Shown: positions 1 to 40,323 of the stretch, one piece after another
Numbering within the stretch: position 1 is the stretch's first letter
Layout: each line of letters starts with the position of its first letter
DNA from: Gammaproteobacteria bacterium
GTDB taxonomy: Bacteria; Pseudomonadota; Gammaproteobacteria; Acidiferrobacterales; Sulfurifustaceae
Length of the DNA: 40,323 bases
Assembly: GCA_016199745.1 (NCBI GenBank)
Contig: JACQFZ010000002.1
Span: 1 to 40,323 of the forward strand
Reading direction: 5' to 3'
The notes under the pieces: generated by a model
Databases searched by the model: none
Seen by the model: only the letters and a program-made list of their open reading frames with translations
Told to the model about the DNA's origin: nothing
Program-made: the position numbers and the translations under genes

Positions 1-1185
1 AAGGAAAAATTCGAACGCACCAAACCCCATCTCAACGTTGGCACCATTGGCCACGTCGACCATGGCAAGACCACGTTAACCGCTGCCCTGACCAAGGTCT
101 TGGCGTCGAAGTTTGGTGGCGAAGTCAAAGCATATGACCAAATCGACAACGCCCCCGAAGAGCGCGAGCGCGGCATCACGATTTCGACCACCCATGTCGA
201 GTATCAAAGCAGCGCGCGTCACTACGCCCACGTCGACTGCCCGGGCCACGCCGACTACGTCAAAAACATGATCACCGGAGCCGCCCAAATGGACGGCGCC
301 ATCCTAGTTGTTTCGGCCGCTGACGGTCCGATGCCCCAGACCCGCGAGCACATTCTCTTAGCTCGCCAAGTCGGCGTCCCGTACATCGTCGTCTACCTGA
401 ACAAAGCCGACATGGTCGACGACAAAGACCTGCTCGAACTCGTCCAAGAAGAAGTGAAGGACCTGCTCACCAAATACGGCTTCCCCGGCGACAAGACCCC
501 GATCATCGTCGGCTCCGCCCTGAAGGCCTTAGAAGGTGACCAATCCGACATCGGCGAGAGCTCGATCGTTAAGCTTTCCGAAGCCCTCGACAGCTACATC
601 CCGCAGCCGAAGCGCGCGATCGATGGTCCGTTCCTGATGCCGATCGAAGACGTCTTCTCGATCTCCGGTCGCGGCACCGTTGTCACCGGCCGTATCGAAC
701 GCGGCGTCGTCAAAGTCGGTGAAGAAGTCGAAATCGTCGGCATCACCCCGACCGTCAAAACCATCGTCACTGGCGTCGAAATGTTCCGTAAGCTCCTCGA
801 CCAAGGCGAAGCTGGCGACAACGTCGGCGTACTGCTGCGTGGCACCAAGCGCGAAGAAGTCCAGCGCGGCCAAGTCTTGGCCAAGCCCGGCAGCATCCTG
901 CCGCACACCAAATTCGAAGCCGAAGTCTACGTGCTCACGAAGGAAGAAGGCGGACGTCATACCCCGTTCTTCAACGGCTACCGTCCGCAATTCTACTTCC
1001 GCACGACCGACGTCACCGGCAGCGTGGAATTGCCCCAAGGTACCGAGATGGTCATGCCGGGAGACAACATCAAAGTTGTCGTCTCCCTCATTGCCCCGAT
1101 CGCCATGGAGCAAGGCCTGCGCTTCGCAATTCGCGAAGGCGGCCGGACCGTGGGTGCGGGTGTTGTAGCGAAGGTGGTGGAGTAA
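1..1185 (+). CDS. tuf: Elongation factor Tu (5' end just outside window)
   Basis: EF-Tu is the GTPase that delivers aminoacyl-tRNA to the ribosome A site. The reading frame is open from base 1 ([17 protein letters not shown]), so only about two codons including the start lie upstream of the window. The G1 loop GHVDHGKT, the switch I region (ERERGITI), [13 protein letters not shown] and the C-terminal VVAKVVE are all intact; 394 residues are visible and the family length is about 396. Codon choice is strongly C-ending, as expected for a very highly expressed gene. Gammaproteobacteria usually carry two near-identical tuf copies, so a contig edge at this point is typical of a collapsed repeat. 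The stop is followed after only 5 nt by truncated rpsJ sequence. Confidence 0.98.
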
Positions 1186-1190
1186 CACGT

Positions 1191-1442
1191 TCCGCCGCCG
1201 AGATCGTGGACACGGCGAAGCGCACCGGCGCCCTTGTTAAGGGACCGATCCCGTTGCCGACCAAGATCGAGCGTTACACGCTGCAGAGCTCGCCGCACGC
1301 CGACAAAAAGGCGCGCGATCAGTTCGAGATCCGCACGCACAAACGCATCATGGACATCATCGAACCGACCGAAAAGACGGTCGACGCGTTGATGAAACTC
1401 GACCTCGCCGCTGGCGTGGACGTCGAAATCAAGCTGAGCTGA
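1191..1442 (+). pseudogene. rpsJ: 30S ribosomal protein S10, N-terminus missing at tuf junction
   Basis: S10 is a 30S subunit protein and, with NusB, a transcription antitermination factor. Homology begins at [14 protein letters not shown], which corresponds to about residue 21 of the usual 103-residue protein, and continues intact to the C-terminus ([10 protein letters not shown]). The usual first strand (IRIRLKAFDHRLIDQ-like) and any start codon with ribosome binding site are absent. In frame upstream the sequence runs straight into the tuf C-terminal codons. The only nearby start in frame is GTG at 1206, without a Shine-Dalgarno sequence, giving 78 residues. Because S10 is essential, this is either an assembly join error at the repeated tuf gene or a real deletion with a second rpsJ elsewhere. 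The identity as S10 is certain; the intactness is not. Confidence 0.9.
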
Positions 1443-1452
1443 GGCAACGATT

Positions 1453-2136
1453 ATGGCGCTCGGATTGATCGGTAAGAAAATCGGCATGACCCGCGTGTTC
1501 GCACAGGATGGCGCGGTCGTTCCAGTAACGGTGCTCGAAGTGGCTGGTAATCGAGTCACGCGCGTGAAAGAAGTGGCAACCGACGGTTATCGCGCGGTGC
1601 AGCTCACAGTTGGTGAGCGGCGTGCGGATCGCGTGTCGAAGGCATTGGCAGGTAATTATGCCAAGGCCGGTGTCGCTCCGGGTCGTGCACTGCACGAGTT
1701 CCGGTTGAAAGAAAGCGAAGGTGCTGAGCTCAAGGCCGGTACTGAGATTAAGGCAGACATTTTTGCCGTTGGCAGTTATGTCGATGTGCAAGGTACCTCG
1801 ATCGGTAAAGGTTTCGCTGGTGTTATTAAGCGCCATCATTTCCGCGGTGGCCGTGCGACCCACGGTAACTCGCTGTCGCATCGGGCGCCTGGCTCTATCG
1901 GCCAACGCCAGACGCCAGGCCGCGTGTTCCCCGGCAAGAAAATGGCTGGCCATTTAGGCGACGCCACGGCGACTCAACAGAACCTCGAAGTGATTCAGGT
2001 CGATGTCGAGCGCAGCTTGTTGCTGGTGAAGGGCGCGGTACCGGGTGCTAAGGGTGCGGACGTGTTCATTAAGCCGAGCGTGAAGAATAAAGTGAAAGCG
2101 CCGGTTAAAGAGACCGCGAAGAGCACGAAGAAATAG
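1453..2136 (+). CDS. rplC: 50S ribosomal protein L3
   Basis: L3 binds 23S rRNA near the peptidyl-transferase centre and helps to start 50S assembly. The N-terminus [13 protein letters not shown] and the central loop [14 protein letters not shown] that reaches toward the catalytic centre are intact. At 227 residues it is longer than the roughly 209 of E. coli, because of a basic lysine-rich tail of about 18 residues ([13 protein letters not shown]). It starts 10 nt after rpsJ with GAGG upstream, in the normal S10-operon order. Confidence 0.98.
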
Positions 2137-2153
2137 TCAGGGCCAGGTAAACC

Positions 2154-2777
2154 ATGAAAGTTACCCTTACAAATGAGTCGGGCAAGAAGCAGGGTTCGGA
2201 GATCGAAGTCTCCGATGCCGTCTTCGGCGCGACCTACAACCAGGCGCTGGTGCACCAGGTCGTCATCGCCTTCCAAGCGAATGGCCGTCAGGGCACGCGT
2301 AAGCAACTGACCCGTTCGGAAGTCCGCGGTGGCGGTCGCAAACCGTTCCGCCAGAAGGGCACAGGTTCGGCGCGTGCTGGTACCATCCGCAGCCCGTTGT
2401 GGCGCGGCGGCGGCAAGATTTTCCCGAGCACGCCGGATGAGAACTTTACGCACAAAGTGAACCGCAAGATGTTCCGCGGCGCGGTGCGCTCGATCTTGTC
2501 CGAGCTGTTGCGTAGCGGCCGCCTGATCGCGGTTGCTGATTTCACGCTGCCGCAGTCGAAGACGAAAGAGATGGTCGCTAAGTTGAAGGGCCTCGATGCT
2601 CCGGATGTGTTGATCGTGACCGAGGTCGCCGACGACGGTTTGGCACTCGCCGCGCGCAATCTGCACAAGGTGGATGTTCGCCCGGTAAGCGCGGCTGACC
2701 CGTTCAGTCTGTTGCGGCATGAGAAAGTAGTGATGACAGCCGGGGCGCTGAAGCGTTTCGAGGCATGGCTCGCATGA
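2154..2777 (+). CDS. rplD: 50S ribosomal protein L4
   Basis: L4 is an early-assembly 23S rRNA-binding protein whose loop lines the peptide exit tunnel. In E. coli it also represses the S10 operon through the leader RNA. The tunnel loop ([18 protein letters not shown]) is present, and the length of 207 residues is close to the usual 201. The S10 leader that L4 would regulate should lie between tuf and rpsJ, but that spacer is missing here. Its stop overlaps the rplW start as ATGA. Confidence 0.98.
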
Positions 2778-3085
2778 GCACGAAGATCAATCAGGAACAA
2801 CTGTTTCACGTCATTCTGGCGCCGCATGTCTCTGAAAAGAGTACGCGCCTGGCCGACAAACACAGCCAGATCGTGCTCGAAGTTCGGCGCGACGCGACTA
2901 AGCCGGTGATCAAGGCGGCGGTCGAGAAGATGTTCAACGTCCAAGTGGAATCGGTCCGAGTGACCAACATGAAGGGCAAGACCAAGGGTGCAGGTCGTAA
3001 AGCGGGTAAGCGCAGCGACTGGAAGAAGGCCTATGTCAGCCTTAAGCCCGGTCAGGACATCGACTTTCTGGGACAACAGGCCTAA
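2774..3085 (+). CDS. rplW: 50S ribosomal protein L23
   Basis: L23 sits at the exit-tunnel opening and forms the docking site for trigger factor and SRP. The motifs [13 protein letters not shown] and [15 protein letters not shown] are typical. I prefer the ATG at 2774, which forms an ATGA overlap with the rplD stop and gives 103 residues, close to E. coli's 100. An in-frame ATG at 2765 would add three residues (MAR) and a longer overlap. It sits within the S10 operon, 11 nt before rplB. Confidence 0.97.
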
Positions 3086-3096
3086 AGGGCAAGACA

Positions 3097-3921
3097 ATGC
3101 TGGTTAAAATCAGACCGACATCCAACGGACGCCGCGGCGTCGTCAAGGTCGTCAATCCCGACCTGCACAAAGGCGAACCGTACGCGCCGTTGCTCGCGCG
3201 CAAGTCGAAGGGCAGCGGTCGTAACAACCACGGCCGCATCTGCGTGCGCCATCAGGGCGGCGCGCACAAGCGTCACTATCGCATCATCGATTTCAAGCGC
3301 GATAAGGACGGTATCCCGGCCAAAGTCGAGCGGCTAGAGTACGATCCGAACCGCAGCGCCAACATCGCGCTGATGCTGTACGCCGATGGCGAGCGCCGTT
3401 ACATCATTGCGCCGAACGGCGTGAAGGCCGGCACCCAGTTGATGTCGGGCCCGCAGTCGCCGATCAAGGTCGGCAACACGCTGCCGCTCAAGAACATACC
3501 GGTCGGCAGCACCGTCCATTGCGTCGAATTGAAGCCCGGCCGCGGTGCCCAGTTGGCCCGCGCCGCCGGCGCCGCGCTGCAGCTGGTCGCGCGCGAAGGT
3601 GATTACGCGCAGCTGCGGTTGCGTTCCGGTGAAGTGCGTAAGGTGCACGTCGATTGCCGCGCCACTGTCGGTGAAGTCGGCAACTCGGAGCACAGCTTGC
3701 GCAAGTTGGGTAAGGCCGGTGCCTCGCGTTGGCGCGGTATCCGCCCGACCGTTCGCGGTACCGCCATGAATCCGGTGGATCATCCGCACGGTGGTGGTGA
3801 AGGTCGTACCAAGGGCGGTCGTCATCCGGTCAGCCCGTGGGGTACGCCGACCAAGGGTTACAAGACGCGTCACAACAAGCGCACGGATAGCATGATCGTG
3901 CACCGACGCAAGAAGAAGTAA
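3097..3921 (+). CDS. rplB: 50S ribosomal protein L2
   Basis: L2 is one of the most conserved ribosomal proteins, needed for subunit association and peptidyl-transferase activity. The sequence is full length (274 residues against 273 in E. coli). It holds the OB-fold core, [15 protein letters not shown]-like region and the catalytic-site segment [15 protein letters not shown], whose histidine is implicated in 50S function, plus the basic tail [16 protein letters not shown]. The GGGTAAGC-like spacing to neighbours is short: 11 nt from rplW and 12 nt to rpsS. Confidence 0.99.
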
Positions 3922-3933
3922 GAGGAGTCTGAC

Positions 3934-4212
3934 GTGCCACGTTCAGTCAAAAAAGGTCCTTTCGTCGACGCCCACCTTTCCAAGAAGGTCGAACGTTCGA
4001 TGGCGGAACGCAGCAAGAAGCCGATCAAGACCTGGTCGCGCCGTTCCACGGTTACGCCCGATTTCGTGGGCTTAACGATTGCCGTGCATAACGGCCGCCA
4101 GCATGTACCGGTGATCATCACCGAGAACATGGTCGGTCATAAGCTCGGCGAGTTCGCGCCGACCCGGACGTTCAAGGGTCACTCGGCCGATCGCAAGGCG
4201 ACAGCGGAGTAA
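3934..4212 (+). CDS. rpsS: 30S ribosomal protein S19
   Basis: S19 binds 16S rRNA in the head of the 30S subunit, next to the A-site finger and S13. The translation begins [14 protein letters not shown] and contains HNGRQHVPV and [15 protein letters not shown], all diagnostic. The start codon is GTG, preceded by a strong AGAGGAG ribosome binding site. The length of 92 residues matches E. coli. The stop lies 3 nt before rplV. Confidence 0.98.
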
Positions 4213-4215
4213 ACG

Positions 4216-4572
4216 ATGGAAGCTACCGCAATTCTTAAGTATCAGCGCCTCTCGGCCCAAAAGGGCCGGCTGGTGGCGGATCAAGTTCGTGGTCTCACGG
4301 TCGCGCGCGCTCTCGAGCTGCTGCAGTTTTCGACCAAGAAGGCCGCCAAGCCGATCCGTAAAGTGCTGGAGTCAGCGATCGCCAACGCCGAGCACAATGT
4401 CGGCGCCGACGTCGACGAGCTCCGGGTGCAGACGATCATGGTCGACGTCGGCCCATCGTTGAAACGGTTCCATGCGCGCGCCAAAGGTCGTGGCGTACGC
4501 GTTCTGAAGCACACCTGTCATATCACCGTGATCGTCGGCGATAAGAAGTCGAGCGCACGGGGAGGCAAGTAA
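4216..4572 (+). CDS. rplV: 50S ribosomal protein L22
   Basis: L22 spans the 50S subunit and its long β-hairpin lines the exit tunnel, where macrolide-resistance changes occur. The region [14 protein letters not shown] and the hairpin [20 protein letters not shown] are intact. It has 118 residues (E. coli 110), with the extra ones at the serine/glycine-rich C-terminus. Its stop overlaps the rpsC start by one base (TAATG), so the two are translationally coupled. Confidence 0.98.
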
Positions 4573-5255
4573 TGGGACAGAAAGTTAATCCGATTGGTTT
4601 TCGCTTAGGCGTCATTCGCGATTGGAGCGCCCGTTGGTACGCCAACAGCGGCGGCTACAAAACCAATCTCGTCGCTGACCTGAAGTTGCGCAGCTTTCTG
4701 AAAGCGAAGTTGGCGCACGCTGCTGTGAGCTCGATCATCATCGAGCGACCGGCGCAGAGCGTCAACATCACGGTGCACACCGCCCGCCCCGGTATCGTTA
4801 TCGGTAAGAAGGGTGAGGATATCGAGAAGTTACGCTTCGAGTTGTCGAAGCTCGCCGGCGTGCCGGTCACGGTAGCCGTCGAAGAAGTGCGCCAGCCGGA
4901 GCTCGACGCGCAGTTGGTGGCCGAGAACATCGCTCAGCAGCTGGAAAAGCGCATCATGTTCCGCCGCGCGATGAAGCGCGCCGTGACCAACGCCATGCGC
5001 CTGCGCGCGCTCGGCATCAAGATCATGGTCGCCGGCCGCTTGAACGGCGCTGAAATCGCCCGCACTGAGTGGTACCGCGAAGGTCGCGTGCCGCTGCATA
5101 CGCTGCGCGCCGATATCGATTACGGAACCGCCGAAGCGCACACCACGTACGGTGTGATCGGTGTAAAGATCTGGATCTTCAAGGGCGAAATCTTCGATAA
5201 AGATGAGCCGAAGTTAGAAGATGCCGAAGCCGCCAAGAAAGGCGCGGCTGCTTAG
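4572..5255 (+). CDS. rpsC: 30S ribosomal protein S3
   Basis: S3 forms part of the mRNA entry channel and its helicase activity. The type II KH domain motif [13 protein letters not shown] (GXXG as GKKG) and the C-terminal domain with [26 protein letters not shown] are complete. It has 227 residues, near the family norm of about 230. It starts on the TAATG overlap with rplV behind a GGGGAGG site. It is followed by the first palindromic intergenic repeat instead of the usual short spacer to rplP. Confidence 0.98.
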
Positions 5256-5268
5256 CTTAATATATATT

Positions 5269-5374
5269 CCCTCCCCCTCAGGGGGAGGGTTAGGGTGGGG
5301 GTGGGTTGTGTGTGGCTGCGAACGTAGCGACACCCACCCCCACCCCTTGCCCTCCCCCTGAAGGGGAGGGGGAG
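5269..5374. repeat. Palindromic intergenic repeat, copy 1 (rpsC–rplP)
   Basis: A two-armed imperfect palindrome. The left arm CCCTCCCCCTCAGGGGGAGG is itself a hairpin, followed by GTGGGGGTGGG. A roughly 25-nt centre follows, and then the right arm reads CCCACCCCCACCCC…CCCTCCCCCTGAAGGGG. Both arms and the whole unit can fold. The same layout returns at 6766–6872 and, with a different base pattern, at 8503–8598. This looks like a mobile palindromic repeat of the REP/MITE type that is transcribed with the operon. Confidence 0.9.
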
Positions 5375-5400
5375 TTGGTGAAAATCTATGGGTATGGACA

Positions 5401-5808
5401 ATGCTGCAACCTAAGCGCACCAAGTATCGCAAGCAACACAAGGGTCGTAACCGCGGCCTGGCCCATCGTGGCAGCAAGGTCAGCTTCGGCGAGTTTGGTC
5501 TGAAGTCGACCGATCGCGGTCGGTTGACTTCGCGCCAGATTGAAGCCGGTCGACGCGCGCTGACGCATTACATTAAACGCGGTGGCCGTGTTTGGATCCG
5601 GGTGTTCCCAGATAAGCCGGTGACGAAGAAGCCACTCGAAGTTCGTATGGGTAGCGGTAAGGGTAACGTCGAGTTCTGGGTCGCGGTGATCAAGCCGGGC
5701 GCGGTGCTCTATGAAATGGAAGGTGTGAACGAGGCGCAAGCGCGTGAAGCGTTTGCACTGGCCGCGGCGAAGTTGCCGCTCAAAACGATGTTCGTGACGC
5801 GGGTGTAG
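5401..5808 (+). CDS. rplP: 50S ribosomal protein L16
   Basis: L16 sits near the A-site tRNA and L27, and organises the peptidyl-transferase region. [19 protein letters not shown] at the N-terminus and [17 protein letters not shown]-like central motifs (here [13 protein letters not shown]) are diagnostic. The length of 135 residues compares with 136 in E. coli. Only a weak GG-rich ribosome binding site precedes the ATG. The palindromic repeat ends about 26 nt upstream, so the RNA hairpin lies close to the initiation region. Confidence 0.98.
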
Positions 5809-5811
5809 GGT

Positions 5812-6006
5812 ATGAAGGCAAAAGACATACGCGCGCTGGACCAGGCGAAGCAAAATGAAGAGCTTCAAGGCCTGCTGCGCGAGCAATTCAACCTGCGCAT
5901 GCAGCATGCGACAGGTCAGCTCGCGAACAATGCGAACCTGCGCAAAGTGCGGCGTGATATCGCCCGCCTGCGCACCATCATGACCGAGAAGTCGAAACAA
6001 GCATGA
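5812..6006 (+). CDS. rpmC: 50S ribosomal protein L29
   Basis: L29 is a small two-helix protein near the exit-tunnel opening. It has 64 residues with the characteristic [21 protein letters not shown] and the helix [12 protein letters not shown]. It lies 3 nt after rplP and overlaps rpsQ through ATGA. Length and content are normal. Confidence 0.97.
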
Positions 6007-6290
6007 GCGAACAGGCGAAAGCAGAAGGTTCTGTCACCCGCACGGCGCGTTCCGTGACCGGCCGGGTAACGAGCAACAAGATGCACAAGACGATCACCGT
6101 GCAGGTCGAACGTCGGCTGCAGCATCCGGTTTATGGCAAGTTAATGAGCCGCCGGACCAAGCTGCACGCGCACGATGAGAACAACGACTGCAAAGAAGGC
6201 GATTTAGTGCAGATCGAAGAGTGCCGGCCGTTGTCGAAGACCAAGACATGGCGGCTCGTCAAAGTGATTGAACGCGCGCGCGAAGTTTAG
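6003..6290 (+). CDS. rpsQ: 30S ribosomal protein S17
   Basis: S17 is a primary 16S rRNA-binding OB-fold protein. The motifs [26 protein letters not shown], in shortened form [12 protein letters not shown], and DEnn…[21 protein letters not shown] are present. It has 95 residues, with a short N-terminal extension of about ten residues relative to E. coli (84). The ATGA overlap couples it to rpmC. A repeat-bearing gap separates it from rplN. Confidence 0.97.
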
Positions 6291-6326
6291 AGGTGTGCTG
6301 GTGATAACGTTAGTGGCGACTGAAGC

Positions 6327-6366
6327 AGCCCTCACCCCTTGCCCTCTCCCGAAGGGAGAGGGGGAG
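6327..6366. repeat. Palindromic intergenic repeat, copy 2, half element (rpsQ–rplN)
   Basis: Only the right half of the element is present: CCCTCACCCCTTGCCCTC, then CCCGAAGGGAGAGGGGGAG, which forms a single hairpin. The sequence after it (AGTCGGTCAAAATCTAT) closely matches the sequence after copy 1 (AGTTGGTGAAAATCTAT). The similarity therefore reaches beyond the hairpin toward the start codon of the next gene. Confidence 0.8.
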
Positions 6367-6395
6367 TCGGTCAAAATCTATATTGAGGTCGGACA

Positions 6396-6764
6396 ATGAT
6401 CCAGGTACAGACCCAGCTCACGGTGGCCGACAACAGCGGCGCCAAGAACATCCAGTGCATTAAAGTGCTGGGCGGCTCGAAGCGGCGCTACGCCAACATC
6501 GGCGACGTCATCAAGGTTAGCGTGAAGGAAGCGATTCCGCGCGGCAAAGTGAAGAAGGGCGACGTGTACGATGCCGTGATCGTACGTACCCGCAAGGGTG
6601 TACGCCGGCCCGATGGCTCGGTCATCCGCTTCGATGAGAACGCCGCCGTATTGCTCGACAACAAGCGCGAACTGCTCGGCACACGTGTGTTCGGACCGGT
6701 AACGCGCGAGCTGCGTAACGAGCAGTTCATGAAGATTATTTCGTTGGCGCCTGAAGTTTTATAA
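6396..6764 (+). CDS. rplN: 50S ribosomal protein L14
   Basis: L14 lies at the subunit interface and contributes to bridge B5/B8. The start [17 protein letters not shown], the centre [18 protein letters not shown] and the end [14 protein letters not shown] are canonical. The length of 122 residues is close to E. coli's 123. A GAGG ribosome binding site precedes the ATG. In E. coli the spc operon begins here; the repeat hairpin upstream occupies the position of that operon's leader. Confidence 0.98.
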
Positions 6765-6765
6765 T

Positions 6766-6872
6766 TCCCTTCCCCCTCAGGGGGAAGGGCGGGGATGGGG
6801 GTGGGTTTAGTGCAGAACCCGAACGAGACCCACCCCCACCCCTAGCCCTCCCCCTGAAGGGGAGGGGGAGTC
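6766..6872. repeat. Palindromic intergenic repeat, copy 3 (rplN–rplX)
   Basis: A two-armed palindrome with the same architecture as copy 1. A left hairpin (CCCTTCCCCCTCAGGGGGAA) is followed by GGGGGTGGG, a short centre, then CCCACCCCCACCCC and the right hairpin CCCTCCCCCTGAAGGGG. The right arm is almost identical to that of copy 1, which suggests recent spread or gene conversion. Confidence 0.9.
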
Positions 6873-6893
6873 GGAAGATAAGGTGATATTGAT

Positions 6894-7211
6894 ATGAAGA
6901 TTCGCAAAGGCGACCAAGTCATCGTCCGTACCGGTAAGGACCGCGGCAAGCGCGGCACCGTGACGAACGTGCTGGCCAACGACAAAGTAATTGTCGAAGG
7001 CGTAAACGTGGTCAAGCGCCATACCAAGCCGAACCCCCAACGTAACGTCACCGGTGGGATCGTCGAGAAAGAGGCGCCGATTCATGTGTCGAAGATCGCG
7101 CTGTTCAACGCCAGCAGCGGTAAGGGTGAGCGCGTTGGCTACCGTACCCTCGAGGACGGCAAAAAAGTGCGCTTCTTCAGAAAGAGTGGCGAAGTAGCGG
7201 ACGTGAAGTAA
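6894..7211 (+). CDS. rplX: 50S ribosomal protein L24
   Basis: L24 is an assembly initiator that binds the 5' region of 23S rRNA. The KOW motif [18 protein letters not shown] and the segment [13 protein letters not shown] are present. It has 105 residues (E. coli 104). The ATG follows an AAGG box, and the palindromic repeat ends about 20 nt before it. The stop is 5 nt before rplE. Confidence 0.98.
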
Positions 7212-7216
7212 CGACT

Positions 7217-7759
7217 ATGACCAGACTGCAAGAACATTATCGGAAGACGGTTGTGCCGGCGCTGAAAGAGCGTTTCGGTTACAAGAACGTCATGCAAGTT
7301 CCGCGCATCACCAAGATCACGCTCAACATGGGCGTGGGCGAGGCGATGACGGACAAGAAGATCATCGACAACGCTGCCGGCGACATGATGCAGATCAGCG
7401 GCCAGAAGCCACAGATCACGCGCGCCCGCAAGTCGGTCGCGGTCTTCAAGGTGCGCGAGAATTGGCCGATCGGCTGCCGCGTCACGCTGCGTGGTGCGCG
7501 CATGTACGAATTCCTCGACCGCTTGATCAACGTAGCGATCCCGCGTATTCGCGACTTCCGCGGCTTGCCGTCGCGGTCGTTCGACGGTCGCGGCAACTAT
7601 TCGCTCGGCATCAAAGAGCAGATCATTTTCCCCGAGATCGACTTCGACAAGGTCGATGCGATCCGTGGGCTCGACATCACCATCGTCACCACTGCCAGGA
7701 CCAATGAAGAGGCCCGGGTGTTGTTGGTGGACGGTTTTAAATTTCCGATCCGGAGCTAG
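7217..7759 (+). CDS. rplE: 50S ribosomal protein L5
   Basis: L5 binds 5S rRNA and forms the inter-subunit bridge to S13. The sequences [30 protein letters not shown] and the C-terminal [13 protein letters not shown] are typical. It has 180 residues (E. coli 179). The spacing to rplX and rpsN is 5 and 6 nt, in the regular spc-operon order. Confidence 0.98.
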
Positions 7760-7765
7760 AGCGAA

Positions 7766-8071
7766 ATGGCGAAGAGATCCATGATCGAGCGCGACAAGCG
7801 ACGCAAGGCGCTGTCGGTCAAGTTTGCCGTCCGTCGCGCCGAGCTGCGCGAAGCGTGCAAGAACATCAAGCTGTCGCCGGAAGAGCGCGACGCGGCGATG
7901 ATCAAGCTGCAAAAGTTGCCGCGCGATTCCGCCAACACCCGTATCCGCAACCGCTGCCAGCTCACCGGCCGGCCGCGCGGTTACTACCGTAAATTTGGCC
8001 TAGCGCGTAACGAACTGCGCAAAGTCATGATGCGTGGCGACGCCCCGGGCGTGGTCAAGGCAAGCTGGTAA
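7766..8071 (+). CDS. rpsN: 30S ribosomal protein S14 (zinc-free type)
   Basis: S14 is a late-assembly protein of the 30S head. It has 101 residues and ends [25 protein letters not shown]-like (here [13 protein letters not shown]). It lacks the CxxC pairs of the short zinc-binding form, so it is the long zinc-independent type usual in gammaproteobacteria. The start follows GAGCGA. Confidence 0.98.
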
Positions 8072-8087
8072 TCGGAGAAAATAAATC

Positions 8088-8477
8088 ATGATGACCGATC
8101 CTATTGCCGATATGTTGACCCGCATCCGCAACGGCCAGACCGCGGAGAAGGTGTCCGTCCAGATGCCGGCGTCGAGCGTCAAGCGCGCGATCGCCAAAGT
8201 GCTGAAGGACGAAGGCTACATTGAAGGTTTTGCTGAAATTCCAGGCGTTAAGCCGGTGCTTGAGGTCACCCTTAAGTACTTCGAAGGTCGTCCGGTTATC
8301 GAACGCATCAAGCGCATGAGCGTTCCTGGCCGTCGACTGTATCGCGGCAAGGACGAGTTGCCGCGGGTCGATGGTGGCCTCGGTATCGCCATCATCTCGA
8401 CGCCGAAGGGCATCATGAGCGAACGTGCTGCGAAGGCAGCCGGGCTCGGCGGCGAAGTTCTCTGCGTCGTTTCATAG
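8088..8477 (+). CDS. rpsH: 30S ribosomal protein S8
   Basis: S8 binds the central domain of 16S rRNA and in E. coli represses the spc operon by binding at the rplE start. [14 protein letters not shown] and the C-terminal [23 protein letters not shown] are diagnostic. It has 129 residues (E. coli 130). Two consecutive ATGs (8088 and 8091) are possible starts behind CGGAGA. A palindromic repeat follows before rplF. Confidence 0.98.
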
Positions 8478-8502
8478 TTATGGTCGCATCAGCGAACAAA
8501 TT

Positions 8503-8598
8503 CTCCCTCTCCCTACGGGAGAGGGCCGGGGTGAGGGAAAGTGTGCTGAACGTTGGCAGCCCTCACCCTCATTCCCTCTCCCGTGGGGAGAGGGAAGC
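8503..8598. repeat. Palindromic intergenic repeat, copy 4 (rpsH–rplF)
   Basis: A two-armed palindrome of a second subtype: CCCTCTCCCTACGGGAGAGGG with GGGGTGAGGG, a short centre, then CCCTCACCCTC and CCCTCTCCCGTGGGGAGAGGG. The overall layout matches copies 1 and 3, but the arms use CTCTCCC rather than CTCCCCC. The right-hand hairpin ends about 45 nt before the rplF start. Confidence 0.88.
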
Positions 8599-8642
8599 GA
8601 GCCGAAGCGCGCTTGGCGCGCGCATTTTTTAAGGATTGGCCT

Positions 8643-9176
8643 ATGTCCAGAGTCGCAAAAAATCCGGTCGTGATCCCCAAGGGGGTCGAAGTCAAACTCG
8701 CCGGTAATCATGTGAGCATCAAGGGACCGAAGGGCGAGCTCAAGCACGATCTTCATCCATTGATTAAGCTGATGCAGGCTGACGGTCAGTTACAAGTCCA
8801 GCGTTCTACCGAGAGTCATCTCGCCCGCGCTGTATCGGGTACGACACGCGCGCTGGTGAACAATATGGTCACTGGGGTGACTAAAGGCTTCGAGAAGAAG
8901 CTGACTATCATCGGTGTCGGTTTCCGTGCAGCCGTTCAGGGCAAGAAGCTGAACTTGACGCTCGGCTACTCGCACCCGATCGTGTATTCAATCCCGGAAG
9001 GGATCACTATCGAAGCGCCGGACCAGACGAATTTGATCGTACGTGGTTCCGACAAGCAGATGGTTGGCCAAGTCGCCGCTGAAATCCGCGACTATCGCCC
9101 GCCTGAGCCTTATAAAGGCAAGGGTGTGCGTTACTCCGACGAAGCCGTCGTCCGTAAAGAAGCGAAGAAGAAGTAA
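8643..9176 (+). CDS. rplF: 50S ribosomal protein L6
   Basis: L6 sits beside the sarcin-ricin loop and the factor-binding site. It begins [17 protein letters not shown] and ends [24 protein letters not shown], both typical. I chose the ATG at 8643 because it gives 177 residues, exactly the E. coli length, and follows an AAGG site. The frame stays open upstream into the repeat but has no homology there. Confidence 0.98.
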
Positions 9177-9211
9177 TCCCAGGGAACTTATAAGGTTTCG
9201 GGTCAGAGACT

Positions 9212-9568
9212 ATGCATACGAAAACAGAAAAGCGCGATCGCCGCGCGCAGCGCATCCGCCGCCGCATCCGCGACTTGAACGTAGAACGTTTGACCGTGCA
9301 CCGCACCGGCCAACACATCTACGCGCAGATCATCGACAACACCGGCGCCAAAGTGCTCGCGTCGGCCTCGAGTGTCGAGGTCGAAGTGCGCAAGGCGTTG
9401 AAGTCCGGTGGTAATATTGAAGCTGCCAAGGTCATCGGTAAGCGCATTGCCGAGAAGGCAGTCAAGGCCGGCATTAAGAAGGTCTCTTTTGACCGTTCCG
9501 GTTTTGCCTATCACGGTCGCATCAAAGCGTTGGCCGATGCCGCGCGTGAAAACGGCTTGGAGTTCTGA
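9212..9568 (+). CDS. rplR: 50S ribosomal protein L18
   Basis: L18 binds 5S rRNA with L5 and L25. The arginine-rich N-terminus ([23 protein letters not shown], in part) and [25 protein letters not shown] are canonical. It has 118 residues (E. coli 117). The spacing is 35 nt from rplF and 8 nt to rpsE. Confidence 0.98.
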
Positions 9569-9576
9569 GGAATCAC

Positions 9577-10086
9577 ATGAGCGCATACATCGAACAGGAA
9601 GGACGCGGCGACAACTTTAACGAGAAGCTCGTCAGCATCCGTCGTGTCGCCAAAGTCGTTAAGGGTGGCCGTATTTTCGCGTTCTCGGCGCTCACCGTTG
9701 TCGGTGATGGCGCCGGTCGCGTTGGTATCGGTTCCGGTAAGGCGCGTGAAGTGCCCGCCGCTGTCGCTAAGGCGATGGAATCGGCACGCCGCAATATGGT
9801 GCGCATCGATCTCAAAGGGCCGACGCTGCATCATGCGACGGTTGTTCGCTTCGGTGCCGCGCGCGTTGTTATGAGACCGGCGTCGGTCGGTACCGGTATC
9901 ATCGCCGGCGGTGCCATGCGCGCGGTGTTCGAAGTGGCAGGTGTGCAAGACGTATTGGCCAAGTGCATCGGTTCGCGTAACCCGGTCAACGTGGTGCGCG
10001 CTACTATCAAGGCATTGACGACGATTCAGAGTCCGTCGAAGGTCGCCGCCAAGCGTGGCAAGAAGACCGAAGAGATCACGGGCTAG
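9577..10086 (+). CDS. rpsE: 30S ribosomal protein S5
   Basis: S5 works with S4 and S12 in decoding accuracy and lines the mRNA entry channel. The double-stranded RNA-binding N-domain ([29 protein letters not shown]) and the C-domain ([20 protein letters not shown], in part) are complete. It has 169 residues (E. coli 167). A TGAGGA ribosome binding site precedes the ATG. Confidence 0.98.
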
Positions 10087-10094
10087 AGGTTGCC

Positions 10095-10286
10095 ATGAGC
10101 AAGAAAAAACTCCGCGTCACATTAGTAAAGAGTCCATTCGGTACCGGCAAGCGCCATATGGCATGTGTGCGCGGCTTAGGCCTACGCCGCATTCGTCATA
10201 CGCGGGAGCTCGAAGATACGCCGTCGGTGCGTGGCATGATCAACGAAGTTAGCTACATGGTTAAGGTTGAGGGTGAGCCGGGGTAA
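10095..10286 (+). CDS. rpmD: 50S ribosomal protein L30
   Basis: L30 is a small single-domain 50S protein. [19 protein letters not shown] and [21 protein letters not shown]-like sequence (here [15 protein letters not shown]) identify it. It has 63 residues (E. coli 59). The start follows AGAGG. A 60-nt spacer separates it from rplO, longer than most in this cluster but without a visible repeat. Confidence 0.97.
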
Positions 10287-10346
10287 TCCCGCGGTATCGC
10301 CAACAACGACAGGCACGACGTAAAAGAGTTTAGAGAGATCAAAATT

Positions 10347-10781
10347 ATGCGTCTCAACGATATCAAGCCCGCTCGCGGGTCCAAGCCGACGCCAAAGCGC
10401 GTCGGTCGCGGCGTCGGCTCTGGCTTAGGTAAAACCAGCGGTCGCGGTCATAAAGGTCAACGCGCTCGCGCCGGCGGTTATCACAAAGTCGGTTTCGAAG
10501 GCGGTCAAATGCCGTTGCAACGTCGTTTGCCGAAGCGTGGCTTCAATTCGCTGACGAGTAAGGACACCGCTGAAGTACGCATTGGTGATCTCGCGCGTCT
10601 GAAAGACGCCGTGATCGATCTCGCCGTGCTGAAAAAGGCAAACTTGGTTGCCGATCAGGCACTGCGTGCCAAGGTCTATCTTGCCGGCAGTTTGACTAAG
10701 GCGGTAACGATTAAGGGTCTCGGCGTCACCAAGGGTGCACGCGCGGCGATCGAACAAGCTGGCGGCAAAGTCGAAGAGTAA
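10347..10781 (+). CDS. rplO: 50S ribosomal protein L15
   Basis: L15 is a late-stage assembly protein that contacts many 23S rRNA helices. The glycine/arginine-rich N-terminus ([20 protein letters not shown]) and [17 protein letters not shown] are diagnostic. It has 144 residues, the same as E. coli. Its stop overlaps the secY start by one base (TAATG), so the two are coupled. Confidence 0.98.
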
Positions 10782-12121
10782 TGAGCAGCCAGAGCGCGCG
10801 TCTCGGAGGTCTTGGTAACCTCGGTAAGTTAACGGATCTCAAGCAACGGATTCTGTTCCTGCTGGGCGCGTTGGTGGTTTATCGTATCGGTACCTATATT
10901 CCGGTACCTGGAATAGACCCCAGTGCGCTGAGTAAGTTATTCGAAAACACACAAGGCTCGATCGTTGGCCTGTTCAACATGTTTTCGGGTGGCGCGCTGC
11001 AGCGGTTTTCGGTGTTTGCCCTCGGAATTATGCCGTATATTTCGGCATCGATCATTGTTCAGCTAATGTCGTCGGCGATTCCGGCGCTTGAACAGCTGAA
11101 GAAGGAAGGCGAATCCGGCCGTCGCAAGATTACGCAGTACACGCGCTATGGCACGGTGTTGTTAGCGATGGTGCAGTCGCTCGGTATCGCGATTGCGCTG
11201 CAGAAGCAGGGCGTAGTGGTATCGCCTGGTATCGCCTTTAGCGTGCTGACCGTGGTGACGTTGGTCACTGGCACGATGTTCCTGATGTGGCTGGGTGAAC
11301 AGATCACTGAGCGCGGCATCGGTAATGGCATCTCGATGATCATTTTTTCAGGTATCGTTGCCGGCTTACCCGGTGCATTGGTTCATACGCTGGATCTCGT
11401 CAGCCGCGGTACATTCCAACCGTTATTCGCGTTGGTGTTATTCGTGATCGCAATTGCCGTGACCTGGTTTGTGGTGTTGGTTGAGCGTGGGCAGCGACGC
11501 ATTACTGTTAATTATGCCAAGCGCCAACAAGGTCGGCGCATGATGGCCGGATCGAGCAGCCATTTGCCGCTTAAGATCAATATGGCCGGTGTAATTCCGC
11601 CGATCTTTGCGTCGAGTATCATCTTATTGCCGTCGACGGTGGTGGGCTGGCTTGGCAAGTCTGATGGGGCTGGAGGCTGGTTAGCGAATATTGCGACCAC
11701 GCTATCGCCGGGTCAGCCGATTTATGTGGTGTTGTACGCCTCGGCGATCGTGTTCTTTTGTTTTTTCTACACAGCGCTGGTGTTCAATCCAAAGGAAACC
11801 GCTGATAATTTGAAGAAGTCCGGCGCTTTTATCCCGGGCATTCGGCCAGGCGATCAGACGGCCAACTACATCGACGGCGTGATGACGCGGTTAACATTGG
11901 TCGGTGCAATTTACATCACGCTCGTGTGCTTGTTACCCGAATTCTTGATCGTGAATTGGAACGTTCCATTTTATTTCGGCGGTACGTCGCTGTTGATCGT
12001 AGTCGTCGTTTGTATGGATTTCATGGCGCAGGTGCAGGCGCACCTGATGTCTCGGCAGTACGAAAGTTTGCTCCGCAAGGCCAATTTAACCGGCGGCGGG
12101 GGTATGGGGTTACCGCGGTAA
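10781..12121 (+). CDS. secY: Protein translocase subunit SecY
   Basis: SecY is the channel of the SecYEG translocon in the inner membrane, for export and membrane insertion. Ten hydrophobic segments are visible. The plug region ([20 protein letters not shown]), the [15 protein letters not shown] loop, and the cytoplasmic loop [22 protein letters not shown] that contacts SecA and the ribosome are all present. The length of 446 residues compares with 443 in E. coli. It sits in its usual place between rplO and rpmJ. Confidence 0.98.
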
Positions 12122-12138
12122 GCGGCTGGAGAATTGCA

Positions 12139-12252
12139 ATGAAAGTCAGAGCATCGGTTAAGAAAATGTGCCGTAACTGCAAGATTGTGCGGCGCAAACG
12201 CGTGGTTCGGGTGATTTGTTCCGATCCGACGCACAAGCAGCGTCAAGGCTAA
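12139..12252 (+). CDS. rpmJ: 50S ribosomal protein L36 (zinc-binding type)
   Basis: A 37-residue protein starting [15 protein letters not shown]. The four zinc ligands C11, C14, C27 and H32 of the zinc-ribbon form are present, so this is the zinc-dependent type. It is 17 nt after secY behind TGGAGA. The AT-rich 68-nt gap that follows (12253–12320) may hold the alpha-operon promoter or leader, but I cannot assign boxes with confidence. Confidence 0.97.
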
Positions 12253-12320
12253 GGTTGCTTTTTACCTTTTAGAACAGTAAATTTGCGCGTTTTCGCGTAT
12301 TCCCGGGCAGAGATAGGACT

Positions 12321-12695
12321 ATGGCGCGTATAGCCAACATCAATATTCCGAACCAGAAGCACATCGAGATCGGCCTCACGGCGATCTACGGCATCGGCCG
12401 GTCGGTGGCGAAGCGCTTATGCGTCGCCGCTAACATTCCCGGCAATACCAAGGTCAAAGACCTGACCGACGCTCAAGTCGATCAGCTCCGCATCGAAGTG
12501 GCCAAGATCACGGTGGAAGGCGATCTGCGTCGCCAGATCTCGATGAACATTAAACGTTTGATGGACCTCGGCACTTATCGTGGCATGCGCCACCGCCGCG
12601 GTCTGCCGGTCCGGGGCCAACGTACCCGTACCAATTCGCGCACCCGTAAGGGCCCGCGCAAGGGCGTGATCCGTAAAGCCGCCCCCTCGACCTAA
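12321..12695 (+). CDS. rpsM: 30S ribosomal protein S13
   Basis: S13 lies in the 30S head and contacts 50S (bridge B1) and P-site t[23 protein letters not shown] at the start, YGIGRS, and [15 protein letters not shown] followed by [13 protein letters not shown] are canonical. It has 124 residues, slightly longer than the 118 of E. coli. It opens the alpha operon order rpsM–rpsK–rpsD–rpoA–rplQ. Confidence 0.98.
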
Positions 12696-12710
12696 GGACC
12701 TACTTAATAT

Positions 12711-13121
12711 ATGGCGAACACACCGGAAACCGCGGCTGCCCCTAAGGCCGCCGTTAAGAAGCGCACGAAGAAGAACGTGTCCGAGGGCATCGTGCACGTG
12801 CACGCCTCGTTCAACAACACGATCATTTCGATCACCGATCGTCAGGGCAACGTCTTGTCCTGGTCAACGTGCGGTGGCGCCGGCTTCAAGGGTTCGCGCA
12901 AGAGCACGCCGTTCGCCGCGCAGGTTGCGGCCGACAAGGCCGGTCGGGCGGCGCAAGAGTACGGGGTGAAGAGCCTCGAAGTCCGGATTAAAGGTCCCGG
13001 CCCCGGCCGTGAATCGGCCGTGCGTGCGTTGCACGCGTTGGGCTACGAGATCAGCAATATTATCGACGTTACCTCGATTCCGCATAATGGCTGCCGTCCG
13101 GCCAAGCGGCGTCGCGTCTAA
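12711..13121 (+). CDS. rpsK: 30S ribosomal protein S11
   Basis: S11 forms part of the 30S platform near the E-site. [41 protein letters not shown] and the end [14 protein letters not shown] are diagnostic (quoted in part). It has 136 residues; the extra residues relative to E. coli (129) are at the alanine/lysine-rich N-terminus. An AAGGA box lies upstream. Confidence 0.98.
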
Positions 13122-13136
13122 CGCGAGGAGAATAAA

Positions 13137-13763
13137 GTGGCGCGTTACATCGATGCAAAATGCCGTCTGTGCCGGCGTGAAGGTGGCAAGTTATTCCTGA
13201 AGGGCGAGAAGTGCTTCACCGACCGTTGTCCGGTCGAGAAGCGCGCCTATGCCCCCGGTCAGCACGGTCAACGCCGTTCGCGGGTATCGGATTACGGCCT
13301 GCAGTTGCGCGAGAAGCAAAAGCTCCGTCGCATCTACGGCGTGCTTGAGCGTCAGTTCGAGAACTATTACAAAGAAGCCTCGCAGCACAAGGGTTCGACC
13401 GGTGTTGACCTGTTGAAGCTGCTTGAGGGTCGTCTCGACAACGTCGCCTATCGCATGGGTTTCGGCATTTCCCGCACCGAGGCGCGTCAGCTGGTGCGTC
13501 ATAACGCGATCATGGTGAATGGCAAGCGCGTGAACATTCCCGCGTACCAAGTTCGGGCCAACGACACCCTTGAGATTGCCCCAGGTGCGCGTGAGCAGCT
13601 GCGTATCAAGGCTGCGCTCGAAGCTGCTGAACAACGCGGTTTCCCGGACTGGGTCGACGTCGACACCAAAGGCATGAAGGGCACCTTCAAGGCCGCTCCT
13701 GAGCGGTCCGATCTCCCGGCTGACATTAACGAAAGCCTGGTGGTCGCGCTGTACTCCAAGTAG
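13137..13763 (+). CDS. rpsD: 30S ribosomal protein S4
   Basis: S4 is a primary 16S binding protein; in E. coli it represses the alpha operon through a pseudoknot at the rpsM start. It begins [20 protein letters not shown] and holds cysteines CRLC and [14 protein letters not shown], and an S4 domain ([28 protein letters not shown]). The start codon is GTG behind a strong CGAGGAG site. It has 208 residues (E. coli 206). Confidence 0.98.
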
Positions 13764-13792
13764 TAGCAATTTTAGTATCACGAGGACGGATC

Positions 13793-14797
13793 ATGCAGAG
13801 CACTGCAACCGATTTTCTCAAGCCGCGACATGTGAATGTCGAGGCCCTGTCGCCGACGCACGCCAAGATCACGCTCGAGCCGCTCGAACGTGGCTTCGGT
13901 TACACGCTCGGCAACGCACTGCGCCGCATCTTGTTGTCGTCGATGCCGGGTGCTGCGGTCACCGAGGTCAAGATCGACGGCGTCTTGCACGAGTACTCGA
14001 CCATCGAGGGCGTGCAGGAAGACGTCATCGAAATCTTGCTGAACTTGAAAGGCTTGTCGCTGCGCATGCACGGCCGCGAACAGACCACGCTCAAGCTCAA
14101 TAAAAAGGGCCCGGGCCTTGTTACTGCCGGCGACATCGCCGCCGAGCACGACGTCGAGATCGTCGACCCGAATCACGTGATCGCGACCCTGACCAAGAGT
14201 GTCTCGCTCAACGCCGAGCTCAAGGTGTTCCGTGGCCGCGGTTACCAGCCAGTGACGGCGCGTCCGCAAGGCGAAGGCCGCTCGATCGGCGTCATGCAAC
14301 TCGACGCTTCGTTCAGCCCGATCCGTCGCGTGTCGTACACCGTCGAGAACGCCCGCGTTGAACAACGCACCGACCTCGACAAGTTGGTGCTCGACATCGA
14401 GACCAACGGCTCGATCGATCCGGAAGAAGCGGTCCGCCGCGCCGCCAACATTCTGCAAGATCAGATCTCGATTTTCGTCGATTTGAAGAGCCCGGATGCG
14501 CGCCAGGAACTGAAGCGCGAGCCGGACATGGATCCGTTGTTACTGCGCCCGGTCGACGATCTCGAGCTGACCGTGCGTTCGGCCAATTGCTTGAAGGCCG
14601 AGAACATCTTCTATATCGGCGACCTGATCCAACGCAGCGAATTCGAACTGCTGAAGACGCCGAACCTTGGCAAGAAGTCGCTGACCGAGATCAAAGACGT
14701 GCTCGCGCAGCACGGTCTCTCGCTCGGCATGCGCCTCGAGAACTGGCCGCCGACACAACTCAAAGACAAGCTGGGCGATAAAGGCCCACAAGGCTAA
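13793..14797 (+). CDS. rpoA: RNA polymerase alpha subunit
   Basis: The alpha subunit dimerises to start RNA polymerase assembly and its C-terminal domain binds UP elements and activators. The N-terminal domain ([21 protein letters not shown]) and the C-terminal domain ([32 protein letters not shown]) are complete, with a flexible linker at about residues 233–248. It has 334 residues (E. coli 329). It starts behind CGAGGAC and ends 12 nt before rplQ. Confidence 0.99.
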
Positions 14798-14809
14798 CGG
14801 GATACCACC

Positions 14810-15280
14810 ATGCGTCATAGACATAGCGGTCGTAAACTGAACCGCACCACCGCCCATCGCGAAGCGATGTTGCGCAACATGGCGGTCTCGCTGCTGAAGC
14901 ACGAGCAGTTGTTCACGACCTTGCCGAAGGCCAAAGAGCTGCGCAAAGTTGCCGAACCGCTCATCACCCTAGGCAAGACCCCGAGTCTCGCCAACCGTCG
15001 TCTCGCCTTCTCGCGTCTGCGCGATCGTGACGTAGTCGGCAAGTTATTCGCCGATCTCGGTCAGCGTTTTAAGACACGCCCGGGTGGTTACCTGCGCATC
15101 TTGAAATCCGGTTTTCGCGCCGGTGATGCCGCGCCGATGGCGTTGGTTCAGTTGGTGGATTTGACGCCAGCTAAGGCTGCTGAAGAAGCGCCAAGCACGG
15201 AGGCTGCACCAGCAAAGACCGCGAAGAAAACCAAGAAGGCGACGGCTAAGAAGAAGACCGCAAAGGCATCAGCCGAATAA
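14810..15280 (+). CDS. rplQ: 50S ribosomal protein L17 with long basic tail
   Basis: L17 lies near the exit tunnel on the solvent side of 50[19 protein letters not shown] and [18 protein letters not shown] are canonical. At 156 residues it exceeds the 127 of E. coli because of a low-complexity alanine/lysine tail from about residue 120 ([19 protein letters not shown]). It is the last gene of the cluster and is followed by an intrinsic terminator. Confidence 0.98.
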
Positions 15281-15306
15281 TCGTCGCATCAGTTCGACGT
15301 ACAATG

Positions 15307-15336
15307 AAAGCCGGGCATAGCCCGGCTTTTTCTTTT
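15307..15336 (+). terminator. Intrinsic terminator after rplQ
   Basis: Perfect stem AAAGCCGGGC/GCCCGGCTTT with a three-base loop (ATA), followed by TTTTTCTTTT. It marks the end of the ribosomal protein cluster. Confidence 0.93.
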
Positions 15337-15388
15337 ACGGGATCTGAAAAAGATTTCCCCTGTATTTTTTTCTCTGCGAGGGATGCGC

Positions 15389-16117
15389 ATGATCGTTCTG
15401 TTCACTGACTTCGGATTGGCTGACCCATATGTTGGGCAGATGCACACGGTGCTTTCGCGCGAGACACCGAACATTCCAGTGATCAACCTGCTGCACACAG
15501 TACCCGATTTCGACATTCGTGCCGGTGCGTATTTGCTGCCGGCGTTGGCCGCCGACTATCCCCGTTCCACCGTATTTGTCGGCGTGATCGACCCTGGCGT
15601 CGGCGGTGATCGCGCAGCAGTGATGATGAAGGCTGACTGCCGTTGGTATGTGGGGCCGGACAATGGTTTGTTTCACATCATCGCTCGTCGGGCACAACGA
15701 AAAGATGTTTGGATGATTAATTGGCGGCCCGAGCGCTTGTCGACGAGTTTTCACGGCCGCGATTTATTCGCACCGATCGCCGCCAAGCTCGCGCGCGGCG
15801 ATTGGCCGGATTGCGTTCCGGCGGAGTTGACGCAACCGTCGGGTGATTGGCCGGACGACCTACCGGCAGTTGTTTATATCGATCACTACGGGAACGTCAT
15901 TACCGGCCTGCGTGCGTCGACGCTGGCACGCCATGCTGCGCTTATTGTTGGCGGTCGGCGGCTGCGTTTTGCTGAAGTTTTTACCGCCGTTCCGGTCGGC
16001 GAGCCGTTTTGGTACGAGAACTCGAACGGCCTTGTCGAGATCGCCACGAACAGAGCCAGTGCCGCGAAACTGTTGCGCGTGGCAGTGGGGGATCAGGTAA
16101 CAATATCCCAATCGTAA
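15389..16117 (+). CDS. SAM hydroxide adenosyltransferase (DUF62 family)
   Basis: This family cleaves S-adenosylmethionine with water-derived hydroxide to adenosine and methionine. Motifs visible are IVLFTDFGLADPYVGQM at the N-terminus, VGVIDPGVGGDRAAV, WYVGPDNGLF, FHGRDLFAPIAA and, in the C-terminal domain, VVYIDHYGNVITGL. Those aspartates and the DHYGN segment match the known active-site layout of the family. I prefer the ATG at 15389, 6 nt after GAGGG; the ATG at 15383 abuts that box. The product has about 242 residues and is soluble. It stands alone after the rplQ terminator and faces rtcB convergently. Confidence 0.9.
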   Translation: MIVLFTDFGLADPYVGQMHTVLSRETPNIPVINLLHTVPDFDIRAGAYLLPALAADYPRSTVFVGVIDPGVGGDRAAVMMKADCRWYVGPDNGLFHIIARRAQRKDVWMINWRPERLSTSFHGRDLFAPIAAKLARGDWPDCVPAELTQPSGDWPDDLPAVVYIDHYGNVITGLRASTLARHAALIVGGRRLRFAEVFTAVPVGEPFWYENSNGLVEIATNRASAAKLLRVAVGDQVTISQS

Positions 16118-16169
16118 AGCACTGCCGGAATTCAAATCGCACCCCAGTCGTGTTCGATCCGGATGGCGT

Positions 16170-16200
16170 GCCGCTGTTTTGTAAGTCTAATAGCAGCGGC
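16170..16200. terminator. Inverted repeat between convergent genes
   Basis: GCCGCTG and CAGCGGC pair across a 17-nt loop in the 126-nt gap between the convergent SAM-adenosyltransferase and rtcB genes. There is no clear T-run on either side, so a terminator role is only suggested by position. Confidence 0.35.
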
Positions 16201-16243
16201 TTACGGGTAGCGGAGGAAACTTGCAACCGTCTTGGTGTTCACT

Positions 16244-17452
16244 CTATCCCTTGACGCATACCACCTGTTTTAAAGTATGCGCGATTTCGATCAAATCGGT
16301 CTGATACGCCATCACTTGGTCGATGTCCTTATACGCTGCCGGAATTTCGTCGACCACGCCGCCATCCTTGCGACATTCCACGCCTTCCGTTTGTTTCGCT
16401 AGATCGTGGCGGTCGAAGCGCTTCTTCGCTTCCGTGCGGCTCATGCGCCGGCCGGCACCGTGCGAGCAGGAGCAAAACGATTCGGGGTTGCCTTTACCGC
16501 GGACAATGTAGCTCTTCGCACCCATACTGCCGGGAATAATGCCCATTTCGCCGGCGCGCGCCGAGATCGCGCCCTTGCGCGTGATGAATAGTTTTTCGCC
16601 GAAGTGCGTTTCGCGGGCGACGTAATTATGGTGACAGTTGATCGCTTCGCCGTCGGTCTTGAACGACGGTAACTGCGGCTGGATCGCTTCGATGATCAAC
16701 TCCATCATGCGGCGGCGGTTGAGTAGCGCGTAGTCTTGTGCCCAGTCGACCGCCTCGACATAGTCGGTGAACAACGCCGAGCCGTCGGCGAACCAAGCGA
16801 GATCCTTGTCCGGTAATCGCAGTTTATTACGTTCCGCTTCTTTGCGCGCGGCGGTGATGAAGTAGCGGCCCATGACGTTGCCGATGCCGCGCGATCCCGA
16901 GTGCAGCATGATCCAGACGCGATTCGCTTCGTCCAGGCACAGCTCGATAAAATGATTGCCGCCGCCGAGCGAACCGAGCTGGGTAATCCACGTCTGGTTG
17001 AATTGGCGCTGCATCTTCATTAAACCCGGATGCTTACCGACGATCGTATTCAAGCGATCGTCGAGTTTGCGCGCCAGTCGCGCGTGCGCTGAACCGTGAA
17101 CTTTGTCGAAGTCATGTTGATCGAAGCCGACCGGCACGGCCGCTTCGATGGCGTTGCGCACGCGGGCGAGATTGTCCGGCAAATCGTCGGCGCCTAACGT
17201 CAGTCGTACGGCGTTCATACCGCAGCCGATATCGACACCGACCGCCGCCGGAATGATCGCCGCTTTGGTCGGGATCACGCTGCCGACTGTGGCACCGATG
17301 CCGGCGTGCACATCGGGCATCGCCGCCACATGGCTGTGCACGATCGGCAGCTGAGCGACGTTGATCAGCTGTTGTAGCGCTTGCGGATCGATGTCGTCGG
17401 TCCACAGCTTGACCGGTACGCGGCCTTTGTCGATGGTTTTTCTGACGGTCAT
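16244..17452 (-). CDS. rtcB: RNA-splicing ligase RtcB
   Basis: RtcB joins 2',3'-cyclic phosphate (or 3'-phosphate) to 5'-hydroxyl RNA ends, using GTP and manganese. The metal and active-site signature GVDIGCGM (D74, C77), GGGNHFIE, the HSGSRGIG loop, the NCHHNYVARE segment and the guanylylated-histidine motif CSCSHGAGRRMSR are all present. It has 402 residues (E. coli 408). It follows the CDF transporter gene by 9 nt on the same strand, so the two are probably co-transcribed. No RtcA, RtcR or archease gene is nearby, so the usual RtcR control is not evident. Confidence 0.96.
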   Translation of the reverse strand: MTVRKTIDKGRVPVKLWTDDIDPQALQQLINVAQLPIVHSHVAAMPDVHAGIGATVGSVIPTKAAIIPAAVGVDIGCGMNAVRLTLGADDLPDNLARVRNAIEAAVPVGFDQHDFDKVHGSAHARLARKLDDRLNTIVGKHPGLMKMQRQFNQTWITQLGSLGGGNHFIELCLDEANRVWIMLHSGSRGIGNVMGRYFITAARKEAERNKLRLPDKDLAWFADGSALFTDYVEAVDWAQDYALLNRRRMMELIIEAIQPQLPSFKTDGEAINCHHNYVARETHFGEKLFITRKGAISARAGEMGIIPGSMGAKSYIVRGKGNPESFCSCSHGAGRRMSRTEAKKRFDRHDLAKQTEGVECRKDGGVVDEIPAAYKDIDQVMAYQTDLIEIAHTLKQVVCVKG

Positions 17453-17461
17453 GGTAGACGG

Positions 17462-18370
17462 TTAGTCGGTGCTGTCCGGTTCGAAGAAAATCCACCGCAC
17501 TTCCGGAAATGCGGCCTTCAGTTCGCGCTCGACCTGATTGATATCGTCGATCAGCTTTTGCGCCGAGCCTTGCTCACGCATGCGCACTTTAGTAGCGAGC
17601 ATGAGTTGCATGCCGAACTGCAATGTAATCAAGCGATAGACCTGCGCCACTTGCGGACGTTCGCTCAAAAATTTCTGCAGCGCCGCGACGGTCGCCGGAT
17701 CGGCGCTTTCGCCAATCAGCAGACTTTTTACTTCGATACCGATTGCCGCCGCCACCAGAATTAGTACCGCACCAATAGCGATGGTGCCGAGCGCATCGTA
17801 TAACGGATTGCCGCTGGCGATAGTCGCCAGAATCGCGACCAACGCCAGCGCTAGACCAATTAGGGCGGCGATGTCTTCGCCGGTGACGACAATCAGCTCG
17901 CTTTGCCGGCTCTCTTTGAACCAGCGCCAAAATGTTCGTTGCCCACGAATCCGCCGCACTTCAGCCAACGCCGCCCGCAGCGATGCCAGCTCCAGCGCGA
18001 TCGAGATGGTAAGCACAACGACCGCGACCCAAGGTGCGTTCGGCGTATGCGGATGCGTCAACTTGTCGATGCCTTCGTGGATCGCAAATGCGCCGCCGAC
18101 GCTGAACAGAAGTAATGCCACTATGAATGAATAAAAGAAGATCGCTTTGCCGTGACCCAACGGATGTTGCTCGGTCACCGGTTTGTTCGCGCGGTTCATG
18201 CCGACCAGCAGGAGTAACTGGTTGGTGCAATCGGCGAACGAGTGAATCGCTTCCGCCAACATGGCGCTCGAGGTCGTGTACCAAGCGGTCGCCGATTTAG
18301 CGAGCGCGATCCCTAGGTTGGCGCCGAGTGCAAAGAAGATGGCTTTAAGCGAGCCGTTACTCTGTGACAT
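17462..18370 (-). CDS. Cation diffusion facilitator family metal transporter
   Basis: CDF proteins export divalent metals (Zn, Fe, Mn, Co) by proton exchange at the inner membrane. I see transmembrane segments at the N-terminus and the TM2 metal site HSFAD (AEAIHSFADCTNQLLLL). There is also an HPLGHGK loop, a second metal-site-like segment GEDIAALIGLALAL, and a C-terminal cytoplasmic domain of about 80 residues. The ATG at 18370 (MSQSNGSLKAIFF) is preferred: it gives 302 residues, the family norm, and follows a GGGG-rich box. An upstream extension to 18502 looks non-homologous. It is the first gene of a pair with rtcB. The metal cannot be predicted. Confidence 0.92.
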   Translation of the reverse strand: MSQSNGSLKAIFFALGANLGIALAKSATAWYTTSSAMLAEAIHSFADCTNQLLLLVGMNRANKPVTEQHPLGHGKAIFFYSFIVALLLFSVGGAFAIHEGIDKLTHPHTPNAPWVAVVVLTISIALELASLRAALAEVRRIRGQRTFWRWFKESRQSELIVVTGEDIAALIGLALALVAILATIASGNPLYDALGTIAIGAVLILVAAAIGIEVKSLLIGESADPATVAALQKFLSERPQVAQVYRLITLQFGMQLMLATKVRMREQGSAQKLIDDINQVERELKAAFPEVRWIFFEPDSTD

Positions 18371-18564
18371 GCGATCCCCGTTGTCTGGTTTTATGCCGCG
18401 GCATGGTAGAGCGCGTGTGTCGGAAAGTCGACGAGTCGGCGCGACCAGAAGCACAAGTCGTTGAAAAGGCCGGCGGCTTGTTTTCAGACGCAGCGAATGC
18501 ACAGCTATTGTTAGCGGCGATGCCTAGACTTTAGCTGTGAATCACAACGATTCGGAGGTGCAGT

Positions 18565-19236
18565 ATGGAACAGCAGGTGGACGTGGTGCTTGCCTCGGTA
18601 AACAATTTCATCTTCGAGCTCAGCCTATTTTTGCCAAAGCTGCTTGGTGCCATCGTCATTCTGGTTGTCGGTTGGTTGGTCGCCAAGTTACTCATTTTAG
18701 TGGTGGTGCGCGGGCTCAAAGGGATCCGATTCAACACCATCACTGAGGCCGCTGGTCTCGATGACTTCCTCAAGAAGGGCGGCATCCGTAAGAGCACCAT
18801 CGACGTGCTTGGACTATTAGTGTATTGGCTGGCAATTCTGATGACGTTATTGGCGGCGTTCAACTCATTCGGCCTGACGGTATTGTCAGAGCTCTTCAGT
18901 CAAATCACGCTGTTCATTCCGAAGGTGATCTCCGCCGTGCTGATTCTAACCATCGGCCTATATGCCGCCCGTTTCGCTGCTGATTCTGTCACCGCCTACA
19001 CCCGCAATGTCGGCATGCAGGACTCGGAGCTCATGGGTCGAGTCACGCGTTACGCGATCGCCGTATTTGTCGTGATCATGGCACTCGGGCAGATGGATGT
19101 CGGTAATGGAATTCTCTATCCGGCGTTTTTGATTTTGTTCGCCGGTATCGTGTTCGCGTTAGCGCTGGCGTTCGGGCTCGGCGGGCAAAAATGGGCGGCA
19201 GATCAGTTGGATAAATTTAGCAAGAGCAAGAAATAG
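18565..19236 (+). CDS. Membrane protein, MscS-related conserved TM-helix family
   Basis: A 223-residue inner-membrane protein with about five hydrophobic segments. Two repeated helix units (LPKLLGAIVILVVGWLVAKL near 24–43, IPKVISAVLILTIGLYAARF near 118–137) match the conserved TM-helix domain seen in MscS-like mechanosensitive channel relatives. It ends AFGLGGQKWAADQLDKF, like the pore-helix end of MscS. The MscS β-domain is absent, so channel activity is uncertain. It has a GGAGG ribosome binding site and its own terminator. A decayed copy of its 3' end lies about 1.2 kb downstream. Confidence 0.85.
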   Translation: MEQQVDVVLASVNNFIFELSLFLPKLLGAIVILVVGWLVAKLLILVVVRGLKGIRFNTITEAAGLDDFLKKGGIRKSTIDVLGLLVYWLAILMTLLAAFNSFGLTVLSELFSQITLFIPKVISAVLILTIGLYAARFAADSVTAYTRNVGMQDSELMGRVTRYAIAVFVVIMALGQMDVGNGILYPAFLILFAGIVFALALAFGLGGQKWAADQLDKFSKSKK

Positions 19237-19254
19237 GGCGTCTATTTTCGGGGT

Positions 19255-19288
19255 AAAAAAGGGGTGTCGGTAACGACGCCCTTTTTTT
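19255..19288 (+). terminator. Intrinsic terminator after the TM-helix gene
   Basis: Stem GGGTGTCG/CGACGCCC (one G–T pair) with loop GTAA, followed by seven T and preceded by an A-run, so it may work in both directions. It lies about 25 nt after the stop codon. Confidence 0.88.
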
Positions 19289-19473
19289 GGGGCAACGCTT
19301 TCAGAGGTGCTATGCGAACAGCGTAAAAGCGCGTACTGTCCAGGTAGTCAGTTGACCAAATTGGCGCTTCAAAATATAAGACGATATGCCGCTTCTTTGA
19401 AAACCGCTTTCGGTTTTTGCACAGTAGTTCAGGGATCTCCCCCTAGGGAAAATAAACGGATTTTCAGAGACGG

Positions 19474-19479
19474 TATAAT
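19474..19479 (+). promoter_or_regulatory. Candidate -10 box upstream of the LuxR gene
   Basis: A perfect TATAAT 61 nt before the regulator start codon. No convincing -35 hexamer lies 16–18 nt upstream, so an activator may be needed. The rest of the 300-nt gap from 19237 contains only the terminator above. Confidence 0.45.
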
Positions 19480-19539
19480 CCTATTTCGTCTGCATGTTTT
19501 GTATTGCGCCATTTATACCCGCGAGGAGATTGTTGTGAC

Positions 19540-20376
19540 ATGGCCGACCAAGGCGCAACAAAAGTCGAAACACCCTCAACTAGTGCACGCTCGCCGTTGG
19601 ATGCGAAACAGCGCCTCGCCCTTATCGACGTAATCGACGAGCTCGAAGCAGTGAGTTCTGCGCAGGCGTTTATTGCTTGCGCCAACGGTAGTTTGCAAAA
19701 CGTTTTCCCGCATGGCGGTGTGGGCTGTGGTATCGGCAACATCGCCGACACCAGCGTAAGGCGCTATCGCATGTTGCTGCATAACTTTCCGCGTGAAGCG
19801 ATCGATGCATTGCGCCAGCAGGACGGCGGTGTCGATAGCCCGTTGATGGAACGTTGGCGCCAGCTGCGCGCGCCGATCTTGATCGAGTTCAACGGCGACG
19901 AAGAGGAAAAGCTCGGATCCGATGTTTACCGGCGTAGCCATGCTTGGCTCAGGCATGTACGTAAATATGATTATCGCAACGTTGCCGCTCATGGGCTGGT
20001 CGATCTGCAGGGCGAGCTAACCAGCTTTTTCTGCTTCATCCGCATGCCGGAGCGGCTCGGCGATAAGCATGTGTATTTGCTCAACCGGTTGACCCCGCAC
20101 CTGCACGTCGCACTAATACGCGCCAACACGACGATCGAAGATGTCAAAGCGCAAGACGCGCCGGCGAATCCGAAATTCGAGCTGAGCGATCGTCAGAGGG
20201 AAATTTTGCGCTGGCTACACTACGGCAAGACCAATGCCGAAATCGCCAACATTCTCGGCATCAGCGAGCGGAACGCCAGATATCACATCCAGGAAATATT
20301 CGCCAAGCTGAACGCCTTCAATCGCACCCAAGCGGTGGCGAAGGCGCTGGCACTGAACATTATTGAGTTCGGCTAA
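19540..20376 (+). CDS. LuxR-family transcriptional regulator, EpsA-like
   Basis: A 278-residue protein with a long N-terminal domain of unknown ligand and a C-terminal GerE/LuxR helix-turn-helix (LSDRQREILRWLHYGKTNAE, then IANILGISERNARYHIQEIF) near residues 212–270. The overall layout recalls EpsA, an activator linked to exopolysaccharide/exosortase loci, but the N-domain is not diagnostic. The ATG at 19540 is favoured because it follows a GAGGAG box. No receiver domain or acyl-homoserine-lactone-binding signature is evident. The adjacent genes are not exopolysaccharide genes, so the targets are unknown. Confidence 0.8.
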   Translation: MADQGATKVETPSTSARSPLDAKQRLALIDVIDELEAVSSAQAFIACANGSLQNVFPHGGVGCGIGNIADTSVRRYRMLLHNFPREAIDALRQQDGGVDSPLMERWRQLRAPILIEFNGDEEEKLGSDVYRRSHAWLRHVRKYDYRNVAAHGLVDLQGELTSFFCFIRMPERLGDKHVYLLNRLTPHLHVALIRANTTIEDVKAQDAPANPKFELSDRQREILRWLHYGKTNAEIANILGISERNARYHIQEIFAKLNAFNRTQAVAKALALNIIEFG

Positions 20377-20442
20377 AGCGATCCGCAAATCGCAGGTATT
20401 GGTTGGTGTGTGGGATGTGCCCTCACGTAGGTCTCGCAACGA

Positions 20443-20580
20443 CATCGTCGCCCTTGGCCAGATGAGTATTGCCCGCCGTATTCTTTTTCCGGCATTTCTA
20501 TTCTGTTCGGGTTGGTGCTGACGTTAGGCTAAGCGGGAAAAATGGGTGGCGGAGTTACTCGGCAAAGCCGAAAAATAACT
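20443..20580 (+). pseudogene. Decayed duplicate of the TM-helix gene 3' end
   Basis: In frame the sequence reads IVALGQM…RILFPAFLF, then GLVLTLG, a stop, and AGKMGGGVTRQSRKI. It aligns in order with the 3' end of the membrane gene at 18565–19236 (ALGQMDVGNGILYPAFLI … GLGGQKWAADQLDKFSKSKK). It has an internal stop and small deletions. It fills much of the 315-nt gap between the LuxR gene and the Shedu-like gene and must derive from a partial duplication. Confidence 0.7.
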
Positions 20581-20589
20581 GCCCGTTTG

Positions 20590-20618
20590 GACAGTAAAAG
20601 GAGCGCCTTTTTACTGTC
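20590..20618. terminator. Inverted repeat after the decayed gene copy
   Basis: GACAGTAAAAGG and CCTTTTTACTGTC pair around the loop AGCG with one extra T. The stem carries an A-run on one side and a T-run on the other. This is a plausible bidirectional terminator for the regulator gene and for the Shedu-like gene coming from the opposite strand. Confidence 0.6.
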
Positions 20619-20691
20619 AAACTTCGACGGAAGTTGTCGCCCAAGTTGTGACTATTACGCAATGCTAGTACCGGTGGTTCTTTCTGTTGGC

Positions 20692-21876
20692 TCAGCGGGA
20701 TTTATGTTCTTCGTTTGCGCCCATGAAAATATGAGCTAACGTGTCGAAGTCGATAATACTAATATTCTTATATCTTCGGGTCGCTTCAGAGATTTCTTGA
20801 TGATTGACGTTATCCCAGTTGCCTACCACTAGAATAAGTTGAGGGTCCCTAACTTCTATCCCATATTTTTCTTGCGCAAATTTTCTATTTTTTGGGTAGA
20901 GAAAATATTCTCGGTAATTGGCCAACTGCGCCGCTCCTTCTTCCACGCAATCAATGAATCGTCTTCTTCTTCTTTTGCCCCGAAAGATTGATCTTTTATT
21001 TAAAAGCGCGGTTTTTAAATCATATATGTCGTAAGAGCCGTCGTTACGCTGCACCAATAGGTCAGGATTTATCGCATCATCCGTAACGTTTCCATCGTGT
21101 TCCAGCCATGTCAAGTGTGGCTCATATATAAAATGTGATGTCTGGAATGCCGTTTGAATAACTTCCGGATGGTTTCGAATGAATTCTCCTATGGTGGTTT
21201 CGTGAAGACCTGGAAGTAGGTACATGCTTTGAAATTGGCCGCCCACAATAAGCCGTTCTTCTTTCCCTTGTGCAACAGTATGTACAGCTTTAACTTCAGC
21301 TCCCTTGGTGACGTCTTTGAAGAGATTAATTAGTTTGTCACGAGATATATTTTTTTTGACTATAAGAAGCTCGAGGATACTTTTGCACCTATAAAGATTT
21401 TCCTGCGTATTAATTAATACAGAATTCTCAACACAATAGGATGAAAAATTTTCCCCAAAATCAAGGACACTTCCTCTACCAGCAACGTGATTCAACTTTG
21501 AGGGATACAGCTCAATAAATGGAAATCGCTTTTGGGCAACTTCGAAATCTGTGTTTTGGGCAAGACATACAAATCTTAAACCGGTATGGCCATCCATACG
21601 CATCAGAGGCTGAGGCGGTTTGTCGTCAAATTGACTTAGGTAACGGTATACAGACGTTTCTTTATGTCTTTTAGTTGTAAGTCCTTTGAAATATTTCGTT
21701 GCACCTAATAGTTCAGCTATTAAGAAATTCTGACATTCAGTGACCAGCAATATATTCGGAAAGAGAATAATCCCGTCGCCAGAGTCCGTGTTCCCTGATT
21801 GTTGTTGCGCGGCGATATGCTTTAAATAGCCGGTCCACCATGATTCGGTTTCGGTAACGAACTTCTCAAACAACAT
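20692..21876 (-). CDS. Shedu-like (DUF4263) PD-(D/E)XK nuclease, antiphage defence candidate
   Basis: Shedu proteins are single-gene phage-defence nucleases. This 394-residue protein has a C-terminal domain with a helix GEFIRNHPEVIQTAF (about 230–244). The nuclease core follows: INPDLLVQRNDG (PD at 271–272), YDIYDLK (DLK at 286–288) and a later QLANYREYF (Q317). These fit the E…PD…(D/E)xK…Q order of the SduA-type domain. The N-terminal 220 residues are not recognised and may be the sensing part. The gene is clearly AT-richer than its neighbours and sits between a decayed gene copy and uvrA, which suggests horizontal acquisition. The identification rests on motif order, not on a search. Confidence 0.75.
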   Translation of the reverse strand: MLFEKFVTETESWWTGYLKHIAAQQQSGNTDSGDGIILFPNILLVTECQNFLIAELLGATKYFKGLTTKRHKETSVYRYLSQFDDKPPQPLMRMDGHTGLRFVCLAQNTDFEVAQKRFPFIELYPSKLNHVAGRGSVLDFGENFSSYCVENSVLINTQENLYRCKSILELLIVKKNISRDKLINLFKDVTKGAEVKAVHTVAQGKEERLIVGGQFQSMYLLPGLHETTIGEFIRNHPEVIQTAFQTSHFIYEPHLTWLEHDGNVTDDAINPDLLVQRNDGSYDIYDLKTALLNKRSIFRGKRRRRRFIDCVEEGAAQLANYREYFLYPKNRKFAQEKYGIEVRDPQLILVVGNWDNVNHQEISEATRRYKNISIIDFDTLAHIFMGANEEHKSR

Positions 21877-21901
21877 TGTTCGTTACCTGTGGTTAACTAA
21901 A

Positions 21902-24760
21902 TTAGCCAAACTTCCGTTGCGGCTCGGCGGCACGCACGAGCACCGGTTTTAGAAAATGCCCGGTGTGCGACGCACGATTCTCGGCGATTTGCTCCGGCGT
22001 GCCGACGGCGACGATTTCACCGCCGCCGCTGCCGCCTTCTGGCCCCAAGTCGACCAACCAATCGGCGGTCTTGATCACATCTAGGTTGTGCTCGATAACG
22101 ACAACGGTATTGCCGGCATCGCGCAAACGCGCGAGCACGACCAAGAGTTGTTGGATATCGTGGAAGTGCAGGCCGGTAGTCGGTTCGTCGAGAATGTATA
22201 AGGTGCGGCCGGTATCGCGTTTCGACAATTCGCGGGCAAGCTTGACGCGCTGCGCTTCGCCGCCGGACAACGTGGTCGCGCTCTGGCCGAGCGTTATATA
22301 AGACAGGCCGACGTCCATCAGCGTCTCCAGCTTGCGCCGGATTACTGGGATCGGTTCGAAGAAGGCGAGCGCGTCTTCGACGGTCATCTTCAGCACTTCG
22401 TCGATGGTTTTGCCCTTGTAATGAATTTCCAGCGTCTCGCGGTTGTAGCGTTTGCCTTTGCAGACGTCGCACGACACATAAACGTCGGGCAAGAAGTGCA
22501 TCTCGACCTTGATTAAGCCGTCGCCTTGGCAGGCTTCGCAACGACCGCCGCGGACGTTGAACGAAAACCGGCCGGGGCCGTAGCCGCGGCTGCGTGCTTC
22601 CGGAACGGCCGAAAACAAATCGCGAATATGCGTGAACAAACCGGTGTAGGTCGCCGGGTTCGAGCGTGGCGTACGACCGATCGGCGATTGGTCGATATCG
22701 ACCACCTTGTCGAATTGGTCGAGGCCTTCGATCGCTTTATGCGGTGCCGGCTCGGTGTGTGAGTCGTACAAGTGCTTCGCGGCGACGGCGTAGAGCGTGT
22801 CGTTGATTAGCGTGGATTTGCCGGAGCCGGAAACGCCGGTGACGCAGGTCAGCAGGCCGATAGGGATGGCGGCGTCGACGTTCTTCAAGTTGTTGCCGCT
22901 GGCGCCGCGGATAATCAATTGCCGGTCGCGATCGAACGGCGTGCGCCGTTCCGGCACTTCGATGCGGCGTTGGCCGCTCAAGTATTGGCCGGTGAGCGAA
23001 TTGGGGTTGCGCATGATCTCGTCGGGCACACCTTGCGCCACGACTTGGCCGCCGTGCACGCCGGCGCCGGGGCCGACGTCGAGCACATAATCGGCGGCGT
23101 GGATCGCGTCTTCGTCGTGTTCGACGACGATGACGGTGTTACCGAGATCGCGCAGATGGCGTAGCGTGTCGAGCAGGCGCGAGTTGTCGCGTTGATGCAG
23201 ACCGATCGACGGCTCGTCGAGGATGTACATGACGCCGACTAAGCCGGCGCCAATTTGCGACGCCAAGCGAATGCGTTGCGCTTCGCCGCCGGATAAGGTT
23301 TCGGCCGAACGTGCGAGCGTCAGGTAGTCGAGGCCGACGTTCACCAAGAAACCGAGACGATTGTGAATTTCCTTGACGATCTTGGCGGCGATCTCGCGCC
23401 GTTGGCCGTCAAAATTGAGCGACTCGAAGAACGCCAGCGCTTTGCCGATGGGCAACTCGGTCAGCGCGTGCAGCGGTTTCTCGGCGACGTACACGTGCCG
23501 CGCTTCCGGTTTCAAGCGGCTGCCGCCGCAGGCCTCGCACGGGCGATTGCTCAAATACTTCGACAGCTCCTCGCGGATCGATTCCGATTCGGAATCGCGA
23601 TAACGCCGCTCCATATTAGGAATGACGCCTTCGAACGCGTGCGTGCGTTTGTACACGCTGCCGCGATCGCCGTGGTAGCTGAACTTGATTGGCTCGTCGC
23701 CGCTGCCGTGCAGAATGATTTCGCGAACCTTCTTCGGCAAGCTTTGGAACGGCTTGTCCAGATCGAATTTGTAATGCTTAGCCAGCGACTCCAGCATTTG
23801 AAAATAGAACGCGTTGCGCCGATCCCAGCCGCGGATCGCGCCGGCCGGCAACGGTAGCGTGGCATCGCTGATGACGCGCGCTGGGTCGAAGAATTGATGC
23901 ACGCCCAGACCATCGCATGAGGGACAAGCGCCGGCCGGGTTGTTGAACGAGAATAGCCGCGGCTCGAGCTCGGACAAACTGTAGCCACATTGAGTACAGG
24001 CGTAGCGCGACGAGAACACGATCTCTTGTGCGGCTTTGCCTTCGTCGGGAATCGTCACCACGCGCACCAGACCATTACTGAGGTTGATAGCGTTCTCGAA
24101 CGATTCGGCTAAGCGCTGTTCCTGACCTTTACGGGCGACGACGCGATCGACCACGGCTTCGATCGTATGCTTCACGTTCTTCTTGAGTGTCGGCGCTTCG
24201 TCCAGCTCGACGACGATGCCGTCGATTCGTGCCCGCACGTAGCCCTGCGCGCGTAGTCCCTCGAGCACGTGCAAGTGCTCGCCTTTGCGCTCATCGATCA
24301 GCGGCGCTAACAACAGCAATTTCGTGCCGTCGGGCAACGCCAGCGTATGGTCGACCATCTGGCTGACCGTTTGTGCCTCTAGTTTCACGCCGTGTTCGGG
24401 ACAGCGTGGCTCCCCGACGCGAGCGTAAAGCAGGCGCAAATAATCGTGGATTTCGGTGACCGTGCCGACCGTCGAGCGCGGGTTGTGCGACGTCGATTTC
24501 TGCTCGATCGAGATCGCCGGGCTCAGGCCTTCGATCAAATCGACGTCCGGTTTTTCCATCAGCGCGAGGAACTGGCGCGCGTACGCCGACAGCGATTCGA
24601 CATACCGCCGTTGGCCCTCGGCATAGAGCGTGTCGAACGCGAGCGACGATTTGCCCGAGCCCGACAGGCCGGTAAGGACGATGAGCTTGTCGCGTGGCAG
24701 ATCGACGTCGATGTTCTTAAGGTTGTGCGTGCGGGCACCGCGGATGCGGATTTGGTCCAT
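21902..24760 (-). CDS. uvrA: Excinuclease ABC subunit A
   Basis: UvrA is the damage-scanning ATPase of nucleotide excision repair and loads UvrB at lesions. Both ABC ATPase modules are present: Walker [10 protein letters not shown] and GVSGSGKST, signatures LSGGEAQRI and LSGGEAQRV, and Walker [11 protein letters not shown] and [10 protein letters not shown]. There are two zinc modules (CTQCG…CPSCDG and CEACQG…CDVCKG). The ATG at 24760 ([17 protein letters not shown]) gives 952 residues, near E. coli's 940. The longer open frame upstream is not homologous. It is divergent from the MFS gene, an arrangement also seen in other gammaproteobacteria. Confidence 0.98.
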
Positions 24761-24850
24761 AGCGAAGTGTCTTCGAACGGTTAAAGGGACGAGCCTATGG
24801 TGCACATCGAGGTGCAGCCTCGGTTTCCGAACTCGTATATCTGGAAACCG

Positions 24851-24878
24851 GCGCGCGGCGCCGACAGGCGCCGCGCGC
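24851..24878. other. GC-only 12-bp hairpin in the uvrA–MFS divergent region
   Basis: GCGCGCGGCGCC and GGCGCCGCGCGC pair perfectly around GACA. There is no adjacent T-run in the direction that would terminate either gene. It lies between two divergent start regions and would sit in the 5' leader of uvrA or near its promoter. No LexA box was recognised with confidence. Confidence 0.6.
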
Positions 24879-24993
24879 GCCAAAAAACTCCATAGAAGGA
24901 CTTTTTGGCAATCTGGTAGTATACGCGCCTCAAAAGACGAGAACCAAAACGATTGCCACCGGTAGCCGGTGCGGATCGTCTGCGAATTTTCCC

Positions 24994-26205
24994 ATGCGCA
25001 CCCGTAATAATCCGATGACGCCCGACGAGCGCCGCGCCGTCGGTCTGCTGTCCGCCATGTACGCGTTGCGTATGGCAGGGCTATTTCTGATCTTCCCGGT
25101 TTTCTCGCTGTACGCCCAAACCCTTTCCGGCTACAGCCCGACGCTGATGGGCCTGGCCCTCGGCGGTGCCTATGGCCTGGCGCAGGCGCTGTTGCAGATT
25201 CCCTTCGGTATCGCCTCCGACCGTTTCGGCCGCAAACCGGTCATTGCCTTGGGACTGGTGCTATTCGCCGTTGGTTCCGTCGTTGCGGCAATGTCGTCTT
25301 CCATTTGGGGCGTGATTATCGGCCGGACCGTGCAGGGGGCGGGTGCGATTTCGGCCCCGGTCATGGCGTTGCTCGCCGACCTTACGCGCGAGCAGCAGCG
25401 TACCAAGGCGATGGCCATGATCGGCATCACCATCGGCGCGTCGTTTATCGTTTCGTTAATCGTCGGTCCGATGCTTGCCAACCTCTTTGGCGTGACCGGC
25501 ATTTTCTGGTTTACCGCTGCCGGCGCGGTGTCGGCGTTGGCGTTGTTGCTATTGGCGGTACCGTCGCCGACGCGGAGTACGGTGCCGGCCCGTTCCGGTC
25601 GGATGGCCGAGTTCGCCCGTGTGTTGCGCGACCCGCAGTTGCTACGGCTCAACGTCGGCATCTTTGTCGTGCACATGACGATCCCGGCATTGTTCGTCGT
25701 ATTGCCGCATATTCTCGTCGACTATGTTGGGCTGCCGGCGGTTGACCATTGGAAGCTGTATTTGCCGGTGATGTTGCTCGGCGTGGTGGTAATGGCGCCC
25801 GTGCTCGGTTACACCAGCCGGCGTGACGATTTGTTGCGGTTGGTTTTTATCGGCGGCATCGCCGTGTTGCTCGTCGCCGAGATATCGCTGGGTGTGAGCT
25901 TCCATTCGTTTGCCTGGCTAGTCGTTAGCCTGGCGTTGTTCTTCGCCGCGTTTAACTTGTTGGAAGCGATGTTGCCATCGACCGTGTCGCGATTGGCACC
26001 GCCCGCGGCTAAGGGCACGGCGCTCGGCGTGTACAGCACCTCGCAGTTTCTCGGTGTTTCTTTCGGTGGTTGGATGGGCGGGTTTGTTTACCATCACGTC
26101 GGCATCGTTGGCGTACTGGTGTTTGCCGCACTGGGTGTCGCCGGTTGGTTGCTCCTTGCCATTACCGCGCCGCCGTTCAAGCTGAATTCCAGCGCCGCTC
26201 GCTAA
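24994..26205 (+). CDS. Major facilitator superfamily transporter
   Basis: A 403-residue inner-membrane protein with about twelve hydrophobic segments. The MFS signature loop [12 protein letters not shown] lies between TM2 and TM3, and a [20 protein letters not shown] segment fits motif C/B regions of drug-antiporter-type MFS proteins. The general layout is close to YajR-type proteins, but it lacks an obvious C-terminal ferredoxin-like domain. The substrate is unknown. The start at 24994 has no clear Shine-Dalgarno box; the ATG at 25015 ([10 protein letters not shown]) is an alternative. It lies in the conserved uvrA–MFS–ssb neighbourhood. Confidence 0.88.
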
Positions 26206-26291
26206 ACCGTTTCGCAACGATGCTGACACGTCAGCGTTAGCTCGACGGCATAGTGATCGGAACGTAATAAATAATAAGCAGGAAGAATCAT

Positions 26292-27101
26292 ATGAATCTT
26301 TTACGTTACGCCTCGCAGTTACCTGGATTTCTCGGTCTATGGACGCGATTTCCCGTCGGTCCGCTGAAGACCCGAGTTCGATACGGTGTCTTTCCTTATC
26401 CGCAATATGCCTACGGTGTGTATTGGTCGGCGTACTTGGCATCGTGCCTCGGTATTCCGCGCATCACCGTCGCTGAATTCGGCGTGGCCGGCGGCCGCGG
26501 TCTCCTGGCTTGCGAAAAGATCAGTGCAGAAGTGGAGTCCGCCGTCGGTGTCGGTATCGATGTCGTCGGCTTCGACAGCGGCGAAGGGATGCCGAAGGCG
26601 GTCGACTATCGAGACCTGCCGCACATTTGGTCGGAAGGTTTTTACCGGATGGATCAAGCGAAGCTACGCGCCCGACTGCGCCGGGCCAAGCTGATTCTGG
26701 GGGATGTGCGGGAGACCGTCCCGCAATGGCTCGCTTCTAATCCCGCGCCGCTGGGGTTTATCGCTTTCGACCTGGATTATTACAGCTCGACCAAAGCGGC
26801 CTTCGCTATTTTCAAAGGCAATGAATCCAGCCATTTGCCGCGGGTCCATTGTTATTTCGATGACGTCGCCTCGAACGATCTAGGCTGCATGTCGCAGTAC
26901 GTCGGCGAGCTGTTGGCGATTCGCGAGTTCAATGAAGCGCATGACGATCGAAAGATCAGTAAATTTGAATTGCTGCGTTTGTGTCGCACTCGGTGGGAAG
27001 ATTGGCAGGAGCGAACCTACATTTTTCATAATTTCACCCATCCGCAGTACAACACCTTGGTTATTCCGCCGGACTCCAAACGTGCTCAGCTGCCGCTATG
27101 A
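26292..27101 (+). CDS. TylF-like SAM-dependent methyltransferase (putative)
   Basis: A 269-residue soluble protein with a Rossmann-type SAM site VAEFGVAGGRG (about 60–70), then GFDSGEGMP (93–101), LGDVRETVP, FIAFDLDYYSS (DLD at 160–162) and YFDDV (190–191). The paired aspartates recall the metal-dependent sugar O-methyltransferases of the TylF/macrocin type. The substrate is unknown. It has a good AGGAAG ribosome binding site. It interrupts the usual MFS–ssb adjacency, so it may be a local insertion. No glycosyltransferase genes are near. Confidence 0.65.
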   Translation: MNLLRYASQLPGFLGLWTRFPVGPLKTRVRYGVFPYPQYAYGVYWSAYLASCLGIPRITVAEFGVAGGRGLLACEKISAEVESAVGVGIDVVGFDSGEGMPKAVDYRDLPHIWSEGFYRMDQAKLRARLRRAKLILGDVRETVPQWLASNPAPLGFIAFDLDYYSSTKAAFAIFKGNESSHLPRVHCYFDDVASNDLGCMSQYVGELLAIREFNEAHDDRKISKFELLRLCRTRWEDWQERTYIFHNFTHPQYNTLVIPPDSKRAQLPL

Positions 27102-27251
27102 AGTAGGGCGGTTAGGCTCGATTGGGCGGGTATTTGCCGTATTTACTTGGGTTTGTTCGACGCTCAGGATCGGGCTAGACTAGCCGTCCCCATAATTCGC
27201 GCGTGACTTAATCGTGACTGCACGCGCGACTCGACTCTGGAGGTTCAAGTC

Positions 27252-27734
27252 ATGGCACGTGGTGTAAACAAAGTCATCCTCGTCGGCAATCTGGGTAAGG
27301 ACCCTGAAGTCCGTTACTCGCCCAACGGTCAGGCCATCGCCAATTGTACGATTGCGACGTCGGAATCGTGGAAAGACAAGAACACCGGCGAGAAGCAGGA
27401 GCGTACCGAGTGGCACCGTATCGTGTTCTTCGGCCGCCTCGCCGAGATCGCCGGCGAATATTTGAAGAAAGGTTCGCAGATTTACGTAGAAGGCCGCCTA
27501 CAAACCCGCAAGTGGCAGGACAAAGACGGCCACGATCGTTACACCACGGAAGTGGTTGCCACCGAAATGCAGAGGCTAGGTTCACGCGGCGGCGCTGGTA
27601 TGCCGAGCGAGGCACCGGGTGAAGCAATGGGCTCGTACGAGTCGGCGCCGGCGCCGGCGCGTACTGCCGGTGGCAGTAGCGGTGGTAGTGCGAAGAGCTC
27701 GGGTGCCGATTTCGACGACGATATTCCGTTCTAA
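27252..27734 (+). CDS. ssb: Single-stranded DNA-binding protein
   Basis: SSB coats single-stranded DNA in replication, recombination and repair. The OB-fold start [21 protein letters not shown], the segment [20 protein letters not shown] and [16 protein letters not shown] are canonical. A glycine/serine/alanine-rich linker leads to the acidic tip DFDDDIPF, which recruits partner proteins. It has 160 residues (E. coli 178). An ATG after CTGGAGG and a strong terminator downstream define a single transcription unit. Confidence 0.98.
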
Positions 27735-27758
27735 GAAGACATCGCTAGCAACGTTAAC

Positions 27759-27794
27759 AAAAAAACGGCATCCAATGCGGATGCCGTTTTTTTT
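27759..27794. terminator. Intrinsic terminator after ssb
   Basis: Perfect stem ACGGCATCC/GGATGCCGT with loop AATGC, flanked by an A-run and eight T. The symmetry allows action in both directions, also serving the opposite-strand regulator at 27921–28178. Confidence 0.95.
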
Positions 27795-27920
27795 GCATTG
27801 GATACCAAGGATTGTCGTGGCTCCGGTGTGGATATGCCGAGAGAGCCAACACGGGCCTCTGATGTCGGAAAGAGTGCAAAGCAGTGACCGCCGAACTTCA
27901 CCGTATCATCGTCCGGCATT

Positions 27921-28178
27921 TCATACTATTTCCCTGCGTCTCCGAGCCTCATCGACTCGCTTAGCCGGAATCAACACACCTTTATGAAACGCCTGCGTAA
28001 TCGCATGGGGTATATTCGACGCTTCTAACTTTTCGACGAGATTGCGAATGTGCATGCGCACGGTACAAACTCGGATACCAAGGATTACCGCGATCTCGTT
28101 TCCCGACTTACCGAGGGATAACCAATTTAAGACATCTTGCTCCCGAACCGACAATGAGACTCGCTTCCTTTGGCCCAT
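27921..28178 (-). CDS. Stand-alone LuxR/GerE helix-turn-helix protein
   Basis: An 85-residue protein made almost only of a GerE-type DNA-binding domain: LSVREQDVLNWLSLGKSGNE, then IAVILGIRVCTVRMHIRNLVEKL. There is no receiver or ligand-binding domain. Such orphan HTH proteins act as constitutive or co-regulated DNA binders, for example with a partner protein. It lies downstream of the csrA array on the same strand (gap of 29 nt to csrA), so co-transcription is likely. Its targets are unknown. Confidence 0.8.
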   Translation of the reverse strand: MGQRKRVSLSVREQDVLNWLSLGKSGNEIAVILGIRVCTVRMHIRNLVEKLEASNIPHAITQAFHKGVLIPAKRVDEARRRREIV

Positions 28179-28207
28179 TCAATTCCCCTTTAATTTTCCC
28201 TGACGGC

Positions 28208-28417
28208 CTATCTGTCCATTACTAACAATGATTGACTCCCTGTTGCTAATGCACGCTTTTGTTTGATTCGCTCGTAGACCTCTTCGCGGTGAACAGGAAC
28301 TTCCTTTGGCGCATCAACGCCAATTCTTATCTGATTACCATTAGTCCTAAGCACCGTTATCCGAACGTTGTTACCGACACAAATGGATTGTCCTATCCGT
28401 CTCGTAATAGTCAGCAT
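28208..28417 (-). CDS. csrA: Carbon storage regulator CsrA
   Basis: CsrA is a dimeric RNA-binding protein that blocks or stabilises mRNAs at GGA motifs. The sequence begins [12 protein letters not shown], with the RNA-contacting arginines at 6–7, and continues [21 protein letters not shown], including the conserved HRE arginine. It has 69 residues (E. coli 61), with a short C-terminal extension. The ribosome binding site AAGGAAGGAAA is strong. It starts 3 nt after the stop of a second csrA-like gene, so the two are one operon. Confidence 0.95.
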
Positions 28418-28420
28418 GAT

Positions 28421-28660
28421 TTATTTTCCTTCCTTGTCTAAGAATGTTGCGTGCGATCGGGTGTTACAGCGCAATATCGACACCGAACTTCTCTCGCCTC
28501 GTTTAATAATTTGGTAGATTTCTTGACGGTACACGGACATGTTTTTCGGTACACCAATGCCGACGCGTACCTCGCCGTCCTTAACTACCAGCAGAGTGAT
28601 GGCGACTTCGTCGCCGACGCTTAGCGTCTTGCCAACACTGCCAATGAAAGTGAGATGCAC
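28421..28660 (-). CDS. Divergent CsrA-like protein
   Basis: A 79-residue protein aligned with CsrA through GKTLSVGDEVAITLLVV, GEVRVGIGVPKNMSVYRQEIYQ. The usual LTRR segment is replaced by LTFIGS, so the two N-terminal RNA-contacting arginines are lost, while the arginine in YRQE is kept. A C-terminal extension of about 20 residues has no match I recognise. The start is a GTG at 28660 lying inside the disrupted region of a third csrA-like frame. It may be an RNA-binding variant, a heterodimer partner or a decaying gene. Confidence 0.75.
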   Translation of the reverse strand: MHLTFIGSVGKTLSVGDEVAITLLVVKDGEVRVGIGVPKNMSVYRQEIYQIIKRGERSSVSILRCNTRSHATFLDKEGK

Positions 28661-28670
28661 TTTTTTCCGG

Positions 28671-28781
28671 CATTCACTCGAATGGCCGCACGATCGCTTC
28701 TAATGGCAAGCATCGCATCGTGACGGCGATATCATCGCCAATGTTTAGAGATTGGCCGGAACGCCTAGTGAAGATGAGCAT
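28671..28781 (-). pseudogene. Third csrA-like gene, frameshifted
   Basis: It begins MLIFTRRSGQSLNIGDDIAVT, a good CsrA N-terminus with both arginines, behind an excellent AAGGAG box. It then loses the frame and stops after 36 residues. In another frame the CsrA strand continues as AAIRVNAGKK just before the next gene's GTG start. A single small indel therefore explains the break. The remaining tail appears to have been replaced by, or fused into, the second csrA-like gene. Confidence 0.75.
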
Positions 28782-28959
28782 CGCTGACACTCCTTGTTGA
28801 GGTCGCCGTTCGATGAAACGCTCGGGCGACGAGGACAGCGGAGGAGATAGGCGGCAGATGAACGGGGGGAGTGGGTGGAATCGCAGTGCTGGTAAAGCCG
28901 CACAAGTTTACGACTGATAAATAACCACTAGTAAAGTGTGATATTATTGCGACTTCAAA
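28782..28959. other. Non-coding upstream region of the csrA array
   Basis: It must hold the promoter of the csrA-like array on the minus strand. On the plus strand it contains several GGA motifs (AGGACAGCGGAGGAGA near 28838). I see no open reading frame with a credible ribosome binding site. Confidence 0.4.
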
Positions 28960-29205
28960 AGAAGCCCGTCGCCAGACATCCGCCGCCATATGTCGCTCCT
29001 TGCGTTACATGATTGCAGACGGAAATTAAGCGTTGAAAAACGGCAGAGACAGAGCCCAGTGGAGTATGGGAGGGCGAGAAAAAACGGAAGAGGAAAACTT
29101 GTGAAATCCCCGCCTGCTTTCAGCAGTCCCATTGCTTCCGACCGGACATCAGCGCTGATGTGATCCCACGCTTACTTCCGTTCCGAATGCAGGCGGTTTT
29201 TATTG
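28960..29205 (+). ncRNA. Candidate structured RNA with terminator-like end
   Basis: The stretch has no credible gene. A long-range pairing CCGCCTGC (29109–29116) with GCAGGCGG (29190–29197) encloses a perfect 16-nt palindrome ACATCAGCGCTGATGT (29146–29161) and is followed by TTTTTA. CGGAAG upstream can also pair with CTTCCG. Several GGA triplets lie upstream (TGGAG, GGGAG, CGGAA, AGGAA), of the kind bound by CsrA. The layout fits a small RNA or a long leader, possibly a CsrA-binding one. No known family was recognised. Confidence 0.35.
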
Positions 29206-29421
29206 CCTAGCTACCATCTCCGACGCAGTTTTGAATGCATACGAACATGGATGGCGTTGATTATAGGAATGCGAAAAATGCCGTCAAGCGCTTTTAGCGA
29301 CTGGCATATGCAGAGCCCAACCTATCAATTTTAAGACTTGCCGAAAATCGCCGTATCGAGTACCAATACAAACTGCTAGGGAGGAAGGGCAAGGCAAAAT
29401 ATAACGCCCGAGGGAGCGGCT

Positions 29422-29514
29422 ATGACAACAACCGAAGGAAAGCGCACGATCCTCGTTGCCGACGATGACGTGATCATGCCTGCAGTCATTAGACTGGCAA
29501 TCATGAAAGCTTAA
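29422..29514 (+). pseudogene. 30-residue micro-ORF resembling a receiver-domain start
   Basis: ATG after AGGGAG, encoding MTTTEGKRTILVADDDVIM and ending after 30 residues. The TILVADDD segment is the typical acidic N-terminus of a response-regulator receiver and resembles ILVADDD of the ANTAR regulator at 32261. It ends in TAATG, overlapping the next gene's start by one base. It is either a truncated regulator remnant or a leader peptide that couples translation of the next gene. Confidence 0.5.
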
Positions 29515-29942
29515 TGACCATGATTACCATTCTTCCCCCTCCGATAGCATTGGACGGTAACACCGCCATCTTCAACGACGGTAAGGGCCGCGTCGTCCGC
29601 GTTAACGTAGCAGACGTGCACCAGCTCTATTACGTCCATTCCGGTACCGATCTATACGCCAATGACGAACAATGGTGGCTCATTGAGCTTGAGAAAACGA
29701 TCATCGTCGTTCCCGATGACGTAGATACAAATATCGGGCTGCTTTTAGAAACTTGGAAGAAGCACATCGACGTCAATCAAAAGGGTCACGTCGCGGTTTG
29801 CGAGGTCCCCCCATTGTCTTGGCGCGCTTTGCCGTTCGGTTTCTTGCCGAGCACAACAATGAAGTTATCGATTTTTCCGCGCGAGAAATTACGGAAACTT
29901 GACGGATGGAAAGTCGTGGAACCTCTACGTTTCATACTTTAG
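29514..29942 (+). CDS. Unknown protein, paralog A of a tandem pair
   Basis: I do not recognise this family. It has 142 residues and no signal peptide or membrane segment. Landmarks shared with the next gene are LDGNTAxFxDGKGxVVR, WWLxELEKTIIVxP, QKGxxAVC, PLSWRA, GFLP, IFPRE and WKVxEPL. The shape suggests a mostly β N-terminal half. Its start overlaps a micro-ORF stop (TAATG), so translation is probably coupled. Together with 30045–30488 it precedes a glycine-rich membrane protein gene. An immunity or chaperone role for that protein is possible but only inferred. Confidence 0.7.
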   Translation: MTMITILPPPIALDGNTAIFNDGKGRVVRVNVADVHQLYYVHSGTDLYANDEQWWLIELEKTIIVVPDDVDTNIGLLLETWKKHIDVNQKGHVAVCEVPPLSWRALPFGFLPSTTMKLSIFPREKLRKLDGWKVVEPLRFIL

Positions 29943-29973
29943 ATCCATTACTGAACTCAGCAGGGAGTTGTAT

Positions 29974-30048
29974 ATGGCTATATTTTTTCCCCAGGTTCTT
30001 CTTAATAGGAAATTGGTAGTGGAGCTAGTGTTCGAGGAAACTCAATGA
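29974..30048 (+). CDS. 24-residue micro-ORF coupled to the next gene
   Basis: ATG after CAGGGAG; it encodes a short hydrophobic then acidic peptide (MAIFFPQVLLN…VFEETQ). The stop forms an ATGA overlap with the following start at 30045. No homology is recognised. It parallels the micro-ORF before paralog A, which makes it worth noting although such short frames are often chance. Confidence 0.3.
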   Translation: MAIFFPQVLLNRKLVVELVFEETQ

Positions 30049-30488
30049 CCGTTGCCACCACTTCCCCGATAACACTCGACGGTAATACCGCCGTCTTCGA
30101 CGACGGCAAAGGCCATGTTGTCCGGGCCAATGCCGAAGATGTGCGAAAGCTCTATCACGTTTTTTCCGGAATCACTGTGTCTGTCACCGACGAAGATGCT
30201 ACGGTCCAAAAATGGTGGCTGGTAGAACTGGAAAAAACGATCATTGTTATTCCCGAAGAGTTAACAACAATGATTTATTCGCTCCTAAGCGCATGGAAGG
30301 GGCACCTTAAAACCAGTCAGAAAGGGTATGGGGCAGTTTGTGACGCCACACCGCTTTCATGGCGCGCTATGTGGCTGGGTTTTTTGCCCCTGGCCAGGAC
30401 GAAGTTCGCTATTTTTCCGCGTGAGGCGTTTGGCAAACTTCGGCAATGGAAAGTAATGGAACCGCTAGAGGTGGATGATTATGTCTAA
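30045..30488 (+). CDS. Unknown protein, paralog B of a tandem pair
   Basis: A 147-residue paralog of the gene at 29514, clearly alignable over its length (LDGNTAVFDDGKGHVVRAN, WWLVELEKTIIVIPEEL, TPLSWRAMWLGFLP, FAIFPREAF, WKVMEPLE). It has no signal peptide and only a weak hydrophobic patch. It begins on an ATGA overlap with a 24-residue micro-ORF and has no good Shine-Dalgarno of its own. The pair arose by tandem duplication and has diverged considerably, which suggests both copies are under selection. Confidence 0.7.
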   Translation: MTVATTSPITLDGNTAVFDDGKGHVVRANAEDVRKLYHVFSGITVSVTDEDATVQKWWLVELEKTIIVIPEELTTMIYSLLSAWKGHLKTSQKGYGAVCDATPLSWRAMWLGFLPLARTKFAIFPREAFGKLRQWKVMEPLEVDDYV

Positions 30489-30530
30489 CAGACTAAACAC
30501 CTGACGGTTGCCATCGCTCCGTCAAATGTA

Positions 30531-30547
30531 GAGTGGTCGAACCACTC
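30531..30547. other. Short perfect hairpin between paralog B and the glycine-zipper gene
   Basis: GAGTGGT and ACCACTC pair around CGA. No T-run follows, so it is either a weak RNA hairpin or an operator-like site 40 nt before the next start codon. Confidence 0.4.
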
Positions 30548-30588
30548 GATATCATCCCAAATCTTATTCGATAGCAAGGAATGCCGAA

Positions 30589-31446
30589 ATGCTTACCCGT
30601 TTTTCCGAAGTCACGCTCAACATCATCGATGGAGATTCCTGTTATCAGGTTACGGTTCCCGGTATTAGCGAAGAGGACGGCATTGAATTTTTAGAAGCCG
30701 TCGGATCGGGACTGCTCGGCGCTGGATTTCGGATGACTCAGCTGGGGCGGAGTCTTCCCGCACTCCGAATGGAATACGAATCGCGCTTGGCCGTTCTCAA
30801 CAGTGAAATCAAGGCGAAGCAAGGGATCGTGGCGGAAGCCGATCTAAAGAAGTGGGCGTCGGACGAACGAACAAAAATCGCTCGCGCCATACGGCAAAAA
30901 CAAGGGCCGATTGCTCAGGCGGTACTTGAATTTCGCGATTGGAAAGAATTCGGGCTCGGCGGCCGGACGGAAAAAAATATTTACGCGCGCGACGCCAAGA
31001 ATCCAAATAGGTCTCCCAAAGATTTCCTTAAGAAAGCTACAAAATCAAATAAGCAAATTACAGAAAATGTAATCCGCGGCGCCCGCATGCTCAAAGGTGT
31101 CGGACGAGTATTTTTTTTCGTCGGGCTCGGTATGTCGGTAAGCGCTGTCGCATTGGCCAAACCGAGCGAACGTGAAAAAGTGGCAAAGGAGGAAGCGGTG
31201 CATACCGCCGGGAGCATGCTTGGTCTTGAGACCGGTGTCGCAGTTTGTTTAGCTTTTAGTATTACCTCCGGCGGTTGGGGGCTTTTCGGCTGCGGGCTAG
31301 TTGGTGGTGCAGCAGGCGGGTACGCCGCCGATCGCATTGTCTATCCCGTTCATCCTAATATGGCGGCGCGGGAGCTTGAGATGAACGGGATATTGACGAG
31401 CCCATTTCTGCTCTGGCCGCACCACGCTGATCGGTGGGCTAGTTAA
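30589..31446 (+). CDS. Glycine-zipper membrane protein of unknown function
   Basis: A 285-residue protein without a signal peptide. Residues 1–165 are charged and partly helical (coiled-coil-like around 60–90). A hydrophobic segment VFFFVGLGMSVSAVALA lies near 173–189. A long hydrophobic glycine-rich stretch near 210–250 includes WGLFGCGLVGGAAGGYAAD. That hairpin-like pattern recalls pore-forming domains of secreted or contact-dependent toxins, where such glycine zippers are common. It can equally be an ordinary membrane protein. It follows the tandem unknown pair and has a good AAGGA box. I do not recognise a named family. Confidence 0.6.
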   Translation: MLTRFSEVTLNIIDGDSCYQVTVPGISEEDGIEFLEAVGSGLLGAGFRMTQLGRSLPALRMEYESRLAVLNSEIKAKQGIVAEADLKKWASDERTKIARAIRQKQGPIAQAVLEFRDWKEFGLGGRTEKNIYARDAKNPNRSPKDFLKKATKSNKQITENVIRGARMLKGVGRVFFFVGLGMSVSAVALAKPSEREKVAKEEAVHTAGSMLGLETGVAVCLAFSITSGGWGLFGCGLVGGAAGGYAADRIVYPVHPNMAARELEMNGILTSPFLLWPHHADRWAS

Positions 31447-31509
31447 GGCTCAGGTTTAACGTGGTGGAACATTGGCTTCATCGCTAGCGGCGATCGTTTC
31501 TATCGCGTT

Positions 31510-31515
31510 TATAAT
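31510..31515 (+). promoter_or_regulatory. Candidate -10 box, GNAT gene copy 1
   Basis: TATAAT in the context TTTATAATTCGTCG, 37 nt before the start codon. The same context is conserved upstream of the second copy at 39460, and a CGGCGATCGTT motif about 20 nt upstream is conserved too. No standard -35 box is visible, so the conserved upstream motif may bind an activator. Confidence 0.55.
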
Positions 31516-31551
31516 TCGTCGCATTTCCCATCGAGGATGAGAAGTAACATC

Positions 31552-32160
31552 ATGACCGACCTACGCATGGAATCACTACGCGGCGAAGAAATCAGAAAAC
31601 AACTTCGCCCGCTCTCCGAGCTTCGTATCGCCGTATTTCATGATTGGCCCTATTTATACGAGGGTAGTCTGGACTACGAGGCACACTATCTCGAAACTTA
31701 TATGCGTTGTCCCCGGAGCCTCATCGTACTGCTATGGGACGGCGACAAGTGTGTCGGCGCAACGACCGTAATACCGCTGGTGGACGCCTCTGCCGAATGG
31801 CAGCGACCGTTTATGGAAAAAGGATTCGACCTAAACCAGGTCGACTACTTCGGCGAATCAGTGATTCTCAAGTCCCATCGGGGCCGCGGCTTTGGCGTCG
31901 CCTTTTTCAAGGAACGCGAGGCGCACGCGCGTGAACTCAATCTACCTATCTGTGCATTCTGTTCCGTCGAACGTCCCGCCAACCATCCGGCGAAGCCCGC
32001 TAACTATATTCCCAACGATGGATTTTGGACGCACCGCGGTTATCGCAAAGTGCCAGACATGAAGACCACGTTTTCCTGGCCCGATATCGGCGCGACGGAA
32101 TCAACCGAAAAGCCGATGACATTTTGGATGCGAGACTTCCGAACCGGAGCCGGAAGCTAA
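31552..32160 (+). CDS. GNAT-family N-acetyltransferase, copy 1
   Basis: About 202 residues with a GNAT fold. A WPYLYEGSLDYEAHYLETYM segment near the N-terminus is followed by strands carrying LIVLLWDGDKCVGAT. The acetyl-CoA loop is SVILKSHRGRGFGVAFF (RGRGFG being the R/Q-x-x-G-x-G/A motif). The end is conserved (NDGFWTHRGYRKVP, TFWMRDF). The ATG at 31552 is favoured because its MTDLRM start aligns with MTEYRI of the third paralog; an ATG at 31537 is also open. The substrate is unknown. It is nearly identical to 39503–40120 and related to 33357–33986. Confidence 0.85.
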   Translation: MTDLRMESLRGEEIRKQLRPLSELRIAVFHDWPYLYEGSLDYEAHYLETYMRCPRSLIVLLWDGDKCVGATTVIPLVDASAEWQRPFMEKGFDLNQVDYFGESVILKSHRGRGFGVAFFKEREAHARELNLPICAFCSVERPANHPAKPANYIPNDGFWTHRGYRKVPDMKTTFSWPDIGATESTEKPMTFWMRDFRTGAGS

Positions 32161-32260
32161 GTCGACGGATCTAGCTAGGAGTCTTTCGCACATTTAGTAA
32201 CAAAATTACTACGGCAAGCGCTAGTTGAATAGGACGCCGTTTATCTAAGGGAGACCAGCT

Positions 32261-32932
32261 ATGAATATCGTCGACAATAAGATCAAGATTTTAGTCGCAG
32301 ATGACGATCTACTCACGCTCGAACTGGCTCAGAGAACGTTGGAGGAGGCGGGCTATGTCGTGTTTGTTACGACGTCGGGAGAGCAGGCGATAGAACTCGT
32401 CACTACTCAGCAAGTCGATCTGGCGTTACTAGATTATCGAATGCCGGACGTATCTGGACTCGACGCGGGGAAGGCGATTATGGCTCTTGCATCTACTCGT
32501 TTTATCGTCATGTCGGTTCATGCAGACGAGGATGTGGTAAGCCAGGCGGGTGTGGAAGGCGCGCTTGGGTTTCTTGTAAAGCCGTTCGATCCAAAAGAAC
32601 TGCTAGCTCAAGTTCGCGTTGGGCTCAGCCGTGCCGTCGAGATAAACGCGTTGCAATCATCGATCAAGGATATGGAGCAAGGTCACGCCTCCGCCTTGTC
32701 TAGAGCGGTCGCTAGCGCTCGCAGTGCTAGCACAGCAATCGGAATGCTGATGGAGCTTATGTTGATAACGCGCGAGGAGGCGACGCAGTTTATAACCCGT
32801 GAGGCAAAGAACCAGCGCAAACGAATGGTCGAGCTGGCGGAGAACCTTATTACCGAACGGGAGCAAGACTACCGGGCAAAAACCCGAGACCGTTGGTGGT
32901 TTGCTGACCTCCGGCGGGCCAAAAACCGCTAA
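32261..32932 (+). CDS. Response regulator with C-terminal ANTAR RNA-binding domain
   Basis: A 223-residue two-domain protein. The receiver has acidic residues DDD at 14–16, the phospho-acceptor D58 (ALLDYRMP) and K107 (FLVKPFDP). After a linker, residues of about 150–198 form an ANTAR-like three-helix unit (SASTAIGMLMELMLITREEA … RKRMVELAENLI). ANTAR proteins bind two-hairpin RNA motifs and prevent transcription termination. No histidine kinase is paired directly; the nearest is the hybrid kinase at 35040. A good AAGGGAG box precedes the ATG. A remnant of a similar receiver start lies at 29422. Confidence 0.88.
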   Translation: MNIVDNKIKILVADDDLLTLELAQRTLEEAGYVVFVTTSGEQAIELVTTQQVDLALLDYRMPDVSGLDAGKAIMALASTRFIVMSVHADEDVVSQAGVEGALGFLVKPFDPKELLAQVRVGLSRAVEINALQSSIKDMEQGHASALSRAVASARSASTAIGMLMELMLITREEATQFITREAKNQRKRMVELAENLITEREQDYRAKTRDRWWFADLRRAKNR

Positions 32933-32935
32933 GAA

Positions 32936-33356
32936 ACGAATCCGAAAGAACTAGGGTAGTGCTCGGCCTGGGCTTTTCGATGGTGCCAGGGCGAGCTGCG
33001 CAGCTTCGATCTAATTTTTTGAATAATTTTCCCCGCAATTCCCCCGCCATGAACCAACTAAGCCTTTCGCAATAACTTGAATTACCATAGGAAGTAGGAC
33101 GTAGTTCTCACCCCTACCGCAAGGGAAGGGGGGCAAGGAAGCGCGGAAGGAATGCCCATGAGAAATGCTGTCCGTCGCTGATGGTTTGTGCCGCACCGCA
33201 TTCCCTTCTAAACCCAACTCCGTATCGCTGTATTAGTCAGTCACCCATACTTTTAATTAATGTGGCGTCCTAACCAGGAATACGCTGAAGGGTTTTTCAC
33301 GACTATCACCGCCACCTCAGAAATTCTTGATCGGGTCGCCCTCTTAAGGAGAGGCC
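32936..33356. other. Intergenic region with a degenerate palindromic repeat
   Basis: This 420-nt gap holds no credible gene. At about 33108–33134 the sequence CTCACCCCTACCGCAAGGGA followed by AGGGGGG resembles the half-element of the repeats in the ribosomal cluster. The rest is AT-rich and must include the promoter of the GNAT–binding-protein–kinase operon. Confidence 0.5.
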
Positions 33357-33986
33357 ATGACCGAGTACAGAATCTTGATCGGCAAGGAAGCCGCTGATCA
33401 AATCGATTTTGTCAGTGCAATGCGCATTAAGCACTTTCGCGAATACCCCTATTTGTACGACGCTACGCTCGATCCCGAGTATGAAAAAAAATATATCCAT
33501 GAGCTTGCCCAAAATCCGCATGCCATGGTCGTCCTGGCCTACGCAAATAGCAAACCCATCGCCATCTCCACCTCATTACCGCTGGCCAGCGATGCAGACA
33601 TACTCCACGGGTTGGAACCCGAATTTAAGCGTCAGGGTTACAATAATCTTTCGGAGTTTTACTATTGGAGCGAGGCTATTATTGAGCCAGAATTCCGAGG
33701 TTATCCCATTCTTCCCCGCCTTTACGAGCGTTTCGAGTTCCAGGTGCTCAACTGAGGGTACGCGCACGCTTGCCTTGCTACGGTAGTGCGCGATGATATC
33801 GATTCTCGAAAGCCGTGGAGTTACAGAGATCCAGGCGCAATATGGCGGAGACTCGGATACACCATTACCGATATCTTATTCGACTATTCCTGGCCAACAA
33901 GGATGGAAGACGGATCATCGTGTTACGCAGTCAATAAAATGGTGATGTGGATTAAGGACGGAATTCGACAGAGGAAACGCGCTTGA
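33357..33986 (+). pseudogene. GNAT-family acetyltransferase paralog with one in-frame TGA
   Basis: The frame starts behind a strong AAGGAGAGG box and encodes a GNAT-like protein (FREYPYLYDATLDPEYEKKYI, then IIEPEFRGYPILPRLYE). It meets a TGA at 33753–33755 after 132 residues. The very same frame continues for 76 codons with clear homology to the end of the other two GNAT proteins (GAIWRRLGYTITDILFDYSWP, MWIKD). No shift is needed, so this is a single nonsense codon: a recent mutation, a sequencing error or, less likely, programmed readthrough. The true end overlaps the next gene by 4 nt. Confidence 0.82.
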
Positions 33987-35050
33987 AAAAAAAATCTTCC
34001 CGCTGGCTTGTTGTCACCACGCTACTTTTATGTTCGTTACGCGGATACGGAGGCGATGCATCTGTCCCCGTATCGGTGCACCTCTATAACTGGTGGGATT
34101 ACATAGCGCCCACTGTTACAAAACGGCTAGCTAATTCAGGTTATCAAACGAAGGTAACCGCTTATGTAAGCAATGAGGTCGCAATATCCCGTCTATCTGC
34201 TCAGCAACACGATTTCGACGTTGCTATCGTCTCTAATTTTGCCTTGCCTTACTTGATAGAGCATGGGCTGGTCGAAACCGATCAGTTCCAAAACACAGCA
34301 AAAAAACGAAATTACTTGCCACTATTCGCCGATGCTGTACCGCATTGTTTGCCGTACTTTTGGTCAAGCACCGTATTTATCGCTAATGAGCAACAAACGC
34401 CGAATATACCTAGTAGTCTGCGAGAACTTTTGGCTCTCAAAAAGGAAGGTTACAAAATAGGGATTGTTGATGATCTCTTTGAAACGGCGGCTCGCCTTAT
34501 CGGCGACTCGAAAGAAATTTGCGGCAAATCACCGACCGACTACATTGGCGGAAATATTTTCAACATTCTGTCCAACTGCTCGGACAAGAAGTTTACGCAG
34601 ATCGAAGGGCTCGAGGCAGGTGATTTCGTTTCTGCGCTCGATGATTTATTGAAGAATCCAAAAATCGCCGTCTACGCCTGGCACGGTGCAGCGTTTATGC
34701 ATCTATCCAAATATCCTCATCTGCGTGCCAAGGTGCCTCATATGCCAGTCATTGGTTACGACGCGGTTTGCATCGTGAAAAGAAAAAATCGAAAAGCGTC
34801 TCTTGGTGACTTGGTCAAATACGTCGAGACACTGACCGACAAACAAAGCACGGCGTTGAACATGAGTTCCAATCAGTACTTTTCGCCTTATAAAAACCAT
34901 ACGACGGGGCTAATGCCGCCGACGCGGGAGTTGTATGAAGAAGTAACGAGGAACGTGAGTCATCAAAAGCCAATTATCTTAAAACCACCACGTTTGCCGG
35001 ACCACTTGCGACTCAACGAGTGGTGGATATCGGTGCGGTATGCGCCGTAA
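33983..35050 (+). CDS. PotD-like periplasmic substrate-binding protein
   Basis: A 355-residue protein with a signal peptide (KKKSSRWLVVTTLLLCSL, cleavage likely after GYGGDA). The fold is of the spermidine/putrescine-binding type: VHLYNWWDYIAPTV at the mature N-terminus, the YVSNEVAISRLSAQQHDFDV hinge, VSNFALPYLIEHGLVE, then IGYDAVCIVKR. No ABC permease or ATPase gene is near, so transport is unlikely to be its main job; a sensing role is suggested by overlap with the kinase gene. It starts with TTG inside the upstream stop (CTTGA overlap) and its 3' end overlaps the kinase by 11 nt. The ligand is unknown, but polyamine-like or amino-acid-like compounds are plausible. Confidence 0.82.
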   Translation: MKKKSSRWLVVTTLLLCSLRGYGGDASVPVSVHLYNWWDYIAPTVTKRLANSGYQTKVTAYVSNEVAISRLSAQQHDFDVAIVSNFALPYLIEHGLVETDQFQNTAKKRNYLPLFADAVPHCLPYFWSSTVFIANEQQTPNIPSSLRELLALKKEGYKIGIVDDLFETAARLIGDSKEICGKSPTDYIGGNIFNILSNCSDKKFTQIEGLEAGDFVSALDDLLKNPKIAVYAWHGAAFMHLSKYPHLRAKVPHMPVIGYDAVCIVKRKNRKASLGDLVKYVETLTDKQSTALNMSSNQYFSPYKNHTTGLMPPTRELYEEVTRNVSHQKPIILKPPRLPDHLRLNEWWISVRYAP

Positions 35051-37175
35051 GTTTCAGCACGACGCGCTACTCATCTTAATTATTTGCTCCTGGATACCCG
35101 TGGCAATCGCGGCGGCGCTTATCTTGGTGCAAATGCGTTCTTATCGTCAGATTGATGAGGCGCGCGTGGAGGGTCGTCTCAACCAAGCAAAGGCCTCTCT
35201 AAATAGCCATCTACTAGGCGTCGAGGCCGCCGCCGAAATCTTGCTGGCGAGCAGAGAATTAAACGAGTTTTTCTTCGTGACGGAATCCATACGGCCTATG
35301 ACTAGGAACCGGCTGTATGCGCGAACCTCTTTGTTAAAGAAAAAAGCGTCAGACATATCAGCCTTTACAGTTGTGAACAGGGCATCGGAAGCCCTATTTT
35401 CAGCTCCAGTGTCGGACATCAAAAAACTGCCAAGGGTTAGCCCCGATCACTACGGATTTTCACTAATCGATCAGAACACATTGCGTTATTACCGGCCGAT
35501 TGAGTATGACGATCAGGAATTTCCAGGGCCGGCTGCAAAATTGAGGGGTTTCCTCATTTTAGATATAGATCTTCGGTCATGGAGGAGTTCGCTGGGTGAT
35601 ACCGTAAAGATTAATAAAATCTCCAAGCAACCATCCATTTTCGGTATTGATTTGGAGATTGTAGACAATGACGCAGTAAGCCCTGGACAGTACCTTCCGT
35701 ATCTACTCGTGCTGCTTATCGTGCTTGCGTTCACCACCATGGTGGGACTGCACCTAACGCGCTCGCGAATCGTTAAGCCCATCACAAACCTGACGGATTA
35801 TGTGCGTCAACAGATGGATACCACTCCAGGGTCGACACAGCACCACGAGTTGGCTGTATTGAAAGAGTCGTTCGAGACCTACATCCGGTACGAAAAGGAG
35901 TTGCAAGCAAAGCTGCTACAGCAATCGACGCTTGCCGCTATCGGACGAACCACACAAATGCTGGCGCACGACGTGCGCAAACCGTTTTCCATGCTAACGA
36001 CTTTTCTGCACTTGACCCGCAATGCCAAAGATCAGGCAGATTTTAATTCCTTACGCCGCAGGCTGGTTCCTGAAATCGACAAGGCCGTTATTTCAGTGCA
36101 GGGCCTAATTCGCGACATCATGGAAGTGGGCAGCAATAGAAAGCCGGACAAGGAGATCGTGCATCTATCGTCGCTGATCCAGACAACACTTTATGAAGCG
36201 TTTCGAATAAAACCGCGTCGTGACATTAAATTTCGCTACGCGCTAAATCATCGTCAGGCTTTGTATGTTGATCCGATAAAAGCGTCCCGCGTATTTTCTA
36301 ATATCACTTCGAATGCCCTAGAGGCAATGCGAAGCGGCGGTGAAATTTGGTTTCAAACCAGGGAAATGGATAATCGTTCGCCGCGAATGATGGAGATTAC
36401 GATAGGGAACAGCCACAGCTTTGTTCCGAAGAAGAAAAGAGATCAGATCTTCGACCTATTTTTTACGGAAGGGAAACAAGGCGGTGTTGGCTTAGGGCTT
36501 GCTATCGTGAAGAAATTGGTTATCGATCACGACGGAGAGATAAAGTGCGAATCGTCGGAAAAGAGGGGGACCGAATTTATCTTTACGTTGCCTATGACCG
36601 ATGCGATTTCAGAGGATGTCACGGAATCTCTACCGTCTGCCAGCGATGAAATCGTTTCCGCACTAGAAGCCATGGGGCATCAATCGGTCGAGTTATCTAA
36701 ATCAAATGATAATGAGACGAGACTGGCAGGGCGAATAATCGATATCGTCAGGCAATTAGGACGGCCAGTGAAAGTCTTAATCGCCGATGACGAATCGCTT
36801 TATCAGCGAGTTCTCGAATCGTATATCGAAGAATTACCCCTTAAACCGCACGTGCAGCTAGCATTTACTCAAAGCGCCGAAAAAGCGTTGGAGATCCTGG
36901 GCAACGAGTGCTTCGATGTCGTCATCATGGATGTAAATTTTGGTAAGGGAAAGCTTAATGGATTCGAAGCGGTCAAGCGGTTACGAGAGCAGGGCAATCG
37001 AGCAACTATTTGCACTCACTCGAACCACGGTGTCCTGGAGTATCAAAGCAGAGCTATTGAATCAGGCTCGAATGTATTCATGCTCAAACCCATGAGCAAA
37101 GCGCATTTATTGGATTTAATTCATTCCACAGTAACTGAGCATGCATCGTCGCGCAGCAGCCCAGAGCTGATGTGA
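35040..37175 (+). CDS. Hybrid histidine kinase with periplasmic sensor and receiver
   Basis: A 711-residue inner-membrane kinase. TM1 lies at about 10–31, an extracytoplasmic sensor at about 35–215 and TM2 at about 219–238. Then come a HAMP-like segment (241–290) and a dimerisation domain with phospho-acceptor H310 (LAHDVRKPF). The ATPase domain has N box NITSNALEA (421–429) and G2 box GVGLGLAI (482–489), with a degenerate G1 region. It ends in a receiver with DD583–584, D631 and K683. Its start lies inside the binding-protein gene (11-nt overlap), which implies co-translation and a shared ligand-sensing complex. The output partner is unknown. Confidence 0.9.
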   Translation: MRRKFQHDALLILIICSWIPVAIAAALILVQMRSYRQIDEARVEGRLNQAKASLNSHLLGVEAAAEILLASRELNEFFFVTESIRPMTRNRLYARTSLLKKKASDISAFTVVNRASEALFSAPVSDIKKLPRVSPDHYGFSLIDQNTLRYYRPIEYDDQEFPGPAAKLRGFLILDIDLRSWRSSLGDTVKINKISKQPSIFGIDLEIVDNDAVSPGQYLPYLLVLLIVLAFTTMVGLHLTRSRIVKPITNLTDYVRQQMDTTPGSTQHHELAVLKESFETYIRYEKELQAKLLQQSTLAAIGRTTQMLAHDVRKPFSMLTTFLHLTRNAKDQADFNSLRRRLVPEIDKAVISVQGLIRDIMEVGSNRKPDKEIVHLSSLIQTTLYEAFRIKPRRDIKFRYALNHRQALYVDPIKASRVFSNITSNALEAMRSGGEIWFQTREMDNRSPRMMEITIGNSHSFVPKKKRDQIFDLFFTEGKQGGVGLGLAIVKKLVIDHDGEIKCESSEKRGTEFIFTLPMTDAISEDVTESLPSASDEIVSALEAMGHQSVELSKSNDNETRLAGRIIDIVRQLGRPVKVLIADDESLYQRVLESYIEELPLKPHVQLAFTQSAEKALEILGNECFDVVIMDVNFGKGKLNGFEAVKRLREQGNRATICTHSNHGVLEYQSRAIESGSNVFMLKPMSKAHLLDLIHSTVTEHASSRSSPELM

Positions 37176-37212
37176 CGAAGCGCTGACATGCTTGCTATTG
37201 GATATTTATTGG

Positions 37213-37235
37213 GTCAAACGTTCTCCTGGTTTGAC
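37213..37235 (+). terminator. Hairpin after the kinase gene
   Basis: GTCAAAC and GTTTGAC pair around a 9-nt loop, 38 nt after the kinase stop. No T-run follows (GAATAAATC), so it is a weak terminator candidate. The remaining gap to 37512 shows no gene. It contains GATAAC twice (near 37472 and 37487) and a GGGAG ribosome binding site for the next gene. Confidence 0.35.
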
Positions 37236-37512
37236 GAATAAATCTCCGAGATTGGTGACTGCGAAAAATAAAACGAATTTGCGATGCATTTTCGTCAGAG
37301 TGAGAGATGTAAGCCTCTGCAAGAAAATTACGTTGTAGAACGTACGCGCTTACGGGGGAGTTCTGGTGCCTGTCGAGACCGCAACGCGTAAAGGCGACTA
37401 GCAACCCTTCTGAATAAAGTGCGGGCGGGGTAAGGAGAGTACGACGTAGTAGTGTGTGACATGTGGTGGTGATAACGTATTGATGCGATAACCATCACAG
37501 GGAGCACATCAC

Positions 37513-38061
37513 GTGTTTGAAGAAGAAAAACTTCACCGTCTCGATCACCAACAAACCGAAGATCGCTATCTACGTGTTCGTGAACTGGTGTACGAGCGAA
37601 TTATGAAGAAATGGTCCGTGACAGCAGCCGGCATTTCGTTCCACGACTGCGTAACGGCGGATAAATGGAAAGCCCTAACAGGTCCGAATGTGCGGGAGAC
37701 ACGCGCTAGTTGGTGGTGGGCAGAGCAATTTTCGGTCTATCAAAATCAGCCCAACCGGTTCGAGATTACGTTATCCAATTGCGGCCAATTAGGTGCTTTG
37801 TGTTATGGCCGCACTTCCCGGGCAGGTAGGAACACTAGGCTAGACTTAATAGAAGCAATACCACTCAAACCGTCGCCGCTCAATACGCGCGCTGTGCCGA
37901 TAATCGTACAGGCGGGCGTAATGTTTGCAGATTTGGTCGGCGCGTCCGAAATCTGGATCATAGACCCGGATCCGAAACTTGAGGGGTTGTATAGCCAGGA
38001 ACAGTTCGGTGGCCGGGAGCCGTACCATAAGGGTCGCATCGGTCAGAGGAGGATTTTATGA
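37513..38061 (+). CDS. Unknown protein, possibly GNAT-like fold
   Basis: A 182-residue soluble protein starting with GTG behind CAGGGAG. I do not recognise a family with certainty. The order of segments (LGALCYGRTSRAG, RLDLIEAIPLKP, RAVPIIVQAGVMFADLVGAS, EIWIIDPDPKLEGLYSQEQF) resembles strands 4–5 and helices 3–4 of an acetyltransferase. However, the canonical acetyl-CoA loop is not evident. Its stop overlaps the next gene by ATGA, and a third gene overlaps that one, so it heads a compact three-gene operon. Confidence 0.6.
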   Translation: MFEEEKLHRLDHQQTEDRYLRVRELVYERIMKKWSVTAAGISFHDCVTADKWKALTGPNVRETRASWWWAEQFSVYQNQPNRFEITLSNCGQLGALCYGRTSRAGRNTRLDLIEAIPLKPSPLNTRAVPIIVQAGVMFADLVGASEIWIIDPDPKLEGLYSQEQFGGREPYHKGRIGQRRIL

Positions 38062-38261
38062 GACGCAATATCAATCCATTTACGCCTGAGGGCTTGAAAG
38101 AGATCGAGGAGATCTTAGACAAGCACGACAAGGATTTGGACGCGGCGGTCGAGCGTTCGAAAATTAACGTCAACGAGGAGCCGGGTGGAGCGTTGACGGT
38201 CCCAAGCGAGATCGATTTACGTCGTGACCGGAAAAAAATGAAGGAGGGGAAAGATGACTAG
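38058..38261 (+). CDS. Small charged protein of unknown function
   Basis: A 67-residue hydrophilic protein, rich in lysine, aspartate and glutamate, with no hydrophobic segment (MRRNINPFTPEGLKEIEEIL … DRKKMKEGKDD). A strong AGGAGG box precedes the ATG, which overlaps the previous stop as ATGA. Its end overlaps the next gene by 8 nt. The helical charged pattern would suit a small adaptor or antitoxin-like protein, but nothing proves this. Confidence 0.6.
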   Translation: MRRNINPFTPEGLKEIEEILDKHDKDLDAAVERSKINVNEEPGGALTVPSEIDLRRDRKKMKEGKDD

Positions 38262-38439
38262 CAACAAGATTGATATCGAGAAAGACGATATCGAAACCAT
38301 GGCCAAGAAGCTTGACCAAAACATGGCCCGAATTGAGCGCAACGCGGCGAGAGTTGAGCAGGCGATCATTGCGCATCGCGGGTTCCGTGAATTCAGGATT
38401 GAACTCGAAACCGCTCCCGACAACGATCAAAAAAGTTAG
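38254..38439 (+). CDS. Small helical charged protein of unknown function
   Basis: A 61-residue protein with heptad-like helical sequence (IETMAKKLDQNMARIERNAARVEQAI) and a GFREFRIELE end. The ATG sits in the end of the previous gene behind GGAGGGG. It may form a coiled coil or pair with the 67-residue protein. A terminator-like hairpin follows 15 nt after the stop. Confidence 0.6.
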   Translation: MTSNKIDIEKDDIETMAKKLDQNMARIERNAARVEQAIIAHRGFREFRIELETAPDNDQKS

Positions 38440-38454
38440 GATGTAAGACAGACC

Positions 38455-38486
38455 GGTAGCCGGTCTTATATAAAACACCGGCTACC
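38455..38486 (+). terminator. Perfect 10-bp hairpin after the three-gene operon
   Basis: GGTAGCCGGT and ACCGGCTACC pair around a 12-nt AT-rich loop. The following sequence (GTCTCCTCTTGCTG) is only moderately T-rich. From here to 38724 I see no gene, only weak AT-rich sequence. Confidence 0.6.
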
Positions 38487-38724
38487 GTCTCCTCTTGCTG
38501 GATTTGGTTTCCGCTACTGGATCAGCGTGCCCTACCAATTAATTTAGAAAGGGTCTGGCAGTGCTGACAAGCACTTTCCCGGTTGCGGTATGTAATTGTG
38601 AATCGCCAAATGGTCCTCCTGGAAATAATCCGCGAGAGATATGAGGATACCGAACATTCCTCGAACTGGGCGTCAGGGATCATGAAAAAAAAGATCATCC
38701 TTCAGAAAACCTAGAATTGACGCA

Positions 38725-39261
38725 ATGGCTGGCGGTAATTCTGTTGGATTAATTTACGAAAAAATCGACTCGCTGTGCGACCGCGACATCATAGTCACAC
38801 GCCCACCGACGGTATTCAAAGACGTGCGGCGGGCGATCAAACCCGATTTTCCGGACTCGCGTTTGCAGTACGACAATTTCAACGGGCAGGCGGCCATCGG
38901 TTTTGGTTCCATGTTGGGAAAGCATGGCTGGGACTGGATCAAGTTCTCGGTCGAGGGAAACGCGCCGAGAGATCTGCACATACCAAGCGACGCGTATCTT
39001 AATGAGAACCGGTTATTGTGCACCACGGAGTTCGGCGACGAAGACGAGTGGCGCGCGCGACTCGTGAGCGAGATCTCGCAGCAGCGGCTCTACCTGTTAG
39101 TCGAATTGGGCATAAACCTCCGGGAGGGCGAACGCCAAAAAACGTGGCGACCGGCTTTTGGCGGTGTGCTGGAGTCGTATTTCCCACGTGCGCTGAAAGT
39201 TCTGGACGCGTGCCTGACGAATGCGCCGTCGTGCTGGTGTGTGCGAGATACGCGCTACTAA
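38725..39261 (+). CDS. Unknown soluble protein
   Basis: A 178-residue protein without signal peptide or membrane segments. Notable segments are GLIYEKIDSLCDRDIIVTRP, GSMLGKHGWDWIKFSVEG and LLVELGINLREGERQ, with cysteines near the end (CWCVRDTRY). No family was recognised. The ribosome binding site is weak and no partner gene overlaps it. It lies between the overlapping operon and the second GNAT copy. The reading frame is clean and codon use is similar to its neighbours, which is the main support for it being a gene. Confidence 0.5.
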   Translation: MAGGNSVGLIYEKIDSLCDRDIIVTRPPTVFKDVRRAIKPDFPDSRLQYDNFNGQAAIGFGSMLGKHGWDWIKFSVEGNAPRDLHIPSDAYLNENRLLCTTEFGDEDEWRARLVSEISQQRLYLLVELGINLREGERQKTWRPAFGGVLESYFPRALKVLDACLTNAPSCWCVRDTRY

Positions 39262-39459
39262 GTAACGGCATTTACGTTGTTACAACAAATCATCGGTCAT
39301 ATCGCCACGGTCGACCTCACGTCTCACCGTTGGGTTAGGTTTAATGCGGCGGAATGCTGGTAGCTCTGGGGGCGGATTGGGCATTCGACAAATTCGTATC
39401 ACGACGACAATTGAAGCGATGTAACACTTTTCACTATCGGCGATCGTTCTATCTGCCTT

Positions 39460-39465
39460 TATAAT
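39460..39465 (+). promoter_or_regulatory. Candidate -10 box, GNAT gene copy 2
   Basis: TATAAT in the same TTTATAATTCGTCG context as copy 1, with the CGGCGATCGTT motif also conserved upstream. The conservation of this non-coding block in both copies supports a functional promoter. Confidence 0.55.
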
Positions 39466-39502
39466 TCGTCGAACCGCTAAATCAAGGATGACAAGTAACA
39501 TC

Positions 39503-40120
39503 ATGACCGACCTGCGCATGGAATCATTACGTGGCGAGCAAATCAGAAAACAGCTTCGCCCGCTCTCCGAGCTTCGTATCGCCGTATTTCGCGACTGGCC
39601 CTATTTGTACGAGGGCAGCTTGGAATACGAAGCACACTATCTCGAAACTTATATGCGCTGTCTCCGGAGCCTCATCGTGCTGCTATGGGACGACGACAAG
39701 TGCGTCGGCGCAACGACCGTATTGCCGCTCGCGGATGCAGCGGCTGAATGGCAGCGACCGTTTGTTGAAAAAGGATTCGACTTGAGTCAGATCGACTATT
39801 TCGGCGAGTCAGTGATCCTCAAATCTTATCGGGGCCGCGGCTACGGCGTTGCGTTTTTCAAGGCGCGCGAAGCGCATGCGCATGAGTTGAGTTTGCCTAT
39901 CTGCGCATTCTGTTCGGTCGAACGCCCCGCCAACCATCCGGGAAAACCCGCCAACTATATTCCCAACGATGGATTTTGGACGCACCGCGGTTATCACAAA
40001 GTGCCAGAGATGAAGACCACGTTTTCGTGGCCTGATATCGGCGCGACGGAATCAACCGAAAAGCCGATGACGTTTTGGATGCGGGACTTCCGAGTTGGCT
40101 CGGCAGGCAAGTCGAGCTAG
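39503..40120 (+). CDS. GNAT-family N-acetyltransferase, copy 2
   Basis: About 205 residues, nearly identical to the protein at 31552–32160 over its whole length (DWPYLYEGSLEYEAHYLETYM, LKSYRGRGYGVAFF, NDGFWTHRGYHKVP, TFWMRDF). The acetyl-CoA loop RGRGYG is intact. Many differences are conservative or silent, so both copies look functional. Its start is chosen as in copy 1; the ATG at 39488 is the alternative. Homology continues upstream of the gene into the promoter. An insertion sequence begins about 65 nt after its stop. Confidence 0.85.
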   Translation: MTDLRMESLRGEQIRKQLRPLSELRIAVFRDWPYLYEGSLEYEAHYLETYMRCLRSLIVLLWDDDKCVGATTVLPLADAAAEWQRPFVEKGFDLSQIDYFGESVILKSYRGRGYGVAFFKAREAHAHELSLPICAFCSVERPANHPGKPANYIPNDGFWTHRGYHKVPEMKTTFSWPDIGATESTEKPMTFWMRDFRVGSAGKSS

Positions 40121-40183
40121 TCTGGCGAGGATGTCTTTTGCTGTCTGCTTGCCTTAAACCCGCCATCATCCATCATCATGTCT

Positions 40184-40323
40184 AGGGCGTGTCCTCATTC
40201 TGCGTTAGCGCTCTGTTTTAGCTGATTTCTGGTCGATTTATGAGACCCTTTGCTTGAGATGGAGGGATTTTGTAAATGGTCAGAAAAGTATTGGACGATG
40301 GATTGTGGGATCAACTTCAAGTC
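40184..40323 (+). mobile_element. Left end of an insertion sequence, probably IS5-type
   Basis: The sequence from AGGGCGTGTCCTCATTCTGC resembles terminal inverted repeats of IS5-family elements, with CTAG or TA at the junction as possible target duplication. A transposase-like start follows about 90 nt later. The right part of the element lies outside the window, so the family remains a guess. Confidence 0.5.
40276..40323 (+). CDS. Transposase, N-terminal fragment cut by the window end
   Basis: ATG behind a GGAGGGAT-like box; 16 codons are visible, MVRKVLDDGLWDQLQV. The DDGLWDQLQ pattern matches the N-termini of IS5-family (DDE) transposases. The frame runs to the last base of the window. 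Confidence 0.5.
   Translation, partial: MVRKVLDDGLWDQLQV

Follow-up and report, generated by a model that had tools for sequence, protein, structure and literature searches.

A three-gene unit made up of a GNAT-like gene, a gene for a PotD-like periplasmic solute-binding protein (SBP), and a gene for a hybrid histidine kinase (HK) is a new variety of SBP-assisted kinase. The unit lies in the window, which is the whole 40,323-nucleotide stretch of DNA that was analyzed, and we consider the chances about even that it is a self-contained sensor of a self-made signal with a GNAT-like signal step. As the earlier note had described, the genes overlapped by 4 and 11 nt, and the triplet was confirmed at positions 33357–37175, with all genes on the plus strand. 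In the GNAT-like gene (33357–33986), the reading frame was broken by a TGA that lay in frame at 33753-33755. The SBP gene (33983–35050) had a TTG start and encoded a 355-aa PotD/PotF-like protein with an N-terminal signal sequence, as judged by inspection. The HK gene (35040–37175) encoded 711 aa with a HisKA domain carrying the motif AHDVRKPF, a HATPase_c domain, and a REC domain. The span in the earlier note, which started at 31552, included the triplet but also took in a separate GNAT gene (31537–32160) and a REC-ANTAR regulator gene (32261–32932), the latter of which stopped about 425 nt ahead of the triplet. No ABC transporter gene adjoined the triplet, in agreement with the earlier note. 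When the window was scanned for ABC transporter ATPases with a crude motif criterion (Walker A together with LSGG), the sole match was UvrA (21.9–25.2 kb) rather than a transporter.

A second triplet with an identical gene order was located on a different contig of this genome (L019, 12861–16718). The SBPs of the two copies were 74% identical, the HKs were 68% identical, and the second-copy GNAT was intact (226 aa, 16038-16718). The GNAT/SBP overlap (33983–33986 in the window) was identical in the second copy, as was the SBP/HK overlap (35040–35050) if the homologous ATG was used. Recurrence of the gene order plus both overlaps is beyond chance. The L019 contig ended 0.9 kb upstream of the second-copy GNAT gene. 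The suggestion that the nearby ANTAR regulator and Csr proteins were partners of the HK did not hold up: neither CsrA nor the ANTAR regulator had a counterpart in the 17.6 kb around the second copy, where the single match to the ANTAR protein was the REC domain of the HK. ANTAR and Csr were therefore rejected as HK outputs. The triplets had GC contents of 47.8% and 49.2%, compared to 57.2% for window positions 1–28000 and 56.6% for L019 positions 1–12500. The flanks of the window triplet were fairly low in GC too (50.9% and 51.3%), and so low GC was not peculiar to the triplet. Both copies were probably acquired by lateral transfer from Bdellovibrionota-type bacteria, and the window copy, with its broken GNAT, may now be a receiver supplied by the intact copy.

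The HK scored over the Pfam cut-offs for HATPase_c and REC and under the cut-off for HisKA (20.2 vs 26.9), and its H, N, and G2 boxes were all present. Hydrophobic segments at about residues 11-33 and 218-239, which were identified by inspection only, lay on either side of the sensor region and completed the hybrid HK layout of a periplasmic sensor region, HisKA, HATPase_c, and REC. Matches to the LuxQ and TorS models were generic and far under the cut-offs of those models. An AlphaFold model of the sensor region (pLDDT 60.9) had a long helix and five strands; since the region had no PDB match at E<=0.001, we claim no sensor fold. A separate PDB search with the sensor domain likewise yielded nothing.

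The motif AHDVRKPF marked a narrow kinase lineage, and 39 of its 66 loci (L049–L114) bore Bdellovibrionota names. Some of the host bacteria are relatives of predatory bacteria. A kinase profile made without own-genome sequences assigned 339 and 322 bits to the HKs of the triplets and 95 bits to the next kinase of the genome, in a comparison set of 20 regions for 53 HATPase_c matches plus the window and L019. Both HKs had the DHp motif of the lineage and a profile score well above those of other kinases. In the tree, the two HKs grouped with L073 and L065, both from Oligoflexales, with a support of 99/96; L073 was nearest, with a support of only 97/76. The operon order at L073 was RiPP iron oxygenase (PF05114), SBP_bac_5-type SBP, and HK. 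The five control kinases clustered on long branches next to L077 and L084, and hence the tree did not demonstrate monophyly of the lineage.

An SBP gene was located upstream of 30 of the 49 lineage kinases for which 2 kb or more of upstream sequence was available and upstream of none of 48 control kinases (Fisher 2.6e-12, uncorrected for the kinship of the lineage loci, which are mutually related). When the count was restricted to the three shared genomes, the values were 11 of 18 and 0 of 48. The controls were kinases from three genomes drawn in order of HATPase_c score; five higher-ranked kinases were skipped because they were within 9 kb of another drawn kinase, and 6 of the 59 drawn were excluded because their scores reached 150 bits or more, a limit that we set ourselves. 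L058 and L114, in which no kinase was called, and L107, whose ORF was the wrong one, were left out before counting, and L192 and L194 were repeats of L082 and L066. SBPs adjoining lineage kinases served as the training set for the SBP profiles, a bias from which the Pfam tallies are free. Among 76 genes upstream of lineage kinases, with L107 and the kinase fragment of L081 excluded, Pfam identified 18 SBP_bac_5 and 6 Peripla_BP_6 members. Among 52 control upstream genes, no SBP was found in the 25 families listed (2 to 6 members each), a tally in which an SBP in one or two genes could go unseen. Nineteen of the 49 lineage kinases had no SBP by our profiles, and two of these (L104 and L105) had one by Pfam. 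An enzyme was encoded in the same operon at 21 of the 30 SBP-bearing loci, with no recognized enzyme at the other 9. The sister-operon enzymes included YcaO, RiPP iron oxygenase, methyltransferase, radical SAM, AfsA, ATP-grasp, and PLP decarboxylase proteins, and others. None of the 66 kinase loci contained an ORF with ABC ATPase motifs by the crude test. The idea of a binding-protein-assisted kinase with no neighboring transporter and with an enzyme in the unit was thus supported, as SBPs and biosynthetic enzymes often accompany kinases of this lineage.

The GNAT–PotD-like–HK combination itself was found only in the two own-genome copies, and the expectation of such triplets in other genomes was borne out for the broader SBP–enzyme–kinase architecture of the lineage but not for the exact triplet. 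Specifically, blastp at E<=1e-3 revealed no homologue of the GNAT or SBP at the 66 lineage loci. In 299 genomes of the phylum (five candidates scored per genome), the two own-genome kinase cores were the only ones to match at E<=1e-30, and in 369 genomes of the class, the sensor domain had no match outside the own genome apart from a weak one of 78 residues. SBP peptides had no match in the genome contig collection, and the SBP and HK alignments had none in viral contigs. In plasmids, the 15 HK matches listed out of 1546 records were generic kinases (21–27% identity), and the 15 SBP matches listed out of 36 records were 21–29% identical. The 12 kinase-bearing genomes yielded five PotD-like SBPs, and the three that were examined occurred with ABC transporter genes, as judged by inspection, rather than with lineage kinases. 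The single GNAT match in these genomes (G708) was adjoined by a C-N-hydrolase-like ORF and belonged to the triad type described below. The literature that we searched had no description of the wider enzyme–SBP–kinase class.

The SBP matched Pfam SBP_bac_8 weakly (16.2 bits, cut-off 27) and scored far under the curated cut-offs for PotF (26 of 636 bits) and PotD (23.2 of 582 bits). A profile–profile comparison with four PotD-like SBPs gave 98.7% over columns 31–295, which indicated homology over the fold; PDB matches were to PotF/PotD and confined to the first 175 residues, and a single-sequence AlphaFold model had a pLDDT of 34. The own genome had four PotD-like SBPs above the Pfam cut-off in three regions, two of which contained an ABC ATPase by motif. 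The designation of a polyamine-type binding protein therefore stood as regards PotD-like homology, but a polyamine ligand does not follow from it, because orphan SBP_bac_8 proteins that were predicted to bind polyamines actually bind GABA and 5-aminovalerate, according to PMC11113362. The PotD likeness of the SBP suggests that the ligand may be an amine, an omega-amino acid, or an acyl derivative.

In the case of the GNAT, the enzyme gene was part of the unit, as proposed, but the window gene was cut by the stop codon, which had been overlooked and which leaves 132 aa plus a 76-aa tail. As a rule, CoA-dependent GNAT acetyltransferases have an R/Q-x-x-G-x-G/A CoA loop. Sequence comparison showed that the RGxGxG loop was replaced in both triplet GNATs (FRGHTILS and FRGYPILP), which makes plain acetylation, and thus the proposed acetylation of a small amine, doubtful. 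Segments near PYLY and PxKPxxY...W...GY were kept and were shared with relatives that retain the loop. Neither piece of the window GNAT matched Pfam, the intact GNAT matched no NCBIfam family at E<=0.01, including the SpeG/SSAT polyamine acetyltransferases, and a PDB search yielded nothing except two chance cadherin matches. Inspection of the listed small ORFs upstream of either GNAT revealed no precursor peptide with an export signal. Between copies, dN was 0.39 for the GNAT, 0.16 for the SBP, and 0.22 for the HK.

The GNATs on either side of the triplet (31537 and 39488) had been thought to be signal related. They were 67–69% identical to a GNAT that is encoded elsewhere in the genome within a SnoaL–GNAT–C-N-hydrolase triad. 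Their identity to the intact triplet GNAT was only 25–26%, and they were rejected as system components. The triad was present in three of six plasmid matches examined. Triad GNATs are homologous to the triplet GNAT (25–36% identical), but they retain RGxGxG, and the triad has no SBP or kinase. Triad-type homologues adjoined formaldehyde-metabolism genes in two cases.

The duplicated operon, together with the frequent location of lineage kinases beside an SBP and a small-molecule- or peptide-making enzyme, suggests that the cells produce a signal that they themselves sense. In the proposed mechanism, the GNAT-like protein would produce or alter a ligand in the cytoplasm, and the exported SBP would capture this small ligand. 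Loaded or empty, the SBP would dock on the periplasmic part of the HK and change how phosphoryl groups pass from His310 to the REC domain, and the cell would thereby sense a compound of its own or kin origin. Contact between the SBP and HK is likely, action of the GNAT on the ligand has roughly even prospects, and we infer that the signal is used in an autocrine manner. More tentatively, and with less than even confidence, we propose that AHDVRKPF kinases might form an undescribed class in which an enzyme, or a precursor peptide plus RiPP enzyme, and sometimes an exporter are combined with a chemistry-matched SBP and a hybrid kinase. The window unit would be a laterally acquired, duplicated amine/acyl version, and many Bdellovibrionota members would work with peptide pheromones (small exported ORF, SBP_bac_5, YcaO, kinase).

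The SBP and HK might instead report an external amine or omega-amino acid that the GNAT modifies after uptake, in a SpeG-like role and with no self-made signal. The PotD-like SBP, the NspS–MbaA precedent (a dedicated PotD-like sensor of external polyamines), and the metabolic company of the GNAT homologues (SnoaL-like, C-N hydrolase, and, in two cases, formaldehyde-metabolism genes) are consistent with this reading. We regard it as unlikely, however, because the operon has no uptake system, sister operons encode signal- or peptide-type enzymes (AfsA, YcaO, and RiPP iron oxygenase), and the CoA loop kept by metabolic homologues is lost in the triplet GNAT. It is less likely still that the GNAT-like protein does not act on the ligand as an enzyme but has a regulatory or structural role, or that its gene is decaying, and that only the SBP–HK pair matters. 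The replaced loop, the stop codon in the window copy, the lack of Pfam (window pieces) and NCBIfam (intact copy) matches, and the dN above those of the SBP and HK, which we counted in favor of degeneration, point this way. However, the second copy is intact, the overlaps are preserved, segments are conserved with loop-keeping relatives, and GNAT-fold enzymes may take non-CoA donors, as LuxI does. Least probable, to the point of being improbable, is that the SBP and HK adjoin but make no contact and that the SBP serves a transporter encoded elsewhere. Two of the three own-genome PotD-like SBP regions have an ABC ATPase, a permease might be shared, and in Pseudomonas aeruginosa, neighboring SBPs do not activate AgtS or AruS, according to PMC11113362. 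Overlap of the SBP and HK genes in both copies, lineage-wide coupling to unrelated SBP families, and the 66 kinase loci with no ABC ATPase motifs in the crude test argue against it.

Characterized SBP-activated kinases are few: PMC11113362 counts 11, and the SBP and kinase genes are associated in 10 of them. A kinase lineage often encoded with its SBP plus a biosynthetic enzyme would yield dozens of receptor–enzyme pairs, whose signals could be identified by screening each SBP with the compound that its neighboring enzyme makes.

In LuxP–LuxQ and TorT–TorS, a periplasmic type I SBP is encoded beside a membrane hybrid HK with a REC domain. The triplet resembles these systems in having an SBP gene adjacent to a hybrid HK gene and no transporter in the operon, but its SBP is PotD-like and it includes an overlapping enzyme gene. 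NspS–MbaA (Vibrio and Sinorhizobium) also uses a polyamine-type periplasmic binding protein as a dedicated receptor, but its output is a c-di-GMP enzyme, whereas the partner here is a hybrid HK and not a GGDEF-EAL protein. At a separate locus (G092, L039), a GNAT gene was located beside SBP_bac_8 and GGDEF-EAL genes. The SBPs of the AgtS and AruS regions are likewise orphan SBP_bac_8 proteins near sensor kinases; according to PMC11113362, their ligands are GABA and 5-aminovalerate, and they do not activate the kinases. The other AHDVRKPF loci share with the triplet the kinase lineage, the upstream SBP, and, in many operons, an enzyme, but most of their SBPs belong to SBP_bac_5 or Peripla_BP_6, and their enzymes are YcaO proteins, methyltransferases, and others.

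The three triplet genes overlapped on the forward strand of the window. Specifically, the gene for a GNAT-like acetyltransferase (33357–33986, +) overlapped the gene for the PotD-like periplasmic solute-binding protein (SBP; 33983–35050, +), which in turn overlapped the gene for the hybrid histidine kinase (HK; 35040–37175, +). The GNAT frame was cut by an in-frame TGA at 33753–33755, which may reflect either a genuine mutation or an error in the assembly. The SBP gave a weak Pfam match to SBP_bac_8 and was homologous to PotD-like SBPs across most of its length, yet it scored under the curated cut-offs. In the case of the HK, HATPase_c and REC were above the Pfam cut-off, HisKA was below it, and the H, N, and G2 boxes were all intact. 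The neighboring genes included two CsrA-like genes in tandem, by inspection (28208–28417 and 28421–28660, minus strand; 35–37% identical to each other), tandem genes for 142- and 147-aa proteins that were alike by inspection, family unassigned (29514–29942 and 30045–30488), and a gene for a 182-aa protein (37513–38061) with no match in Pfam (E ≤ 0.1) or NCBIfam (E ≤ 0.01).

A search of the window's own genome with the window SBP identified a second triplet on another contig (region L019). The order of GNAT, SBP, and HK genes was the same, the GNAT (226 aa) was free of a stop, and the overlaps were those of the window: 4 nt between GNAT and SBP, and 11 nt between SBP and HK at the homologous HK start. 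The two copies were 74% identical in the SBP, 68% in the HK, and 43% and 59% in the two pieces of the window GNAT. The dN between copies was highest for the GNAT (0.39), followed by the HK (0.22) and the SBP (0.16); dS was saturated. The GC contents of the triplets were 47.8% and 49.2%, and the backgrounds were 57.2% (window 1–28000) and 56.6% (L019 1–12500); the nearer window flanks of the triplet were also low (50.9% and 51.3%). The window's ANTAR regulator and its two CsrA-like proteins had no counterparts within the 17.6 kb surrounding the second copy. On the upstream side, this stretch reaches only 0.9 kb beyond the GNAT gene, where the contig ends. About 8.5 kb from the second copy lay an ORF for an ABC ATPase that looked, on inspection, like the exporter type.

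Close relatives of the triplet were rare. SBP matches were detected in 10 of 96 related genomes, but none outside the own genome was close, as the other nine were only 23–32% identical. The HK sensor region had one weak 78-residue match outside the own genome among 369 genomes of the class, the kinase core had no match at E ≤ 1e-30 beyond the own genome among 299 genomes of the phylum, and SBP peptides had no match in genome_contigs (84,980 species genomes). The HK phospho-acceptor region matched 110 stretches in genome_contigs, and 66 loci (L049–L114) were confirmed; their kinases are referred to here as the AHDVRKPF lineage, or the lineage. Thirty-nine of these bore Bdellovibrionota names (Oligoflexia, Silvanigrellales, Pseudobacteriovorax, and Bdellovibrio), 19 were from metagenome-assembled genomes (MAGs) labeled just "proteobacterium," and the remainder included Zooshikella, Elusimicrobia, and Deltaproteobacteria. 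A homologue of the triplet GNAT or SBP was present in none of the 66 loci (E ≤ 1e-3).

A profile built from the confirmed kinases, with own-genome sequences excluded, scored the two triplet HKs (HKa and HKb) at 339 and 322 bits; the next own-genome kinase examined scored 95 (20 regions for 53 HATPase_c matches, plus the window and L019). The controls were 59 kinases taken by HATPase_c rank from three lineage-bearing genomes, six of which scored as lineage members. Where 2 kb or more of sequence was available upstream, 30 of 49 lineage loci had an SBP gene on the same strand within 3.5 kb upstream of the kinase, compared to 0 of 48 controls (Fisher 2.6e-12, uncorrected for kinship and with SBP profiles trained on SBPs beside lineage kinases). 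Within the same three genomes, the counts were 11 of 18 and 0 of 48. A Pfam tally of one or two genes upstream, which was free of this training bias, placed SBP_bac_5 at 18 and Peripla_BP_6 at 6 of 76; among 52 control proteins, response regulators were commonest (6), and the 25 families listed included no SBP. Two more lineage loci had other SBPs by Pfam (L104, SBP_bac_1; L105, ABC_sub_bind). By a crude motif test, no ORF in the 66 loci had both a Walker A motif and an LSGG signature. In the kinase tree, HKa and HKb grouped with L073 and L065, which came from one Oligoflexales MAG (support 99/96, with the bootstrap not fully settled), and L073 was nearest (97/76). The five control kinases grouped together on long branches next to L077 and L084 within the midpoint-rooted tree, and thus a single clade for the lineage was not established.

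An enzyme gene was located within the operon at 21 of the 30 SBP-positive loci. With a local profile, YcaO was found between SBP and kinase at ten of them (L075, L076, L079, L080, L081, L093, L094, L095, L097, and L102), all also Pfam-supported except L095; the Pfam upstream tally counted five YcaO members without naming their loci. YcaO was upstream of the SBP at L109. The other operons contained methyltransferases (L051, L053, L099, and L111), a radical SAM protein (L096), a PLP decarboxylase and an EamA–radical SAM protein (L057), ATP-grasp and EamA (L064), a hexapeptide transferase and MatE (L113), a RiPP-modifying iron oxygenase (PF05114) followed by an SBP_bac_5-type SBP and the kinase (L073, 1822–6859), and AfsA (A-factor-type hotdog)–CMD–Peripla_BP_6–kinase (L050, 4644–9674). 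AfsA at L050 is a signal-synthase family beside a receptor. Possible exporter genes were present at six of the 30 loci (L057, L064, L072, L099, L111, and L113), that of L099 being an MFS match under the Pfam cut-off. No recognized enzyme was found at nine (L059, L060, L071, L072, L082, L083, L100, L101, and L106).

When 12 genomes with lineage kinases were searched for YcaO with Pfam, matches lay at 23 places in nine genomes; 19 of these places were examined (four full-length matches were left out). Eight were loci already found from the kinase side. Of the 11 new loci, four had YcaO flanked by SBP_bac_5 and a kinase (L140, L145, L148, and L149; kinase-profile E values of 1e-10 to 1e-118), four were cut by contig ends but consistent (L143, L144, L146, and L152), and three had neither SBP nor kinase (L139, L141, and L156). 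Taking the loci together, 20 different YcaO ORFs passed the 1e-5 threshold: 14 between SBP and kinase (L081 being placed there by its coordinates), four cut, and two with neither. In 13 of 17 YcaO operons, the SBP gene was immediately preceded by an ORF of 56–98 aa that had a ribosome-binding site and whose N terminus was of the export type; two of the other four operons sit at contig starts. The same criteria were passed by at least one ORF at seven of 23 other SBP_bac_5 entries, and on inspection just two entries (L059 and L082) had ORFs resembling the exported peptides of YcaO operons. Several of the small ORFs in YcaO operons end in Cys- or Gly-rich tails, and they look like candidate RiPP precursors. 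The 14 SBP_bac_5–YcaO–kinase operons (the ten above plus L140, L145, L148, and L149), most of which have such a small ORF in front, are candidate RiPP pheromone systems.

We interpret the triplet as an enzyme that makes or modifies a ligand, together with a receptor in the periplasm and a kinase. The data directly show the gene order, the overlaps, the duplication, the kinase lineage, and its statistical coupling to SBPs. The SBP would contact the HK, the enzyme would make or modify the ligand, possibly for autocrine use, and the HK would signal by phosphorelay; no response-regulator partner was identified. The rarity of the triplet in relatives, its lower GC, and its tree placement suggest a lateral origin. 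The number of independent YcaO loci, the unsettled monophyly of the lineage, and the low GC of the window flanks bear more on the wider class and on lateral origin than on the triplet itself. Among the open-licence PMC papers listed, we found no description of the wider SBP–enzyme–kinase class, which may be described elsewhere, of YcaO or RiPP genes with a kinase and SBP, or of SBP–kinase–acetyltransferase sensing. The papers listed on quorum sensing in Bdellovibrio (among them PMC8846402) and Silvanigrella likewise yielded no such description. RiPP clusters located close to signaling genes in Bacteroidales are treated in PMC10352776.

The GNATs had relatives of another type. Two GNAT genes on either side of the triplet (31537–32160 and 39488–40120, about 8 kb apart) encoded proteins that shared 89% identity. 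They are paralogues of a GNAT on contig C50 (67–69% identity), whose gene sits between SnoaL-like and C-N hydrolase genes. Among the six plasmid hits examined (of ten), the full SnoaL–GNAT–C-N-hydrolase triad was on plasmids of Aquicella, Aeromonas, and Ruegeria, was partial in Sphingobium and Xanthomonas plasmid hits, and was absent in Azospirillum. The triplet GNATs were 25–36% identical to aligned triad-type GNATs, and their RGxGxG CoA loop was replaced by RGHTIL or RGYPIL; they may use a donor other than CoA, or none.

According to PMC11113362, P. aeruginosa has orphan SBP_bac_8 proteins near kinases. These proteins were predicted to bind polyamines; their ligands are GABA and 5-aminovalerate, and the nearby kinases are not activated by them. 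Therefore, neither the ligand nor the SBP–HK contact of the triplet should be assumed. In a genome of the same class (G092), a triad-type GNAT gene was divergent from an SBP_bac_8 gene that was followed by a HAMP–GGDEF–EAL gene (L039, 6330–10598), an arrangement that resembles NspS–MbaA.
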